This document shows, piece after piece, positions 1-64,000 of a stretch of DNA of 64,000 nucleotides. A program made the translations under genes and the position numbers. Source of the stretch: Stutzerimonas urumqiensis (GTDB taxonomy: Bacteria; Pseudomonadota; Gammaproteobacteria; Pseudomonadales; Pseudomonadaceae); assembly GCF_003640395.1 (NCBI RefSeq), contig NZ_RBZQ01000003.1, forward strand, positions 248,001 to 312,000, in the 5' to 3' direction. Position 1 is the first letter of the stretch, and each line of letters begins with the position of its first letter. A model generated the notes under the pieces. It had not been told where the DNA came from. It ran no database searches and saw only the letters and a list, made by a program, of their open reading frames with translations.

Positions 1-2
1 CC

Positions 3-185
3 CGCATGCTGTGCGAGAGCGATGTCGAAGCCGCCGAGTTGCGGCGTCGCGTCACGTCGCCGAACGGAACGACCGAAGCGGCCATCAAAGCGTTCCAGGC
101 CGGGGATTTCGAAGCCCTGGTGCAACGAGCCCTGGACGCCGCCGCGGCGCGTTCAGGCGAACTGGCCGAGCAACTGGGCCGCTAA
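3..185 (+). CDS. proC: Pyrroline-5-carboxylate reductase, C-terminal end (partial)
   Basis: The reading frame is open from the left edge and ends at TAA (183-185). The 60 visible residues carry the C-terminal ProC signature around VTSPNGTTEAAIKAF, which belongs to the helical dimerisation domain. ProC reduces 1-pyrroline-5-carboxylate to L-proline with NAD(P)H in the cytoplasm, the last step of proline synthesis. yggT follows 15 bases later, the usual proC-yggT pairing of pseudomonads. The catalytic N-terminal Rossmann domain lies outside the window. The identification rests on the C-terminal motif plus the neighbour. Confidence 0.85.
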   Translation, partial: RMLCESDVEAAELRRRVTSPNGTTEAAIKAFQAGDFEALVQRALDAAAARSGELAEQLGR

Positions 186-200
186 AGGAGCCGTCGACCC

Positions 201-791
201 ATGATTGGAATGAACACCGCAGCCATCTACATCCTGCAGACGCTCGGCAGCCTCTATCTGCTGATCGTGCTGCTGCGTTTCATCCTGCAACTGGTCCGAG
301 CCGATTTCTACAATCCGCTCAGTCAATTCGTGGTCCGTGCCACCCACCCCTTGCTCAAGCCCTTGCGACGCATCATTCCCAGTGTCGGCGGGCTGGATCT
401 GGCCTCGCTGGTGCTGGCCATCCTGGTGCAGATCGTGCTGATGGCGCTGACCCTGCTGCTGGCCTTCGGCACGACCGGCAACCCGGTGCAGCTGCTGATC
501 TGGGCCATCATCGGGGTGACCGGCCTGTTCCTGAAGATCTTCTTCTTCGCCCTGATCATCAGCGTGATCCTCTCGTGGGTGGCGCCACACAGCCACAACC
601 CGGGCGCCGAGCTGGTCAACCAGCTGTGCGAGCCGGTGCTGGCGCCCTTCCGCCGGCTGCTGCCGAACCTCGGAGGTCTGGATATCTCGCCGATCTTCGC
701 GTTCCTGGTGCTCAAGCTGCTGGACATGATGGTCATCAACAACCTGGCCGCCATGACCGGGATGCCCGCGGTCCTGCGCGTCCTGATGTAA
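201..791 (+). CDS. yggT: YggT family integral membrane protein
   Basis: This 196-residue protein has the duplicated YggT layout: two similar halves, each with hydrophobic segments (near residues 5-30, 70-105, 110-135 and 165-185) and a repeated N-P-[IL/G]...PFRRLLPxLGGLD-like element. A Shine-Dalgarno AAGGAG lies just before the ATG. It is cotranscribed with proC. The family sits in the inner membrane. Roles in osmotic shock tolerance and in division or organelle membranes have been proposed, but no biochemical activity is established. The family call is firm; the function is unknown. Confidence 0.85.
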   Translation: MIGMNTAAIYILQTLGSLYLLIVLLRFILQLVRADFYNPLSQFVVRATHPLLKPLRRIIPSVGGLDLASLVLAILVQIVLMALTLLLAFGTTGNPVQLLIWAIIGVTGLFLKIFFFALIISVILSWVAPHSHNPGAELVNQLCEPVLAPFRRLLPNLGGLDISPIFAFLVLKLLDMMVINNLAAMTGMPAVLRVLM

Positions 792-842
792 ACCGCTCGC
801 CCGGCGCGGATGGCCGCCGGGCGACAGGCCACTGCTGGCCGA

Positions 843-870
843 TTGACTGCATCGGCCAGCCACGCATAAT
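843..870 (+). promoter_or_regulatory. Candidate sigma70 promoter for the dynamin-like GTPase gene
   Basis: TTGACT (843-848) and CATAAT (865-870) are separated by 16 bases and lie 24 bases before the start codon of the GTPase gene at 895. Five of six bases match consensus in each hexamer. This suggests the GTPase gene is transcribed on its own and not only by readthrough from proC-yggT. Prediction from sequence only. Confidence 0.45.
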
Positions 871-894
871 CGCGCGACCTTTTATCGCACCAGG

Positions 895-2886
895 ATGATG
901 AGCATGGAACGTCTCGATCAGCAGGTGGATGCCTACATAACCTGGAAGCGCGATCTGGTCAGAGAGATCACCCGCTACCGCGGGTGGCTGGCGCATAACC
1001 GGTTGTCTTCCGAAGCCGTAGAGCAACGCCTCGAGCGCGCCCTGCGCCTGCTTCGCAGCGACCAGATCACCCTGGCCTTCGTCGGCGAGTATTCGCGCGG
1101 CAAGACCGAGCTGATCAACGGCCTGTTCCTCTCCGGGTATGGCCAGCGGATGCTGCCATCCCGCGCCGGGCGCACCACCATGTGCCCGACCGAGCTGTTC
1201 TACGATCCGCGTTCCGAACGCTCCTACATTCGGCTGCTGCCAATCGAGACGCGGCTGGGCGATACCAGCATCGCCGAACTGAAGCGGGCGCCGCGCCACT
1301 GGCTGAACATTGCGCTCGACCCGTCCGACGCCGACAACATGGCGCAGGCCTTCACCCAGGTTGCAGCGACCAAGCCGATGCCCGTCGAGCAGGCCATCCA
1401 GCTCGGCTTCCATCCCGACATGCTCGAAGACGCCGGCAAGCCCGGCCAGGTGCTGGTGCCGGCCTGGCGGCACGCCTTGGTCAACATCGATCATCCGCTG
1501 CTGCGCCAGGGCCTGCGCATCCTCGACACACCCGGCCTGAATGCGCTGGGCAGCGAGCCGGAGCTGACCCTCTCCATGCTGCCGAGCGCGCAAGCGATCA
1601 TCTTCATGCTCAGCGCCGACACCGGCGTCACCGCCAGCGACATGGACATCTGGCAGCAGCACATTCGCCAGCTCGACGATCAGGCCGACGGCAATCTGTT
1701 CGCCGTGCTGAACAAGATCGACGTGCTGTGGGACGACCTGGCCGGCGGTGAAGCGGTCGACGAGGCGATCGAGCGCATGCGCCGCAGCACCGCGCAGCAG
1801 CTGGGGGTGGGCCCGGCCGACGTGCTGCCCCTGTCGGCCAAGCAGGCGCTGCTGGCCCATGTTCGCGGCGATCGCGCGCTGCTCGCTCGCAGCCGCATGC
1901 CGGAGCTCGAACAGTTGCTTTGCGATCGGCTGATCGCCCACAAGGAGCGCCTGCTCGAGCAGCGCGTGGTCTGCCAGGTGTTGGCCCTGATGCAGAACAG
2001 TCAGCAGGTCCTGCACCAACGGCTGGAAAAGGTCGACGAACACCGCAAGCTGCTGGCCAGCCATCAGCAGGACAACGGCCGGCTGCTCGAGGAGCTCACC
2101 GCCCGTACGCGCCAGGACCACGCCCTGCACCACAAGCGCCTGCTCGGCCTGAAGACCAACCAGCGCCTGCTCAAGCGACAGGGCGACCTGCTGCGCGGCG
2201 CCGTGCGGGCCGAGCGCCTGGAGGAGCACCTGGTACGGCTGCGCCGCACGCTGCGCGACAGCCTGACCACGCTGGGCATCAACCTCGGCATCCTGCACTT
2301 CTTCCGAAACGTCGAAACCGACCTCGGCATCCTCGAACAGGAGGTAGCGCTCGCCAACAAGATGGTCGCGGCGATCTACCAGCGTCACAACCAGGACAAC
2401 CCGCTGCACGGCATCGACGCGCCGCTGCTTCGGATCGAGCCGTTCCAGCGCGAGCTGCGCAACCTGCAGAGCAAGGCCGACCACTTCCGGTTGCGCATCC
2501 GCACCCTGCTGACCGAGCAGCGCACGCTCTCACGCCGCTTCTTCGGCACGCTGGTGCAAGAGGTCATCGGCCTGCATCAGCGGCTGCGCCGCGAGGTCGC
2601 GCAGTGGTCGAGCGATGCGCTCACGCCCCTGGTGCAGCACAGCCTCGAGCAGAAGCAGCAGCTGGAAAACCACATGCAGCGGCTCAAATCACTGGCCACC
2701 GACAGCCAGGCAACCGGCCAGCGCGAGCAGTTGCTCGAGCGTTACCGGGCCGAACTCGAGCAGCAACTGGCACAGGCGTCGGACATGATTCGCCTGCTGC
2801 GCAGGCCATCGCCGGTGCAGCGTCAGGGCAAGGTCGTCACCCTGCCGACGGCCGCGTTCGCCGCGGGCGAGCGGACGCCGGCCTGA
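895..2886 (+). CDS. Dynamin-like large GTPase (Dynamin_N family)
   Basis: This 663-residue protein has a complete GTPase motif set: P-loop GEYSRGKT (64-71), switch Thr within GRTTMCPTE (about 92-100), DTPG (211-214), NKID (273-276) and an SAK-like element (314-316). About 340 residues of mostly helical, Gln/Leu/Arg-rich sequence follow, with likely coiled coils near 365-480 and 520-640. That is the layout of bacterial dynamin-like proteins, which assemble on membranes and hydrolyse GTP. I see no clear transmembrane paddle, so membrane contact may be peripheral. It stands alone between yggT and the metX operon; many bacterial dynamins come as tandem pairs. Family confident; cellular role unknown. 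Confidence 0.8.
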   Translation: MMSMERLDQQVDAYITWKRDLVREITRYRGWLAHNRLSSEAVEQRLERALRLLRSDQITLAFVGEYSRGKTELINGLFLSGYGQRMLPSRAGRTTMCPTELFYDPRSERSYIRLLPIETRLGDTSIAELKRAPRHWLNIALDPSDADNMAQAFTQVAATKPMPVEQAIQLGFHPDMLEDAGKPGQVLVPAWRHALVNIDHPLLRQGLRILDTPGLNALGSEPELTLSMLPSAQAIIFMLSADTGVTASDMDIWQQHIRQLDDQADGNLFAVLNKIDVLWDDLAGGEAVDEAIERMRRSTAQQLGVGPADVLPLSAKQALLAHVRGDRALLARSRMPELEQLLCDRLIAHKERLLEQRVVCQVLALMQNSQQVLHQRLEKVDEHRKLLASHQQDNGRLLEELTARTRQDHALHHKRLLGLKTNQRLLKRQGDLLRGAVRAERLEEHLVRLRRTLRDSLTTLGINLGILHFFRNVETDLGILEQEVALANKMVAAIYQRHNQDNPLHGIDAPLLRIEPFQRELRNLQSKADHFRLRIRTLLTEQRTLSRRFFGTLVQEVIGLHQRLRREVAQWSSDALTPLVQHSLEQKQQLENHMQRLKSLATDSQATGQREQLLERYRAELEQQLAQASDMIRLLRRPSPVQRQGKVVTLPTAAFAAGERTPA

Positions 2887-2959
2887 GCGGCGGATGATGG
2901 GTGAATTGAGGGACGCTTAGCTTTAGACTCTGCCGCTTCTTGTCGCGAGAGCAGGGTCG

Positions 2960-4099
2960 ATGCCCACCGCCATACCCGCCGATTCCGTCGGCCTGGTCAG
3001 TCCTCAGACAGCCTTCTTCAGCGAACCGCTGGCGCTCGCCTGCGGCCGCACGCTAACCGAGTATCAGCTTGTCTACGAGACCTACGGCACGCTGAATGCC
3101 GCTCGCAGCAACGCGGTGCTGATCTGCCATGCGCTGTCCGGACATCACCATGCGGCCGGCTATCACAGCATGGACGACCGCAAGCCGGGTTGGTGGGACA
3201 GCTGCATCGGCCCCGGCAAGGCGATCGATACGGAGCGGTTCTTCGTCGTCAGCCTGAACAACCTCGGCGGCTGCAACGGCTCGACCGGGCCCTGTAGTCT
3301 TAACCCGACGACCGGAAAGCCCTACGGCGCCGACTTCCCCGTGGTCACCGTCGAGGACTGGGTGCACAGCCAGGCGCGCCTGGCCGACCAGCTCGGTATC
3401 GTGCAGTGGGCCGCCGTGGTCGGCGGCAGCCTGGGCGGCATGCAGGCGATGCAATGGACCATCACCTACCCCGAGCGCGTGCGTCATTGCCTGGCGATCG
3501 CCTCGGCGCCGCGGCTGTCGGCGCAGAACATCGCCTTCAACGAAGTCGCGCGACAGGCGATTCTCTCCGACCCGGAATTTCATGGCGGCCATTTCCACGA
3601 GCACGAAGTCATCCCCCGGCGCGGCCTGATGCTGGCACGCATGGTCGGCCACATCACCTACCTGTCGGACGATGCGATGGGGGCGAAATTCGGCCGCGGC
3701 CTGAAGAGCGACAAGCTCAACTACGATTTCAACAGCGTCGAGTTCCAGGTGGAAAGCTACCTGCGCTACCAGGGCGAGGAGTTTTCCGGGCGATTCGACG
3801 CCAATACCTACCTGTTGATGACCAAGGCGCTGGACTACTTCGATCCGGCCGCCGCGCACGACGATGACCTGGCCGCGACCCTTGCGGTGGCCAAGGCGGA
3901 CTTCTGCGTGATGTCGTTCACCACCGACTGGCGGTTCTCACCGGCACGCTCGCGGGAGATCGTCGACGCGCTGGTCGCCGCCGGCAAGAACGTCAGCTAT
4001 CTGGAGATCGACGCCCCGCAGGGGCACGACGCCTTCCTGATACCGATTCCCCGCTACCTGCAAGCCTTCCGCGGTTACATGAACCGCATAGCCGTATAG
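2960..4099 (+). CDS. metX: Homoserine O-acyltransferase MetX (probably succinyl-CoA dependent)
   Basis: This 379-residue alpha/beta hydrolase-fold acyltransferase activates homoserine for methionine synthesis. The nucleophile elbow [10 protein letters not shown] puts the catalytic Ser at 157; Asp323 (FTTDW) and His356 (QGHDAFL) complete the triad. Family members use acetyl- or succinyl-CoA, and Pseudomonas MetX proteins are reported to use succinyl-CoA, so the product is probably O-succinylhomoserine; the sequence alone does not prove this. metW follows after 7 bases, the universal metXW pairing. It heads an operon running to about 7290. Confidence 0.95.
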
Positions 4100-4106
4100 G
4101 ACCGAC

Positions 4107-4715
4107 ATGCGCGCCGACCTCGACATCATCCAGGACTGGATACCGACCGGCAGCCGGGTGCTCGACCTCGGCTGCGGCAATGGCGAGCTGCTCGCCTGGC
4201 TGCGTGACAACAAGGGCGTCAGCGGCTACGGCCTGGAAATCGACCCCGACAACATCGCCCGCTGCGTCGAGCGCGGCGTCAACGTGATCGAGCAGGACCT
4301 GGACAAGGGCCTCGGCAATTTCGCCAGCGACAGCTTCGACGTCGTCGTCATGACCCAGGCGCTGCAAGCCGTGCACTACCCGGACCGGCTGCTCGAGGAG
4401 ATGCTGCGGGTCGGGCGCGAATGCATCATTACCTTCCCCAACTTCGGCCACTGGCGCTGCCGCTGGTACCTGGCGAGCAAGGGCCGCATGCCGGTCTCCG
4501 AATTCCTGCCGTACACCTGGTACAACACGCCGAACATCCACTTCTGCACCTTCGAAGACTTCGAAAACCTGTGCCGCGACCTCGGCATCGGCGTGAAGGA
4601 ACGCCTGGCCGTCGATCGCGAACACCGCCACGGCTGGGCCAGCCGCCTGTGGCCGAACCTGCTCGGCGAGATCGGTATCTACCGGGTCGTCGGCGACCGC
4701 TCACGTCCATCCTGA
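4107..4715 (+). CDS. metW: Methionine biosynthesis protein MetW, SAM-dependent methyltransferase fold
   Basis: This 202-residue protein is a class I methyltransferase-fold protein: motif I is [15 protein letters not shown] near residues 15-29, followed by an acidic YGLEID. MetW is the obligate partner of MetX in proteobacterial methionine synthesis. It associates with MetX and is thought to be needed for acyltransferase activity; its own methyl transfer reaction is not established. AGGA precedes the ATG, which lies 7 bases after metX. Length and sequence are typical for Pseudomonas MetW. Confidence 0.95.
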
Positions 4716-4730
4716 TTGCCGGAGGAACCG

Positions 4731-5150
4731 ATGAAACGTGCCTTGACCCTTCTGCTCGGCCTGCTGATCGCGACGACCGCCGTGGCCGAACGCAAACAGA
4801 GCTATGGCGACTACGACATCCACTACATCGCCTTCAACTCCGGCTTCCTGCAGCCGGACGTCGCCGCCGCGGCCGGTCTGATCCGCAGCAAGCGCATGGG
4901 CGTGGTCAACATCGCCGTGCTCAAGGATGCCGAGCCGGTCGATGCGCTGGTCAGCGGCACGGTGAAGAACCTCCTGGGGCAGGATCAGCCGCTGAGCTTC
5001 AAACGGCACAAGGAAGGCGATGCGACCTACTACCTGGCGCAGTTCCCGTTCGACAGCCGCGAAGTGCTGCGCTTCGACCTCAACGTGCAGCCCATGGGCG
5101 GCGAGCCGGTGAGCCTAACCTTCAACCAGGAATTCTTCCCCGACCAATGA
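4731..5150 (+). CDS. Exported DUF4426 protein
   Basis: 139 residues from the ATG at 4731, chosen because GGAGG (4721-4725) lies at the right distance and the N-terminus then forms a clean signal peptide ([19 protein letters not shown], cut before E). The mature part contains [15 protein letters not shown] and [11 protein letters not shown], features of DUF4426, a small beta-rich periplasmic family of pseudomonads with no known activity. It sits between metW and rdgB and its stop overlaps the rdgB start (ATGA), so it is translationally coupled within the metXW operon. Confidence 0.85.
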
Positions 5151-5743
5151 AACCGCTAACCGAACTGGTGCTGGCCAGCCACAACGCCGGCAAGCTCAAG
5201 GAACTGCAAGCCATGCTGGGCGACCGCATGACGGTCCGCTCGGTCGGCGAGTTCAGTCAGGTCGAGCCCGAAGAGACCGGCCTGTCGTTCATCGAAAACG
5301 CCATTCTCAAGGCCCGTAACGCCGCGCGCGTGTCGGGCCTGCCGGCGCTGGCCGATGACTCGGGGCTCGCCGTGGACGCGCTGGGCGGCGCACCGGGCAT
5401 CTACTCGGCCCGCTACGCCGGCGGCGCGGGCGACGCGGCGAACAACGCCAAGCTGCTCGATGCTCTCCAGGGTGTGCCGGACGAGCAGCGTGGCGCCCAA
5501 TTCGTCTGCGCACTTGCACTGGTCCGCCATGCCGACGACCCGCTGCCGATCCTCTGCGAGGGCCTGTGGCCCGGGCGCATCCTGCACGCCGCCCAGGGCG
5601 CGCATGGCTTCGGCTACGACCCCCTGTTCTGGGTACCGGAAGCCGGGTGTTCCAGCGCCGAACTCGATCCGCGGGAGAAGAACCGCATCAGTCACCGCGC
5701 CCGCGCGATGACCCTGCTGAAGGCGCGGCTGGGCATCGCATGA
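5147..5743 (+). CDS. rdgB: XTP/dITP pyrophosphatase (HAM1/RdgB)
   Basis: 198 residues. It hydrolyses deaminated purine triphosphates (dITP, XTP) to monophosphates plus PPi, keeping hypoxanthine and xanthine out of DNA and RNA. Signatures seen: the N-terminal substrate loop [42 protein letters not shown] with the metal-binding acids, and the C-terminal GFGYDPLFW and SHRARAM blocks. The start ATG (5147) overlaps the preceding stop, and the stop overlaps the hemW start. Full length for the family. Confidence 0.95.
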
Positions 5744-6954
5744 GCCACGCGGGCAGCCGGCAACCGCAAGCCGGAAGCGAGCAGCGCGCGGACGAGGTCC
5801 CGCTTCACGCGTCGCGCGTCGAGTTGCCGCCCCTGGCGGCCTACATCCATATCCCCTGGTGCGTACGGAAATGCCCGTACTGCGACTTCAACTCGCATGC
5901 GGCCGGCCCCAGCCTGCCCGAGGCCGACTACGTTCGAGCCGTGCTCGAGGACCTGCAGGCCGACCTGGCGTTGAGCCAGGGGCGTCGGTTGAGTTCGATA
6001 TTCTTCGGCGGCGGCACGCCGAGCCTGTTCTCGCCGGCGGCGCTAGGCGCCATGCTCGACGGGCTGGAGCGCCATGTCGGCTTTGCGGACGATGTCGAGA
6101 TCACGCTTGAAGCCAACCCGGGCACCTTCGAACAGGCGAAGTTCACCGATTATCGGCACCTGGGCATCAATCGCCTGTCGATCGGCGTTCAGAGCTTCCA
6201 GGCCGACAAGCTCAAGGCGCTGGGCCGTGTCCACGATGGCGAAGAGGCCGTACGGGCGGCCGACATGGCGCGCGCGGCCGGCTTCGACAACTTCAACCTG
6301 GATCTGATGCACGGCCTGCCCGGCCAGCGGCTCGAGGATGCGCTGCATGACCTGCGCACCGCGCTGGCCCAGCAACCGACGCATCTGTCCTGGTACCAGC
6401 TGACTCTGGAGCCGAACACCCTGTTCTGGAGCCAGCCGCCCCTGCTGCCCGAGGATGACCTGCTCTGGGATATCCAGGAGGCCGGTCAGGCGCTACTCGC
6501 CGAGCATGGCTTCGCGCAGTACGAGACCTCCGCCTACGCCCGGGATGCCCGACGCGCGCGGCACAACCTGAACTACTGGACGTTCGGTGACTTCCTCGGC
6601 CTCGGCGCCGGTGCGCATGGCAAGCAGACCCATGCCGATGGCCGCATCACGCGCAGCTGGAAGACGCGCCTGCCCAAGGACTACCTGGCGCCGGAAAAAC
6701 CCTTTCGCGCCGGCGAAAAGACGCTGACCGAACAGGAACTGCCCTTCGAATTCCTGATGAATGCGCTGCGCCTGAGCGACGGCGTTCCGGCCGAACTATT
6801 CAACCAGCGGACCGGGCTGCCGCTGTCGACGCTCGACCAAGGCCGGGCGCAGGCACAGGCCCGCGGGCTGATGAGCGAGGACCCGACACGCCTGGTCGCC
6901 ACCGCGCGCGGCCAGCTCTTTCTCAACGACCTGCTGCAACTCTTCCTGCCCTGA
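5740..6954 (+). CDS. hemW: Radical SAM heme chaperone HemW
   Basis: 404 residues from the ATG that overlaps the rdgB stop. The radical SAM cluster motif CVRKCPYC supplies Cys41, Cys45 and Cys48; FFGGGTPS and the C-terminal HemN_C region follow. HemW resembles oxygen-independent coproporphyrinogen oxidase (HemN) but is now regarded as a heme chaperone that delivers heme to membrane proteins. About 30 residues precede the conserved YIHIPW, longer than E. coli HemW; this stretch is low-complexity and may be dispensable, but no better later start is visible. Confidence 0.93.
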
Positions 6955-6966
6955 AGGACGGACCGA

Positions 6967-7290
6967 ATGGATCTGCTGATGGACCTCATCGCCACGCTAT
7001 CGCGCTGGAGCCGCAGCCACCTCTACGACATCTCGTTGGCCATCATGGCCACGCTGCTGGTGCTCTTCGGGCCCAGCATCAATGCCTGGGTGCAACGGTC
7101 GATCGCCAGCCTCAACTTCGTGCTGCGTACGCTGATCTTCGTGCTGGTGTGCGCGGTGGGCTACGGACTGGCGCTGGTTTACCTGACGCCATTCCTGGCG
7201 CACGGGCTGGGCTACTTCACCAACTACACCCTGGCGCCGGTGCTGCTGTTGGTCTTCTTCGTGATCGGGGTGATGGCCGACCGACGCTGA
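6967..7290 (+). CDS. DUF3392 small membrane protein
   Basis: 107 residues with three hydrophobic segments (about 22-40, 52-75 and 82-104) separated by short polar loops, matching DUF3392, an uncharacterised gammaproteobacterial inner-membrane family. It starts 12 bases after hemW and is the last gene of the metX-metW-rdgB-hemW operon. No catalytic motif can be seen and the function is unknown. Confidence 0.8.
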   Translation: MDLLMDLIATLSRWSRSHLYDISLAIMATLLVLFGPSINAWVQRSIASLNFVLRTLIFVLVCAVGYGLALVYLTPFLAHGLGYFTNYTLAPVLLLVFFVIGVMADRR

Positions 7291-7297
7291 GCGTCGG
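7281..7297. terminator. Small hairpin at the end of the metX-hemW operon
   Basis: CCGACGC, a TGA loop and GCGTCGG form a 7-bp GC-rich stem that includes the stop codon of the DUF3392 gene. There is no T-tract. It lies between convergent genes, so it could help stop transcription, but the evidence is weak. Confidence 0.3.
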
Positions 7298-7321
7298 CCG
7301 GGATGAGAACGCGGCGGGCGG

Positions 7322-8656
7322 TCAGTTGCCGCGACGCAGCGCCTGCGGGGAGAAATCGCGGGGGCTGAGCTCGACCGAGAAGTCGTACATCGGGTCGTTG
7401 TTGTCCAGCCCGTCGACGAAGTAGTTGCCGCCCTCGAGGTCGTAGAGGGTCTCGAGCGTGCTGTTGAACATCGGCACTTCGTAGTAGCTGATCGGATGAC
7501 TTTCCTGCACGCCGATCAACTCGCCTTCTTCGTTGTACAGATCGACGGCAAGGACCTGCCAGCTGTCCTCGTCGATATAGAAGCGGCGCTTGTGGTAGGG
7601 ATGGCTGAAGCTCGGACGCAGCACGGCGTCGACGATCCAGACACGATGCAGCTCGTAGCGCAGCAGCTCGGGGTTCAGCGTGCGGGCGCCGACGATGGTG
7701 TCGTTCGACAGCCCTTCCTGATGGACGGCATAGCTGTTGTAGGGCACCAGCATTTCGCGCTTGCCGTGCAGCGTCCACTCGTAGCGATCCGGCGCGCCGT
7801 TATAGACGTCGACCACGTCGGCGGTCGCCAGGCCGCTGGTGTCGGGCTGCAGCGAGTCGTAGGCCAGCGACGGCAGGCGACGCACACGGCGATCGTCAGG
7901 GCTGTAGCGCCAGGCCTTGCGAACCGACAGCACCTGATCGAGCGTGTCTTCGACCACCAGCGCCGTGCCGGAGAGTTTGGCCGGTTCCGTGACCTTGTAC
8001 TTGTAGTACAGCAGCGTGTTGTCCATGTCCGCGACGGTCATACCTTCACGGTTGTAGACGTAAAAGATGTGGCGATCGCGCTTGATGTAGTTGGGCTTGC
8101 CGCCGACCACCACCGCCTGGCTGTTGACCATGTGGGTCTGTTCGCCCTTGTAGTGCAGGATGTGGTTCCAGATGGCCTCCAGGCCATTTTGCGGCAGCGG
8201 GAACGGAATGCCGCCCACGGCGCCCTGGATACCGTTGCCGTTGGCGATCAGCTCGGTAGTTTCGGCGTTCTTGCGGGTCTCGTCGTAGATCCGCTGCGGC
8301 GCCGCGGCGCTGCGACGCGTCGGGAAGACGCGCAGGTAGAAGTCGGGGTGGGTCTCGATCAGCGCGCGCAAGCCATCGGGCAGATAGTCGGCGTGCTGTG
8401 CCAGGTTGCTCTTGTCGACGCGATACAGCACCGCATCGCCGGCGAACGGATCAGGGTGATGCATGCCCGGCTCGTAACCGGCCGGCGGCTGCACCCCACC
8501 CGTCCAGGCCGGAATCGAGCCGGCCGTGTTACCTGCCATCTCCGCCCCCAGGGGCGTGAGATCAGCCCCCAGCCGGGCTGCCTGAGTGCCATCCACCTTG
8601 GCCTGCGCCTGCGCGGCCAATGCCGTTAGCAACAAAACGCCGATCTTCCTGTGCAT
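7322..8656 (-). CDS. Exported DUF1329 protein (LolA/LolB-like fold family)
   Basis: 444 residues from the ATG at 8656, preferred to the one 15 bases upstream because AAGGAG then sits 8 bases before it and the N-terminus is a clear signal peptide (MHRKIGVLLLTALAAQAQA). The mature protein has DUF1329 features such as GGIPFPLPQNGLEAIWNH and the C-terminal RRFYIDEDSWQVLAVDLYN. DUF1329 proteins are periplasmic or outer-membrane-facing and related to LolA/B-type lipid carriers; in pseudomonads they often accompany DUF1302 or RND export genes. Neither partner is next to it here. Substrate unknown. Confidence 0.85.
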   Translation of the reverse strand: MHRKIGVLLLTALAAQAQAKVDGTQAARLGADLTPLGAEMAGNTAGSIPAWTGGVQPPAGYEPGMHHPDPFAGDAVLYRVDKSNLAQHADYLPDGLRALIETHPDFYLRVFPTRRSAAAPQRIYDETRKNAETTELIANGNGIQGAVGGIPFPLPQNGLEAIWNHILHYKGEQTHMVNSQAVVVGGKPNYIKRDRHIFYVYNREGMTVADMDNTLLYYKYKVTEPAKLSGTALVVEDTLDQVLSVRKAWRYSPDDRRVRRLPSLAYDSLQPDTSGLATADVVDVYNGAPDRYEWTLHGKREMLVPYNSYAVHQEGLSNDTIVGARTLNPELLRYELHRVWIVDAVLRPSFSHPYHKRRFYIDEDSWQVLAVDLYNEEGELIGVQESHPISYYEVPMFNSTLETLYDLEGGNYFVDGLDNNDPMYDFSVELSPRDFSPQALRRGN

Positions 8657-8746
8657 CCTTTTCTCCTTCATGGCGCGCCGGCGCCATGCGCGGCCGGCCG
8701 CCGAAGCGGTGCCGCAGTCGTTGTGTGTGTTGGATTTTGTAGTTAT

Positions 8747-9457
8747 CTAGTGCTGGCGCTGAAACTTGAGGTCCCAGACGCCGTGTCCGAGGCGTTCGCC
8801 CCGCCGTTCGAACTTGGTTACCGGGCGCTCCGGCGGGCGAGGCACGTAGCGACCGTCTTCGGCCAGGTTGGCATAGCCCGGCGCGACATTCATGATCTCC
8901 AGCATGTGCTCGGCATAAGGCTCCCAATCGGTCGCCATGTGCAGCAGCCCGCCGACCCGGAGCTTGCGGCGGACCAGCTCGGCGAACGCCGGCTGGACGA
9001 TGCGGCGCTTGTGGTGGCGGCTCTTGTGCCAGGGGTCCGGAAAGAACAGCAGGACCCGGTCGAGCGAGGCGTCCGGCACGCAGCGGGCGAGCACTTCCAG
9101 CGCATCGCAGCTGTAGACCCGCACATTGTCGAGCTGCTCGCCCAGCAGGCCGGACAGCAAGGCGCCCACCCCTGGCTTGTGCACCTCCACGCCAATGAAA
9201 TCCTGCTCGGGTGCGGTACGCGCCATTTCCAGCAGCGAGTGGCCCATGCCGAAGCCGATCTCGAAGGTACGCGGCGCCTGCCGGCCAAAGACCTGGTCGA
9301 AATCCTGGCAGCCCTGTTCCAGTTCGAGACCGAAACGCGGCCACCCCTGATCGAGACCGCGTTGCTGCCCTTCGGTGGTACGCCCGGCGCGCATCACGAA
9401 GCTCTTGACCGTGCGCAGGCGTGGCGCACCCTGCGCCGTATCGGAGGTTTCACTCAT
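8747..9457 (-). CDS. trmB: tRNA (guanine-N7)-methyltransferase TrmB
   Basis: 236 residues. It methylates G46 in the variable loop of tRNA with S-adenosylmethionine. The SAM-binding region is [15 protein letters not shown], and the substrate region [19 protein letters not shown] is the TrmB hallmark. The C-terminal [14 protein letters not shown] block is also typical. It lies just downstream of thiS-thiG on the same strand, a gene order shared with other pseudomonads. Confidence 0.96.
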
Positions 9458-9499
9458 TGGGAACTACCTGGAAAACGCGCCCGGCTGGCGGGCGCGGTA

Positions 9500-10294
9500 T
9501 CAGCGGACCAGCCCCTCCATCGGGGACGAGGCGCTGGCATAGAGTTTCTTCGGCATGCGCCCGGCCAGATAGGCCAGTCGGCCGGCCTCGATCGCATGGC
9601 GCATGGCGCGGGCCATCATCACCGGCTGCTGCGCATGGGCGATCGCGCTGTTCATCAGCACGGCCTCGCAGCCCAGCTCCATCGCGATGGTCGCGTCGGA
9701 CGCCGTACCCACGCCCGCATCCACCAGCACCGGCACGGTGGCTTCCTCGAGGATGATGCGCAGGTTATAGGGGTTGCAGATGCCCAGCCCGGTGCCGATC
9801 AGGCCGGCCAGCGGCATGACGGCGATGCAGCCCATCTGCGCCAGTTGCCGCGCGATGATCGGGTCGTCGCTGGTGTAGACCATCACGTCGAACCCGTCGG
9901 CGATCAGCGTCTCGGCCGCTTTCAGGGTTTCGATGACGTTGGGAAACAGCGTCTTCTGGTCGGCGAGCACTTCCAGCTTGACCAGGTTGTGGCCATCGAG
10001 CAGTTCACGGGCCAGCCGGCAGGTGCGCACCGCTTCTACCGCGTCGTAGCAACCGGCGGTGTTCGGCAGGATGGTGTAGCGATCCGGCGAAATCACGTCC
10101 AGCAGGTTGGGCTCGTCCGGGTTCTGGCCGATATTGGTACGGCGAACCGCGACGGTGACGATCTCAGCCCCTGACGCCTCGATGGCTTCGCGGGTTTCGG
10201 TCATGTCCTTGTACTTGCCGGTGCCGACCAGCAAGCGCGATTGGTAGGTACGACCGGCGAGAACGAAGGGCTTGTCGGCGGGAACTGGGTTCAT
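9500..10294 (-). CDS. thiG: Thiazole synthase ThiG
   Basis: 264 residues. ThiG builds the thiazole phosphate of thiamine from 1-deoxyxylulose-5-phosphate, dehydroglycine and ThiS thiocarboxylate. It is a TIM barrel whose Schiff-base lysine lies in [14 protein letters not shown]; the phosphate-binding glycines are in [14 protein letters not shown] and VLMNSAIA. It follows thiS after about 100 bases. No TPP riboswitch is recognisable upstream of thiS or thiG, unlike thiC in many bacteria. Confidence 0.97.
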
Positions 10295-10395
10295 CGATGT
10301 TTCCTCATGTCAGGCGGGCGACGGATGACCCCGCATCGCCAGCACGGGTTGGCCCGGTGCGACGATGCTGGCGGACCGTCGCAACGCGCCGGCAA

Positions 10396-10596
10396 TCAGC
10401 CTCCGCCGATGGCGTGCACCACTTCGACGCGATCGCCCTCCTTCAAGGGCGTGGCCGGATGCTGGCTGCGGGGCACGATGTCCAGGTTCAGCTCGACCGC
10501 AACGCGGCGGCCGGCCAGTTCGAGACGCTCGAGCAGGTCTGTGATCGTCGCGCCATCGGACACTTCGAATGGCTCGCCATTGAGCTGGATACGCAT
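10396..10596 (-). CDS. thiS: Sulfur carrier protein ThiS
   Basis: 66 residues with the ubiquitin-like beta-grasp pattern (MRIQLNGEPFEV, TITDLLERL, VAVELNLDIVPR) and the diagnostic C-terminal Gly-Gly, here IGGG, which is adenylated and converted to the thiocarboxylate that feeds sulfur to ThiG. It is directly upstream of thiG, as expected for a functional pair. Confidence 0.95.
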   Translation of the reverse strand: MRIQLNGEPFEVSDGATITDLLERLELAGRRVAVELNLDIVPRSQHPATPLKEGDRVEVVHAIGGG

Positions 10597-10671
10597 GGGG
10601 TCGGCCTTTTTTGCGGGCCGCGCATTCTAGCCTGAAGCGCAATGGGGTCCAAGCGACACGCCGCCCTCCCG

Positions 10672-11043
10672 TCAGGCCATGCGCCAGCCTGCGATCAGCA
10701 GGCATGCCCAACCCGCCATGAAACACAGCCCGCCGAGCGGCGTGACCATGCCGAGCTTGCCGACGCCCGTCAGGGTGAGCAGGTACAGGCTGCCGGAGAA
10801 CAGCAGGATTCCACCAACGAACGAAGCACCCGCCGCGGTCACCAGGCGGCCTGGCGCGTGCATCGCCAGCAAGGCCACCCCGAACAGCGCCAGCGCGTGC
10901 ACCAGCTGATACAGCACGCCCGTCTGGAACACCGCCAGGTACTCGGCGCTCAGGCGGCCGCGCAATCCGTGGGACGCGAAGGCGCCAAGGGCGACGCCGG
11001 TAAGGCCGAAAAAGGCGGCCAGGGGCAGAAAGGCACGAATCAT
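10672..11043 (-). CDS. DUF423 membrane protein
   Basis: 123 residues from the ATG at 11043, which has GGAG eight bases upstream. Four hydrophobic segments fill the protein. Motifs typical of DUF423 (YwdK family) are visible: GVALGAFASHGLRGRL near residue 16, FQTGVLYQLVHALALF, and the glycine-rich SFVGGILLFSGSLYLL with TPLGGLCFMAGW. It is an inner-membrane family without an assigned function. Adjacent and divergent to mtgA. Confidence 0.88.
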   Translation of the reverse strand: MIRAFLPLAAFFGLTGVALGAFASHGLRGRLSAEYLAVFQTGVLYQLVHALALFGVALLAMHAPGRLVTAAGASFVGGILLFSGSLYLLTLTGVGKLGMVTPLGGLCFMAGWACLLIAGWRMA

Positions 11044-11076
11044 GAGGGCTCCGGTCATAAGCGTGAGGCTGCTGCC

Positions 11077-11082
11077 TATAAT
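11077..11082 (+). promoter_or_regulatory. Candidate -10 element for mtgA
   Basis: A perfect TATAAT lies in the short gap between the divergent DUF423 and mtgA genes. No good -35 hexamer is found 16-18 bases upstream. If used, transcription would begin near 11089, which would leave a GTG at 11091 almost leaderless and favours the ATG at 11112 as the mtgA start. Confidence 0.35.
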
Positions 11083-11111
11083 GGCCCTCCGTGAAGCTCC
11101 CGACCAATCCC

Positions 11112-11819
11112 ATGTTCTGCTCCCTGACTCGCCGCCTGCTCAAGCTCGCGCTCTACCTCGGCCTCGCCTCGATGGGCCTGGTCCTCATGCTGCGCTGGGT
11201 ACCGCCGCCATTCACGGCGCTGATGATCGAGCGCAAGATCGAATCCTGGGGCACCGGGGAGGCGATCGACCTCGAGCGTGACTGGCGCCCCTGGGCGGAA
11301 CTACCCGGCAACCTGAAGATGTCGGTCATCGCAGCCGAGGACCAGAAGTTCGCCGAGCACTGGGGGTTCGACTTCGCCGCCATCCGCGCCGCGATCGAGC
11401 ACAACGAAGAAGGCGGCTCGCTGCGCGGCGCCAGCACGCTGAGTCAGCAGGTCGCCAAGAACCTCTTCCTCTGGTCCGATCGCAGCTGGCTGCGCAAGGG
11501 CCTGGAAGTCTGGTTCACGGCATTGATCGAACTCTTCTGGCCCAAGCAGCGCATCCTCGAGGTCTACCTCAACAGCGTCGAATGGGGTGACGGCATCTTC
11601 GGTGCCGAGGCGGCGGCGCGCCATCACTTCGACAAGGGCGCGCCTGACCTGTCGGATCGCCAGGCCAGCCTGCTCGCCGCCGTGCTCCCGAACCCGCGCG
11701 AATGGAGCGCCAGCCGGCCGACCGCCTATATCGAACGCCGCGCGCGCTGGATACGTCAGCAGGTCCGCCAGCTTGGCGGTACGAACTACCTGGCAGAGAT
11801 GCGCACGCCGCACCCTTGA
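11112..11819 (+). CDS. mtgA: Monofunctional biosynthetic peptidoglycan transglycosylase MtgA
   Basis: 235 residues from the ATG at 11112; an in-frame GTG at 11091 would add seven. A single N-terminal membrane anchor (about 8-28) is followed by a GT51 glycosyltransferase domain. The catalytic Glu lies in VIAAEDQKFAEHWGFD, and GASTLSQQVAKNLFLW plus KQRILEVYLNSVEWGDGIFG are further GT51 signatures. It polymerises lipid II into glycan strands in the periplasm and has no transpeptidase domain. The start choice is the only doubtful point. Confidence 0.93.
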   Translation: MFCSLTRRLLKLALYLGLASMGLVLMLRWVPPPFTALMIERKIESWGTGEAIDLERDWRPWAELPGNLKMSVIAAEDQKFAEHWGFDFAAIRAAIEHNEEGGSLRGASTLSQQVAKNLFLWSDRSWLRKGLEVWFTALIELFWPKQRILEVYLNSVEWGDGIFGAEAAARHHFDKGAPDLSDRQASLLAAVLPNPREWSASRPTAYIERRARWIRQQVRQLGGTNYLAEMRTPHP

Positions 11820-11977
11820 GGCGCGTGCGCGCCGAAGCTCGCCGAGAAGACGGCAGGCGTGCACGGAAGGTTTCGATGCCATCGGCCGCAGCCGAACACG
11901 GCGCCCGCGTTCACCGCAGCGGCGGCGGCAACCGGAGCGCCCGCCGGGACCGCATCGGAAGGGTCGCCGCAGAAACG

Positions 11978-12007
11978 AAAAGGCCGCACCTCGGGGTGCG
12001 GCCTTTT
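11978..12007. terminator. Bidirectional rho-independent terminator between mtgA and rpoH
   Basis: A 13-bp perfect stem (AAAAGGCCGCACC at 11978-11990 with GGTGCGGCCTTTT at 11995-12007) carries A-runs on one side and T-runs on the other, so it can act on both strands. It lies 16 bases past the rpoH stop and also ends the mtgA transcript. Confidence 0.88.
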
Positions 12008-12023
12008 GCATCTGCCGGCTGCA

Positions 12024-12878
12024 TTACGCCTGCAGGGTACCTTTGAGCTTGTTCAGCGCGTTCTTTTCCAACTGCCGGATACGTTCGGCGGAGACGTTGT
12101 ACTTGGCAGCTAGGTCATGCAGCGTCACCTTGTCATCCGACAGCCAGCGCTGTTGCAGGATGTCGCGGCTGCGCTCGTCCAGCCCCTCGAGCGCTTCATG
12201 CAGGTTGGTCGACGAACTGTCGCTCCAGTCAGCATCCTCGAGCTGGCGGGCCGGGTCGTAGCGATGGTCTTCCAGATAGTGCGCCGGCGACTGGTAGGCG
12301 CTGTCATCGTCCGCGTCCTCGGCCGGATCGAAAGCCATGTCCTGCCCGGTGAGGCGGCTTTCCATTTCGCGCACTTCATGCGGCTCGACGCCCAGGCTGT
12401 CGGCCACGGCGCGCACTTCGTCGTTGTTCAGCCAGGCCAGACGCTTCTTCTGGCTGCGCAGGTTGAAGAACAGCTTGCGCTGGGCCTTGGTGGTCGCGAC
12501 CTTGACGATGCGCCAGTTGCGCAGGATGAACTCGTGGATCTCGGCCCGGATCCAGTGCACGGCGAACGACACCAGCCGCACACCCATTTCCGGATTGAAG
12601 CGCTTGACCGCCTTCATCAGGCCGACGTTGCCTTCCTGGATCAGATCGGCCTGGGCCAGCCCGTAGCCCGAGTAGCTGCGGGCGATATGAACGACGAAAC
12701 GCAGGTGGGCCAGCACCATTTGCCGGGCAGCATCGAGATCCTGATGGTAGTAGAGGCGTCCGGCCAACTCGCGCTCCTGCTCCAGCGTCAACAGCGGCAG
12801 GCTGTTGACCGTCTGCACATAGGCCTCGAGATTCGCACCCGGAACCAGCGCCTGAACAGGTTGCAGAGATGTAGTCAT
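12024..12878 (-). CDS. rpoH: RNA polymerase heat-shock sigma factor sigma32 (RpoH)
   Basis: 284 residues. The sigma70-family regions are recognisable: region 2 ([33 protein letters not shown]), the RpoH box [17 protein letters not shown], which contacts core polymerase and is specific to this group, and region 4.2 near the C-terminus ([27 protein letters not shown]). It directs heat-shock genes such as groESL and dnaK. A shared gene order with ftsX-ftsE-ftsY upstream is ancestral. A stress-responsive promoter candidate lies in its leader (see the separate entry). Confidence 0.97.
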
Positions 12879-12906
12879 GCAGATCCTCCAGCTCGTGAGC
12901 TGCGGA

Positions 12907-12934
12907 AGTTTATCATTGCCCCCTCGGACTGCAA
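12907..12934 (-). promoter_or_regulatory. rpoH: Candidate sigma70 promoter for rpoH
   Basis: On the minus strand TTGCAG (12934-12929) and TAAACT (12912-12907) are 16 bases apart, about 30 bases upstream of the rpoH start. It overlaps the AlgU-like promoter described separately. Multiple overlapping promoters before rpoH are known in P. aeruginosa. Confidence 0.35.
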
Positions 12935-12950
12935 GCCTGTGGAAAAGTTC
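12924..12950 (-). promoter_or_regulatory. rpoH: Candidate AlgU (sigmaE-type) promoter for rpoH
   Basis: On the minus strand a perfect GAACTT -35 (12950-12945) is followed after 16 bases by TCCGA (12928-12924). The AlgU consensus is GAACTT, 16-17 bases, TCTGA, so nine to ten key bases agree. It lies in the 111-base gap between ftsX and rpoH. AlgU-dependent transcription of rpoH is established in P. aeruginosa, so envelope stress control is likely here as well. Confidence 0.6.
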
Positions 12951-12989
12951 CCGACAAGCAAACTAAAAGGCTTGAATATCAAGAGGTTA

Positions 12990-13996
12990 TCAGCGAGGCG
13001 CCAATTCGCTCAGATGGCGTGCGACCGCCAGCCACGCACCGATGTAGCCCAGCAATATCGCCCCTAGAACCAGCGACAGGCCATCCTCGCCCGGCACGCC
13101 GGCCAGCGCAAAATCACTGCCATAGAGGCCCGCCAGACGAACCACCGCCTCGTTGAGCCAGCCCAGCCCGTAGGCCAGCAGCAGCCAGGCGAGCAGACCG
13201 GCGCCGAGGCCGTACAGCGCTCCCATATAAAGGAAGGGCCGGCGCACGTAGCCGTCGGTTCCGCCCACCAGCTTCACCACCTCGATCTCGGTACGGCGGT
13301 TCTCGATGTGCAGGCGGATGGTGTTGCCGATCACCAGCAACAGCGTCGCCACCAGCAGCAGCGTCAGACCGAAGACGAAGCGATCGCCCAGCTTGAGAAT
13401 CGCACTCAGGCGCTCGACCCAGACGAGGTCCAGCTGCGCCTGCTCGACGCCCGGCAATTCGGCCAGCTGCTGGCGCAGCGATTCCAGCTTGGCGCGGTCG
13501 ATCTCGCGGGGCGTCACCACGATCACGCCCGGCAGCGGGTTGTCCGGCAGTTCACGCAACGCCTCGCCCAGTCCCGACAACTGCTGGAACTCTTCGAGCG
13601 CCTGCTCACGGCTGACCCAGGCGGCGTCCGCCACGTCCGGCCAGTCGGCAATCTGCTCGCGCAGCGCCGTCCCGGCCTCGTTACGCACATCCAGCTCCAT
13701 GTAGAGCGAAATCTGGGCGGCGCGCTGCCAGGACCCGCCAAGCCGCTCGATGTTGTCGAGCAAAAGTGCCAGGCCCATCGGCAGGCTCAGCGCGACCGCC
13801 ATGACCAGGCAAGTGAAGAAGCTGCCGATCGGCTGCTTGCCGAGCCGCTTGAGGCTGTCGACCAGACTCGCCCGATGGCTTTCCAGCCAGGCGTGGAACA
13901 GCGCCTTGAAGCCCGGCTCGTCGCTTTGCGGTTCGGGCTTGCGGCCCGAGCCCCCGACGCGCTCGGCCGGTTTGGATTCCGGTGTCGAAGCCGCCA

Positions 13997-13997
<1 letters not shown>
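12990..13997 (-). CDS. ftsX: Cell division protein FtsX
   Basis: 335 residues. FtsX is the membrane subunit of the FtsEX ABC complex that signals from the septal ring to periplasmic peptidoglycan hydrolases. The pattern is a cytoplasmic N-terminus, one TM (about 60-80), a periplasmic domain (90-200), then three TMs (about 210-235, 260-285, 305-330). KLVGGTDGYVRRPFLYMGALYG is the family's conserved coupling segment. The start codon overlaps the ftsE stop by one base. The N-terminal 40 residues are polar and Pro/Ser-rich. Confidence 0.95.
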
Positions 13998-14665
<668 letters not shown>

Positions 14666-14669
14666 GCCA

Positions 14670-16004
14670 TCAGGCCTCTTTATCCGTGAACAAGGCCTGG
14701 ACGAAGGCGTCCGCCTCGAACGTGCGCAGGTCATCGATGGTCTCGCCGACCCCAATAAAGCGGATCGGCAAGCCGAACTGCTTGGCCAGGGCGAAGATCA
14801 CCCCGCCCTTGGCCGTGCCATCGAGCTTGGTCAGCACCAGGCCGGTGAGCTCGACCGACTGGTTGAACTGGCGCGTCTGGCTGATCGCGTTCTGCCCGGT
14901 GCCGGCATCGAGCACCAGCAGCACTTCATGCGGCGCGGTCTCATCCAGCTTGCCCATGACCCGACGGACCTTCTTCAGCTCCTCCATCAGGTTGTCCTTG
15001 GTGTGCAGGCGCCCGGCGGTGTCCGCGATGAGCACGTCCACGCCGCGGGCCTTGGCGGCCTGCACCGCATCGAAGATCACCGACGCCGAGTCGGCCCCGG
15101 TGTGCTGCGCGATGACCGGAATGGCGTTGCGCTCGCCCCAGATCTGCAACTGCTCGACCGCGGCCGCACGGAAGGTGTCGCCGGCGGCCAGCATGACTTT
15201 CTTGCCGTCGCGCTGAAGCTTCTTGGCCAGCTTGCCGATGGTGGTGGTCTTGCCGACGCCGTTCACGCCGACCACGAGGATGACGTAGGGACGCTTCGCC
15301 GCGTCGATCTGCAAGGGCTGCTCGACCGGCCGCAGCAGCGCCGCCAGCTCCTCCTGCAACGCCTTGTACAGCGCGCCGCTGTCGGACAGCTCCTTGCGCG
15401 CGACGCTGCGGGTGAGGTTCTGGACGATCACCGCGGTGGCCTCGACGCCGACGTCGGCCATCAGCAGGCGCGTCTCGATGTCTTCGAGCAACTCGTCGTC
15501 GATCGCCTTCTTGCCCAGGAACAGGCTGGCCATGCCCTCGCCGATGCTGGCGCTGGTCTTGGACAGCCCCTGGCGCAGGCGCGCGAAAAAGCCTGCGCGG
15601 GCCGGCGCCGTGGGCGCTTCGGGTTCCTCGACCGGCGTGGGCGTCGGCTGTGGCTCTTCGACCGGCTCGTCCGGCAGCGGGACCGGCTCGGGGGTCGGCT
15701 CGGGCTCGGTGACAGGCTCAGGGGTGGAGGCAGGCTCGGGTTGCGGCTCGTCCTGCGGCTCGAGGACCGGCTGCAGCTCCGCGAGCAGCTCGGCGCGGGT
15801 GGGCTCTTCCGGTGCGGTCGGCTCGACCAGTTGCTCGATGGCCTGCTGGTCCGGCTTGTCGGCGAACGGCTGGCTGTCTTCCAGCGGCTCGGTGGCGGGC
15901 GGTTCGGCGGCCGGGGTCTGCGGCTTTCGGCGAAGCCAGCCGAAGAGGCCCTTCTTCTCGCCGGATTCTGCCGGCGCCTTCTTGTCGTCGTTGGAACCAA
16001 ACAT
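14670..16004 (-). CDS. ftsY: Signal recognition particle receptor FtsY
   Basis: 444 residues from the ATG at 16004 (CCTCC upstream on the plus strand, an AGGAGG-like site on the coding strand). Residues 1-25 form the basic lipid-binding start ([11 protein letters not shown]), residues about 26-150 are a Pro/Glu/Thr-rich A domain with EPxPTPEP-type imperfect repeats, and the rest is the SRP GTPase NG domain with [21 protein letters not shown] and [10 protein letters not shown]. FtsY docks ribosome-SRP complexes at the inner membrane. An upstream extension of 105 residues is possible in frame but overlaps a divergent promoter region and looks unlike FtsY. Confidence 0.96.
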
Positions 16005-16197
16005 GGAGGGGGCATTCTCAAAGGTGCGGATCGCCGACGTCTCGCCGGCCAGACGGTGCCGTATCCTAGCACCTCGCTCGACGCCAACGCTAAGACCGGG
16101 CCGGGCGGCGTCCCGGCGAGGGTTTGATTCACCCCGACGCGCCAGTACCATGACGCGCTCGTCCATGCATGAATACTCAGCCAGCAAGAGCCATCCC

Positions 16198-17553
16198 ATG
16201 CCCCAGATCATCTGCCGCGCCGCGGCCCTGCTGCTCGGACTGGGTCTGTCGCTGACAGCGCTCGCCGCCGAGAGCCAGCCGACCCACGAATTCGTTCTCG
16301 ACAACGGCCTCAAGGTCATCGTGCGTGAGGATCACCGCGCGCCGGTGGTGGTTTCACAGCTCTGGTACAAGGTCGGCTCGAGCTACGAGTCGCCCGGCCA
16401 GACCGGCCTGTCCCATGCGCTCGAGCACATGATGTTCAAGGGCAGCCGCAAACTCGGCCCTGGCGAGGCGTCGCGCATCCTGCGCGAACTCGGCGCCGAG
16501 GAAAACGCCTTCACCAGCGACGACTACACCGCCTATTACCAGGTGCTGGCGCGCGATCGTCTGGCGGTCGCGCTGGAGCTGGAGGCCGACCGCATGGCGA
16601 GCCTCAGGCTGCCGCCGGAGGAATTCGAGCGCGAGATCCAGGTGATCATGGAGGAACGCCGCCTGCGCACCGACGACAAGCCCAACGCCCTGGCGTTCGA
16701 GCGGTTCCAGGCGATGGCCTACCCGTCCAGCGGCTATCACATCCCGACCATCGGCTGGATGGCCGATCTCAAGCGCATGACCGTCGAGGAACTGCGTCGC
16801 TGGTACGAGGCCTGGTATGCGCCCAACAACGCCACACTGGTGGTGGTGGGCGATGTCACGGTCGACGAGGTGCGCACCCTCGCGCAGCGCTATTTCGGCC
16901 CTATCGAACGGCAGCCGGTGCCGATCGCCAAGGCCCCGCTGGAGCTGGACGAACCGGGCGAGCGGCGCCTGACGCTGCACCTCAACACCCAGTTGCCCAG
17001 CCTGATCATGGCGTTCAACGTTCCCAGCCTGTCGACTGCCGAGAGCGCCACCTCGGTGCATGCGTTACGGCTGGCAGCGGCCCTGCTCGACGGCGGCTAC
17101 AGCGCCCGACTGCCCTCGCGGCTCGAACGTGGCGAGGAGCTGGTGACGGGCGCCTCCGCCTGGTACGACGCCTACGCCCGCGGCGACAGCCTGTTCGTGC
17201 TGTCCGCCGCCCCGAACGTGCAGAAGGGGCACTCCATCGAGGAGGCCGAAGCCGGCCTGTGGCGGGAACTCGAAGCCCTGAAGAATGCCCCGCCCACCGA
17301 GGAAGAACTCGAGCGCGTGCGCGCCCAGGTCATCGCCGGACTGGTCTACGAGCGCGACTCCATCACCCAGCAGGCCACCACCATCGGCCAGCTGGAGACG
17401 GTCGGCCTGTCCTGGAAACTGATGGACCAGGAACTCGCCGCCCTCGAAGCGGTGACCGCCGAGGACATCCAGCAGGCCGCCCGTACCTATTTCACCCGCC
17501 CGCGGCTGAGCGTCGCGCACGTCCTGCCGGAGGAGCCGAAGGATGATGAGTGA
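16198..17553 (+). CDS. M16 family zinc metallopeptidase, catalytic member of a pair
   Basis: 451 residues from the ATG at 16198, which gives a good signal peptide (MPQIICRAAALLLGLGLSLTALA). In-frame ATGs at 16150 and 16174 would add up to 16 polar residues. The inverted zinc motif HALEH is at 73-77, and the third zinc ligand lies in ELEADRM. M16 peptidases (pitrilysin/insulinase type) cut oligopeptides inside a clamshell made by two homologous halves. The next gene encodes a partner lacking the motif, so the two products probably form a periplasmic heterodimer like mitochondrial processing peptidase. Substrate unknown. Confidence 0.88.
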   Translation: MPQIICRAAALLLGLGLSLTALAAESQPTHEFVLDNGLKVIVREDHRAPVVVSQLWYKVGSSYESPGQTGLSHALEHMMFKGSRKLGPGEASRILRELGAEENAFTSDDYTAYYQVLARDRLAVALELEADRMASLRLPPEEFEREIQVIMEERRLRTDDKPNALAFERFQAMAYPSSGYHIPTIGWMADLKRMTVEELRRWYEAWYAPNNATLVVVGDVTVDEVRTLAQRYFGPIERQPVPIAKAPLELDEPGERRLTLHLNTQLPSLIMAFNVPSLSTAESATSVHALRLAAALLDGGYSARLPSRLERGEELVTGASAWYDAYARGDSLFVLSAAPNVQKGHSIEEAEAGLWRELEALKNAPPTEEELERVRAQVIAGLVYERDSITQQATTIGQLETVGLSWKLMDQELAALEAVTAEDIQQAARTYFTRPRLSVAHVLPEEPKDDE

Positions 17554-19015
17554 AGCCACCCCGATCCGTCGTCTCCCCGCGGCGCTGTTCACCGTCGCCA
17601 GCCTGCTGCTGGCCCCACCGGCGTTGGCCGAGCAACCGGCCGGCGCCTCGAGCGCCGAAAGCCGCATCGAGTCGTTGCAGTCGCTCAGTGATCAGCCGCT
17701 CGACCGACGCGCACTCGATATCCAGAGCTGGACGACCGAAGAAGGCGCCAAGGTGCTGTTCGTCGAAGCACACCAGCTGCCGATGTTCGACCTGCGCCTG
17801 ACTTTTGCCGCGGGCAGCAGCCAGGACGCCGGCGAACCCGGTCTGGCGATGCTGACCAACGCCATGCTCAACGAAGGCATCGCCGGCAAGAACGTGACCG
17901 AGATCGCCCAGGGGTTCGAGCGCCTCGGCGCCGTCTTCGGCAACGGCTCCTACCGGGACATGGCCGTGGCCAGCCTGCGCAGCCTGAGCGACGCGGACAA
18001 GCGCCAGCAGGCGGTCGAACTGTTCAGCCAGGTCGTCGGCGCGCCGACCTTCCCGCAGGAATCGCTGGAGCGCATCCGCAATCAGGTGCTGGCGGGCTTC
18101 GAATTCCAGAAGCAGAACCCCGGCAAGCTGGCCAGCGATGCGCTGTTCGAGTCGCTCTACGGTGACCACCCTTATGCCCACCCGAGCGAAGGCACGCCCG
18201 AGTCGATCCCGAAGATCGACGTGAACGACCTGAACGCCTTCCATGACCGTGCCTACACGGCCAAGAATGCGGTGATCGCGCTGGTCGGCGACCTCACCCG
18301 CGACGAAGCGCAGGCGATCGCCGCCCAGGTTTCCAGTGCCCTGCCCGAAGGCCCGGCGCTACCGCCGCTCGCCTCGCCGCAGGCGCCCAAGCCCGGCCTG
18401 GAGCACATCGAATTTCCGTCCAGCCAGACGCACCTGCTGCTCGCCCAGCTCGGCATCGAACGCGGCGATCCGGACTACCCGGCGCTCTACCTCGGCAACC
18501 AGATTCTCGGCGGCGGCGGCTTCGGCACCCGGCTGATGGAAGAAATCCGCGAGAAGCGAGGGCTGACCTATGGCGTCTATTCCGGCTTCAGCCCGATGGC
18601 CGAGGCCGGGCCGTTCATAATCAACCTGCAGACCCGCGCCGAGCTGGCCGACGGCACGCTGGCGCTGGTCAAGCGGCTGGTGGGCGAGTACCTGGAAAAG
18701 GGCCCGACCGAAGCCGAACTCGAACAGGCCAAGCGCGAAGTCGCCGGCAGCTTCCCGCTGACGACCGCCAGCAACGCCGACATCGTCGGGCAGCTCGGCA
18801 GCATCGGCTTCTACGACCTGCCGCTGACCTACCTCGAAGATTTCACCCAGGCGATCCAGGCGCTCAGCGTCGAAGACGTCCGGCGCGCCATGAACGAGCA
18901 CCTGGATGTCGACGACTTCGTCATCGTCACGGCCGGACCGACCGTCGAGCAAAAGCCGTTGCCGCCGCCAACCGACCAACCCGTCCAGGCGCCCAGCGCC
19001 GTTCCGGAGCATTGA
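17543..19015 (+). CDS. M16 family peptidase-like protein, non-catalytic partner
   Basis: 490 residues with a signal peptide (cut near PPALAEQ). It overlaps the previous gene by 11 bases and is translated from ATG 17543 with GGAGG upstream. Where the active partner has HxxEH this protein reads GLAMLTNAMLNEG, so zinc ligands are missing. It keeps the M16 substrate-binding features, notably GGGGFGTRLMEEIREKRGLTYGVYSG-like sequence (conserved Arg and Tyr) in the C-terminal half. It most likely completes the peptidase chamber with the product of the upstream gene. The C-terminal 25 residues are Pro-rich. Confidence 0.87.
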   Translation: MMSEATPIRRLPAALFTVASLLLAPPALAEQPAGASSAESRIESLQSLSDQPLDRRALDIQSWTTEEGAKVLFVEAHQLPMFDLRLTFAAGSSQDAGEPGLAMLTNAMLNEGIAGKNVTEIAQGFERLGAVFGNGSYRDMAVASLRSLSDADKRQQAVELFSQVVGAPTFPQESLERIRNQVLAGFEFQKQNPGKLASDALFESLYGDHPYAHPSEGTPESIPKIDVNDLNAFHDRAYTAKNAVIALVGDLTRDEAQAIAAQVSSALPEGPALPPLASPQAPKPGLEHIEFPSSQTHLLLAQLGIERGDPDYPALYLGNQILGGGGFGTRLMEEIREKRGLTYGVYSGFSPMAEAGPFIINLQTRAELADGTLALVKRLVGEYLEKGPTEAELEQAKREVAGSFPLTTASNADIVGQLGSIGFYDLPLTYLEDFTQAIQALSVEDVRRAMNEHLDVDDFVIVTAGPTVEQKPLPPPTDQPVQAPSAVPEH

Positions 19016-19609
19016 TTGGCCAACCCACCGATCCGCCCGACCGCCCGTCGCGGTACCGGCCAGCTACGCATCATCGGCGGCGAATGGCGCAGCCGTCGCT
19101 TCGACTTCCCCGACGCCGAGGGCTTGCGCCCCACGCCGGACCGGGTGCGCGAGACCCTGTTCAACTGGGTCGCGCCCTACATCGTCGGCGCGCGGGTGCT
19201 CGACCCCTTCACCGGCAGCGGCGCGCTCTATCTCGAAGCCCTATCCCGCGGGGCGGGCATGGCGCTGGCACTGGACGTGAACGCCAGCGCCATCGCCAGC
19301 TTGCGCAAGCACCTCGACACGCTCAAGTGCGGCCAGGGCCAGCTGATGCAGGCCGATGCGTTGCGCTACCTGGAGAACCAGTCGCCGACGCCGTTCGGCC
19401 TCGTCTTTCTCGACCCGCCCTTCAACAAGCAGCTCCTGCTGCCCGCGTGCGCGCTGCTCGAAGACAAGGGCTGGCTCGCCGAGCGGGCCTGGATCTACAC
19501 CGAGAGCGAAGCGGCGCCCTCCAGCCTGGGCTTGCCCGGCAACTGGCGGCTGCACCGCGAAAAGAAGGCCGGCAGCGTGCATTACGCACTCTGGGAACGC
19601 AGCTGCTAG
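19016..19609 (+). CDS. rsmD: 16S rRNA (guanine966-N2)-methyltransferase RsmD
   Basis: 197 residues from a TTG immediately after the previous stop (tgaTTG). The alignment with RsmD proteins, whose conserved start is near GQLRIIGGEWRSR, supports this start. SAM motif I is VLDPFTGSGALYLEALSRGA; the catalytic DPPF (N6/N2-methyltransferase type NPPY/DPPF) is in VFLDPPFNK. It methylates G966 of 16S rRNA during 30S assembly. It is the last gene of the M16 pair operon, as in other pseudomonads. Confidence 0.93.
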   Translation: MANPPIRPTARRGTGQLRIIGGEWRSRRFDFPDAEGLRPTPDRVRETLFNWVAPYIVGARVLDPFTGSGALYLEALSRGAGMALALDVNASAIASLRKHLDTLKCGQGQLMQADALRYLENQSPTPFGLVFLDPPFNKQLLLPACALLEDKGWLAERAWIYTESEAAPSSLGLPGNWRLHREKKAGSVHYALWERSC

Positions 19610-19645
19610 CCGGTCGCGCATGCCCTCGATGACAGGAGTGCCGGC

Positions 19646-20674
19646 GTGAGCCTGGTGGTTGCGAATAGCGACTCGATCGCCGAAGACACCGCCCCCTTCG
19701 CGCCCGCTTGGTGGCTGCCCGGACCGCACCTGCAAACGCTCTGGGGGCCCTTCGGTCGGCGTCACCAGGCGCTTGCCCGACGCCGCGAGCGCCTCTGGCT
19801 GGCCGACGGCGATTTCCTCGATCTCGACTGGCACGCCGACGCGGCCGGCGACGCGCCCCTGGCGCTCGTGCTGCACGGCCTGACCGGCTCTTCCGACTCG
19901 CATTACGTCCTCGGCATGCAGCGCAGCCTGGCTGCCCAGGGCTGGGCCAGCGTGGCGATCAACTGGCGCGGCTGTTCGGGCGAGCCGAACCTGCTGCCGC
20001 GCGCCTATCACTCCGGCGCGAGCGACGACCTCGCCGAGGTGATCGCCCATCTCCAGACACTGCACCCCGGCCGGCCGCTGTATGCGGTGGGTTATTCGCT
20101 GGGCGGCAACGTGCTGCTCAAGTACCTCGGCGAGACCGGCGCCGAGTGCCCGCTGCGCGGGGCCGCGGCGGTGTCGGTGCCCTTTCGGCTGGACCAGTGC
20201 GCCGACCGCATCGGCATTGGCTTCTCCCGCGTCTACCAGGCGCACTTCATGCGCGCGATGGTCGACTACGTGCAGGTCAAGCTGCAGCGGTTCCGGCACG
20301 ACGGCCTGACCGAGCATTTCGCCGCCCTGCAACGTCTCGGCTCGCTCGAAGGCATGCGGACCTTCTGGGATTTCGACGGCCGCATCACCGCGCCGCTGCA
20401 CGGCTATACCGATGCCGACGACTACTACCGCCGCTCATCGAGCCGCTACTACCTCGGGGCGATCGCCGTGCCGACGCTGCTCATCCAGGCGCTGGACGAT
20501 CCGTTCGTGTTCCCGCACAGCCTGCCGGAGGAGCGGGAGCTTTCGCCGACGACGCGCTTCGAGCGGCACCGGCGCGGTGGCCATGTCGGGTTCGTCGAAG
20601 GTGCCCCATGGCGCCCCGGCTACTACCTGGAGCGCCGCATTCCCGCGTGGCTGGCGAGCCTGGCGCAAAGCTGA
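19646..20674 (+). CDS. YheT-family alpha/beta hydrolase
   Basis: 342 residues from GTG 19646 with AGGAG upstream. Motifs: PAWWLPGPHLQTLWG near residue 20 and LVLHGLTGSSDSHYV (oxyanion region), nucleophile elbow GYSLGGNVLLKYLGE, and a C-terminal His in GGHVGFVEG. This matches the YheT/ABHD1-3 family of cytoplasmic or membrane-associated esterases, whose physiological substrates in bacteria are not known. It is transcribed convergently with the gene at 20681, only 6 bases away. Confidence 0.85.
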   Translation: MSLVVANSDSIAEDTAPFAPAWWLPGPHLQTLWGPFGRRHQALARRRERLWLADGDFLDLDWHADAAGDAPLALVLHGLTGSSDSHYVLGMQRSLAAQGWASVAINWRGCSGEPNLLPRAYHSGASDDLAEVIAHLQTLHPGRPLYAVGYSLGGNVLLKYLGETGAECPLRGAAAVSVPFRLDQCADRIGIGFSRVYQAHFMRAMVDYVQVKLQRFRHDGLTEHFAALQRLGSLEGMRTFWDFDGRITAPLHGYTDADDYYRRSSSRYYLGAIAVPTLLIQALDDPFVFPHSLPEERELSPTTRFERHRRGGHVGFVEGAPWRPGYYLERRIPAWLASLAQS

Positions 20675-20680
20675 ACCGGA

Positions 20681-21523
20681 TCAGCGCGGCGGGAAGGCCG
20701 CCCAGTCCTGCCAGTCGATGCCGGTGATGCCATGCGGGCGCAACCTGTCGGCCCAGCGCTCGACCTGCTCGGCCAACTCGGCGCGCGAGGCGCCGTCCCA
20801 GGTTTCGTAAGGGGCGAGAAAGTCCTCGACGCTCTGCGCCAGCCGAAACTGCAATCCGGGCCAGCGCTCGGCGATCTCGGCGATCCGCGTGGCCGCGTAG
20901 TCGGCGTTGCGCGTGTAGAGCATCAGGCTGACCCGCTCCACACCCACCACCGGCAACGCGCAGGGCACGCAGGGCACCCCTGGCTCGGCGGCCTCGAACC
21001 AGCGATGGTGCGCCGAGATTTCCAGCGGCCAGGGGCTCATCGCGTAGACGTCACGCAGCGTGTCCATCCAATCCTGGACGCGCGCATCCGGCACGGGCCA
21101 GCCCAGCTGTTCGACTTCGAGGTCCAGATGCAGCGCATCGAAGGGCAGCTCGCGCAGACTTGCCAGCAATTCGATCAGGTGCGGGCGACGCGCTTCGGTC
21201 ATCCAGTGCGGATCGCCGAGCAGCAGGCTCAGGCTCATGCCCCGCGCATCAGCCGCCGCCTCGAGCGCCGTCACGGCCTCGCCGGTGCGGGCGATGTCCT
21301 GCGTCTGCGCGAGGTCGAGACCCACATAAAGGCGGCGCATGCCGGCACGCTGCAAGGCCTCCAGTTCGGCTTCGCGGCGCACGGGATCGAGCAGCGCGTG
21401 GCTGTCCCAGACGTAGGTGCCCTGTTCCCAGTCCGTCATCGGCGGCTTCCCGTCCTCGGCGCGCGGTGCAGCCGGCGATGCCATCAGCAGGCATGCCAGC
21501 CAGCCGGCGCGCCAGGCGTTCAG
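20681..21523 (-). CDS. Exported protein of unknown function, apparently starting at CTG
   Basis: No ATG, GTG or TTG gives a complete N-terminus. From CTG 21523 the protein is 280 residues with a sound signal peptide ((M)[21 protein letters not shown], then ED); GGAG lies 8 bases before the CTG, and the CTG overlaps the laoR stop (CTGA), as ATGA overlaps do. The first in-frame ATG (21484) would remove most of the signal peptide. The mature part has alternating DALHLDLEVEQLGWPVPD and WPLEISAHHRWFE-like segments suggestive of a TIM barrel, but I do not recognise a family with confidence. Cotranscribed with laoR. Confidence 0.7.
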   Translation of the reverse strand: MNAWRAGWLACLLMASPAAPRAEDGKPPMTDWEQGTYVWDSHALLDPVRREAELEALQRAGMRRLYVGLDLAQTQDIARTGEAVTALEAAADARGMSLSLLLGDPHWMTEARRPHLIELLASLRELPFDALHLDLEVEQLGWPVPDARVQDWMDTLRDVYAMSPWPLEISAHHRWFEAAEPGVPCVPCALPVVGVERVSLMLYTRNADYAATRIAEIAERWPGLQFRLAQSVEDFLAPYETWDGASRAELAEQVERWADRLRPHGITGIDWQDWAAFPPR

Positions 21524-22188
21524 AACAGCTGCTCCAGCGGCACGTGCAGCCGCGCGTACAACGCCTGCACCGCCGGCGCCGCCTGCGGCGAAACGAAGCC
21601 GCCCTCGAGCGCCAGTACCTGGTACAGACCGCGGCGCAGCATGGATTCGTCCAGCGTTGCGGCGTCGCTGCGCACGGTGCCGAGAAAGCGAACCCAGCTG
21701 GTCAGCACGATCCACGCATTGAGCGCGAGCGCCTCGGCCTGCGCCTCCTCCAGGCACAGGATGCCGGCCTCGACGAACCCGCGGTAGATGGCCTGCGCGT
21801 GCGCCAGGCAGCGACGGGCGAACTGGCGGTAATCCTCGGCCAGCACCGGGTCGGCGGCGAGCAGGTGTTCGAGATCGCGGTGCAGGAACCGGTAGCGCCA
21901 CATCGCATCGAGCAGCGACTCGAGGTAGTGGGTCTTGTCGGCCACGGTCAGCGCGCGGCCTTCCGGCAGCCGCAGGAAGTCGTCGACGCTCGCCGCGTAC
22001 TCGGCGAACAGCTCGGCGATGATCATCTGCTTGTTGCGGAAGTGGTAGTACAGGTTGCCCGGCGAGATGCCCAGATGCGCGGCGATGTGATTGGTCGTGA
22101 CGCTGCGCTCGCCCTGCTCGTTGAACAGCGCCAGGCTCGCCTGGACGATGCGCGCACGGGTCTTGGGACGTGACGGTGGCATGGGCAT
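21520..22188 (-). CDS. laoR: TetR-family regulator LaoR
   Basis: 222 residues from ATG 22188. The TetR HTH covers about 18-60 (ARIVQASLALFNEQGERSV, then HIAAHLGISPGNLYYHF). It is divergent from laoC-laoB-laoA, and its position and gene content match P. aeruginosa LaoR (PA0367), described as the repressor of the long-chain alcohol oxidation genes laoCBA. The C-terminal ligand domain probably binds a long-chain alcohol, aldehyde or acyl derivative. A perfect palindrome in the shared promoter region is the likely operator. Assignment is by homology and synteny from memory. Confidence 0.85.
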   Translation of the reverse strand: MPMPPSRPKTRARIVQASLALFNEQGERSVTTNHIAAHLGISPGNLYYHFRNKQMIIAELFAEYAASVDDFLRLPEGRALTVADKTHYLESLLDAMWRYRFLHRDLEHLLAADPVLAEDYRQFARRCLAHAQAIYRGFVEAGILCLEEAQAEALALNAWIVLTSWVRFLGTVRSDAATLDESMLRRGLYQVLALEGGFVSPQAAPAVQALYARLHVPLEQLF

Positions 22189-22243
22189 GAAACGCTGCTC
22201 GGCCGGCGAAAGAAGGGCCAAAGGTACACCGGGGCGGGGTTCG

Positions 22244-22272
22244 TTGACAGACTAGAGCAATTGCTCTAAACC
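22244..22272 (+). promoter_or_regulatory. laoCBA promoter with TetR-type operator
   Basis: A perfect TTGACA (22244-22249) is followed at 22253-22268 by the 16-bp perfect palindrome TAGAGCAATTGCTCTA, which fills the -35/-10 spacer; a weak -10 (TAAACC) would start at 22267. Repressor bound here would block polymerase on laoC and could also control laoR, whose start is 65 bases away on the other strand. The laoR gene next door makes LaoR the obvious ligand. Confidence 0.65.
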
Positions 22273-22312
22273 TTCCGCAGACCAATCAGAACAACATGCC
22301 CGGAGCAGCCTC

Positions 22313-23743
22313 ATGGTCGCCGACGTCCGCTACCTCGCGCCGCATCAGTCGCCGCGGGATCTTCTCGTGCCGCTGCTGGAACGTCAGCGCGCCGCCTTCG
22401 CCCGCCAGCCCATGCCGTCCGCCGACGAACGCCTGCAATGGCTCGAAGCCCTGCGCCATCTCATCGAGGTCAACCAGCGCAGCCTGGTCGAGGCCATCAG
22501 CGAGGACTTCGGCAACCGCTCGGCCGACGAAACGCTGCTCGCCGAGGTGATGCCCTGCCTGCATGGCATTCGTTACGCCCGCCGACGCCTGCGCAGCTGG
22601 ATGAAGCCCTCGCGGCGGCGCGTCGGCCTCGCCTTCCAGCCGGCCAGCGCGCGGGTGGTCTACCAGCCGCTGGGCGTGGTCGGCATCATCGTGCCCTGGA
22701 ACTACCCGCTGTTCCTCGCCATCGCGCCGCTGGTCGGCGCCCTTGCCGCCGGCAACCGCGTGATGATCAAGATGAGCGAGTCGACGCCCGCGACCTCGCT
22801 GCGCCTCAAGACCCTGCTGGCCGAAATCTTCCCCGAGGACCAGGTCGCCGTCGTGCTCGGCGACGCGGAGGTCGGCATCGCCTTCTCGCAACTGCCCTTC
22901 GATCACCTGCTGTTCACCGGCTCGACCGCGGTGGGCCGCCACGTGATGCGCGCGGCCGCCGACAACCTCACGCCGGTGACCCTCGAGCTCGGCGGCAAGT
23001 CGCCGGCCATCGTCTCGCACGAGGTGCCCCTGGCCGATGCCGCCGAGCGCATCGCCTTCGGCAAGACGCTCAACGCCGGGCAGACGTGCGTCGCACCCGA
23101 CTACGTGCTGGTGCCGCGCGAGCGCGTCGCGGGTTTCGTCGAGGCGTACCGGCAGGTGGTCGCGCGGTTCTACCCGACACTCACCGACAACCCCGACTAC
23201 ACCTCGATCATCAACGAGCGACAGCTGGCGCGCCTGCGCGGCTACCTGTCGGATGCCGAGATCAAGGGCGCGCGCATCGTCCCGCTGTTCGCCGAAGGCC
23301 AGGACCGGCGCATGCCGCACGCCTTGCTGCTCGACGTGAATGACGACATGCGCGTCATGCAGGACGAGATCTTCGGCCCGCTGCTGCCGATCGTCCCCTA
23401 CGACCGGCCCGAAGACGCCATCACCTACGTCAATGCACGCCCGCGGCCGCTGGCGCTGTATTACTTCGGCTACGACAAACGCGAGCAGCAGCGGGTGATC
23501 GAGCGAACCCACTCCGGCGGCGTCTGCCTCAACGACACGCTGCTGCACGTCGCCCAGGACGATCTCCCCTTCGGCGGCATCGGCCCGTCGGGCATGGGGC
23601 ATTACCACGGCCACGAAGGCTTTCTCACCTTCAGCAAGGCGAAGGGCGTGCTCGGCAAGCAGCGCTTCAACGCCGCGCGACTGATCTATCCGCCCTACGG
23701 CCGGCCGCTGCAACGACTGATCCAGAAGCTCTTCGTGCGCTGA
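22313..23743 (+). CDS. laoC: Long-chain aldehyde dehydrogenase LaoC (coniferyl aldehyde dehydrogenase-like)
   Basis: 476 residues from ATG 22313 (GGAG seven bases upstream). The NAD(P)-dependent aldehyde dehydrogenase signatures are complete: GNRVMIKMSE, FTGSTAVGRHVM, catalytic Glu in LELGGKSPAIV and catalytic Cys in NAGQTCVAPDYVLV. The subgroup is the CALDH-like, class 3-type enzymes. In P. aeruginosa LaoC oxidises the aldehydes formed from long-chain alcohols (for example dodecanol from alkanes or SDS) to fatty acids. First gene of laoCBA. Confidence 0.88.
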   Translation: MVADVRYLAPHQSPRDLLVPLLERQRAAFARQPMPSADERLQWLEALRHLIEVNQRSLVEAISEDFGNRSADETLLAEVMPCLHGIRYARRRLRSWMKPSRRRVGLAFQPASARVVYQPLGVVGIIVPWNYPLFLAIAPLVGALAAGNRVMIKMSESTPATSLRLKTLLAEIFPEDQVAVVLGDAEVGIAFSQLPFDHLLFTGSTAVGRHVMRAAADNLTPVTLELGGKSPAIVSHEVPLADAAERIAFGKTLNAGQTCVAPDYVLVPRERVAGFVEAYRQVVARFYPTLTDNPDYTSIINERQLARLRGYLSDAEIKGARIVPLFAEGQDRRMPHALLLDVNDDMRVMQDEIFGPLLPIVPYDRPEDAITYVNARPRPLALYYFGYDKREQQRVIERTHSGGVCLNDTLLHVAQDDLPFGGIGPSGMGHYHGHEGFLTFSKAKGVLGKQRFNAARLIYPPYGRPLQRLIQKLFVR

Positions 23744-23780
23744 CGACCGCCGCCACAGGCAACCGACGGTAATAACAACA

Positions 23781-24317
23781 ATGACGACCGCACCCGCCTC
23801 ATCCTCACGCCGCAACCTGCTCCGGTTCGGGCTGCTCGGTGGCGCCGCGCTGGCGACCGTCGGCCTGACCGCCAGCCTGACCGGCTGCTCGGCCGACGCA
23901 CCGGCCGCCGGCTTCAGCCAGCTGCGCGACGGCGACCTGCCGCTCCTGCGGCGGCTGATCCCGGTGATCCTCGACGGCGCCGTCCCGCCCCCCGCCCCGC
24001 CTGACGCGACGGCCGCGACGCTGGCCGGCATCGACCGCGCCATCGCCCACCTCAGCCCGGCGCTGGCCACCCAGGTGCTGCAACTGTTCGACCTGCTGAC
24101 GCTGCCCGTCACACGCGGGCCGCTGACCGGCATCTGGGGCGACTGGACAAGCGCATCCGATGAACAGGTGCGCGCCTTTCTCGGACGCTGGGAAGGCAGC
24201 CGGCTGATGCTGCTACGGCAGGGCTACAGCTCACTGCTCCAGCTGACCCTCATGAGCTGGTACAGCCAGCCACAGGCCTGGGCGGCCTGCGGCTACCCCG
24301 GCCCGCCGACCGTCTGA
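23781..24317 (+). CDS. laoB: LaoB, twin-arginine lipoprotein-like partner of the alcohol dehydrogenase
   Basis: 178 residues. The N-terminus has a Tat-type signal (SSRRNLLRFGLLGGAAL) followed by a lipobox-like LTGC, so Cys36 may be lipidated after Tat export; alternatively the segment is an uncleaved anchor. The remainder is helical with no catalytic motif. Small subunits with a Tat signal accompany other GMC dehydrogenases (for example gluconate 2-dehydrogenase subunit 3). In P. aeruginosa laoB is reported to be required for LaoA activity. It lies between laoC and laoA. Confidence 0.8.
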   Translation: MTTAPASSSRRNLLRFGLLGGAALATVGLTASLTGCSADAPAAGFSQLRDGDLPLLRRLIPVILDGAVPPPAPPDATAATLAGIDRAIAHLSPALATQVLQLFDLLTLPVTRGPLTGIWGDWTSASDEQVRAFLGRWEGSRLMLLRQGYSSLLQLTLMSWYSQPQAWAACGYPGPPTV

Positions 24318-24350
24318 ATGCCCTCGCCCACCTGATCGCCGGAGAACGCG

Positions 24351-25943
24351 ATGCCCGTACCCGATCTCTTCGCCGAAGGCCTGGCCCGCGGCTGGAAAAC
24401 CCATGACGGCTCCCGCCTGGAGGCCGACCTGACGCTCGAAGCCGACATCGCCATCGTCGGCACCGGGGCCGGCGGCGGCACCAGCGCGGAACTGCTCAGC
24501 GCCGCCGGCTTCAAGGTGCTGCTGATCGAGGAAGGCCCGCTCAAGACCAGCCGCGACTTCCACATGCAGGAAGCGGAGGCCTACCCGAGCCTCTACCAGG
24601 AAGCGATCGGTCGAACGAGCAAGGACGGCGCCATCACCATCCTGCAAGGCCGGACGGTCGGCGGTACCACGGTGGTGAACTGGACATCGAGCTTCCGCAC
24701 CCCCGTCGCCACGCTGTCGCACTGGGCCGATGCGCACGGCGTGCGCGGGCATGGCGTCGAGGACCTGGCGCCCTGGTTCGAACGCATGGAACGGCGACTC
24801 GGCATCGAACCGTGGCCCGTCGCGCCCAACGCCAACAACGACGTGATCCGCGCCGGTTGCCAGGCCCTGGGCTACGACTGGGCGGTGATTCCGCGCAACG
24901 TCCGCGGCTGCTGGAACCTCGGCTATTGCGGCATGGGCTGCCCGACCAACGCCAAGCAATCGATGCTCGTGACGACCGTCCCCGCCACGCTGGAGAACGG
25001 CGGCGAACTGCTCTACCTCGCCCGCGCCGAGCGCCTGCATTTCGCCGGTGACCGGGTGGACTGGCTCGAATGCCTCGGCATGGACGACCGCTGCGTGGCG
25101 CCGAACGGGCGTCGCATCGTCGTGCGGGCGCGGCATTACATCCTCGCCGGCGGCGGCATCAACACACCGGCGGTGCTGCTGCGTTCCGACGCACCGGACC
25201 CGCACGGACGCACCGGCAAGCGGACCTTCCTGCACCCGGTGAATTTCTCGGCCGCGCTCTTCGACGAGGTCATCAACCCTTTCTACGGCGCGCCGCAATC
25301 GATCTACTCCGACCATTTCCAGTGGCAGGGCGGAATCGACGGCCCGATCGGCTACAAGCTCGAAGTGCCGCCGATGCACCCGGCGATCGCCTCGACGCTG
25401 CTCGGCCGCTTCGGCGTCGACAACGCCCTGCGCATGGAACAGCTCCCCCACACCAACGTGCTCATTGCCCTGCTGCGCGACGGCTTCCATCCCGAGAGCG
25501 CCGAGGGAACGGTCCTGCTGCGCGACGACGGCTCGCCGACGCTCGACTACCGCATGACCGACTACACCTGGGATGGCCTGCGTCGGGCCTACCACAGCAT
25601 GGCGGACATCCAGTTCGCGGCCGGCGCGCGTGAGGTACTGCCGCTGCACAACGCGGCGCGCCACGCCCGCTCGCTGGCCGAGGCGCGCGCCCTGATCGAC
25701 GACCTGCCGCTGGAGCTGTTCCGCACCCGCCTGGGCAGCGCGCACGTGATGGGCGGCTGCGCGATGGGCGAGGACGCACGCACCGCCGTGGTCGACAGCC
25801 TGGGCCGTCATCATCAGGTCGAGAACCTCTCGATCCACGATGGCTCGCTCTTCCCGACCAGCATCGGCGCCAACCCGCAGCTGTCGGTCTACGGCGTCAC
25901 CGCCCGGCTCTCCAGCCTGCTCGCCGAACGCCTGCGGGCCTGA
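24351..25943 (+). CDS. laoA: GMC-type long-chain alcohol dehydrogenase LaoA
   Basis: 530 residues. FAD-binding motif IAIVGTGAGGGTSAELL at about 35-51; GMC signatures LQGRTVGGTTVVNW and, at the C-terminus, the active-site His (LGSAHVMGGCAMGE) and Asn (NPQLSVYGV). A cluster of cysteines (CWNLGYCGMGCPTNAKQ) is seen in related membrane-linked alcohol dehydrogenases and oxidases. It oxidises long-chain alcohols to aldehydes, probably passing electrons to the respiratory chain. It lacks its own signal peptide, so if it is exported it must travel with LaoB; GGAG precedes ATG 24351. Confidence 0.88.
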   Translation: MPVPDLFAEGLARGWKTHDGSRLEADLTLEADIAIVGTGAGGGTSAELLSAAGFKVLLIEEGPLKTSRDFHMQEAEAYPSLYQEAIGRTSKDGAITILQGRTVGGTTVVNWTSSFRTPVATLSHWADAHGVRGHGVEDLAPWFERMERRLGIEPWPVAPNANNDVIRAGCQALGYDWAVIPRNVRGCWNLGYCGMGCPTNAKQSMLVTTVPATLENGGELLYLARAERLHFAGDRVDWLECLGMDDRCVAPNGRRIVVRARHYILAGGGINTPAVLLRSDAPDPHGRTGKRTFLHPVNFSAALFDEVINPFYGAPQSIYSDHFQWQGGIDGPIGYKLEVPPMHPAIASTLLGRFGVDNALRMEQLPHTNVLIALLRDGFHPESAEGTVLLRDDGSPTLDYRMTDYTWDGLRRAYHSMADIQFAAGAREVLPLHNAARHARSLAEARALIDDLPLELFRTRLGSAHVMGGCAMGEDARTAVVDSLGRHHQVENLSIHDGSLFPTSIGANPQLSVYGVTARLSSLLAERLRA

Positions 25944-25996
25944 ATCGCCGGCGCTGGAGCCCGCACCCGGCGGCGCTTTACGCTGCCGGACGCTAG

Positions 25997-26521
<525 letters not shown>

Positions 26522-26592
26522 CGCCGCCGGACGTCGCGCCGCGTGCACTGCGCGCGGCGATGCGTCAAAATCGCGCGTTGTTTTCGCTTTGA

Positions 26593-26877
<285 letters not shown>

Positions 26878-26880
26878 CCC

Positions 26881-28662
26881 ATGCCCGAGTGCCCGACCCG
26901 CCTGCCCGAACCCCGCGCTGGCGGGACGGTGCACCGCTCCACGCCGCGCCCGCTCGCGCGCCTGCGTGCCCTTGTCTTCACCGTTGCAGCGACGCTGCTG
27001 CTCGCCAATGCCGTCCAGGCCCAGGCGCCCGGGCAGGCGGCGATCGCCACCGCGCACCCACTGGCCAGCGAGGCCGGCGCGCAGATCCTCGCCGACGGCG
27101 GCAATGCCTTCGACGCCGCGGTAGCGATCGGTGCGGCGCTGGCGGTCGTCGAGCCCTACGGCTCCGGGATGGGCGGCGGCGGGTTCTTCATGCTTCGCCA
27201 GGCCGGCGAAGCGGCGACCTATCGATTCCTCGACGCGCGCGAGCGAGCACCGCTGGCCGCCACGGCCGATCTGTACCTGCGCGACGGCAAGGCCGATCCG
27301 CGACTGTCGCTGGACGGTCCGCTGGCGGCTGGCATTCCTGGCCTTCCGGCGGCCTGGGTGCAGCTCGCCGACGACTACGGCCGGCTCCCGCTGACCGCCA
27401 GCCTCGCTCCGGCGATTCGCCTGGCGCGCGAGGGCTTCCCGGTCGATGCGGTCTATCGCGAGCGCGCCGGCTGGCGGCTCGAAGCGCTGCAACGGGATGC
27501 AGAAAGCGCCCGCCTGTTCCTGCTCGACGGCGCCATCCCGCCGCTGGGCCACCGCCTGCGCCAGCCGGAACTGGCCGACACGCTCGAACGGCTGGCCGTC
27601 GAAGGCAACGCCGGCTTCTATGCCGGCCCGGTGGCCGAGCGACTGGTTGCCGGCGTGCGCGAGGCGGGCGGCATCTGGACGCGCGAAGACCTGGCCCAGT
27701 ACGAGACCGTCCTGCGGGAACCGCTGGTTTTCGCACTGCCGGACGAGCGCCGGCTGATCAGCGCCCCGCTGCCCTCCGCCGGTGGCGTCGCGATCGCGCA
27801 GAGCCTGGGGCTGCTCGAGCGGCTCGACTGGCGCGCCGCGCCGCCGCTGCAACGCGTGCACCTGGTGGTGGAATCGCTGCGCCGCGCCTACCGCGATCGC
27901 GGCCTGCTGGGCGACCCGGATTTCATCGCCTCGCCAGTCGATCACCTGCTGTCCGACCGTCACCTCGACCAGCTCGCCACCAGCGTCGATCCGCGGCGCG
28001 CCACGCCGAGCGCGACGCTGCCGCCGGCGCCGCGCTGGTGGGAAGGCGACCACACCACCCACTTCGTCGTGATGGACGCCGACGGCAATGCCGTCGCGGC
28101 CACCGTGTCGCTCAACCTGATGTTCGGCGCGGCCTTCACGGTGCCGGGCACCGGCGTGCTGCTCAACGACCAGATGGACGACTTCGCCGCCGACCTCGAC
28201 GCCAGCAACGCCTATGGCCTGACCGGTAGCCGGGCCAATCTCATCGCACCGGGCAAGCGGCCGCTGTCGAGCATGAGCCCGACCTTCATCGAAGGGCCGC
28301 AGGGCCTGGCGAGTTTCGGCACGCCGGGCGGCAGCCGGATTCCGAGCATGAACCTGCTCTCCGCCCTCGCCTACCTGGGCGGCGAGCCGGTACCCGCCTG
28401 GGCCGCGACGCGCCGCTATCACCATCAGTACCTGCCGGATGTCATCCAGTACGAAGAGGGTGCCTTCAGCGCCAGCGAACGACAGGCGCTGGAAGCGATG
28501 GGGCACCGGCTCGAGCCGCTGGAGCGCGCCTATGGCAACCAGCAGATCATCTATTGGGACAAGCGCACCGGCGCGGTCCAGGCCGCGAGCGACCCGCGGG
28601 GAGCGGGCGAGGCGCTGGTGATTCCGGCGAGCGACCTGCGCACCGCCCCGGCCAGCCGGTAG
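26881..28662 (+). CDS. ggt: Gamma-glutamyltransferase (glutathione hydrolase) proenzyme
   Basis: 593 residues. An N-terminal basic stretch and hydrophobic segment (about 25-47, ending in AVQAQA) direct export. The proenzyme autocleaves before the nucleophile Thr393 in HTTHFVVMD, giving large and small subunits. GSGMGGGGFFML and the small-subunit SSMSPTF and TPGGSRIPS regions bind the gamma-glutamyl group. It hydrolyses periplasmic glutathione or transfers the gamma-glutamyl moiety. The leader is longer than usual, and a start nearer residue 20 cannot be excluded. Confidence 0.93.
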   Translation: MPECPTRLPEPRAGGTVHRSTPRPLARLRALVFTVAATLLLANAVQAQAPGQAAIATAHPLASEAGAQILADGGNAFDAAVAIGAALAVVEPYGSGMGGGGFFMLRQAGEAATYRFLDARERAPLAATADLYLRDGKADPRLSLDGPLAAGIPGLPAAWVQLADDYGRLPLTASLAPAIRLAREGFPVDAVYRERAGWRLEALQRDAESARLFLLDGAIPPLGHRLRQPELADTLERLAVEGNAGFYAGPVAERLVAGVREAGGIWTREDLAQYETVLREPLVFALPDERRLISAPLPSAGGVAIAQSLGLLERLDWRAAPPLQRVHLVVESLRRAYRDRGLLGDPDFIASPVDHLLSDRHLDQLATSVDPRRATPSATLPPAPRWWEGDHTTHFVVMDADGNAVAATVSLNLMFGAAFTVPGTGVLLNDQMDDFAADLDASNAYGLTGSRANLIAPGKRPLSSMSPTFIEGPQGLASFGTPGGSRIPSMNLLSALAYLGGEPVPAWAATRRYHHQYLPDVIQYEEGAFSASERQALEAMGHRLEPLERAYGNQQIIYWDKRTGAVQAASDPRGAGEALVIPASDLRTAPASR

Positions 28663-28695
28663 TCAGCGCAACCGGTGAACCTTCCAGCGGAAACG

Positions 28696-28723
28696 AAAAA
28701 GCCGGTCGATCGACCGGCTTTTT
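28696..28723. terminator. Bidirectional terminator after ggt
   Basis: A 28-base perfect inverted repeat: five As, GCCGGTCGAT then ATCGACCGGC overlapping at the centre, then five Ts. It lies between the convergent ggt and the small membrane protein gene and can stop transcription from both sides. Confidence 0.88.
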
Positions 28724-28745
28724 CATGGAGCGGTTCAGCGCTGGT

Positions 28746-29084
28746 TCAGTCGTGCTGATAGCCGCTGTTGGTGCAGCCCAGGCAGCGTACGAAGGCGGCC
28801 TTGCCCGGTTCGACGACCAGCGCCTGGCCCGCTTCGGCCACGTTGCCACCCAGCGCCGAGAACGGCAGGCTGATCACGAACAGGCCGGCGCCGATGGCGG
28901 TCGCGGCGATCAGCAGCGGGCGGGCGATCAGCAGGTCGCCGGCCATCGCGTAACCGGCCGGGGCCTCAACTTCGTAGGCGGGGTCGCCACTGACGTTCTG
29001 GTGAACGGTCTGCGCCTGCGCCGGGAGCGCCGACAGGCCAACGGTGAGCGCCAGGGCGGCGGCAGTGGTGCGGAACAGGTTCAT
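28746..29084 (-). CDS. Small exported or membrane protein, unknown function
   Basis: 112 residues from ATG 29084 with GAGG eight bases upstream. A signal peptide ([24 protein letters not shown]) is followed by a short polar region, one transmembrane helix (about 58-80, [20 protein letters not shown]) and a polar tail with [12 protein letters not shown], a CxxC pair. It resembles a short conserved Pseudomonas protein sometimes labelled multidrug transporter, a label the sequence does not support. It is placed upstream in transcription order of no close neighbour. Confidence 0.75.
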
Positions 29085-29200
29085 GGTGCGATCCCTCAGC
29101 ATGGGCGAGCGTGGCAGGTTGTTGTGCCGGCCACTATAACAGCGGCCGACGGTTTGTCAGCGTGAACGCCGTCACCGCCGAAACGCCCGCCCGGCGCCGC

Positions 29201-30013
29201 TCAGCGCTGGCAGCGGGGGCAGTAGACGCTGGCCCGCTGGCCGAGTCGGATCTCGCGCAGCGTGCTGCCGCAGGCCTTGCAGAATTCGCCGCCGCGGCCA
29301 TAGGCGAACAGCTCCTGCTGGAAGTAGCCGGGCTTGCCGTCGCCACCCACGAAATCCCGCAGCGTGGTGCCGCCGCGCTCGATGGCATAGGCCAGCACGC
29401 GTCGGATTTCCTCGGCGAGGCGCTGGTAGCGCGCACGGGAAATGCCGCCCGCCGGTCGGCGCGGATCGATGCCGGCGGCGAACAGGGCCTCGGTCGCGTA
29501 GATATTGCCCACGCCCACGACGACGGCGTTGTCCATGATGAACGGCTTGACCGCCATGCTGCGTCCGCGGGACAGCCGGTACAGCCGGTCGCCATCGAAG
29601 TCGTCGCCGAGCGGTTCCGGCCCCAGGCTGGCCAGCAGCGGATGGGCCAGCGGATCGGTGGTCCAGAGCATCGCGCCGAAACGACGCGGATCGTGGTAGC
29701 GCAGCGCCTGCCCGGAATCGAGCAGCAGGTCGGCATGATCGTGCTTGCGCGGCTCGAGCGCGCCGTCGACCAGCCGCAGGCTGCCCGACATCCCGAGGTG
29801 GACGACCAGGGTGCCCGCCTCGGCTTCGAGCATCAGGTACTTGGCGCGGCGCGCCACCCGTTCGATGCGCTGCCCGGACAGGCGGCTGTCGAGATCTTCG
29901 GGTATCGGCCAGCGCAGGCGGTGGTCGCGCACGACCACCCGCTCGATGCGACGGCCCAGCAGATGCGGCTCGATCCCGCGGCGGGTGGTTTCGACTTCGG
30001 GCAATTCAGGCAT
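29201..30013 (-). CDS. mutM: Formamidopyrimidine-DNA glycosylase MutM (Fpg)
   Basis: 270 residues beginning [13 protein letters not shown], in which Pro2 (after Met removal) is the catalytic nucleophile and Glu3 the acid. The H2TH region ([17 protein letters not shown]) and the C-terminal zinc finger (CKAC...CPRC) are intact. It excises 8-oxoguanine and formamidopyrimidines from oxidised DNA and cuts the strand by beta/delta elimination. msrA and msrB, other oxidative damage repair genes, lie just upstream on the same strand. Confidence 0.97.
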
Positions 30014-30073
30014 GGCGGCAAGCGAAGGGTGGCGGGCCGGCGACCATAGCAAAAGCGCCCGCCGGTCGCACCG

Positions 30074-30619
30074 TCAGGCCTTGAGCTTGTCCAGGTGCAG
30101 CGCGCGCAGCTTCGCCACCTTCGGCGCGATCACCGCCTGGCAGTAGGGCTGGTACGGATTGCGCCGGTAATAGTCGTCATGCTCCGGCTCGGCCGGGTAG
30201 AAGGCTTCCAGCGGCACCAGCTCGGTCACCACGGGCGCATCCCACAGGCCGCGCGCCTCGAGATCGGCGATGACCTTCTCGGCGACCTGCTTCTGCGCCT
30301 CGTCGGTGTACAGGACGATCGACCGGTACTGCGGCCCGACATCGGCGCCCTGACGATTGGGCGTGGTCGGATCGTGGGTCGTGAAGAACACTTCCAGCAG
30401 CTCGCGCAGGCTGATCTGCTGCGGATCGAAGGCCACCTGTACCACTTCGGCATGGCCGGTGTTCTTCTCGCAGACCTGCCGGTAGGTGGGGTTGGGCACA
30501 TGTCCGCCGGCATAGCCCGAGACGAGCCGCTCGACGCCGCGGAGATTGCCGAACACAGCCTCCACGCACCAGAAGCAGCCGCCGCCCAGGGTGATGATGT
30601 GGCTCTCTTCGCGGCTCAC
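30074..30619 (-). CDS. msrA: Peptide methionine-S-sulfoxide reductase MsrA
   Basis: 181 residues. Active-site motif GCFWC with the catalytic Cys15, and the conserved VSGYAGG, TGHAEVVQVAFDP and LLEVFFTTHDPT blocks. It reduces the S-epimer of methionine sulfoxide in proteins with thioredoxin. A resolving cysteine is present in PYCQAVI. It overlaps the msrB stop, giving an msrB-msrA operon that covers both epimers. Confidence 0.96.
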   Translation of the reverse strand: MSREESHIITLGGGCFWCVEAVFGNLRGVERLVSGYAGGHVPNPTYRQVCEKNTGHAEVVQVAFDPQQISLRELLEVFFTTHDPTTPNRQGADVGPQYRSIVLYTDEAQKQVAEKVIADLEARGLWDAPVVTELVPLEAFYPAEPEHDDYYRRNPYQPYCQAVIAPKVAKLRALHLDKLKA

Positions 30620-31050
30620 GACACCTCCCCCTGGCGCACCAGTTCGAGGGACTGGCCTTCAGGCACGTGGTCCATCGCCACGGAGTTCATGCAGTAACGC
30701 AGACCGGTCGGCGGCGGGCCGTCCGGGAAGACATGGCCCAGGTGACTGTCGCAGCGACCGCAGCGCACCTCGGTGCGGGTCATGCCGTAGGAGCGGTCCT
30801 GGTACTCGGTCACCGAGTCGGCGGTCAGCGGCTGGGTGAACGACGGCCAGCCGGTGCCGGATTCGAACTTCTCGCCGGACTTGAACAGGGGGTTGTGGCA
30901 CGCCGCGCAGACATAGGTGCCGGGTTCCTTGGTCTGCAGGAAGCAGCCGCTGCCCGGCGCCTCGGTGCCGTGCTGGCGCAGCACCTTGAAGGCCTCGGGC
31001 GAAAGCCGGCGACGCCATTCGTCATCGCTGAGGGTGAGTTTGTCGACCAT
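30616..31050 (-). CDS. msrB: Peptide methionine-R-sulfoxide reductase MsrB
   Basis: 144 residues. Two structural zinc CxxC pairs (CAAC and CGRC), the WPSF motif, HLGHVFPDGP and the catalytic Cys in RYCMNSVAM are all present. It reduces R-methionine sulfoxide in proteins. It is upstream of msrA with a 4-base overlap. There is no signal peptide, so it is cytoplasmic. Confidence 0.96.
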   Translation of the reverse strand: MVDKLTLSDDEWRRRLSPEAFKVLRQHGTEAPGSGCFLQTKEPGTYVCAACHNPLFKSGEKFESGTGWPSFTQPLTADSVTEYQDRSYGMTRTEVRCGRCDSHLGHVFPDGPPPTGLRYCMNSVAMDHVPEGQSLELVRQGEVS

Positions 31051-31175
31051 AGGGGTTCCTCCACCAGTGGGCGGCCACGACGCGCGCGGCCCGCCGAATG
31101 CTTGCCGCCCGAAGACGGCCCATGTGACCTGTGATTACCCGTGCGCCGGTAAATTCCGCGTCGTCGGCGGCCAGA

Positions 31176-31715
31176 TCAAAAGGGCATCCGCTGTTGCTGC
31201 GGCGCGGCGGGTGCTTGCAGCTCGGGCTCGACCCGCAGCTCCTCGCCCACCGCGACGGTGCCGCCTTGCAGCACGCGGGCCGTGATGCCACCGTGGCCGC
31301 GCACGGCATTGTAGCCGCCGACGCCCAGCACTTCTTCCATGCGCGAACAGGGGTGGCAGTCGCCGGTGTGCTCGAACAGCGCATCGCCGATGCGAAAGCG
31401 CTTGCCCTTGAGGGCCTGGAGATTGATGCCGCGGGTCACGAGGTTGCGCCGCAGCACCTGTGGCGAAACGGCTGCCAGACCGAGGTAACTGGCGATCGCC
31501 GCCAGATGCTCGGCCTGGATCAGCGTGATCTGACGACGGCCCTGACCGCTGGAGGCGTAGCGATCGCCGACCAGCCCCTGCCCCGGCTCGACGGTCGCCC
31601 GCTCGACCTCGACCAGCGCGGCACGCCGCGCCGGGCGCAGGCCGATCCACTCCACGCGGCCCGGACGCATCGGAGCGGACAGCAAGTCGGCGAGCCTGGA
31701 CTCGGGATGGAACAC
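31176..31715 (-). CDS. MOSC domain protein
   Basis: 179 residues from GTG 31715, with GAGG seven bases upstream. The MOSC (molybdenum cofactor sulfurase C-terminal) features are GDRYASSGQGRRQITLIQAEHLAAI and the conserved Cys region HTGDCHPCSRMEEVLG, followed by NAVRGHGGITARVL. MOSC proteins of the YiiM type use molybdenum cofactor with a Cys ligand to reduce N-hydroxylated compounds. The precise reaction here is not known. It lies between the HDOD gene and msrB on the same strand with gaps of 63 and 125 bases. Confidence 0.85.
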   Translation of the reverse strand: MFHPESRLADLLSAPMRPGRVEWIGLRPARRAALVEVERATVEPGQGLVGDRYASSGQGRRQITLIQAEHLAAIASYLGLAAVSPQVLRRNLVTRGINLQALKGKRFRIGDALFEHTGDCHPCSRMEEVLGVGGYNAVRGHGGITARVLQGGTVAVGEELRVEPELQAPAAPQQQRMPF

Positions 31716-31778
31716 GGCGCTACCTCGGCGATGGACATGGCAGGTTGGCTTGGAACCCCATGAGCGCGCCCGGTTCGG

Positions 31779-32645
31779 TCAGGCGACGCCCAGTTCCCGG
31801 ATGCTCTCCTTGAGGTTCTGGAAGTCGTAGTCGGACAGGCCGACATATTCCAGCACCAGCCTCTCGATGCTTTCCCACTCGTAATCCTCGACCTGCGCCC
31901 CCAGCACCCGGTGGCAGGCGCAGATGTGCTCGGCCATCTTGAGAATCGCCAGCAGTGTCTTGATCTGCGCGTCGCGCCCCGAATCGTCGAGGAACAGCGA
32001 GAGCGCGTTGTGGTGGTTGGCGATGGCATCGCACAGGTGCAGCGGCAGGTTCCACGACTTGGCCGTGAAGTAGCCGACCACCGCATGATTGGTCGACAGG
32101 ACGCGGTTCTCGATGTCGATCAGCCGCTGCTCGGCGCTGGCGCTGGCGTAGGCCTCTTCCAGCACGCTCATGTAGCTGGGGAAGCGCTTGATCATCAGCG
32201 GGATGCCGCAATCGTGGAACAGCCCCAGCGTGTAGGCCTCGTCCGGCGCCTGGTAGCCGATGCGCTTGGCGAGCGTCAGGCTGGTCATGGCGACGTCCTG
32301 CGCGGTGTCCCAGAAGCGGTTGAGGGTGACGATGGTCTCGTCGCTCATCTCGCCCTTGATCGACTGCGCGTTGATCAGGTTGATCACCGAGTCGCAGCCC
32401 AGCAGGTTCACCGCCTGCTGGATCGACGCGATGCGGTTGGACAGGCCGAAGAACTTCGAATTGACGATCTTCAGCAGCGCGCCCGACAGGCCCGGGTCCT
32501 GGCTGATCAGGCGAGCGATGCTCTTGAGATCGGGGATCGGCATGACCTGCTCCATCTGCAGGTCGACCATGATCTGCGGTTGCGGCGGGACGCTGATGCC
32601 CTGCAGCACATGCCGAATCTGATCGGCGGTAAGTTCGACGGCCAT
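31779..32645 (-). CDS. HDOD domain protein
   Basis: 288 residues from ATG 32645. The HDOD domain runs from about 20 to 215: it has PIPDLKSIARLISQDPGLSGALLKIVNS and GLFHDCGIPLM, which keeps part of the HD pattern but not the full metal-binding set of a phosphodiesterase. HDOD proteins act in signalling, often as partners of c-di-GMP or two-component systems, with no enzymatic activity shown. No output domain is attached. Divergent from the DJ-1/PfpI gene, 134 bases apart. Confidence 0.83.
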   Translation of the reverse strand: MAVELTADQIRHVLQGISVPPQPQIMVDLQMEQVMPIPDLKSIARLISQDPGLSGALLKIVNSKFFGLSNRIASIQQAVNLLGCDSVINLINAQSIKGEMSDETIVTLNRFWDTAQDVAMTSLTLAKRIGYQAPDEAYTLGLFHDCGIPLMIKRFPSYMSVLEEAYASASAEQRLIDIENRVLSTNHAVVGYFTAKSWNLPLHLCDAIANHHNALSLFLDDSGRDAQIKTLLAILKMAEHICACHRVLGAQVEDYEWESIERLVLEYVGLSDYDFQNLKESIRELGVA

Positions 32646-32779
32646 CGGGGGGCTCTGCGCGAGGGGAAGGCAAAAGGCCATCCCTGGAAGCTGCGAACTT
32701 TGGCCGAGATGGCGGTCGGATTTCAAGGACGAGGCGCCCAGTGGCGCTTCCTTTGATCACGACAGCGGAGGACTTGCGC

Positions 32780-33319
32780 ATGGCTCAATCCCTGAACGGC
32801 AAACGCATCGCCATCCTGGTGACCGACGGCTTCGAACAGGTCGAACTGACCGGCCCGAAAGAGGCGCTCGACCAGGCCGGCGCCAGGACCGAGATCATTT
32901 CCGCCAAGACCGGCAAGGTCCGAGGCTGGAACCACACCACACCGGCCGATGAGTTCACCGTGGACAACACCTTCGACCGTATCCACAGCGAAGACTACGA
33001 CGCGATTCTGCTGCCCGGCGGCGTGGTCAATTCGGACACCATCCGCATGGACGAGATGGCCCAGGAACTGGTGCGCGACGCGGCGCGGGCGAACAAGACC
33101 ATCGCCGTGATCTGCCACGGCGCCTGGCTGCTGGCCTCTGCCGACCTGGTCAAGGGCAAGAAGATGACCAGCTGGCCGTCGCTCACCGATGACCTCAAGA
33201 ACGCCGGCGCCGAGTGGGTCGACCAGCAGGTGGTCGTCGACGGTCACCTGATCAGCAGCCGCAAGCCGGACGACATCCCGGCCTTCAGCCAGACGCTGGT
33301 CAAGGCGCTGGCGGCCTGA
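32780..33319 (+). CDS. DJ-1/PfpI family protein (protein/nucleotide deglycase type)
   Basis: 179 residues from ATG 32780, which has GGAGG eight bases upstream. It has the class I glutamine amidotransferase-like fold, with the nucleophile elbow VICHGAWLLASA (Cys-His), Glu near DGFEQVEL and the PGG loop LLPGGVVNSD. It resembles YhbO/PfpI: bacterial members protect against stress and repair glyoxal/methylglyoxal adducts, though the deglycase activity is debated. The nearby msrAB and mutM genes hint at a damage repair neighbourhood, but this gene is on the other strand. Confidence 0.9.
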   Translation: MAQSLNGKRIAILVTDGFEQVELTGPKEALDQAGARTEIISAKTGKVRGWNHTTPADEFTVDNTFDRIHSEDYDAILLPGGVVNSDTIRMDEMAQELVRDAARANKTIAVICHGAWLLASADLVKGKKMTSWPSLTDDLKNAGAEWVDQQVVVDGHLISSRKPDDIPAFSQTLVKALAA

Positions 33320-33494
33320 CGGCAGGCCATCGCCATGAGGGCGCCTCCCACGCAGGCAGTCCGGCGTAACCGGGAGGCCCGCCCTCGCGACAGGCGTTTG
33401 CGATCACAGGGTCGCCACGCCTTGGTTGTCCCGCCAGTTCGGCTTGTCGAGGCCACTCGTTTAGAATGCCCGCCCCCTCACCCGGAGCGCCTCC

Positions 33495-34688
33495 ATGACC
33501 CTGCCCAGCCTGCGCCTCAAAGCCAATGCCGATCGACGCCTGCGGGCCGGTCACCTGTGGGTCTACAGCAACGAGGTGGACGTCGCCGCGACGCCGCTCA
33601 ACGCGTTGCAGGCCGGTGACCAGGCGATCCTCGAAGCGGCCGGCGGCAAGCCGCTGGGCATCGTCGGCGTGTCCCCGAACAACCTGATCTGCGCGCGGCT
33701 GCTGTCGCGCGATCTCAAGCACCCGCTCGACAAGTCGCTGCTGGTGCACCGCCTGAACGTCGCGCTGAGCCTGCGCGAGCGGCTGTTCGATCAGCCCTGC
33801 TACCGGCTCGTGTACGGCGACTCGGACTTCCTGCCGGGCCTGGTCGTTGATCGTTTCTTCGATGTCCTCGTCGTGCAGCTCGCTTCGCCGACGATGGAGC
33901 GCCACCGCGACGACGTGCTCGCCGCCCTGGTGCAGGTCGTCAAGCCGACCGGCGTGCTGTGGAAGAACGACTCCAGCGCGCGCGATGCCGAAGGGCTGGA
34001 ACGCTACGTCGAATTGGCCTACGGCGAGGTGCCCGAGTGGGTGCCGCTGGAGGAGAACGGCGTGAGGTTCGAGGCGCCGGTCATGCAGGGCCAGAAGACC
34101 GGCTGGTTCTACGACCACCGCATGAACCGCGCACGCCTGGCGCCCTATGTGCAGGGCAAGCGCGTGCTCGATCTGTTCAGCTACATCGGCGGCTGGGGCG
34201 TGCAGGCCGCAGCGTTCGGTGCGAGTGAAGTGTTTTGCGTCGATGCCTCAGGCTTTGCCCTCGACGGCGTCGAGCGCAATGCCGCACTCAATGGCCTGGC
34301 CGAACGCATGACCTGCGTCGAAGGCGACGTGTTCGAGGCGCTGAAGGAACTCAAGGCCGCCGATGAGCGCTTCGACGTGGTGATCGCCGACCCGCCCGCC
34401 TTCATCAAGCGCAAGAAGGACCTGAAGAACGGCGAGGCCGCCTACCGTCGCCTCAACGAACAGGCCATGCGCCTGCTCAACAAGGACGGCATGCTGGTCA
34501 GCGCCAGTTGCTCGATGCACCTGCCCGAGGATGACCTGCAGAACATCCTGCTCTCCAGCGCGCGCCACCTGGACCGCAACTGCCAGCTCATCGAGCGCGG
34601 CGCACAGGGGCCGGACCATCCCGTGCACCCGGCCATTCCCGAGACGCGCTACATCAAGAGCCTGCTCTGCCGCGTGCTGCCGGGCTGA
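33495..34688 (+). CDS. rlmI: 23S rRNA (cytosine1962-C5)-methyltransferase RlmI-like
   Basis: 397 residues. An N-terminal PUA domain (residues 1-80, RLRAGHLWVYSNEV) is followed by a RlmI-type Rossmann methyltransferase: FYDHRMNRARL, VLDLFSYIGGWGVQAAAFGA (SAM motif I), DPPAFIKRKKDL and SASCSMHLPEDD, in which the Cys is the C5-methylation nucleophile. It methylates C1962 in 23S rRNA in E. coli. The upstream 175 bases hold no gene; TTAGAAT at 33461-33467 may be a -10. Confidence 0.92.
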   Translation: MTLPSLRLKANADRRLRAGHLWVYSNEVDVAATPLNALQAGDQAILEAAGGKPLGIVGVSPNNLICARLLSRDLKHPLDKSLLVHRLNVALSLRERLFDQPCYRLVYGDSDFLPGLVVDRFFDVLVVQLASPTMERHRDDVLAALVQVVKPTGVLWKNDSSARDAEGLERYVELAYGEVPEWVPLEENGVRFEAPVMQGQKTGWFYDHRMNRARLAPYVQGKRVLDLFSYIGGWGVQAAAFGASEVFCVDASGFALDGVERNAALNGLAERMTCVEGDVFEALKELKAADERFDVVIADPPAFIKRKKDLKNGEAAYRRLNEQAMRLLNKDGMLVSASCSMHLPEDDLQNILLSSARHLDRNCQLIERGAQGPDHPVHPAIPETRYIKSLLCRVLPG

Positions 34689-34723
34689 CCGGCACCGACG
34701 GTAACCCCGCGTTACCGGAAGAA

Positions 34724-34749
34724 ACCCTCGCGCCCGCAGGCGCGAGGGT
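34724..34749. terminator. Hairpin terminator between rlmI and the secreted hydrolase gene
   Basis: ACCCTCGCGCC (34724-34734) pairs perfectly with GGCGCGAGGGT (34739-34749) around a CGCA loop. There is no T-run on either side, so termination may need Rho or a partner factor. It separates two convergent genes. Confidence 0.6.
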
Positions 34750-34754
34750 GACCG

Positions 34755-35600
34755 TCACTCGATGCCCTTGCGCTCCTCCGTCCACAACAGATCGGTACAC
34801 AGCCCGCAGTAACGTCCGTAGAAGGTGTCGCGCGCGTTCTGGTCATCCATCAGGTGATAGCGGAACCACGCCGTGGACGGGCCGCGATAGCCCCCGCCGT
34901 CGCCGACCGGCTCGAAGTGGCTGACGTACCGCCGCTCGCCCCAGAACACCGGCACGTTGGCGCGGTAATACACCGGCTGGGCGTTCAGGTACGGGAACGC
35001 GATGGTGTCGCCGCCGCCGGACATGAGGAACATCGGCCCGTTCTGGTTGCTCTGCGACGAGACGTCATGGCCCAGGCCAATGGTGTACGGCTGGATCGGC
35101 GCGGTGACACGCACCCGATCGTCCTGGCCGGCCATGATCGAGCCGCCGCCGCCCTGCGAATGGCCGGAGGTGCCGACGCGGCCCAGGTTCAGGCGGCTGG
35201 CGTAGGTGCCGTAGGTGCGGTTGTTCTCCTGCACGAGATAGTCGAGGCAGGCGAGCATCTCTTCGCCCGTGCCCGCGTTGGAGGTTTCCGCCGCCGCCAC
35301 GACGAAGCCGTGGCTGGCCCAGTGCGTGAGCAGGCCGCCGTAGGTCGAGGGGCCGGCACCGGTGCCGTTGCCCCACAGGATGACCGGATGACGCACGCCG
35401 TTCTGGCCGAGGGTGCGCGGTCGATAGACCCGGCAGCTCGGGCCTTCGCTGGCGCTGGAGGTGGCGTAGGGGCCATCATTCGCGAAGTTCGAGACAGCCG
35501 GAAAGGGCGTACCGGGGGTATCGGGCAGCGGTGCGGCCACGGCGGTGGCGCCAAGCGCCATGAGCGAGGCGGCAAGGGCCCCGAGTCGAAGGTCGAGCAT
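34755..35600 (-). CDS. Secreted alpha/beta hydrolase (cutinase/polyesterase-like serine hydrolase)
   Basis: 281 residues from ATG 35600 (AGAGGA upstream). A signal peptide (MLDLRLGALAASLMALGATAVAA) precedes the mature enzyme. PVILWGNGTGAGPSTYG forms the oxyanion region and GTSGHSQGGGGS the nucleophile elbow (Ser in GHSQG); an Asp in MSGGGDTIAFPY and His in YVSHFEPVG are probable triad partners. A terminal CGLC pair may form a disulfide. The layout resembles chlorophyllase/dienelactone-type and polyester-degrading hydrolases, but the GHSQG elbow differs from the GWSMG of PET hydrolases. The substrate is not known. No partner gene nearby. Confidence 0.8.
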   Translation of the reverse strand: MLDLRLGALAASLMALGATAVAAPLPDTPGTPFPAVSNFANDGPYATSSASEGPSCRVYRPRTLGQNGVRHPVILWGNGTGAGPSTYGGLLTHWASHGFVVAAAETSNAGTGEEMLACLDYLVQENNRTYGTYASRLNLGRVGTSGHSQGGGGSIMAGQDDRVRVTAPIQPYTIGLGHDVSSQSNQNGPMFLMSGGGDTIAFPYLNAQPVYYRANVPVFWGERRYVSHFEPVGDGGGYRGPSTAWFRYHLMDDQNARDTFYGRYCGLCTDLLWTEERKGIE

Positions 35601-36081
35601 GTGGTGTCCTCTTTGTTTTTCTGCTTGTGAGAAGAGCCATCGCCCTCTGGCGCCAGGCGCCAGGCTGCACTGCACGCGTCCCTGGTCATTCGCAGGCGAT
35701 CGTCGGGCGCCGGCCGACCCCGCCCCTCCCGGTGCGGACGAACGTCGGACTGCCTGTGCGCCCGACACGAACCCTACGTGACCGGCGCGTCACGCCGGCA
35801 TCGCCCAAAGGGCAGATCGGGATGAACGGCATCGCACCAAGGGGCGAACGCAGGGATGACTGCGCCCGGTCGCCGGCAATCGCCGCGCCTTGGCTCGCCG
35901 CGGACAGCGGGCGTAGAATCCCGGCCATCCCTCGCCATCCATCCTCCGGCGGGCCAGTGAGCCCGGGCCAGGCTCGCGGTGATCCCGCGCCCCTTCGCCC
36001 CCTCGATACGCGGCCAGCGACGCTGCCCCTCCCATCGTGCGCTCACGTCCATAACGACCTGAAAAGCCCCAGGAAACCGTC
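35601..36081. other. 481-base gap between the secreted hydrolase and ilvD; no gene found
   Basis: Short frames exist on both strands but none has a ribosome site, domain or codon pattern that stands out. The region is GC-rich and contains a small duplicated GGCGCCA element near 35652-35668. It should hold the promoters of both divergent genes; one ilvD promoter candidate is listed separately. I see no recognisable leader peptide rich in Ile, Val or Leu, so attenuation of ilvD is not supported. Confidence 0.6.
35890..35919 (+). promoter_or_regulatory. Candidate sigma70 promoter for ilvD
   Basis: TTGGCT (35890-35895) and TAGAAT (35914-35919) are 18 bases apart, about 160 bases before the ilvD start. 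Moderate agreement with consensus only. Confidence 0.3.
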
Positions 36082-37920
36082 ATGCCCGATTACCGCTCGA
36101 AAACCTCCACCCACGGCCGCAACATGGCCGGCGCCCGTGCCCTGTGGCGCGCCACCGGCATGAAGGACGAAGATTTCAAGAAGCCGATCATCGCCATCGC
36201 CAACTCCTTCACCCAGTTCGTGCCCGGCCACGTGCACCTGAAGGACCTCGGCCAGCTGGTCGCCGGCGAGATCGAGAAGGCCGGCGGCGTGGCCAAGGAA
36301 TTCAACACCATCGCCGTGGACGACGGCATCGCCATGGGCCACGACGGCATGCTCTATTCGCTGCCCTCGCGCGAGATCATCGCCGACTCGGTCGAGTACA
36401 TGGTCAACGCCCACTGCGCCGACGCCATCGTCTGCATCTCCAACTGCGACAAGATCACCCCCGGCATGCTGATGGCCGCGCTGCGCCTGAACATCCCGGT
36501 GGTGTTCGTCTCCGGCGGGCCGATGGAAGCCGGCAAGACCAAGCTCGCCAATCACGGGCTGGACCTGGTGGATGCCATGGTCATCGCCGCCGATGACTGC
36601 GCCTCGGACGAAAAGGTCGCCGAGTACGAACGCAGCGCCTGCCCCACCTGCGGCAGCTGCTCGGGCATGTTCACCGCCAACTCGATGAACTGCCTGACCG
36701 AGGCCCTCGGCCTGTCGCTGCCGGGCAACGGCTCGACGCTGGCCACCCATGCCGACCGCGAGCAGCTGTTCCTGCGCGCCGGGCGCCTCGTGGTCGAGCT
36801 GTGCCAGCGCTACTACGGCGAGGGTGACGAGTCGGTGCTGCCGCGCAACATCGCCAACATCCGCGCCTTCGAGAACGCCATGACGCTGGACATCGCCATG
36901 GGCGGCTCGACCAACACCATCCTGCACCTGCTGGCCGCGGCGCAGGAGGCGGAGCTCGACTTCGACCTGCGCGCCATCGACGCGCTGTCGCGCAAGGTGC
37001 CGCAGCTGTGCAAGGTGGCGCCGAACATCCAGAAGTACCACATGGAAGACGTGCACCGTGCCGGCGGCATCTTCTCCATCCTCGGCGAGCTGGCCCGCGG
37101 CGGCCTGCTGCACACCGACGTACCGACCGTGCACAGCCCGAGCATGGCCGAGGCCATCGCCCGGTGGGACATCACCCAGACCACCGACGAAGCGGTGCAT
37201 ACCTTCTTCCGCGCCGGGCCTGCCGGCATCCCGACGCAGACGGCCTTCAGCCAGTCGACGCGCTGGGACACGCTGGACGACGACCGCGCCAACGGCTGCA
37301 TCCGCTCGGTCGAACACGCCTACTCGCAAGAAGGCGGCCTGGCCGTGCTCTACGGCAACATCGCGCTGGACGGTTGCGTGGTGAAAACCGCCGGCGTGGA
37401 TGAATCCATCCACGTGTTCGAAGGCAACGCCCGCGTATTTGAGAGCCAGGACGCCGCGGTCAAGGGCATCCTGAACGACGAGGTCAAGCCGCGCGACGTG
37501 GTCATCATCCGCTACGAAGGCCCGAAGGGCGGCCCGGGCATGCAGGAAATGCTCTACCCGACCAGCTACCTGAAGTCCAAGGGCCTCGGCAAGGACTGCG
37601 CCCTGCTCACCGACGGCCGCTTCTCCGGCGGCACCTCGGGCCTGTCGATCGGCCACGCCTCGCCGGAAGCGGCCTCGGGCGGCGCCATCGGCCTGGTGCG
37701 CGACGGCGACAAGATCCTCATCGACATCCCCAACCGCAGCATCAACCTGCTGGTCTCGGACGAAGAGCTGGCCCACCGCCGCATCGAGCAGGACAAGCTT
37801 GGCTGGAAGCCGGCCAAGCCCCGTGCCCGCAAGGTGACCACGGCGCTCAAGGCCTACGCCCTCCTCGCCACCAGCGCCGACAAGGGCGCGGTGCGCAACA
37901 AGGCGATGCTGGACGGCTGA
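36082..37920 (+). CDS. ilvD: Dihydroxy-acid dehydratase
   Basis: 612 residues, the usual length of the E. coli-type enzyme. Iron-sulfur cysteines lie in [12 protein letters not shown] (Cys118, Cys122) and [17 protein letters not shown] (187-193); [20 protein letters not shown] is the C-terminal IlvD/Edd signature. It dehydrates 2,3-dihydroxy-isovalerate and -methylvalerate to the ketoacid precursors of valine, leucine and isoleucine. The cluster is oxygen-labile in the E. coli class. It forms a single-gene unit closed by a strong terminator. Confidence 0.97.
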
Positions 37921-37944
37921 GCCTGCCTCGCTTGGTGATGATCA

Positions 37945-37971
37945 AAAGAGCCCGGCACCGCCGGGCTCTTT
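37945..37971 (+). terminator. Rho-independent terminator of ilvD
   Basis: A 12-bp perfect stem (AAAGAGCCCGGC with GCCGGGCTCTTT, loop ACC) followed by TGTTTT, 25 bases past the ilvD stop. Confidence 0.9.
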
Positions 37972-38013
37972 GTTTTCCATCCGCAGCGACGTGGCGCCGC
38001 AGATCACGTGGCT

Positions 38014-38580
38014 CGGCTTCTCGTAGGAGCGAGCTTGCTCGCGAAACGGGCGCGAACGATGGGCCCGCAGGGTGCGTTCGCGAAGCCATGCACCGGTGGT
38101 TTCGCCGTGGCGTGACCTCAGGCGGATTGTTCGCTTCGCTCCTGAATCCGCCCTACGTCGCTCATCAAGTACCGGGTGCTGGGGTTGATGTGAGCCGTGG
38201 GTTCGCTGCCCGGTTCGCCCGCAAGCGGGCTCCTACAGGAACGGCACGGTGGTTCGGCTCCTCGTAGGAGCGAGCTTGCTCGCGAAACGGGCCCGAACGA
38301 TGGACCCGTAGGGTGCGTTCGCAAAGCCATGCACCGGTGGTTTCGCCGTGGTGTGGGCCTCAGGCGGATTGTTCGCTTCGCTCCTGAATCCGCCCTACGT
38401 CGCCCGTCCACGTACCGGGTGCTGGGGTTGATGTGAGCCGTGCGTTCGCTGCCCGGTTCGCCCGCAAGCGGGCTCCTACAGGAACGGCACGGTGGTTCGG
38501 CTTCTCGTAGGAGCGAGCTTGCTCGCGAAGCGGACGCGACCGCGGGTCCCGTAAGGGCATTCGCGAAGCCATGCACCCCC
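38014..38580. repeat. Composite tandem repeat: two full ~242-bp units and a partial third, built of REP-type modules
   Basis: Full units begin at about 38014 and 38255 and a truncated third at about 38498 (period 241-243 bases). Each holds, in order: a REP with GTAGGAGCGAGCTTGCTCGC (38023, 38264, 38507); a palindrome of the type GGTGC(G/A)TTCGCGAAGC-ATGCACC (38071-38094 and copy 2); a GGCGGATTGTTCGCTTCG element ending in CCGCCCTACG (38119-38157, 38361-38399); a spacer with GTACCGGGTGCTGGGG; and a second REP around CGCCCGCAAGCGGGCTCCTA (38216-38240, 38459-38483). No transposase or credible gene is inside. A mirror-image array lies at 44309-44701. Confidence 0.88.
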
Positions 38581-38706
38581 TGACGGCGTTCCGTCGCCGA
38601 GCAACGCAACGCGACAACCAACTCGCGTCTTCCGCCATCGCGCACTGTCCCGCCAACGATCCGGCCCTTAAGATTCGCGCTCTTTTTCACACCCGCGAGC
38701 GACGCC

Positions 38707-40083
38707 GTGAACCACACCGCCCCCGACACTCCCAACGACCTCGTCTATGGCCTCGATGAGCGGCCGCGGCCGTGGATCACCTTTCTCGCCGCGTTGCAGC
38801 ACCTGCTGGCGATCATCGTGCCGATCGTCACGCCGGGTCTGCTGATCTGCCAGGCGATCGGCGTTTCGCCGCGCGATACCAACATCATCGTCTCGATGTC
38901 GCTGGTGATCTCGGGCATCGCCACCTTCGTGCAGTGCAAGCGCTTCGGGCCGCTCGGCGCGGGGCTGCTGATCGTGCAGGGCACGAGCTTCAACTTCGTC
39001 GGCCCGCTGATCGCCGGCGGGGTGCTGATGGTCAAGGAGGGCATGCCGGTCGAAGCGGTGATGTCGGCCATCTTCGGCGTGGTGATCGCGGGCTCGTTCA
39101 TCGAGATGGGCGTCTCGCGCGTGCTGCCCTTCGTCAAGCGGCTGATCACACCGCTGGTGACCGGCATCGTGGTGCTGATGATCGGCCTCACGCTGATCAA
39201 GGTCGGCCTGATCAGCATGGGCGGCGGCTTTGCGGCCATGGGCAACGGGACCTTCGCCAGCGGCGAGAACCTGCTGCTGTCCGGCGTGGTGCTGGCGGCA
39301 ATTGTGGTGCTCAACCGCATGCCGGTGGTGTGGATGCGCAGCTGCGCGATCATCATCGCGCTGGCCATCGGCTACGCGCTGGCCGCCTGGCTCGGACGGC
39401 TGGACTTCACCGGCATGCGCGAGGCGGCGCTGTTCCAGGTACCGATGCCGCTGCACTTCGGGCTGGGCTTCTCGTGGAGCCTGTTCATCCCGATGGTGGT
39501 GATCTATCTGGTGACCTCGCTCGAGGCGATCGGCGATATCACCGCCACCAGCAAGCTGTCGCGCCAGCCGGTCGAAGGGCCGCTCTGGATGCAACGGATC
39601 AAGGGCGGCGTGCTGGTCAACGGCGCCAATTCGCTGCTGGCCGGCCTGTTCAATACCTTCCCGAGTTCGGTGTTCGCGCAGAACAACGGCATCATCCAGC
39701 TCACCGGCATCGCCAGCCGCTACGTGGGCATGTGGATCGCGGTGATGCTGGTGCTGCTCGGCCTGTTCCCCGCCGTTGCCGGCGTGCTGCAGGCCGTCCC
39801 CGAGCCGGTGCTCGGTGGCGCCGCGCTGGTGATGTTCGGCGCGGTGGCCGCGGCGGGCATCAACATCCTGGCGGGCGTGCAGCTCGATCGCCGCGCGCTG
39901 CTGATCATCTCGGTGTCGCTGGCGCTTGGTCTGGGCTTTTCGCAGGTACCGGAATTCCTCGCCAACCTGCCGGCGGGCCTGCGCAGCGTGCTGGAATCGG
40001 GCGTGGCCACCGGCGGTCTCAGCGCGCTGATCATGAACTGGTTCCTGCCCGAATCGCCCGCGGCCGCCAAATCAGGCGAGTAA
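38707..40083 (+). CDS. Nucleobase:cation symporter-2 family permease (xanthine/uracil type)
   Basis: 458 residues from GTG 38707, with about 14 hydrophobic segments. NCS2 features: [18 protein letters not shown] near residue 30, the QG-rich segment [15 protein letters not shown] and the C-terminal [19 protein letters not shown] block with the conserved N/Q. The family takes up purines or uracil with H+. Sequence resembles the xanthine/urate branch, but the substrate cannot be fixed by eye. The 3-prime end overlaps the convergent FAD oxidoreductase gene by 12 bases. Confidence 0.87.
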
Positions 40084-41160
40084 TCGCACCACCTCATTGG
40101 CGATCGCCAGGGACGCCGTCAGCCCTGGCGATTCGATGCCGTACAGGTTCACCAGCCCGGCTACGCCATGCTGCGCGGGCCCGTCGAGGCGGAAGTCCGC
40201 CGCCGGCTCGCCGGGAACGCTGATCTTCGGCCGAATGCCGACATACGCCGGTTGCAGCGCGCCATCCGGCAGCCCGGGCCAGTAGCGGCGGATGGCCGGG
40301 TAGAAGCGCTCGGCACGGTGCGGATCGATCCGGTAATCCAGCGCGTGCACCCACTCGACGTCCGGACCGAAGCGCGCCTGGCCGCCGAGGCCCAGCGTCA
40401 GGTGCACGCCCAGGCCGCCCGGCTCAGGCAGCGGATACACCAGATGGTCGAACGGTGCACGGCCGGTCAGGCTGAAATAGCTGCCCTTGGCGAAATGGCG
40501 ATCCGGCGCCGGCAATCCGGACCGTCTGGCCAGGACCGGCGCCTCGTGCCCCGCGCAGTTGACGACTTCGCGCGCGTGCAACCGCATCGGCTCGGCGCCA
40601 CCGACCTCGACCTCGATCCCCTCGCCCACCGGCCGCAGCGAAACCACCGCAGCGTTCAGCGCCAGCACCGCGCCCGCCGTTTCGGCAGCGCCGAGCAACG
40701 CCAGCTGGTAGGCATGACTGTCGAGAATCCCGGTGCTCGGCGAGAACAACGCCGCGACGCCGGTGAGCGCCGGCTCCAGTGCGTGCAGCCCCGCCTCGTC
40801 GAGCCGTTGCAGGTCGTCGACGCCATTGTGCCGCGCCTGGCGTTCCAGGCGATCCAGCTCGCCGAGTTGCGCCGCATCGGTCGCCACGATCAGCTTGCCG
40901 CAGCGCCGGTACGGCACGCCGTGGCGGTCGCAGAAGCCATACAGCGCCTGGCGTCCCTGCACGCACAGACGCGCCTTGAGCGAGCCGGACGGGTAATACA
41001 GCCCGGCATGGATCACCTCGCTGCTGCGGGCACTGGTGCCGGTACCGATCGCGTCCGCCGCCTCGAGCATCAGCACCTCGCGACCGCTGCGGGCCAGCGC
41101 GCGTGCCACCGCCAGGCCCACCGCGCCGGCACCGATGACCACGCTTTCGATCCGCTCCAT
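40072..41160 (-). CDS. FAD-dependent oxidoreductase of the DAO/LhgO type
   Basis: 362 residues. N-terminal dinucleotide-binding motif [20 protein letters not shown] with LEA at the end of the second strand; [23 protein letters not shown] is typical of L-2-hydroxyglutarate dehydrogenase-like (LhgO) and glycerol-3-phosphate-like DAO enzymes; the C-terminus has YVGIRPKIS and [17 protein letters not shown]. It probably oxidises an L-2-hydroxyacid and passes electrons to quinone. The substrate is not certain. Confidence 0.82.
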
Positions 41161-41221
41161 TCATCCGCTCCGCCGTTGCCGGGTGACCAGCCTGCCGAAC
41201 GCGCCGGCGCCGAGCCAGCCT

Positions 41222-41857
41222 TCAGCTGATGCCGCGGTAACGGTCGGCGCGGTGATTGATCGCCAGCACGAGGTTCAGCGCCAGGGCGCCGAGGATCGAC
41301 AGCAGCACACGGTCGGCCGGCACCAGCAGGATCGCCGCCAGCAGGATGCCGCCGTCCACGCCCATCTGGAACAGCCCCGCGCGCAGGCCGAAGCGCTCCT
41401 GCAGAAAGAGCGCCAGGATGTTCACCCCACCAAGGCTCGCCCGATGCCGGAACAGCATCAGCAGGCCCAGCCCCATCACGAAGCCGCCGAACAGCGCGGC
41501 GTAGAGGTCGTTCAGCCCGGCGATCGCCAGCCAGCCGGGCGTCAGCTCGGCGAACAGCGACACCAGCCCGACGGCGCAGACCGTCCGCAGCGTGAAGCGC
41601 CAGCCCATGCGCCACAGGGCCAGGCCGTAGAACGGCAGGTTGACCAGGAAAAACGCCATGCCGAAGGACCAGTCCAGCCCATAGTCGACCAGCAATGCCA
41701 GCCCGACCGTGCCGCCGGTCAGCAGCCCGGCGTGTGCGTAGAGGCTGATCCCCAGCGCGACCAGCGCCGTGCCCGAGACGAGCGCCAGAACATCTTCGAC
41801 CGGCAGGTGACGGCTGCTGGACAGGTCGAGGGTATCGGGGTGGGACGAGGTGCGCAT
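41222..41857 (-). CDS. YitT family membrane protein
   Basis: 211 residues from ATG 41857 with GGAG seven bases upstream. Five to six hydrophobic segments are present, with YitT/DUF161 features: a first TM ending ISLYAHAGLLTGGTVGLALL (the G-G-x-x-G type loop) and the repeated SLGGVNILALFLQERFG motif in the second half. Bacterial YitT proteins are uncharacterised inner-membrane proteins. This member seems to lack the cytoplasmic DUF2179 domain found in Firmicutes. Lies 61 bases downstream (in transcription terms upstream) of the FAD oxidoreductase gene. Confidence 0.84.
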   Translation of the reverse strand: MRTSSHPDTLDLSSSRHLPVEDVLALVSGTALVALGISLYAHAGLLTGGTVGLALLVDYGLDWSFGMAFFLVNLPFYGLALWRMGWRFTLRTVCAVGLVSLFAELTPGWLAIAGLNDLYAALFGGFVMGLGLLMLFRHRASLGGVNILALFLQERFGLRAGLFQMGVDGGILLAAILLVPADRVLLSILGALALNLVLAINHRADRYRGIS

Positions 41858-41978
41858 GGCGAGTCTCCGAGGGGGTCGGGGCATGATAGGCACTGCGCCG
41901 CACCTCGAAATTGGCCTGCGTCAAGACGAGGGAACACCGGCCGCGCCCGGCGGCCAAAGCTTCGAAACAGGAGAGCCC

Positions 41979-42449
41979 ATGTCCCGCCCACTCACGATCG
42001 GCGTCATCGCCGATACCCATGGCCTGCTCCGTGAGGAAGCGATCGCCGCGCTACGGGGCTGCGATCGGCTGATTCATGCCGGCGACATCGGCAAGCCGGA
42101 GATCCTGACGACGCTGGCGGCACTGGCGCCGCTGGACGTGATTCGCGGCAACAACGACGAGACACTGCCGTGGGCCGCCGACCTGCCGGACGTGCTCGAC
42201 CTGGAGCTGGAGGGGGTTCGCATCTACCTGCTGCATGACCGCAAGCAGCTGGCGTTCGACCCGGCGGCGCGCGACGTGCAGGTAGTGATCGCCGGCCACT
42301 CGCACAAGCCGCTGATCGAGACGCGCAACGCGGTGCTTTACCTGAACCCCGGCAGCGCCGGGCCGCGGCGCTTCAGCCTGCCGATCAGCGTGGCGTACCT
42401 GAGGCTCGACGATGGCCGGGCCGAGGCGGAGCTGGTGACACTCGGCTAG
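41979..42449 (+). CDS. YfcE-type metallophosphoesterase
   Basis: 156 residues from ATG 41979 with AGGAG upstream. Calcineurin-like motifs: IGVIADTHG, IHAGDIGKPE, IRGNNDE and GHSHKPLI, giving the bimetal site. The size and order fit the YfcE/MJ0936 subgroup of small phosphodiesterases (bis-pNPP active in vitro, natural substrate unknown). Its last four bases overlap the convergent folA stop. Confidence 0.9.
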   Translation: MSRPLTIGVIADTHGLLREEAIAALRGCDRLIHAGDIGKPEILTTLAALAPLDVIRGNNDETLPWAADLPDVLDLELEGVRIYLLHDRKQLAFDPAARDVQVVIAGHSHKPLIETRNAVLYLNPGSAGPRRFSLPISVAYLRLDDGRAEAELVTLG

Positions 42450-42958
42450 CGCCGCTCCCACACTTCGCAGGCGTAAGCCGGCCGGCCTTCCTCGGCGGCA
42501 TGCTCGATGCGCGAGACCCGGCGCCAGTCGGCTTCGGTCCAGTCGGGGAAGAACACATCGCCTTCGGGCGCGAGGTCGATTCGCGTCAGGTACAGCCGGG
42601 CGGCGGACGGCAGGGCCTCGGCGAACAGCTGCGCGCCGCCGATCACCATCAGCTCGCTCGCGCCCTGCTCGTCGGCCCACTCATCGGCACGCACGACGGC
42701 GCGCTCGAGGCTGTCGAAGGTCTCGGCGCCCTCGTACCGCAGGCCGGACTGGCGACTGACCACTAGGTTGAGACGACCCGGCAACGGCCGGCCGAGCGAT
42801 TCGAACGTCTTGCGACCCATGAGGGTGGGTTTGCCGAGCGTCACCGACTTGAAGTACTTGAGTTCCGCTGGCAAATGCCAGGGCATGGCGTTGTCGCGGC
42901 CGATCACGCCATTGCGGGCGACCGCCACGATGAGGCTGAGGGGGTGTCGTGTATTCAT
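42446..42958 (-). CDS. folA: Dihydrofolate reductase
   Basis: 170 residues. Motifs: LIVAVARNGVIGRDNAMPWHLPAELKYFK with the catalytic acid in the PAELKYF region, LMGRKTFESLGRPLPGR and the NADPH loop LMVIGGAQLFAEAL. It makes tetrahydrofolate and works with thyA (60601 onwards in this window), which consumes methylene-THF. Trimethoprim target. Divergent from glpQ. Confidence 0.97.
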   Translation of the reverse strand: MNTRHPLSLIVAVARNGVIGRDNAMPWHLPAELKYFKSVTLGKPTLMGRKTFESLGRPLPGRLNLVVSRQSGLRYEGAETFDSLERAVVRADEWADEQGASELMVIGGAQLFAEALPSAARLYLTRIDLAPEGDVFFPDWTEADWRRVSRIEHAAEEGRPAYACEVWERR

Positions 42959-43011
42959 GGCGGCGGAGCATAGCAGAGCCCGCCGAGCGACCGTCCGTCA
43001 GAAAACGGTCG

Positions 43012-43029
43012 CTGTCACCGCGGCGTCAC
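43012..43029 (+). promoter_or_regulatory. Candidate Pho box upstream of glpQ
   Basis: CTGTCAC, four bases (CGCG), then GCGTCAC: two 7-base direct repeats with the 11-base period of PhoB sites (consensus CTGTCAT, 4 bases, CTGTCAT). The first half is a full match and the second matches five of seven. It lies 78 bases before the glpQ start, and secreted glycerophosphodiesterases are commonly phosphate-regulated. Confidence 0.45.
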
Positions 43030-43106
43030 GTACTCGTTGTCGAAGCGTCGACAAACCGTCACTCGCCGCGGGCAGCCTTTGGCGCATCCACCACAAGGAG
43101 AACACC

Positions 43107-44264
43107 ATGTCCCGCCTCCGTTCGCCGCTGCGCCAGCCGATGATCGGCACCCTGATCGCTTGCCTGCTCACGCCCCTCGCCGCCCAGGCCGCCGGACCGA
43201 ACGACTCGGTGCGCGAGGCCATCGACTGGGCCGAACGTCGCGCCCCCGGCTTCAACGGCAAGCCCGACGCCAAGCCACTGGTGATCGCCCACCGCGGTGC
43301 CAGCGGCTACGTGCCCGAGCACACGCTGGCGTCGTATGCGCTGGCCATTCTGCAGGGCGCCGACTACGTCGAGCCGGACCTTGTCATGACGCGCGACGGC
43401 CACCTGATCGCGCGCCACGACAACGAACTGGGCCTGACCACCGACGTCTCGCAACGCCCGGAATTCGCCGATCGCCAGCGCACCCAGGTGATCGACGGCA
43501 GCGAGCTGACCGGCTGGTTCACCGAAGACTTCACCCTGGCCGAGATCAAGCAACTGCGCGCCATCGAGCGCATCCCGCAGGTACGCCCCGGCAACGCGCG
43601 GATGGACGGCGCCTTCGAGGTCCCGACCCTGCAGGAGATCATCGACCTGGTGAAGACGCTGCAACTGAGCGAAGGCCGGCGCATCGGCCTGTACCCGGAA
43701 ACCAAGCACCCGACGCACTTCCAGCAGCTGGGCCTGGCCATGGAGCGCCCGCTGGTGCGCACCCTCGAGCGCAACGGCTATCTGGGCCGCTGGTCGCCGG
43801 TGTACATCCAGTCGTTCGAGGTGGATAACCTCAAGACGCTCAACGAACTGACCGACCTGCGCCTGGTCCAGCTGTTCGGCGGCGGCCAGCCGTACGACCA
43901 GACCGTGCGCGGCACCGACCTGACCTACGCCAAGATGGCCACCGCCGAAGGGCTCGAGGCCATCGCCCAGTACGCCGACGGCGTTGGCCCGGACAAGAGC
44001 TACATCATCCCGCGCGACGCCAGCGGCAACCTCGGCTCGCCGACCGACTTCGTCCCCAACGCCCACGCGGCCGGGCTGAAAGTCCACCCCTACACCTTCC
44101 GCGCCGAGAACGCCTTCCTGCCGGCCAACCTGCGCAGCAGCGACCAGCCGGACGAACGCGGCGACATCGAGGCCGAAATCCGCGCCTTCCTCGACGCCGG
44201 CATCGACGGCCTGTTCATCGACCACCCGGACATCGCCGTACGCCTGCGCGAGCAGCAGGACTGA
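43107..44264 (+). CDS. glpQ: Periplasmic glycerophosphodiester phosphodiesterase GlpQ
   Basis: 385 residues from ATG 43107 (AAGGAG seven bases before). Signal peptide to about residue 27 (PLAAQAAG). The GDPD catalytic motif is VIAHRGASGYVPEHTLASY (His and Arg) with YVEPDLVMTRDGHLIARHD (Glu, Asp, His). GlpQ hydrolyses deacylated phospholipids to glycerol-3-phosphate and alcohol in the periplasm. Length and the large GDPD insertion fit the E. coli GlpQ group. A possible Pho box suggests phosphate-starvation control. Followed by a repeat array. Confidence 0.94.
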   Translation: MSRLRSPLRQPMIGTLIACLLTPLAAQAAGPNDSVREAIDWAERRAPGFNGKPDAKPLVIAHRGASGYVPEHTLASYALAILQGADYVEPDLVMTRDGHLIARHDNELGLTTDVSQRPEFADRQRTQVIDGSELTGWFTEDFTLAEIKQLRAIERIPQVRPGNARMDGAFEVPTLQEIIDLVKTLQLSEGRRIGLYPETKHPTHFQQLGLAMERPLVRTLERNGYLGRWSPVYIQSFEVDNLKTLNELTDLRLVQLFGGGQPYDQTVRGTDLTYAKMATAEGLEAIAQYADGVGPDKSYIIPRDASGNLGSPTDFVPNAHAAGLKVHPYTFRAENAFLPANLRSSDQPDERGDIEAEIRAFLDAGIDGLFIDHPDIAVRLREQQD

Positions 44265-44308
44265 CCGACGGAACCGAAGCGCTGAACAGCCAAGGACGGC
44301 TTCGGCCA

Positions 44309-44701
44309 CGTAGGGCGGATTCAGGAGCGAAGCGAACAATCCGCCTGAGGCCACGCCACCGCGGAACCATCGGTGCATCGCTTCGCGAATGCACCTCTAC
44401 GGGCCGCCGTTCCGCCACCCCAACCGCTTCGCGAGCAAGCTCGCTCCTACGAGAAAACCAAAACCACCGCGCTGTTCCCTGTAGGAGCCCGCTTGCGGGC
44501 GATCCGGGCCACGGGCGCATGGCTTACATCAAGCCCCAGCACCCGGTACATGGACGGGAGACGTAGGGCGGATTCAGTAGCGAAGCGAACAATCCGTCTG
44601 GCGCCATGCAACGACGAAACCGCCGGTGCATTGCTTCGCGAATGCACCCTACGGCCCAGGCCTTCCGCACGGCCTGATCGCCAGCAAGCTGGCTCTTACG
44701 G
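44309..44701. repeat. Composite REP-type repeat array, inverted relative to 38014-38580
   Basis: Read on the minus strand, this stretch holds the same modules in the same order as the array near 38 kb. On the plus strand: the GGCGGATTC...AATCCGCC element (44309-44350 and 44562-44600), the GGTGCAT(C/T)GCTTCGCGAATGCACC palindrome (44372-44395 and 44625-44648), a REP of the GAGCAAGCTCGCTCCTAC type (44428-44450), a second REP GTAGGAGCCCGCTTGCGGGC (44479-44501) and a decayed REP (44676-44701). No gene is supported between 44265 and 44746. It separates glpQ from the convergent CoA-transferase gene. Confidence 0.88.
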
Positions 44702-44746
44702 ACTCCCCTGTGCGGTAGGCCCGCCAGGTTCATGGCGCCGCCGGCC

Positions 44747-45940
44747 TCAGCGAATCACGCCCGCCTCACGCAGCGCCTTCAGGCTTGCCTCGTCTTTGCC
44801 CAGCACCCGCCCGAGGACCGCGTCGGTGTGCTCGCCGTGTAGCGGCGGCGCCTTCGCTTCGACGGTGGGCGTGCGGGAGAACCGCAGCGGGCTGCGGACC
44901 ATGCGCACTTCGCCGGCGACCGGATGCTCGACCGACATGACCAGGTCGCGGTAGCGCGCGGTGTCCGAGGCGAACGCCTGCTCCAGGTTCTTCACCTCGC
45001 CGACCGGGATGCCCTGCTCGCGCAGCGCGGCGATCAGGGCGTCGCTCGTCCATGCCATGAAGGCCTCCTGCAGGATCGGCAGCAGCACCTCACGGTTGCG
45101 CGTGCGCCCTTCGTTGCGCGCGAAGCGGTCGTCGGCGTACAGCTCGGGGCGCTCGAGCACCGCCTCGCACAGCCGGCGGTATTGCTCGTCGTTGCCCACC
45201 GCCAATGCGATGGAACCATCGGCCGTGTTGAACAGCTGGTACGGCACGATGCTGGCGTGCGCATTGCCGTAGCGCTGGGGGACCTTGCCAGTGTTGAGGT
45301 AGCCCGAGGCGACGTTGGCCAGGAAGTGCATGGCGCTGTCCGACAGGGCGACGTCGATCGACTGGCCGAGGCCTGACTTCTCCCGCTCGTACAGCGCACC
45401 GAGGATGCCTTGCACCGCGTTCATGCCCGTCACCAGGTCGACGAAGGCGACGCCCAGCCGCATCGGCTCGCCGTCCTTGTCGCCGGTGATCGACATGAAG
45501 CCGCTCTCGGCCTGGATGATGAAGTCGTAACCCGGGCGGTTCTCCAGCGGATTGTTGCGCCCGTAGCCGCTGATCGAGCAGTGGATGAGCCGCGGATTGA
45601 GCGCTGACAGCGTCGCGTAGTCCAGCCCCAGGCGCTCGAGGCTGGCCGGCAGGAAGTTTTCCACGACGATGTCCGCCTGCGCCGCCAGGTCGAGGATGAG
45701 CTGGCGCCCTTCGGGCTTGCGCATGTCCACCGCCAGGCTCTGCTTGTTGCGATTGGCGCCGAGGTAGTAGGTCGAAATGCCCGCCTTGGCCGGCGGCATC
45801 CAGATGCGGGTGTCGTCGCCGGCGTTGACGTGCTCGATCTTCCACACCTCGGCGCCCAGGTCGGCCAGCGTCATGGTCGACCAGGGGCCGGCCAGGATGC
45901 GCGTCAGGTCGAGGACTTTGATGCCTTGCAGAATGCTCAC
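44747..45940 (-). CDS. CaiB/BaiF family (class III) CoA-transferase
   Basis: 397 residues from GTG 45940, with AAAGGAG seven bases before it. The family start VLDLTRILAGPWSTMTLADLGAEV is clear, as are RNKQSLAVDMRKPEGRQLIL, the VVENFLPASLERLGLDY segment and ISGYGRNNPLENRPGYDFIIQAESGFMSITG. These enzymes move CoA between acyl-CoA and a free carboxylic acid. It is divergent from a tctCBA transporter 207 bases away, which suggests that it activates a dicarboxylic or related organic acid taken up by that system. The acid itself cannot be read from the sequence. Confidence 0.88.
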   Translation of the reverse strand: MSILQGIKVLDLTRILAGPWSTMTLADLGAEVWKIEHVNAGDDTRIWMPPAKAGISTYYLGANRNKQSLAVDMRKPEGRQLILDLAAQADIVVENFLPASLERLGLDYATLSALNPRLIHCSISGYGRNNPLENRPGYDFIIQAESGFMSITGDKDGEPMRLGVAFVDLVTGMNAVQGILGALYEREKSGLGQSIDVALSDSAMHFLANVASGYLNTGKVPQRYGNAHASIVPYQLFNTADGSIALAVGNDEQYRRLCEAVLERPELYADDRFARNEGRTRNREVLLPILQEAFMAWTSDALIAALREQGIPVGEVKNLEQAFASDTARYRDLVMSVEHPVAGEVRMVRSPLRFSRTPTVEAKAPPLHGEHTDAVLGRVLGKDEASLKALREAGVIR

Positions 45941-46147
45941 GAAATGCTCCTTTGGCGGTCGCCGTTGAACGGCCAGTATGGACGAAGCGCCGGCGACTGG
46001 CCGAGTGGCAGGGAGGCGAACGCAACAAGCGGGGCGGTAATCGGCCGCTCGCCGTGGCGAGTCCTGCATGCCGGCTATGCTGATCGAACGGTCGCCGCTT
46101 CGTGCCGGCCGCGCCGCACCGACAACTAGAAGAAAAGGAACCGCGCA

Positions 46148-47122
46148 ATGACACTCTCCTTCAAGCGTGCCCTCCAGGCGCTCCTGCTGGGCGCCGCCCT
46201 CCCGCTCGCCACCCTCGCCCACGCTGAATGGCCGACCGACAACATCCGCCTGGTGGTGCCCTACGCCCCTGGCGGCACCACCGACATCCTCTCGCGCAAG
46301 GTCGCCGACATGCTGCAGAAGGAGCTCGGCACCGTGGTGGTGGAAAACCGCCCCGGCGCCGGCTCGACCATGGCCACCGCGCAGCTCGCGCGCGGCGGGC
46401 GCGGCGCCGACCACACCATCGTCATGGCTTCGCCCGGCCACACCATCGGGCCGATGATCTACAAGAGCCTGCCGTATGACCCGGTCAAGGACTTCCGCTT
46501 CATTCGCAACGTCATCGAGATCCCGAACGTCATGGTCGTCCCGGCAGACAGCCCGTACGACAGCGTCGGCGAGTTCATCGAGGCGGCGAAGAACAAGGAA
46601 ATGACCTTCAGCTCGGCGGGGGTCGGCAGCTCGATCCACATGTCCGGCGAGCTGTTCAAGACGCTGACCGGCACCAACATGACCCACGTGCCCTTCCGTG
46701 GCAGCGGCGAGGCGCTGCCGGCGTTGCTCAGCGGCGACGTGGACGTGTCCTTCGAGAACCTGCCGACCGTGCTGCCGCACATCCAGTCCGGCAAGCTCAA
46801 GGCGCTGGCGGTCACCTCCAAGGAGGCTTCGCCCTTTCTTCCCGGCGTCGAACCGATCTCGACGATCGCCGCCGACCAGGGCCTCGGCGACTTCGCCACC
46901 ACCGCCTGGTTCGGTGTGATCGCGGATGACTCGATGCCCGACGAGGCCGTGCAGAAGCTCCAGGCCGCGCTCGACAAGATCGTCGCCGACCCGCAGTTCC
47001 TGACCTTCATCGAGCAGTTCGGCGGGGAGCCGGCGGAACAGGCGGGCGATGCCTTCCGCCAGTACGTTGCCGACGACGTGCAGCGCTGGAGCCGCGTGGC
47101 CGGCGCAGCGCAGCTCGACTGA
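46148..47122 (+). CDS. tctC: Tripartite tricarboxylate transporter substrate-binding protein (TctC/Bug family)
   Basis: 324 residues from ATG 46148, with AAAAGGAA upstream. A signal peptide ends near ATLAHAE. Bug-family features: PTDNIRLVVPYAPGGTTDILSRKVADML, VVENRPGAGSTMATAQLA and HMSGELFKTLTGTNMTHVPFRGSGEALPALLSGDVDV, which shape a Venus flytrap with two water-mediated carboxylate sites. It delivers an organic acid to TctAB. The ligand could be any of several small carboxylates; the divergent CoA-transferase favours one that is activated with CoA. Confidence 0.9.
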   Translation: MTLSFKRALQALLLGAALPLATLAHAEWPTDNIRLVVPYAPGGTTDILSRKVADMLQKELGTVVVENRPGAGSTMATAQLARGGRGADHTIVMASPGHTIGPMIYKSLPYDPVKDFRFIRNVIEIPNVMVVPADSPYDSVGEFIEAAKNKEMTFSSAGVGSSIHMSGELFKTLTGTNMTHVPFRGSGEALPALLSGDVDVSFENLPTVLPHIQSGKLKALAVTSKEASPFLPGVEPISTIAADQGLGDFATTAWFGVIADDSMPDEAVQKLQAALDKIVADPQFLTFIEQFGGEPAEQAGDAFRQYVADDVQRWSRVAGAAQLD

Positions 47123-47135
47123 GCGGTGGCCGTAG

Positions 47136-47630
47136 ATGACTGACGCTCCCCGCTCGCGCTGGGCCAATCCTGACGTCTGGCTCGGCGCCTTCTGGCTGCT
47201 GGCGGCGCTGGCGTTCGTGCTGTACCTGGTGCCCAACCACATCGACGAGGCGCCGATGGTCGAGAACCCGATGCAGTCGCCGCGCTGGCTGCCGAGCCTG
47301 GCCGGGTGGCTGATCGTCGCCCTGTCGCTGGGGCTGATCGCCGATGCGCTGACGCGGCCCCTGTCCGCCGCCGCCTCGGAGACGGCGGGCGAGCGCAGCG
47401 GCGCAGGGCGCGTCCTGCTGATGCTGATCGCGCTCGGCACCTACTGGTTGCTGCTCGAACTGCTGGGCGCGATCGCCACAGGCATCCTCGCCACGCTCAT
47501 CCTGTTCGCCGCCCATCCGGTCCGCACAGTCTGGCTCTACGGACTGGCGATCGCGCTGCCGTGGCTGGTGTGCCTGCTGTTCATCCACGTGCTGAACGTC
47601 CCGTTGCCGTCCGGCACGCTGTGGGACTGA
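47136..47630 (+). CDS. tctB: Tripartite tricarboxylate transporter small membrane subunit TctB
   Basis: 164 residues with four hydrophobic segments (about 13-32, 52-70, 88-125, 132-155) in the TctB layout. Such proteins are poorly conserved, and the call relies on size, topology and position between tctC (13 bases upstream) and tctA (24 bases downstream). TctB forms the membrane complex with TctA and helps Na+-coupled uptake. Confidence 0.88.
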   Translation: MTDAPRSRWANPDVWLGAFWLLAALAFVLYLVPNHIDEAPMVENPMQSPRWLPSLAGWLIVALSLGLIADALTRPLSAAASETAGERSGAGRVLLMLIALGTYWLLLELLGAIATGILATLILFAAHPVRTVWLYGLAIALPWLVCLLFIHVLNVPLPSGTLWD

Positions 47631-47654
47631 CCGGCGCACGACGCGAGTCCGCCT

Positions 47655-49136
47655 ATGGAAGGTATGCAAGAAGTCCTGGCCCTGTTCCTGAGTGTCGACA
47701 ACTTCGTCGCGATCGGCGTCGGCGTGCTGATCGGTGTGGTCGTCGGCGCCATCCCCGGCCTGACCGCGACGATGGCGGTGGCGCTGGCGCTGCCCTTCAC
47801 CTTTTCGCTCGAGCCGATCACCGCGATCCTGCTGCTGGTCGGCATCTACAAGGGCGGCATGTACGGCGGTTCGATCACCGCCATCCTGATCCACACGCCC
47901 GGTTCGCCCGCCTCGGCCTGCACCCTGCTCGACGGTTATCCGCTGACGCAGCAGGGCAAGGCCGGCAAGGCGTTGCAGATGGCGCTGTACTCGTCCTGCA
48001 TCGCCGACCTGCTGTCGAACCTGGCGCTGATCCTGTTCGCCTCCTACCTGGCCAAGATCGCGCTCAACTTCGGCCCGCCGGAGTTCTTCTGGCTGATCTG
48101 CTTCTCGCTGACGATCATCGTCTCGGTGGCCGGCGACTCGGCGATCAAGGGGCTGATCGCCGCGAGCCTCGGGGTGATCGTGTCCTGCATCGGCATGGAC
48201 ATGGTCTACGGCAGCCAGCGGCTGACCTTCGACAACTTCAACCTGATGGACCGGGTGGCCTTCATCCCGCTGCTGATCGGCCTGTTCGCCGTACCCGAGG
48301 TGATCGATTTCTACCTCAAGAAGGCCGCGCCACACGTGCGCGCCAGCAATACCGGCAAGGGCCTGACCGGCGGCGAACTCAAGCGCAGCCTCAAGACCAT
48401 CGTGCGCGGCAGCCTGATCGGCGTGATCATCGGCGCCATCCCCGGCACGGGCGCCACCGCGGCTTCGTTCATTTCCTACAGCGACGCCAAGCGGCGCTCG
48501 CCCAACCGCGCCAACTTCGGCAAGGGTGAGCTGGACGGTGTGGCGGCAGCCGAGTCAGGCAACAACGGCGTGGCGGGGGCGACGCTCATTCCGCTGCTGT
48601 CGCTGGGCATTCCGGGCGACGTGATCACGGCGATCATCCTTGGCGCCTTCATGATCCACGGGCTCACGCCCGGTCCGGTGCTGTTCCAGGAGAACCTGAC
48701 GCTGGTCTACGCGCTGTTCTGCGGCATCATGCTGAGCTCGGCGGTGCTGCTGGTGGTGGGCCGCGGCGTGATCCGCTACTTCTCGCTGGTGGCCGACATT
48801 CCGAAGGAGATCCTGCTGCCGATCGTGCTGATGTTCTGCGTCTACGGCAGCTTCGCGGTGAACAACAGCCTGTTCGATGTCGGCCTGATGCTGCTGTTCG
48901 GCGTGGTCGGCTACCTGTTCAACCGCACCGGCTTCGCGACGGCGCCGTTCCTGCTGGGGTTCATCCTCGGGCCGATGTTCGAGGACAACCTGCGGCGCAC
49001 GCTGCTGATCGGTCACGGCGATCCGATGATCTTCTTCCGCGGCCCGATCACCTGGCTGTTCATCGTGCTGACGGTGTTGTCGCTGTTCTTCGCGCTGCGT
49101 CGCTACTGGCTCGATCGGCGCCAGGCAGCGGCCTGA
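47655..49136 (+). CDS. tctA: Tripartite tricarboxylate transporter large membrane subunit TctA
   Basis: 493 residues with about 11-12 membrane segments. TctA signatures: GVVVGAIPGLTATMAVALALPFTF, YKGGMYGGSITAILIHTPGSPAS and the repeated half GVIIGAIPGTGATAASFISYS with AAAESGNNGVAGATLIPLLSLGIPGD. It is the translocating subunit of the TTT transporter. Closes the tctCBA operon and is followed by a hairpin at 49189-49212. Confidence 0.95.
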   Translation: MEGMQEVLALFLSVDNFVAIGVGVLIGVVVGAIPGLTATMAVALALPFTFSLEPITAILLLVGIYKGGMYGGSITAILIHTPGSPASACTLLDGYPLTQQGKAGKALQMALYSSCIADLLSNLALILFASYLAKIALNFGPPEFFWLICFSLTIIVSVAGDSAIKGLIAASLGVIVSCIGMDMVYGSQRLTFDNFNLMDRVAFIPLLIGLFAVPEVIDFYLKKAAPHVRASNTGKGLTGGELKRSLKTIVRGSLIGVIIGAIPGTGATAASFISYSDAKRRSPNRANFGKGELDGVAAAESGNNGVAGATLIPLLSLGIPGDVITAIILGAFMIHGLTPGPVLFQENLTLVYALFCGIMLSSAVLLVVGRGVIRYFSLVADIPKEILLPIVLMFCVYGSFAVNNSLFDVGLMLLFGVVGYLFNRTGFATAPFLLGFILGPMFEDNLRRTLLIGHGDPMIFFRGPITWLFIVLTVLSLFFALRRYWLDRRQAAA

Positions 49137-49188
49137 CCGAGGCGGGGCGATCGGCAGGTGGACGGGGGAAATTCGGAGGGGAATGCGA

Positions 49189-49212
49189 GACGGGCCGCGT
49201 AAGCGGCCCGTC
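49189..49212. terminator. Hairpin between tctA and the DUF4282 gene
   Basis: GACGGGCCGC (49189-49198) pairs perfectly with GCGGCCCGTC (49203-49212) around a GTAA loop. It sits between convergent genes; there is no T-run. Confidence 0.6.
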
Positions 49213-49218
49213 GAGACA

Positions 49219-49458
49219 TCACTGGCGGCTGGCGACCCGTTGCAGGTTCTCGTTGATCTTGAACAGCACGATCATCAGCTCGCACCACATGCGCGTTCCG
49301 ATCAGGCCGCCGATCAGGATGGCAAGGCTGATCCAGATGCCGCCGCCGCTGAACAGGTTGAACAGCGCACCCACGACCACGCCGATCATGCCGCCCCAGT
49401 ACAGCAGCACGATGATTTTTGGCGTAAGCATGGCGTCGAAGAAGAAAGCGTTTTTCAT
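49219..49458 (-). CDS. DUF4282 small membrane protein
   Basis: 79 residues from ATG 49458 with AGGA eight bases before. It reads FDAMLTPKIIVLLYWGGMIG followed by GGGIWISLAILIGGLIGTRMWCELMIVLFKINENL, which is the DUF4282 pattern: two membrane helices and a conserved R-x-x-x-E near the second. Small inner-membrane family of unknown role, often single genes. The upstream gap (49459-49646) separates it from the divergent DUF2868 gene. Confidence 0.83.
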   Translation of the reverse strand: MKNAFFFDAMLTPKIIVLLYWGGMIGVVVGALFNLFSGGGIWISLAILIGGLIGTRMWCELMIVLFKINENLQRVASRQ

Positions 49459-49646
49459 GGCAGAAATCCTTTTGCAAATGCACAGGACAGCGAGAAGCGC
49501 TGCGCGGCGAATAGGCCTGTCCCTGGCTGATTGAGAAGTGCGACGCCGACCGGTGTGATCGGCGGCGGCGATAGTAGCCGAACCCAAATCGCACGAGCGG
49601 ACTCCCATCACCTTTCGGGACGGTTATTCTCAGGCCGACCCCATCG

Positions 49647-51047
49647 ATGAGAAACCGCGTGCCTGCACCTCAGCCAACCCCGCTATCGCCCTTCGACCGT
49701 CTGTGGCTCACCGAGGCCGTGCGCCTGCGCGAACAGCACGCCGGCCCGCTGGAAGACGGCGAAGCCAACCGCCACGCCCGCCAGCAGGGCGGCGACGCGG
49801 CCGACCTGATCGAGGCCCGGGCCCTCTGGCTGGCCCGGCGCGACGGGCTGGACCAGGCGCTGCGGCACTGGCAGCAAGGCGCGCGGCTGGCGCGCTATCT
49901 GCTCGCAGCGCTGGCGCTGTTCATCGGCGCCGGGCTGGCGTACTCGGCCCTTGGCGATGGCGTGCGGCCGGTCAACGTGTTCTGGGCGCTGGGCAGCCTG
50001 CTCGGGTTGAACCTGCTGACCTTGCTCGGCTGGCTCGCCGGCTTCGTCTTCGCTGGCGACGGCAACGGTGCGCTGGGCCGGTTGTGGCTGTGGCTCAGTC
50101 GCCTGCTGGCACGCGACGCCCGCGCGGCGCACCTGGCGCCGGCGCTGCTCAGCCTGCTCGAACAGCGCCGCCTGAGCCGCTGGCTGCTCGGCAGCGGCGC
50201 CAACAGCTTCTGGCTGCTGGCAATGAGCGCGGCGCTGCTGGGGCTGCTGGCGCTGATGGCGACCCGGCAGTACGGCTTCGTCTGGGAAACGACCATCCTT
50301 GGCGAGCGCACCTTCATCGGCCTGACCCAGGCGCTCGGCGTCGTCCCCGGCCTGCTCGGCTTCAGCACGCCGGATGCCGGCCAGATCGCCGCCAGCAGCG
50401 GTGTCGCCACACCCGATGCCCGGCATGCATGGGCCGGCTGGCTGGTCGGCGTGACGCTGGTCTACGGCTGGCTACCGCGCGCGCTGCTCACCGCCCTGTG
50501 CGGCTGGCGGTGGCGACGCGGTCGGGCCGCGCTCCGGCTCGATCCGTCGCTGCCGGCCTACCGACTGCTGCGCGAACGGCTGCAACCCTCGAGCGAACGA
50601 CTCGGCATCGCCGATCCGGCCCCCGCAGCCCTGCATGCGCCGGCCTCCGGCCGTCAGCTCGACGGTAGCGAGGGGGCCGTGCTGGTCGCCATCGAGCTTG
50701 ACCCTCACGTTTCCTGGCCGCCCGCACTGCCCGCTGGCATCGCCGACGCCGGTGTGCTCGACGAGCGCGAGCAGCGCCACCGCCTGCTCGACCAGCTCAC
50801 CCGCTACCCACCCGAGCGCCTGGCGATCGCCTGCGATCCGCGCCGCTCGCCGGATCGCGGCACGCTCGGGCTGATCGGTGAACTGTCGCGCTGCGCGGGC
50901 CAGACGCGCGTCTGGCTGCTGCAACCGCTGACGGGGCAGGCGCTGGACAGCGCGCGCCTCGGCGACTGGCACGACGCGCTCGACCGGCTGGGCATCGCCC
51001 ACCAGGCCGCTGCGCCATTGCAATGGCTGGAGACCGGGCATGATTGA
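49647..51047 (+). CDS. DUF2868 membrane protein
   Basis: 466 residues. The N-terminal 85 residues are soluble (RLWLTEAVRLREQ, GDAADLIEARALWLARRDGLDQAL); four hydrophobic segments follow (about 88-110, 112-140, 190-210, 255-280); the C-terminal 180 residues are soluble and alpha/beta-like. This is the DUF2868 family, which in Pseudomonas is consistently followed by a DUF3482 GTPase, as here. I infer a membrane anchor or receptor for that GTPase. Function unknown. Confidence 0.83.
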   Translation: MRNRVPAPQPTPLSPFDRLWLTEAVRLREQHAGPLEDGEANRHARQQGGDAADLIEARALWLARRDGLDQALRHWQQGARLARYLLAALALFIGAGLAYSALGDGVRPVNVFWALGSLLGLNLLTLLGWLAGFVFAGDGNGALGRLWLWLSRLLARDARAAHLAPALLSLLEQRRLSRWLLGSGANSFWLLAMSAALLGLLALMATRQYGFVWETTILGERTFIGLTQALGVVPGLLGFSTPDAGQIAASSGVATPDARHAWAGWLVGVTLVYGWLPRALLTALCGWRWRRGRAALRLDPSLPAYRLLRERLQPSSERLGIADPAPAALHAPASGRQLDGSEGAVLVAIELDPHVSWPPALPAGIADAGVLDEREQRHRLLDQLTRYPPERLAIACDPRRSPDRGTLGLIGELSRCAGQTRVWLLQPLTGQALDSARLGDWHDALDRLGIAHQAAAPLQWLETGHD

Positions 51048-51107
51048 GCCGCATCCCATTCATGGTGATCGCCCGCTTGCCGAGCAGAACCCGCGCTACG
51101 GCAAGAG

Positions 51108-51137
51108 ATCGCCCGCAAGCGGGCTCCTACAGAAACG
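51108..51137. repeat. Single REP element between the DUF2868 and DUF3482 genes
   Basis: GCCCGCAAGCGGGCTCCTAC with an ACAGAAACG flank, the same REP as the second REP of the composite arrays near 38 and 44 kb. It lies in a 150-base gap inside what is probably one operon. Confidence 0.78.
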
Positions 51138-51197
51138 GATTGGCGAACACAGGCGCGGTGCGGCAGCTGAGCGACCTGCCTGCGGGGAGCGCCTGCC

Positions 51198-52571
51198 ATG
51201 ACCGCGCCGCTGAAGCTCGCCGTGGTCGGCCACACCAACGTCGGCAAGACCTCGCTCCTACGCACCCTCACGCGCGACGCCGGCTTCGGCGAGGTGTCGC
51301 ACCGGCCGAGCACCACCCGCCATGTCGAGGGCGCCCGGCTGTCGGTCGATGGCGAGCCGCTGCTGGAACTGTTCGACACGCCCGGCCTCGAGGATGCGAT
51401 CGCGCTGCTCGATTACCTCGAGCGCCTCGACCGGCCCGGCGAACGGCTCGACGGGCCCGCCCGGCTAGCGCGGTTCCTGGACGGCGCCGAAGCACGGCAG
51501 CGGTTCGAACAGGAAGCGAAGGTGCTGCGCCAACTGCTCCTGTGCGACGCCGGGCTCTATGTCATCGATGCCCGCGAGCCGGTGCTGGCCAAGTACCGGG
51601 ACGAGCTGGCGGTGCTGGCCGGCTGCGGCAAGCCGCTGCTGCCGGTGCTCAACTTCGTGCAGGCGCCGGGCGTGCGGGAAAACGAATGGCGCGAAGCCAT
51701 GGCCCGCCTGGGCCTGCATGCCCTGGTGCGCTTCGATACCGTCGCACCGCCCATCGACGGCGAGCGACGCCTGTACGAAAGCCTGGCGCTGATGCTGGAA
51801 CACGCCCGGCCGCGCCTGCATCGCCTGATCGAGCATCATCAGGCGCAGGGCCAGGCGCGGCATGAAGCCGGTGCCCGGCTGATCGCCGACCTGCTGCTCG
51901 ATGTCGCGGCCACGCGTCACGGCGTCAGCGCCGACCCCGAACGCGAGCGCCTCGCCATCGGCGAACTGCACCAGGCGGTGCGCGCCCGCGAGCAGCGCTG
52001 CGTCGAGGCGCTGCTGCGGCTGTATGCCTTTCGTCCGGGCGATGCGGTCGCCGCCGACCTGCCGCTCAGCGAAGGACGCTGGGGCGACGACCTGTTCAAC
52101 CCGGAAACCCTGCGCCAGCTGGGCGTGCGGGTCGGCAGCGGCATGGCGGCCGGTGCGGCGGCCGGTGCCGGTGTCGACCTGCTGGTCGGCGGCATCACGC
52201 TCGGCGCGGCCGCGCTGATCGGTGCGCTGGCTGGCGGTGGCGCGCAGACTGCGCGCCACTACGGCGAGCGCCTGCTCGGCAAGCTCAAGGGCCAGCGCGA
52301 ACTGACCGTCGACGACGCCGTGCTGCGTCTGCTGGCGCTGCGCCAACGTCAGCTGCTCAAGGCCCTGGCGGCCCGGGGCCACGCGGCGACCGACGCCATC
52401 CGCCTGGAAACGCCGCAGGACAAGGCCTGGCGCGAAGGCCGCCTGCCCGAACCGCTGCTGCGTGCCCGTGCTCACCCGACGTGGTCCAGCCTCACCCCGC
52501 GCGCACGCCTCGACGACGCCGACCGCACCCGCGCCCTCGACGCGCTCACCCGGGCGATCCTGGACGACTGA
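51198..52571 (+). CDS. DUF3482 GTPase
   Basis: 457 residues from ATG 51198. N-terminal Era-like GTPase domain: P-loop GHTNVGKT (11-18), LFDTPGLEDA (G3). The expected NKxD is replaced by VLNFVQAPG, so guanine specificity may be weak or arise otherwise. The C-terminal DUF3482 half contains a glycine-zipper region (VGSGMAAGAAAGAGVDLLVGG and ITLGAAALIGALAGGGA, about 312-350) that may insert into or line a membrane. Paired with DUF2868 upstream. Role unknown. Confidence 0.85.
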   Translation: MTAPLKLAVVGHTNVGKTSLLRTLTRDAGFGEVSHRPSTTRHVEGARLSVDGEPLLELFDTPGLEDAIALLDYLERLDRPGERLDGPARLARFLDGAEARQRFEQEAKVLRQLLLCDAGLYVIDAREPVLAKYRDELAVLAGCGKPLLPVLNFVQAPGVRENEWREAMARLGLHALVRFDTVAPPIDGERRLYESLALMLEHARPRLHRLIEHHQAQGQARHEAGARLIADLLLDVAATRHGVSADPERERLAIGELHQAVRAREQRCVEALLRLYAFRPGDAVAADLPLSEGRWGDDLFNPETLRQLGVRVGSGMAAGAAAGAGVDLLVGGITLGAAALIGALAGGGAQTARHYGERLLGKLKGQRELTVDDAVLRLLALRQRQLLKALAARGHAATDAIRLETPQDKAWREGRLPEPLLRARAHPTWSSLTPRARLDDADRTRALDALTRAILDD

Positions 52572-52604
52572 GCGCCGCCGGCCATCGCTCCGTCCGAACC
52601 GGGC

Positions 52605-52628
52605 GGTGCATGGCTTCGCGAATGCACC
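52605..52628. repeat. GGTGCAT...ATGCACC palindromic repeat (third location)
   Basis: GGTGCATGGCTTCGCGAATG followed by CACC matches the palindromic module found twice in each composite array (38 and 44 kb). A degraded GGATTGTTCGCTTCG-like piece (around 52668-52690) follows, so this looks like the remnant of a third composite unit just after the DUF3482 gene. Confidence 0.6.
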
Positions 52629-53133
52629 CGGCGAGTGACCGCCGCGGCGACAGCCAGGGCGCGTTAAGAAACGCAGCGAACGATCCGCCAGGCAGCGCGT
52701 AATCGCCAAGCGCCGGTAGCGTGCTTTTGCGCAGAGGCGCCGTGCATGAATGCACGCGGCGCTTTACCGCTGCGGTTGTAGGCGATAACCGAACGCTCTG
52801 CGTGGGTCGCGGTTGCCGGCTGCCGATCCCCTGCTACGTTTAGTCGTATAACGATAAGAACAAGAGCGACCCCATGCCCCGCAGTCAGGACCCGATCCGC
52901 ACTGCCCGCCCCTCGCTGCCGCGCGCCGAATGCTTCGGTCCGACGGCCGAAAGCCTTTTCTCACCGCTTGTTCGCCCCGCCGCCGCCTCGGCGCCGGCAT
53001 TCCTGTACGCCCAGACACTCGCCGCGCGGTCATCCGCCGCCGGCGTTCACGGTCCGTCAATCCATCGTTCCGTCCGCACAGACCGACCTATCCGGCCGGC
53101 CGTTGCGGCTTCGTCCCCAAGGAGGAGAAACGC
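52629..53133. other. 505-base intergenic stretch before the ABC importer; no gene supported
   Basis: After the repeat remnant and a hairpin at 52737-52762 the sequence holds TATAAC (52847-52852) within an AT-rich patch around 52838-52865, the only good promoter candidate in this gap, though its -35 is poor. A frame from ATG 52874 reaches into the next gene but is Pro/Arg/Ser-rich without family features and lacks a ribosome site, so I do not call it. The importer mRNA may thus have a leader of about 270 bases. Confidence 0.5.
52737..52762 (+). terminator. Hairpin downstream of the DUF3482 gene
   Basis: GCGCC-GTGCAT (52737-52747) pairs with ATGCAC (52750-52755) and GGCGC (52758-52762) with a two-base bulge, followed by TTT. 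Possible terminator of the DUF2868-DUF3482 unit. Confidence 0.42.
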
Positions 53134-54339
53134 ATGAAGCGTTCAGCAATCGCAATGGCCGTCCTGGCCGCCGCCACGCTCCCGGCCGGCGCCGCGGAAA
53201 TTTCCGATGGCAAGGTGAAGATCGGCATCCTCAACGACCAGTCCGGCGTGTATGCCGACTTCGGCGGCAAGTGGTCGGTGGAAGCCGCGAAAATGGCGGC
53301 CGAGGACTTCGGCGGCAAGGTGCTGGGTGCGCCGATCGAGATCATCGACGCCGACCACCAGAACAAGCCGGACATCGCCTCGAACATCGCGCGCAAGTGG
53401 TACGACACCGAGCAGGTCGACTCCATCATGGAGCTGACCACCTCGTCGGTGGCGCTGGCGGTGCGCAACATCAGCGAGCAGAAGGAAAAGATCGACCTGG
53501 TGACCGGCGCGGCGACGACCGAACTGACCGGTGAACAATGCTCGCCCTATGGCTTCCACTGGGCGTACGACACCCACGCGCTGGCGGTCGGTACCGGCGG
53601 TGCGCTGGTGTCCCAGGGTGGCGACACCTGGTACTTCCTGACCGCCGACTACGCCTTCGGCTACTCGCTGGAGGATCAGACCAGCGACTTCGTGAAGCAG
53701 AAAGGCGGCGAGGTCCTCGGGTCCGTCCGCCATCCGCTGGGCACCAACGATTTCTCCTCGTTCCTGCTCCAGGCGCAGGCCAGCGGTGCCGAGGTGGTCG
53801 GGCTGGCCAACGCCGGGCTCGATACCGCCAACGCGATCAAGCAGGCGGCCGAGTTCGGCATCGTCGCCAGCGGCCAGCGCCTCGCCGCGCTGCTGTTCAC
53901 CCTGTCGGAAGTGCACGGCCTGGGGCTCGAGGCCGCCCAGGGGCTGACCCTGACCGAGAGCTTCTACTGGAACCGCGACGAGGCCTCGCGCGAATTCGGC
54001 AAGCGCTTCTATGAGCGCACCGGGCGCATGCCGAACATGGTCCATGCCGGGACCTACTCGGGCGTGCTGCAATACCTCAAAGCCATCGAGAAGGCCGGCA
54101 CCGACGCCACCAAGCCGGTCGCCCAGGTGATGCACGAGATGCCGGTCGACGACTTCTTCGCACGCGGGGCCAAGGTGGGCGCCAACGGGCGGCTGATCAG
54201 CGACGTCTACCTGATGGAGGTGAAGACGCCCGAAGAGAGCAAGGAGCCGTGGGACTACTACAAGGTCCTGGCGACGGTGCCGGGCGCCGAGGCGTACATC
54301 GACCCGGCCCAGAGCGGCTGCGACCTGGCCAAGCCATGA
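53134..54339 (+). CDS. ABC transporter substrate-binding protein, branched-chain amino acid (HAAT) type
   Basis: 401 residues from ATG 53134 (AAGGAGGAG upstream). Signal peptide MKRSAIAMAVLAAATLPAGA. Periplasmic-binding (Peripla_BP_6) features: VKIGILNDQSGVYADFGGKWSVEAAKMA, DHQNKPDIASNIARKWYD and NMVHAGTYSGVLQYLKAIEKAG. It captures the ligand for the livGFHM-like components downstream. Members of this subgroup bind amino acids, amides, urea or aromatic acids; no neighbouring catabolic gene tells which. Two Cys (C-terminal GCDLAKP and ECSPYG) may pair. Confidence 0.88.
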   Translation: MKRSAIAMAVLAAATLPAGAAEISDGKVKIGILNDQSGVYADFGGKWSVEAAKMAAEDFGGKVLGAPIEIIDADHQNKPDIASNIARKWYDTEQVDSIMELTTSSVALAVRNISEQKEKIDLVTGAATTELTGEQCSPYGFHWAYDTHALAVGTGGALVSQGGDTWYFLTADYAFGYSLEDQTSDFVKQKGGEVLGSVRHPLGTNDFSSFLLQAQASGAEVVGLANAGLDTANAIKQAAEFGIVASGQRLAALLFTLSEVHGLGLEAAQGLTLTESFYWNRDEASREFGKRFYERTGRMPNMVHAGTYSGVLQYLKAIEKAGTDATKPVAQVMHEMPVDDFFARGAKVGANGRLISDVYLMEVKTPEESKEPWDYYKVLATVPGAEAYIDPAQSGCDLAKP

Positions 54340-55130
54340 GCGGCGCGGCACATGAACTGACGGCCGCCGCGCCGGCCGAGGCGCCGGTGGTGCTCTCGGC
54401 GCGCGGGCTGTGCCGCGCGTTCGGCGGCTTCGTCGCGGTGAACAAGGTCGACCTGGACGTGCGCCATGCGCGCGTCCACGCCCTGATCGGCCCCAACGGC
54501 GCGGGCAAGACGACGGTCTTCAACCTGCTGACCAAGTTTCTCCAGCCCACCGCCGGGACCATCCGCCTGCTCGATCGCGACATCACCCGGACCGACCCGG
54601 CGAAGGTAGCGCGGATGGGCCTGGTGCGCTCGTTCCAGATATCGGCGGTGTTCCCGCACCTGACGGTGCTGGAGAACGTGCGCGTCGCACTGCAGCGACC
54701 GGCCGGGCTGGCCACGCAGTTCTGGCTGCCGCTGCGCAGCCTGGACCGCCTGAACGAGCGCGCCATGCAGCTGATCGAAACGGTCGGCCTGCAGGACGCT
54801 CACGACTGCCCCGCCGCCGACCTGTCCTACGGTCGCAAGCGGGTGCTGGAAATCGCCACCACGCTGGCGCTCGACCCCAAGGTGCTGCTGCTCGACGAAC
54901 CCATGGCCGGCATGGGCCACGAGGACGTCGAGGTGGTCGCCGCGCTGGTTCGCGAGGTGGCCGCCACGCGCGCGGTGCTGATGGTCGAGCACAACCTCAA
55001 GGTGGTGGCCGACCTCTGCGATGAAGTCACGGTGCTGCAGCACGGGGAAATCCTCACCTCCGGCGACTACCGCAGCGTCAGCGAAGACCCGCGCGTGCGC
55101 GAAGCCTACATGGGGACCGACCATGACTGA
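54336..55130 (+). CDS. HAAT-family ABC transporter ATP-binding protein (LivG type)
   Basis: 264 residues from ATG 54336, which overlaps the preceding stop (ATGA). Walker A GPNGAGKTTVFNLL, Q-loop RSFQISAVFPHLTVLENV, signature LSYGRKRVLEIA (LivG variant), Walker B VLLLDEPMAGMG. One of the two nucleotide-binding subunits of the importer. The N-terminal 20 residues are an Ala/Pro-rich extension. Confidence 0.92.
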   Translation: MSGAAHELTAAAPAEAPVVLSARGLCRAFGGFVAVNKVDLDVRHARVHALIGPNGAGKTTVFNLLTKFLQPTAGTIRLLDRDITRTDPAKVARMGLVRSFQISAVFPHLTVLENVRVALQRPAGLATQFWLPLRSLDRLNERAMQLIETVGLQDAHDCPAADLSYGRKRVLEIATTLALDPKVLLLDEPMAGMGHEDVEVVAALVREVAATRAVLMVEHNLKVVADLCDEVTVLQHGEILTSGDYRSVSEDPRVREAYMGTDHD

Positions 55131-55833
55131 CGCCACGGCACTGCTCCAGGTACGCGGGCTCAACGCCTGGTACGGCGAAAGCCATGCGCTGCACGGCATC
55201 GACCTCGACGTGAAGCAGGGCGAGACGGTGACGCTGCTCGGCCGCAACGGCGTCGGCAAGACCACCACCCTGCGCGCGATCATGGGCATCCTGCAAAAGC
55301 GCACCGGCAGCATCGTCTTCGACGGCAAGGACATGATGCCGGTGCCGCTGCACAAGGCCGCCCATGTCGGGCTCGGCTTCGTGCCGGAAGAGCGCGGCAT
55401 CTTCGCCAACCTCTCGGTCGAGGAAAACCTCACCCTGCCGCCAGTGGTCGCCGAAGGCGGCATGTCGGTCGAGGAAATCTACACGCTGTTCCCCAACCTG
55501 GAGGCGAGGCGCCACAGCCCCGGCACCAAGCTTTCCGGCGGCGAACAGCAGATGCTGGCGATCGCCCGCATCCTGCGTACCGGCGCGCGGCTGCTGCTGC
55601 TCGACGAGCCCACCGAAGGGCTGGCGCCGGTGATCGTTCAGCGCATCGGCGAGGTGCTGCAAACGCTCAAGGCGCGCGGCATGACCATCCTGCTGGTGGA
55701 GCAGAACTTCCGCTTCGCCAGCAAGGTCGCCGACCGCTTCTATGTGATCGATCACGGGCAGGTCATCGACAGCTTCCACGTCGACCAGCTGCCCGACCGC
55801 ATGGCGGCGCTCAACGAAGCGCTGGGAGTCTGA
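55123..55833 (+). CDS. HAAT-family ABC transporter ATP-binding protein (LivF type)
   Basis: 236 residues from ATG 55123, overlapping the livG-type gene by eight bases. Walker [36 protein letters not shown] (LivF hallmark), signature LSGGEQQMLAIARIL, Walker B LLLLDEPTEGLAP. Second ATPase of the importer. Gene order here is SBP-G-F-H-M instead of the classical liv order. Confidence 0.92.
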   Translation: MTDATALLQVRGLNAWYGESHALHGIDLDVKQGETVTLLGRNGVGKTTTLRAIMGILQKRTGSIVFDGKDMMPVPLHKAAHVGLGFVPEERGIFANLSVEENLTLPPVVAEGGMSVEEIYTLFPNLEARRHSPGTKLSGGEQQMLAIARILRTGARLLLLDEPTEGLAPVIVQRIGEVLQTLKARGMTILLVEQNFRFASKVADRFYVIDHGQVIDSFHVDQLPDRMAALNEALGV

Positions 55834-55835
55834 GC

Positions 55836-56717
55836 ATGATCTTCGATATTCCCATCCAGGCCTTTCTCGGCCAGCTGTTGATCGGCCTGATCAACGGCTC
55901 GTTCTACGCCATGCTCAGCCTCGGGCTGGCGATCATCTTCGGCCTGCTGAACGTCATCAACTTCGCCCACGGCGCGCAGTACATGGTCGGCGCCTTCGTC
56001 GGCTACCTGCTGCTGACCTGGTTCGGCATCGGTTACTGGCCGGCGCTGCTGCTGGCGCCGCTGGTGGTGGGGCTGGCGGGCATGCTGGTCGAACGACTCG
56101 CCCTGTCGCGCCTGTACGACCTCGATCACCTCTACGGCCTGCTCTTCACCTTCGGGCTGGCGCTGGTGCTGGAAGGGGCGTTCCGCTACTGGTTCGGCGC
56201 GTCGGGCAAGCCCTACGCCACGCCGGAGGCGCTGTCGGGCGGCTACAACCTGGGCTTCATGTTCCTGCCCAAGTACCGCGGCTGGGTGGTGGTGGCCTCG
56301 CTGATCGTCTGCATCGGCACCTGGCTGCTGATCGAGAAGACGCGGCTCGGCGCCTACCTGCGCGCGGCGAAGGAGAACCCCACGCTGGTGCGCGCCTTCG
56401 GCATCAACGTGCCGCTGCTGCTGACGCTCACCTACGGGCTGGGTGCCGGCCTCGCGGGCTTCGCCGGCATCCTCGCCGCGCCGATCTACCAGGTCAGCCC
56501 GCTGATGGGCACCAACCTGATCATCGTCGTCTTCGCGGTGGTGGTGGTCGGCGGCATGGGCTCGATCCTCGGCGCGATCATCACCGGCTACATGCTCGGC
56601 ATCCTCGAAGGGCTGACCAAGGTGTTCTACCCCGAGGCGTCGAACATCGTCATTTTCGTCATCATGGCGATCATCCTGCTGGTCCGCCCGGCAGGTCTGA
56701 TGGGGAGGGAGGCCTGA
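55836..56717 (+). CDS. HAAT-family ABC transporter permease (LivH type)
   Basis: 293 residues, eight or so membrane segments. LivH features: LIGLINGSFYAMLSLGLAIIFGLLNVINFAHG near residue 13 and VVVVGGMGSILGAIITGYMLGILEG near 235. It starts 3 bases after the livF-type gene. Forms the channel with the LivM-type subunit. Confidence 0.91.
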   Translation: MIFDIPIQAFLGQLLIGLINGSFYAMLSLGLAIIFGLLNVINFAHGAQYMVGAFVGYLLLTWFGIGYWPALLLAPLVVGLAGMLVERLALSRLYDLDHLYGLLFTFGLALVLEGAFRYWFGASGKPYATPEALSGGYNLGFMFLPKYRGWVVVASLIVCIGTWLLIEKTRLGAYLRAAKENPTLVRAFGINVPLLLTLTYGLGAGLAGFAGILAAPIYQVSPLMGTNLIIVVFAVVVVGGMGSILGAIITGYMLGILEGLTKVFYPEASNIVIFVIMAIILLVRPAGLMGREA

Positions 56718-56718
56718 C

Positions 56719-57738
56719 ATGGCCGCGATCATGACCACGACCACCCGCTCACGCCGCCGCAAGGCGATCAACGCCGAAACCGTGCTGATCGCCCTTGGCG
56801 TGCTCGCACTGGTGCTGGCGCCGCTGTACGTCTACCCGGTGTTCCTGATGAAGGTGCTGTGCTTCGCGCTGTTCGCCTGCGCCTTCAACCTGCTGCTCGG
56901 CTACACCGGCATCCTCTCGTTCGGCCATGCCGCCTTCTTCGGAGGCGCGGCCTATTTCACCGCGCATGCGGTCAAGGAATGGGGCCTGACGCCCGAGCTC
57001 GGCATCCTCGTCGGGGTGGCGGGCGCGGCCGTGCTGGGCCTGGTGATCGGGTTCCTGGCCATCCGCCGGCAGGGCATCTACTCGACGATGATCACCCTCG
57101 CCCTGGCGCAGATGTTTTTCTTCTTCTGCCTGCAAGCGCCCTTCACCCACGGCGAGGACGGCATCCAGGGCGTGCCGCGCGGCCATCTGTTCGGGCTGAT
57201 CGACCTGTCCGAGTCGATGAACATGTACTTCTTCGTGCTGGCGGTGTTCCTGCTCGGTCTGCTGGCGATCTGGCGCATCGTCAACTCGCCGTTCGGGATG
57301 ATCCTCAAGTCGGTGCGCGAGAACGAGAGCCGCGCCATTTCCCTCGGCTATTCGGTGCGCCGCTACAAGCTGGCGGCATTCGTGATGTCCGCGGCGCTCA
57401 CCGGGCTCGCCGGCGGGCTGAAGGCGATCGTCTTCCAGTTCGCGACGCTCACCGACGTGAGCTGGCACATGTCCGGCGAGGTGGTGCTGATGACGCTGCT
57501 CGGCGGTATCGGCACGCTGATCGGGCCGATCTTCGGCGCCGCCTTCGTCACCACGCTGAGCAACTACTTCGCGACCTCGCAGCTGCCGGTGACGCTGGTG
57601 ACCGGCGTGATCTTCATGGTCTGCGTGCTGGTCTTCCGCCGCGGCGTGATCGGCGAGTTCTATGCGTCGCGGCTGGGGCGCCGGCTGAGCCAGCCGAAGA
57701 CCGAGCACTGCGCCGAGGACGAGCCGCCGCGTAGCTGA
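56719..57738 (+). CDS. HAAT-family ABC transporter permease (LivM type)
   Basis: 339 residues with eight to ten membrane segments. LivM features: FALFACAFNLLLGYTGILSFGHAAFFGG, ILKSVRENESRAISLGYSVRRYKLAAFV and GEVVLMTLLGGIGTLIGPIFGAAF. It starts one base after the livH-type stop. Last gene of the importer operon; two hairpins follow. Confidence 0.91.
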   Translation: MAAIMTTTTRSRRRKAINAETVLIALGVLALVLAPLYVYPVFLMKVLCFALFACAFNLLLGYTGILSFGHAAFFGGAAYFTAHAVKEWGLTPELGILVGVAGAAVLGLVIGFLAIRRQGIYSTMITLALAQMFFFFCLQAPFTHGEDGIQGVPRGHLFGLIDLSESMNMYFFVLAVFLLGLLAIWRIVNSPFGMILKSVRENESRAISLGYSVRRYKLAAFVMSAALTGLAGGLKAIVFQFATLTDVSWHMSGEVVLMTLLGGIGTLIGPIFGAAFVTTLSNYFATSQLPVTLVTGVIFMVCVLVFRRGVIGEFYASRLGRRLSQPKTEHCAEDEPPRS

Positions 57739-57745
57739 CCGGGCC

Positions 57746-57801
57746 ACTCGCCACGCCTGGCCGGCCTGGCGAGTCCCGGCACTTCAGCGTTGTGCCGGGA
57801 C
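57746..57801. terminator. Two adjacent hairpins between the ABC importer and the parA-like gene
   Basis: ACTCGCCA (57746-57753) pairs with TGGCGAGT (57767-57774), and the next stem GTCCCGGCA (57773-57781) pairs with TGCCGGGAC (57793-57801). Convergent genes flank them. No T-runs, so efficiency is uncertain. Confidence 0.5.
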
Positions 57802-57809
57802 ACAGCCGA

Positions 57810-58583
57810 TCATGCGGCGCCTTCGAGGTGGCCGTGCAGATCGACGAACTGCTGGGTCAGCTTGTGCCGCGGATCGAAATGAATCAGCGGCATGCAGACC
57901 TGGTGCGACTCGCGCATGCGCACCGAGCTCATCAGGTATACCGGCAACACCGGCAGGCCTTCGGCGAACAGCTCGTCGATCATCTGTTGCGGTAGCGCGG
58001 CGCGCGGCTGGAACTGGTTGACCACGATGCCCTCGACCACCAGGGCCTCGTTGTGGTCCTCCTGCAACTCCTCGATCTCATCGAGCAGGCTGTACAGCGC
58101 CTGACGGGAGAAGCTGTCGCAATCGAACGGAATCAGGCAGCGGTCGGCGGCGATCAAGGCCGAGACGGTGAAGAAGTTCAGCGCCGGCGGCGTGTCCAGG
58201 TAGATGCGCTCGTAGTCCCCGGCGAGGCCATCGAGCAACTTCTTCAGCTTGTTGATCTTGTGCTTGGCTTCGAGCTTGGGTTGCAGGTCCGCCAGCTCGG
58301 CGGTCGCGGCGATCAGGTGAAGGTTGTCGAAACGGGTCTCGCTGATCGGTGGCCGGGCCTTCTTGCCGGCCGCGCCGCCGGCGAGCACCTGCTTGAAGAA
58401 ATCGGCGATGCCGGTCGGCAGGTCATCGCCGGTCAGTCCCGTCAGGTAGTGGCTGGAATTCCCCTGGGCGTCGAGGTCGATCAGCAACGTGCGATACCCC
58501 TGCGCGGCGCTCACGGCGGCCAGGTTGCAGGCGATGCTCGACTTGCCGACACCCCCCTTCTGATTGAACACGACCCGTCGCAT
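57810..58583 (-). CDS. Orphan ParA/MinD-superfamily ATPase
   Basis: 257 residues. Deviant Walker A KGGVGKSS (9-16) with the signature lysine, second motif LLIDLDAQGNSS, and DTPPALNFFTVSAL as Walker B/switch. The alpha/beta ATPase closest to ParA/Soj proteins of the plasmid and chromosome type. No parB-like gene, no parS cluster and no secretion or chemotaxis genes lie next to it, so it is not a standard segregation system. It could position another cellular cargo; nothing nearby says which. Confidence 0.85.
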   Translation of the reverse strand: MRRVVFNQKGGVGKSSIACNLAAVSAAQGYRTLLIDLDAQGNSSHYLTGLTGDDLPTGIADFFKQVLAGGAAGKKARPPISETRFDNLHLIAATAELADLQPKLEAKHKINKLKKLLDGLAGDYERIYLDTPPALNFFTVSALIAADRCLIPFDCDSFSRQALYSLLDEIEELQEDHNEALVVEGIVVNQFQPRAALPQQMIDELFAEGLPVLPVYLMSSVRMRESHQVCMPLIHFDPRHKLTQQFVDLHGHLEGAA

Positions 58584-58670
58584 GCCTTGGCTCCCTTCTG
58601 TTCGGACTGACCGAGTCTATACGGCATTCGGTGACAGGGCGGCGATGCGGGCCGGCCGCGCGCTTTTCGC

Positions 58671-59591
58671 TCAGGCCAATTCCAACACTTCGGGCCGCTG
58701 CGGTGGCGAGTCCTCGGGCTGTGGCTCGACCGGCGTCGTCAATCGCACAGCCCAGAGCGAAGCCAGCACCAGCAAGACGCCGCCGACCCAGCCGAGCCAG
58801 CCAAGCCGCTCATCCAGCCAGAGCGAGGCGAACAGCGCGCCGAACAAGGGCTCGGTGCCCATCAGCATCGAGACCCGGGTCGCGCTGCTGTGGCGCAGCG
58901 CGAAATTCTGCGCGAAGAAGGCCAGCAGCGTGGCGAACACCACCAGGTAGATCACCGCCAGCCAGAAGGCGCCGCTCGCCGGTGGCAGGGGCAGCCCGCC
59001 CGGCAACAGCAAGCCGAGCGTCAGGCAGCCGGTGGCGACGAAACCGCTCTGCACCGCGGTCAGCGCCAGCGCAGAAATTTGCCGCCCCGCCATGAGCCGC
59101 TGGGTCATGCAGACGAAAAACGCCCGCAGCAGCGCTGCGCCCAGCATCAGGCCATCACCGAGTCCGAGGCTGACGACCACGCCACCGGTGAGCAGCCATA
59201 CGCCGAGGACCGCCACGCCGCACGCCAGCATCAACAGGGCGCGCGGGCGACGCCCGAACACCAGCCACTCGACCAGCGGCGTGAGCAGCACGCAGGTACT
59301 GATGAGAAAGGCCGCGTTGCTCGCCGTGGTCAGCAGCACGCCGTAGGTTTCACAGAGGAAGATCGCCAGCAGCAGCGCACCGAGCGGCAAGCCCGGCCGC
59401 AGGGCTGCCCGCCCCTGCCCGCGCAACGTCGGCAGCAAGAGCAGGAAGGTCAGGCCAAAGCGTGCCGCGATGAACCCCAGCACCGGGTAGAAGGCCAGCG
59501 CCTGCTTGGCCACCGCATAGCTGCTGCCCCAGACGATCGCCACCAGGAGCAGCGCCAGCTCGGCGGCCTGTCGGGTTCCAATCGATGCCAT
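58671..59591 (-). CDS. EamA-type DMT family permease
   Basis: 306 residues from ATG 59591 (GGAG six bases upstream). Ten hydrophobic segments arranged as two EamA repeats, beginning with LALLLVAIVWGSSYAVAKQAL; the second repeat has MLMGTEPLFGALFASLWLDERLGWLGWVGG. The family exports metabolites or amino acids. The divergent LysR gene suggests substrate-responsive control. Substrate unknown. Confidence 0.87.
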   Translation of the reverse strand: MASIGTRQAAELALLLVAIVWGSSYAVAKQALAFYPVLGFIAARFGLTFLLLLPTLRGQGRAALRPGLPLGALLLAIFLCETYGVLLTTASNAAFLISTCVLLTPLVEWLVFGRRPRALLMLACGVAVLGVWLLTGGVVVSLGLGDGLMLGAALLRAFFVCMTQRLMAGRQISALALTAVQSGFVATGCLTLGLLLPGGLPLPPASGAFWLAVIYLVVFATLLAFFAQNFALRHSSATRVSMLMGTEPLFGALFASLWLDERLGWLGWVGGVLLVLASLWAVRLTTPVEPQPEDSPPQRPEVLELA

Positions 59592-59618
59592 CTCACACTC
59601 CGCAGGAAAGGTCGCTGC

Positions 59619-59632
59619 GTACATTGTCGTAC
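59619..59632. promoter_or_regulatory. GTAC-N6-GTAC palindrome in the DMT/LysR divergent region
   Basis: GTAC ATTGTC GTAC lies midway between the divergent starts and overlaps the -35 of the lysR promoter. A plausible LysR-type binding site for autorepression and for control of the exporter gene. Confidence 0.4.
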
Positions 59633-59652
59633 CTTGCCTGCACCGCGATAAT
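59624..59652 (+). promoter_or_regulatory. Candidate sigma70 promoter for the LysR gene
   Basis: TTGTCG (59624-59629), 17 bases, GATAAT (59647-59652), 30 bases before the start codon. Confidence 0.42.
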
Positions 59653-59681
59653 CCAGCGCTCTGGAAAAGGACTTGTGCGCA

Positions 59682-60596
59682 ATGGGAACAGACGAAAGCA
59701 CTACGCTCTTGCCGGGGCTGGCCGTGCTCGTGCGCGTCGTGGAGAGCGGCAGCTTTTCCGAAGCGGCGCGCCAGCTCGGCAGCACGGCGTCCGCCGTCAG
59801 CCGCCAGATCGCACGGCTGGAGCGGCACCTGTCGCTGCGCCTGCTGGAACGCACCACCCGCAAGCTGCGCCTGACCGATGCCGGCGAAGAGGTCTATCGC
59901 CATGCCCGCGAGCTGGTGCAGGCGGCGCAGGCGGCGGTGGCCGTGGGTGAGCGGATGATGCAAAGCCCGCAGGGGCGCGTGCGGCTGAGCGTGCCAAAGG
60001 CGCTCGGCCGCTTCATGATCAACCCGCTGCTACCGGGGTTTCTGCGCCGCTACCCGGATGTGGATCTGGAAGTGCGCCTGAGCGACCAGCTGCCGGACCT
60101 GATCGCCGAGCGCTTCGACCTGGTGATCCAGGTCGGCGACCGCCCACCGGAAGGCCTGGCCGGTCGACCGATCACCCAGGTGCGCCAGCTGCTTTGCGCC
60201 AGCCCGGCCTATCTCGCCGAACGCGGCGAGCCGCGCCATCCGCAAGACCTGTTACGGCACAGCTGCCTGTTCCTCGCCGAAACGGCGGACGACCACCGCT
60301 GGCATTTCAGCCGCGACGGCGAACAGCAGGTGGTGGCGGTCAGGGGGCGCTATGCCTGCAATCACAGCGAAGCGCGGCTGTTGCTGGCGTGCGAGGGCTT
60401 CGGCATCACCTGCCTGCCGCACTTCACCGCCGCCGAAGCGCTGGCCTCCGGCGCGCTCAGGACGGTGCTCGGCGACTGGCGCTACACAGGCTCCTACCAG
60501 GGCGCCGCCTGGCTGCTGTGGCGCCCGAACCGCCAGCTGCCGCCGAGCATGCGCGTCTTGATCGACTACCTGGCGCAGCAGCTCGGCGAGGCGTGA
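59682..60596 (+). CDS. LysR-family transcriptional regulator
   Basis: 304 residues from ATG 59682; a TTG nine bases upstream is in frame but less likely. The N-terminal winged HTH (about 10-65) has ESGSFSEAARQLGSTASAVSRQIARLERHLSLRLLERTTR. The effector domain follows (RVRLSVPKALGRFMINPLLPGFLRRYPDVDLEV), in the CrgA-like branch. It probably controls the divergent DMT exporter gene. Its stop lies 4 bases from the convergent thyA stop. Confidence 0.9.
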   Translation: MGTDESTTLLPGLAVLVRVVESGSFSEAARQLGSTASAVSRQIARLERHLSLRLLERTTRKLRLTDAGEEVYRHARELVQAAQAAVAVGERMMQSPQGRVRLSVPKALGRFMINPLLPGFLRRYPDVDLEVRLSDQLPDLIAERFDLVIQVGDRPPEGLAGRPITQVRQLLCASPAYLAERGEPRHPQDLLRHSCLFLAETADDHRWHFSRDGEQQVVAVRGRYACNHSEARLLLACEGFGITCLPHFTAAEALASGALRTVLGDWRYTGSYQGAAWLLWRPNRQLPPSMRVLIDYLAQQLGEA

Positions 60597-60600
60597 ACGA

Positions 60601-61395
60601 TCAAACCGCGACCGGCGCCTTGATGTGCGGGTGGGCCTGGTAGCCGACCAGTTCGAAATCCTCGAAGCGGAAGGCGAACAGGTCCTTCACGTCCGGGTTC
60701 AGCTTCATCGTCGGCAGCGGCAGTGGCTGGCGCGAGAGCTGGAGGTCGGTCTGCTCGAGGTGGTTGGCGTAGAGATGACAGTCGCCACCCGTCCAGATGA
60801 ACTCGCCCGGCGCCAGGTCGCAGACCTGCGCCACCATCAAGGTCAGCAGCGCGTAGCTGGCGATGTTGAAGGGCACGCCGAGGAAGATGTCCGCCGAGCG
60901 CTGGTACAGCTGGCAGGAGAGCTTGCCGTCGGCGACATAGAACTGGAACAGCGCATGGCACGGCGGCAGCGCCATCTGGTCGACCAGGGCCGGGTTCCAG
61001 GCCGAGACGATCAGCCGGCGCGAATCCGGGTTCTTCTTGATCATCTCGACGAGCTTGGCGATCTGGTCGATCGACTCGCCGTTCGGCGCCGGCCAGCTGC
61101 GCCACTGGTAGCCGTAGACGGGGCCGAGCTCGCCCTGCTCGTCCGCCCATTCGTCCCAGATCGAGACGCCATTTTCCTTCAGATAGCGGATGTTGGTCTC
61201 GCCCTTCAGGAACCACAGCAGCTCGTGAATGATGGATTTGAGGTGGCACTTCTTGGTCGTGACCAGCGGGAAGCCGTCGGCCAGGTCGAAGCGCATCTGG
61301 TAGCCGAATACCGAGTAGGTCCCGGTGCCGGTGCGGTCGCTCTTGAAGGTGCCGTGCTCGCGCACGTGGCGCATGAGGTCGAGGTACTGTTTCAT
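60601..61395 (-). CDS. thyA: Thymidylate synthase
   Basis: 264 residues, E. coli length. The catalytic Cys is in [12 protein letters not shown]; the RxxxR-type phosphate region [39 protein letters not shown] and the DCHLYANH segment (which binds dUMP) are intact. It methylates dUMP with methylene-THF, the partner of folA. Downstream of lgt with a 34-base gap, the common lgt-thyA order. Confidence 0.97.
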
Positions 61396-61429
61396 CGGTC
61401 GTTCCGGTGATGAACGGCCGCGATCGCCA

Positions 61430-62230
61430 TCAGGCGACCGCCCGCCGTGGGTTGTGACGATAGGCCCAGACCATCATGGCGGCCCCTCCGAAGATCATGG
61501 GCAGGCACAGCAGCTGACCCATCGTCAGCCAGCCGAACGCCAGGTAGCCGAGCTGCGGGTCCGGTACGCGGACGAACTCGACGATGAAGCGGAACACGCC
61601 GTAGCAGACGGCGAACAGCCCGGAGACGGCCATCGTCGGGCGCGGCTTGCTCGAATAGACCCACAGGATCAGGAACAGCGCGACGCCTTCGAGCGCGAAC
61701 TGGTAGAGCTGCGACGGGTGCCGCGGCAGCTGCGAGGGATCGGTCGGGAAGATCATCGCCCACGGCAGGTCGGTGGCCTTGCCCCACAGCTCGGCGTTGA
61801 TGAAGTTGCCGATCCGACCGGCGCCCAGGCCGATCGGCACGAACGGCGCGATGAAATCCATCAGCTCGAAGAAGGACTTGCCGTTGCGTCGGGCGAAAAT
61901 CCAGGTGCACAACAGCACGCCGAGCAGGCCGCCATGGAAGGACATGCCGCCCTTCCACACCTGGAAGATCAGCGTCGGGTCGTTGACATAGGCAGCCAGG
62001 TCGTAGAACAGCACGTAGCCGAGGCGCCCGCCGACGATCACGCCCATCGCCACCCAGAACACCAGGTCGGAGAGCTTCTCGCGGCTCCAGCTCGGGTCGA
62101 ACGCATGCAGCCGCCGCGCCGCCAGCCACCAGGCGCCGCCAATGCCGATGAGGTACATCAGGCCGTACCAGTGAATCTGCAAGGGTCCCAGCGAAACGGC
62201 GACCGGATCGATGTTCGGGTAGGGCAGCAT
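61430..62230 (-). CDS. lgt: Prolipoprotein diacylglyceryl transferase
   Basis: 266 residues with seven membrane segments. Lgt signature: [18 protein letters not shown] (containing the conserved Arg and the catalytic region) and [20 protein letters not shown] (conserved His). It transfers diacylglycerol from phosphatidylglycerol to the lipobox Cys of prolipoproteins in the inner membrane. Lies between the TSUP gene and thyA on the same strand. Confidence 0.97.
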
Positions 62231-62239
62231 CGAGGTTCC

Positions 62240-63022
62240 TCAGATCAGGAAGTTGAGACCGACGCCCAGCAGCAGCAAGGCGAACAGACGCTTGAGCACG
62301 CGGGGCGACAGGCGATGGGCCAGTCGCGCACCGAAACGGGCGAAGAACATGCTGGTCAGTGCGATGCCGACCATCGCCGGCAGGTAGACGTAACCCAGGC
62401 TCCACTCGGGCAGATCGTCGTGGCCCCAGCCGAGGTAGAGAAAGCTCAGCGCGCCGAACAGCGCGATCGGCATACCGGTCGCCGACGAGGTGGCGACCGC
62501 CTGCTGCATCGGCACGCTGCGCCAGGTCAGGAACGGCACGGTCAGCGAGCCGCCGCCGATGCCGAAGATCGCCGAGGCCCAGCCGATGACCACGCCCGCG
62601 ACGGTCAGGCCCGGCTTTCCGGGTACGTCGCGACTGGCCTTGGGCTTGTAGTCCAGCGCCATCTGCACCGCCATGACGATGGCGAACACGCCGATGATCT
62701 TCTGCAACATGGGGCCCTGGATGGTCGACGCGGTGAATGCGCCGATGGCCGTGCCGCCGACGATGCCGAGGGTCAGCCAGACGAACAGCGACCAGCGCAC
62801 GGCGCCCTTGCGGTGGTGCTCGCGCACCGAGTTGATCGAGGTGAAGACGATGGTGGCAAGCGAGGTCCCCACCGCCAGGTGGGTCAGCACCGAGGGGTCG
62901 ACGCCCTGCGCCGTGAAGCTGATGACCAGCACCGGCACGATGATCAGGCCGCCACCGACGCCGAAGAGCCCGGCCAGCACACCGGCACAGGCACCGAGGA
63001 CCAGGTAAAGCAGAAACTCCAT
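62240..63022 (-). CDS. TSUP family (TauE/SafE) sulfite exporter-like permease
   Basis: 260 residues from ATG 63022. Eight hydrophobic segments with two TauE/SafE repeats, both carrying the family FGVGGG (about 19-25) and FGIGGGSLTVPFL (about 148-160) motifs. Such proteins move sulfite, sulfoacetate or other sulfur-containing anions. It is just upstream of lgt; no sulfur metabolism genes are near. Confidence 0.88.
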   Translation of the reverse strand: MEFLLYLVLGACAGVLAGLFGVGGGLIIVPVLVISFTAQGVDPSVLTHLAVGTSLATIVFTSINSVREHHRKGAVRWSLFVWLTLGIVGGTAIGAFTASTIQGPMLQKIIGVFAIVMAVQMALDYKPKASRDVPGKPGLTVAGVVIGWASAIFGIGGGSLTVPFLTWRSVPMQQAVATSSATGMPIALFGALSFLYLGWGHDDLPEWSLGYVYLPAMVGIALTSMFFARFGARLAHRLSPRVLKRLFALLLLGVGLNFLI

Positions 63023-63151
63023 GAGCCGTCCCCCGGTAAAAAAGAAGCCGGCATGGTAGCCGAAAAAAGCGTGACCCGGCGCGGCACCCGGCGCTTGCCG
63101 TGCTGGCATCCGGCCGCTAGCCTGCCAGGACCGAGCCGAACGAGACAGCCC

Positions 63152-63892
63152 ATGTGCCTGATCGTATTCGCCTGGCGACCGGGCCATGACATGCCGCTGG
63201 TGGTCGCCAGCAACCGTGACGAATTCCACGCCCGCCCGACCGTCCCTCTCGCTCGCTGGGAGGACGCGCCGTCCATACGCGCCGGCCGCGACCTGGAAGC
63301 GGGCGGGACCTGGCTGGGCATCGACGACGACGGGCGTTTCGCGACGGTGACCAACGTCCGTGGCCCGGCACGAGCGCCGGGTGAACGCTCGCGCGGCGAG
63401 CTGCCCGAGCGGTTCCTGCGTGGCAACCTGTCGCCGGCCGACTACCTCGCCGATCTGGTCGACCAGACCCGCCGCTATGCGGGTTTCAATCTGCTGGTCG
63501 GCGACCGCGACACCCTGTGCTACTTCAATTCCGAAGAAGGCGTGCCACGGCCCCTTGAGCCCGGGCTGTACGGCCTGTGCAATGCGCGCCTCGACACGCC
63601 CTGGCCTAAGCTCGTGCAAGCCCGCGCCGGGCTGGAAGACGCCCTGAACGATCCGACCGACGATCGGCTGCTGGCGCTGCTGGCGGACCGGCAGCAAGCG
63701 GCCGACGGGCAGTTGCCGCAAACCGGGGTCACGGTCGATTGGGAGCGCGTGCTGTCCAGCATCTTCATCGCCGGACCGCTGTACGGCACACGCTCCAGCC
63801 TGGTCTTGCGGCGCGATGCCGAGGGCCGTTTCGAGGGGCTGGAGCGCCGCTTCGGTCCGAATGGTATCCCGCTCGGTGAAACCCGCTTGTAG
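63152..63892 (+). CDS. NRDE family protein (TANGO2-like, DUF833)
   Basis: 246 residues from ATG 63152. The defining NRDE segment is VVASNRDEFHARPT near residue 18, after the conserved MCLIVFAW start whose Cys2 is reminiscent of Ntn hydrolases; GRDLEAGGTWLGI and FATVTNVR follow. Animal TANGO2 has been linked to heme and lipid handling; bacterial members are uncharacterised. Confidence 0.9.
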   Translation: MCLIVFAWRPGHDMPLVVASNRDEFHARPTVPLARWEDAPSIRAGRDLEAGGTWLGIDDDGRFATVTNVRGPARAPGERSRGELPERFLRGNLSPADYLADLVDQTRRYAGFNLLVGDRDTLCYFNSEEGVPRPLEPGLYGLCNARLDTPWPKLVQARAGLEDALNDPTDDRLLALLADRQQAADGQLPQTGVTVDWERVLSSIFIAGPLYGTRSSLVLRRDAEGRFEGLERRFGPNGIPLGETRL

Positions 63893-63894
63893 CC

Positions 63895-64000
63895 TCAGCC
63901 CTTCACGGCAGCGGCCGGATTGATCATCCGCGTCAGGCCCAGCTTGCTCAGCGACAGCTGCAAGACGCTATGAATCACGTGCGGACTGTCGATGCGCATG
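63895..64000 (-). CDS. Unidentified protein, C-terminal end (partial)
   Basis: On the minus strand an open frame enters from the right edge and ends at TGA 63897-63895, two bases past the convergent NRDE stop. The visible 34 residues read ...RIDSPHVIHSVLQLSLSKLG then LTRMINPAAAVKG. Codon use is like the rest of the window and the frame is likely a real gene, but the piece is too short for a family call. Confidence 0.5.
   Translation of the reverse strand, partial: MRIDSPHVIHSVLQLSLSKLGLTRMINPAAAVKG

Follow-up and report, generated by a model that had tools for sequence, protein, structure and literature searches.

A CoA-transferase gene divergent from tctCBA in Stutzerimonas urumqiensis: a probable C6-diacid import-and-activation unit of the β-ketoadipate network

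A stretch of 64,000 nucleotides of the Stutzerimonas urumqiensis genome (the window, taken at its full length) contains a class III CoA-transferase gene facing a tctCBA importer operon, and this locus is best read as part of the β-ketoadipate (pca) network: it would import and activate a C6 diacid, either β-ketoadipate or adipate. We put the probability of this reading at about two in three, a figure that covers the diacid in both forms and overlaps with the adipate alternative weighed below; for β-ketoadipate itself as the substrate, the odds fall somewhat short of even. The C6-diacid reading was adopted because related species carry a PcaR site and another family has a similar importer inside a pca cluster. 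Computational analysis revealed conserved synteny, genus-level conservation of the operator, the gene context in other taxa and an intact pcaR-pcaI-pcaJ-pcaF row in the same genome.

We infer the substrate, the CoA donor, PcaR binding and activity according to the following scheme. The periplasmic ligand of TctC would be a C6 dicarboxylate, for which β-ketoadipate (3-oxoadipate) is the likeliest candidate and adipate the second. Once TctBA has imported the acid, the class III CoA-transferase would attach CoA to it, with succinyl-CoA as the presumed donor. This enzyme would work in addition to PcaIJ, to which it is not homologous, and PcaF, encoded elsewhere, would convert 3-oxoadipyl-CoA to acetyl-CoA and succinyl-CoA. 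The divergent promoter would be under PcaR in most module-bearing Stutzerimonas, the operator having probably decayed in the species of the window.

The module comprises the following features:
44747-45940, minus strand: class III (CaiB/BaiF) CoA-transferase, 397 aa, GTG start (PF02515, 428.9 bits, cut-off 23.3)
45941-46147, no strand: divergent spacer of 207 bases, common regulatory region (sequence; alignment with 16 other loci)
46032-46046, no strand: putative degenerate PcaR-box remnant GGGCGGTAATCGGCC (position weight matrix (PWM) score 5.2, maximum 28.0)
46148-47122, plus strand: TctC periplasmic solute-binding protein, 324 aa (PF03401, 210.5 bits)
47136-47630, plus strand: TctB small membrane subunit, 164 aa (PF07331, 44.6 bits, cut-off 29.1)
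47655-49136, plus strand: TctA large membrane subunit, 493 aa (PF01970, 492.5 bits)

The CoA-transferase gene, with its start codon at 45940 and its stop at 44747, diverges from tctCBA across exactly 207 bases, as the original prediction had it, and its Pfam family scores above cut-off. The domain scores of TctC, TctB and TctA all exceed the family cut-offs, and the three genes, separated by gaps of 13 and 24 bases, form a complete tripartite tricarboxylate transporter (TTT) set in operon-like order. The domain search of the CoA-transferase returned PF02515 only and not PF01144, the class I family of PcaIJ. An 897-aa open reading frame from 47440, in the same frame as the CoA-transferase, was rejected as an open-frame extension; in the 17 orthologues it is the 397-aa form that aligns. 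The best solved match was PDB entry 10uh, 'formyl-coenzyme A transferase' (439 bits, residues 4-396; compared by name only), and 9br6, 'succinate-hydroxymethylglutarate CoA-transferase', which we take to be human SUGCT, gave a 352-bit match over residues 3-396. Residue D168, presumably the catalytic Asp, is invariant in 17 aligned rows and stands opposite an Asp of 9br6. The nearest solved chains to TctC were 2qpq (Bug27), 2dvz and 5oei, the last being the AdpC entry, which at E 4.7e-47 matched no better than Bug27 or 2dvz. AdpC (RPA4515) is a TTT receptor for C6-C9 diacids (PMC5812351); it shares with the module the TctC family and a medium-chain dicarboxylate ligand, the latter proposed for the module, but is an orphan receptor.

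Of 56 Stutzerimonas genomes, 17 carry the module pair. In every one of these the CoA-transferase gene faces tctC, and the 16 genus orthologues of the window's enzyme are 80-85% identical to it. TctA has orthologues at 87-90% in 18 other Stutzerimonas genomes, and the CoA-transferase faces the importer operon in 17 of the 19 tctA-orthologue genomes. The two halves are separable, since G049 and G022 keep tctCBA without the CoA-transferase (PcaR was not found in G022, a genome 71% complete). These two genomes would fit a chance abutment of unrelated units, but the facing arrangement in 17/19 genomes and the single conserved operator in the common spacer make such a coincidence hardly credible. 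The pairing of a carboxylate importer with CoA activation, proposed originally, gains support from this synteny and from G950, a genome of another gammaproteobacterial family, in which the layout recurs around a non-homologous CoA-transferase. Rare co-occurrence of the two units had been named as refuting it: the pair stays together in the genus (17/17), and outside the genus only functional pairing was seen, with none of the exact pair.

The CoA-transferase passed 1e-122 in 17 of 398 genomes of the family sample, all of them Stutzerimonas, and 1e-125 in 2 of 369 genomes of the class sample, namely the window's own and G068 (55%). Two short peptide patterns retrieved 27 loci from a collection of named genomes: 11 Stutzerimonas-type at 80-85%, Kordiimonas at 55%, and others at no more than 49% except for a 33-residue fragment. 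No pca or tct genes were seen near the 55% relatives in Kordiimonas and G068, the latter judged over its 19.5-kb stretch, and in the plasmid DNA search no record reached 80% coverage of the module. Seventeen module-less loci were fetched from the 37 genomes so classed by TctA; in 13 of the 17 (one with a partial GDPD match) the GDPD gene lies directly beside DUF2868 or DUF4282-DUF2868. The view of the segment as accessory DNA was thus half right: its presence in the genus is patchy, but its G+C content (0.672) matches the window's (0.676) and the repeat beside it is a dispersed one. The neighbouring genes are:
42507-44264: GDPD gene
49219-49611: DUF4282 gene
49647-51047: DUF2868 gene
51198-52571: GTPase-like gene
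52930-54339: binding-protein-like gene

Comparison of the spacers points to PcaR. The best-conserved 15-mer among the 16 non-window loci, ranked on L014 coordinates with the window locus left out, is GTKCGATWAYCGMAC (25.6 bits; block median 14.4). It agrees with both PcaR sequences given in two publications, the P. putida motif WWWRKTCGATWATCGSAYRRW (PMC8222616) and the operator GTTCGATAATCGCAC (PMC12455658). An exact pattern, searched in 11 chosen genomes, returned 20 distinct sites, while the reversed control gave 1. Seven of the sites are at the module and match partly by construction, as the pattern was read off module spacers; 6 lie between pcaR and pcaI, 4 precede a TRAP receptor gene and 3 fall elsewhere. 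Among the 8 module genomes searched, 7 have the module site and the genome of the window lacks it. A PWM built from six pcaR-pcaI sites alone, and independent of the module spacers, scored at least 22.6 in 15/17 of these, the two low ones being the window (5.2) and L019 of genome G002 (10.7); it reached at least 18.2 in all 18 spacers with pcaI next to pcaR, two of those genomes having supplied PWM sites. At the genus level, the shared spacer is hence predicted to hold a PcaR-type operator, which sharpens what had been described as an unknown organic acid. The remnant GGGCGGTAATCGGCC occupies the position where the 15 loci carry a good box, and was counted weak because higher scores were listed for six of the 309 207-nt tiles of the window. 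The window's own spacer thus offers no recognizable PcaR operator above this score, and PcaR control of its module is suggested from the relatives because its operator is degenerate.

The genome of the window retains an intact pcaR-pcaI-pcaJ-pcaF row at C11, unlinked to the module at C12, and its pcaR-pcaI spacer carries a box scoring 20.5. PcaR (TIGR02431, 339 bits, cut-off 285) and PcaF (TIGR02430, 712 bits, cut-off 597) exceed the thresholds of their models; the NCBIfam pcaI and pcaJ models stayed below cut-off (25.7 vs 128.5, and 43.3 vs 243.6, the second on a cut protein), and these two calls rest on PF01144, gene position and the A1501 paper. No regulator was found among the five neighbours scanned by family (GDPD, DUF4282, DUF2868, GTPase-like and binding-protein-like genes). 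The proposal of a pathway located elsewhere without a local regulator is made more specific by the relatives' PcaR-type operator and the pca genes on C11.

A pca regulon with PcaR, PcaIJ and PcaF is described for Pseudomonas putida and P. stutzeri A1501 (PMC2907835). The module resembles it in the PcaR-type operator, in combining a CoA-transferase with transport and in a product that would feed PcaF. It differs in a class III CoA-transferase (PF02515) in place of class I PcaIJ (PF01144), in its TTT importer and, in the window's genome, in being unlinked to pca and having a degenerate operator. PcaT is the MFS β-ketoadipate permease of P. putida; the proposed task is the same, but a binding-protein-dependent TTT system is not expected to be homologous to an MFS carrier.

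A link to the pathway was revealed by G950, where pcaR is followed by pcaJI divergent from tctCBA-pcaF, with a TctA 75% identical to that of the window, a perfect PcaR box 14 bases before the tctC ATG, and PcaR and PcaF above curated cut-offs. The layout recurs with two unrelated CoA-transferase classes, which suggests that at one step a non-homologous enzyme has cleanly taken the place of another. The G950 importer also bears on another reading, in which TctCBA takes up an aromatic acid (protocatechuate or 4-hydroxybenzoate) with the CoA-transferase as a bystander. This would agree with the identical box in front of the TRAP importer and close to an aromatic-acid MFS-like gene, and with TphC, a TTT receptor able to take aromatic diacids (PMC12577307). 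The importer of G950 lies, however, between pcaIJ and pcaF, that is at the β-ketoadipate steps and not the ring steps, the synteny with the CoA-transferase is complete, and the relatives sit in operons read as aliphatic diacid operons, which leaves an aromatic substrate very unlikely.

Adipate is an alternative within the C6-diacid reading. It would be imported by TctCBA, activated to adipyl-CoA and passed through general β-oxidation to 3-oxoadipyl-CoA for PcaF, with PcaR sensing adipate as an inducer analogue. In a genome whose PcaIJ is expected to activate β-ketoadipate anyway, a second transferase looks redundant; adipate as its substrate would account for its being kept. Class III relatives beside acyl-CoA dehydrogenases appear to fit adipate at least as well. 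In support of the C6-diacid reading as a whole, the CoA-transferase tree puts the Stutzerimonas group inside a 9-row set (support 98/97) that also contains enzymes from plasmids of Ochrobactrum, Shinella sumterensis and Agrobacterium. The genes near these plasmid enzymes include an annotated pcaF and a hydratase or 3-hydroxyacyl-CoA dehydrogenase; an acyl-CoA dehydrogenase also accompanies the Ochrobactrum and S. sumterensis relatives (59.5%). A 3-oxoadipyl-CoA thiolase gene lies nearby in 3 of the 6 plasmid loci opened, and none was seen in the stretches of the other three, including the closest (Nitratireductor, 60%), where annotation is incomplete. Also in support of the C6-diacid reading, three loci with TctA relatives at 73-75% hold a 3-oxoadipyl-CoA thiolase and a CaiB-type CoA-transferase, and operons of G051 and of the S. 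zhaodongensis plasmid NZ_CP076684.1 place a TctA relative in a β-oxidation setting. The latter, adipate-type operon likewise joins a CoA-transferase to tctCBA (TctA 73%), but has its own IclR gene, hydratase, dehydrogenase, thiolase and ETF, a CoA-transferase only 45% identical and no good PcaR box (best 7.4).

Against adipate, no β-oxidation enzyme was found among the neighbours scanned in the window, and the linked acyl-CoA dehydrogenase, hydratase and thiolase of an adipate β-oxidation operon are absent there, the nearest neighbours being GDPD, DUF4282 and DUF2868. Long flanks were compared for 11 other loci, and there the GDPD and DUF2868 neighbours fall in the same gene clusters as in the window. 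In G950 the importer is linked with pcaIJ and pcaF, and the 20-kb stretch contains no β-oxidation match. A first TctA tree that included the genome's other TctAs had long branches and was rebuilt without them. The rebuilt tree pairs G950 with the adipate-type operons (83/78), apart from the window's group, while a Halomonas, G046 and G419 group joins the Stutzerimonas set at only 84/81 (G046 and G419 have 75% tctCBA without pca genes nearby); the tree is therefore silent on β-ketoadipate versus adipate. PMC12455658 reports a response of a P. putida PcaR sensor to every diacid tested, so that PcaR control singles out no one acid. The response to adipate favours this substrate, though the sensor also responded to malonate, maleate, citrate, glutarate and succinate. 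Taken as the real substrate, adipate is a rather unlikely special case of the C6-diacid reading.

Glutarate was the first hypothesis on account of gcdG-like matches, and was demoted after the tree and operator analysis. The CoA-transferase would have replaced a lost GcdG in this species, delivering glutaryl-CoA to the retained GcdH, with loss of the PcaR box from the window's spacer marking the re-assignment. At C11, gcdH (90-94% to the G051 gene, by alignment range), its LysR gene and the flanks are retained, yet no gcdG stands between gcdH and the gene after it. The four further loci compared (L126, L127, L130 and L160) do have gcdG behind gcdH; its absence here keeps the glutarate reading alive. 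Other module genomes, however, hold both a gcdG-type paralogue and the module, the paralogue being in place in G051 and G026. The GcdG-type enzyme beside gcdH is a class III paralogue at 47-51% that differs in its separate tree branch, its other operon and the LysR gene beside it. Against the succinate-glutarate equivalog NF052585 (cut-off 750), the module enzyme failed with 383 bits and the gcdH-linked paralogue, at 535 bits, also fell below. The window spacer shares no word longer than 8 bases with the gcdR-gcdH spacer of this genome. Glutarate is thus an unlikely substrate.

Open-licence PMC literature, represented mostly by titles and the beginnings of abstracts, yielded no TTT importer or class III CoA-transferase assigned to β-ketoadipate. 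We take COG3181 to be TctC and COG3333 to be TctA. Both accompany aromatic metabolism and transport genes in IclR-family regulogs (PMC8222616); a TTT link to IclR-controlled aromatic regulons is therefore already in print at that level. A bolder scenario, to which we give a low probability, would have the class III enzyme recruited with a TTT importer (the first binding-protein-dependent β-ketoadipate importer) into the PcaR regulon as a second, non-homologous β-ketoadipate/adipate CoA-transferase, and then, in the window's species, escaping PcaR and taking over glutarate activation on the loss of gcdG. The C6-diacid reading itself proposes a ligand and a regulator that can be tested, for one branch each of a large importer family with many substrates unknown and of the CaiB-type CoA-transferases. 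On this reading, some bacteria might use a binding-protein importer tied into the aromatic regulon to scavenge β-ketoadipate or adipate, the latter a building block of nylon and polyesters.

The module was also said to lie between a repeat array and a hairpin. The elements concerned are:
44308-44395, plus strand: dispersed repeat copy 1, outside the module (repeat comparison)
44561-44648, plus strand: dispersed repeat copy 2, outside the module (repeat comparison)
49189-49212, no strand: hairpin between the convergent tctA and DUF4282 genes (perfect 10-bp stem, 4-nt loop)

The repeat amounts to two copies of 88 nt each, 86% alike. Its 15-base core is found again on the opposite strand, at 38142 and 38384, which makes 4 matches in the window where 0.10 are expected in shuffles; it is therefore a dispersed element and not a segment boundary. 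Terminator and promoter scans listed nothing in 44200-49700. The hairpin, with its 10-bp stem, was confirmed, and the fold of 49180-49220 reached -26.5 kcal/mol (z -6.4).

The 397-aa CoA-transferase and the importer proteins TctC, TctB and TctA are all encoded by intact genes in the window and score above the Pfam cut-offs, and 207 bases separate the start of the CoA-transferase gene from that of tctC.

44747-45940, minus strand: class III CoA-transferase gene
45941-46147: spacer between the two divergent units
46148-49136, plus strand: tctC, tctB and tctA
left neighbour of the module: GDPD-domain gene
right neighbours of the module: DUF4282 gene (minus strand), DUF2868 gene, GTPase-like gene

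Import by TctCBA and CoA transfer are the predicted activities of the module, as follows from the protein families. We put at roughly two in three the probability of a C6 diacid en route to 3-oxoadipyl-CoA as the substrate, a reading suggested by a predicted PcaR-type operator (box) and by the thiolase genes beside certain relatives of each half. The preference for β-ketoadipate over adipate is the weakest step, proposed because of the arrangement in G950, a genome of another gammaproteobacterial family, and of variants without the CoA-transferase, where PcaIJ could activate the acid. The window's genome is a Stutzerimonas genome (G000, with the window at C12:248001-312000); it encodes three CoA-transferases of class III and has four TctA genes. 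A dispersed repeat with the core GTAGGGCGGATTCAG is present in the window at 38142-38398 and 44308-44648, with two copies per place and opposite orientation between the places.

Comparative analysis of 56 genus genomes revealed a CoA-transferase orthologue in 17, the window's included, the other 16 being 80-85% identical; the next-best CoA-transferase matches reach at most 53%, among them a paralogue downstream of the glutarate gene gcdH. tctC lies opposite the CoA-transferase gene in 17/17 orthologous loci, and in all 11 loci compared with long flanks the module is bordered by members of the same two gene clusters, GDPD and DUF2868. Where the module is missing, GDPD directly adjoins DUF2868 in 13 of the 17 fetched loci (DUF4282 present or absent; one GDPD match partial), a permease-like gene lies between them in one, and three have no GDPD match. 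Because of this distribution and the empty-site layout across the genus loci, the module looks like one patchy cassette at a single place. In a family sample of 398 genomes, the orthologue was found in 17, every one within the genus.

TctA orthologues (87-90% identity) occur in 19 of the 56 genus genomes, the window's counted. The two beyond the 17 module genomes are G049, a single contig of 100% completeness, and G022, which is 71% complete. Both possess a tandem tctC pair with the CoA-transferase gene neither between nor beside it; in their loci (L132 and L133, respectively) the order tctC-tctC-tctB-tctA occupies the same site as the module, with GDPD on the left in both and DUF2868 on the right in G049 only, the G022 contig ending there. 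Three of the 17 module loci (L005, L007 and L009, from G051, G047 and G026) have a second tctC on the far side of the CoA-transferase gene; it shares 85-94% identity with that genome's main tctC, so that two receptors may serve one TctBA.

Alignment of the 17 module spacers revealed the palindrome GTKCGATWAYCGMAC, which ranks first of all 15-base spacer blocks (25.6 bits vs a median of 14.4; 16 non-window genomes, coordinates of the reference locus L014). In most module spacers a second conserved block, GGTCGAAACCACAAC (22.9-23.2 bits, L014 positions 84-100), separates the box from the CoA-transferase start; it was not seen in the window. The exact box pattern derived from the module spacers matched 20 distinct sites in 11 chosen genomes vs 1 for the reversed control. 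Seven sites fall in module spacers, partly because the pattern was built from them; six lie between pcaR and pcaI, and four before a TRAP receptor gene, which was family-tested in the window's genome and assigned by like sequence in the other three. Each of the remaining three sites has a different gene nearby: an AraC-type regulator, an aromatic-acid MFS-like gene and one weakly similar to QuiC.

An independent matrix, built from the six pcaR-pcaI sites alone (maximum 28.0), was then scored on the 17 module spacers and gave 22.6-28.0 in 15; G002 reached 10.7 and the window 5.2. The best scores of 300 random 207-base window pieces had a mean of -4.2, a 95th percentile of 2.2 and a highest value of 11.3. 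The window's site is called a remnant of the predicted box because its position is homologous: its distance to the CoA-transferase start is 92 bases, vs 85-91 in the 15 good loci. The box before the main tctC is kept in the loci without the CoA-transferase (20.4 in G049, 28.0 in G022). Among 23 pcaR stretches examined, the matrix reached at least 18.2 in 18/18 spacers where pcaI adjoins pcaR, two of these genomes having supplied matrix sites; pcaI was not found in the other five.

The IclR gene adjoining pcaI is PcaR, with TIGR02431 above cut-off in both Stutzerimonas cases tested. A search across the 56 genus genomes found PcaR in 49, including 17/17 module genomes, and not in the 71% complete G022; since most genus genomes have PcaR anyway, this co-occurrence is weak evidence. 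On contig C11 of the window's genome pcaR, pcaI, pcaJ and pcaF stand in a row with a box (20.5) before pcaI, and therefore the pathway that the module would feed exists there. The names pcaI and pcaJ rest on PF01144, gene place and the A1501 paper, because the NCBIfam models were below cut-off on the G016 proteins and gave nothing at 1e-30 for the window's genome and G950. For P. stutzeri A1501, PMC2907835 places pcaR directly upstream of pcaI and gives pcaK as absent. Near this row, L183 (G000:C11:320000-339900) contains at 5451-11124 a TRAP importer that has two receptor genes, together with an OprD-type porin; a perfect PcaR-type box lies between the receptors. G037, G043 and G046 have the same box before a gene resembling a TRAP receptor. 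The PcaR regulon of Stutzerimonas may be wider than pca, since a box (20.5) lies about 115 bases upstream of a xylose-isomerase-like TIM-barrel gene (PF01261) at L183:1-767.

Relatives of the CoA-transferase were found in 83 plasmid records, six of which were examined in detail. An annotated pcaF lies within 5 kb of the relative in Ochrobactrum, Shinella sumterensis and Agrobacterium; none was seen in the stretch shown, incompletely annotated, for Nitratireductor (the closest, 60%), Shinella HZN7 and Variovorax. In a tree of 22 rows the module group falls inside a nine-row set (support 98/97) with Kordiimonas and five of the six plasmid relatives (Variovorax outside), apart from GcdG and from the adipate-type enzymes of S. 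zhaodongensis and G051. Among solved structures, 10uh scores highest (439 bits); its name, formyl-CoA transferase, is given no weight here. The authors of PMC12543098, on Ralstonia CL21, infer that adipate and glutarate are further substrates of the CoA-transferase under PcaR control.

A glutarate role of the module CoA-transferase in the window's species is allowed by the absence of gcdG together with the decayed box, and we regard it as improbable. In L158 (G000:C11:405000-424000), a place separate from the pca row, no gcdG stands between gcdH and the gene after it (about 9840-9925), the LysR gene, flanking genes and gcdH (90-94% to the G051 gene) being kept; gcdG is present in 4/4 other gcdH loci compared. 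The module enzyme scores below cut-off on the curated succinate-glutarate model (383 vs 750), which decides little because the gcdH-linked paralogue fails too (535).

On the importer side, a TctA search of 398 Pseudomonadota genomes (threshold 1e-205) was passed by four: the window's own, one further Stutzerimonas, G419 and G950. G419 carries tctCBA, with no pca genes found within 20 kb. In G950 pcaR is followed by pcaJ and pcaI (minus strand), divergent from tctC, tctB, tctA and pcaF; PcaR (310 vs 285) and PcaF (701 vs 597) exceed their cut-offs, and PF01144 is found in pcaI and pcaJ. The layout is that of the window, but with a class I transferase for the class III enzyme and the thiolase gene attached. 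A perfect box ends 14 bases 5' of the tctC ATG, which has a ribosome-binding-like stretch before it (the ORF caller chose a TTG further up as start); other boxes stand before pcaI (14.5, weaker) and pcaR (20.4).

A CaiB-type CoA-transferase and a 3-oxoadipyl-CoA thiolase accompany the TctA relative (73-75%) at three loci: on a Halomonas plasmid, on the chromosome of G051 and on the megaplasmid of S. zhaodongensis. The Ponticoccus importer, which is more distant, lies beside a citryl-CoA lyase and an AMP-binding protein, and the wider importer clade is therefore not all C6. PMC13253662 reports protocatechuate uptake without detectable change in a Vibrio natriegens TTT knockout. The adipate-type operons of the G051 chromosome (L128, 4.7-Mb contig) and the S. 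zhaodongensis megaplasmid (L038) have nine genes in common at 95-99% protein identity, which, with one copy on that contig and the other on a plasmid, suggests recent transfer.
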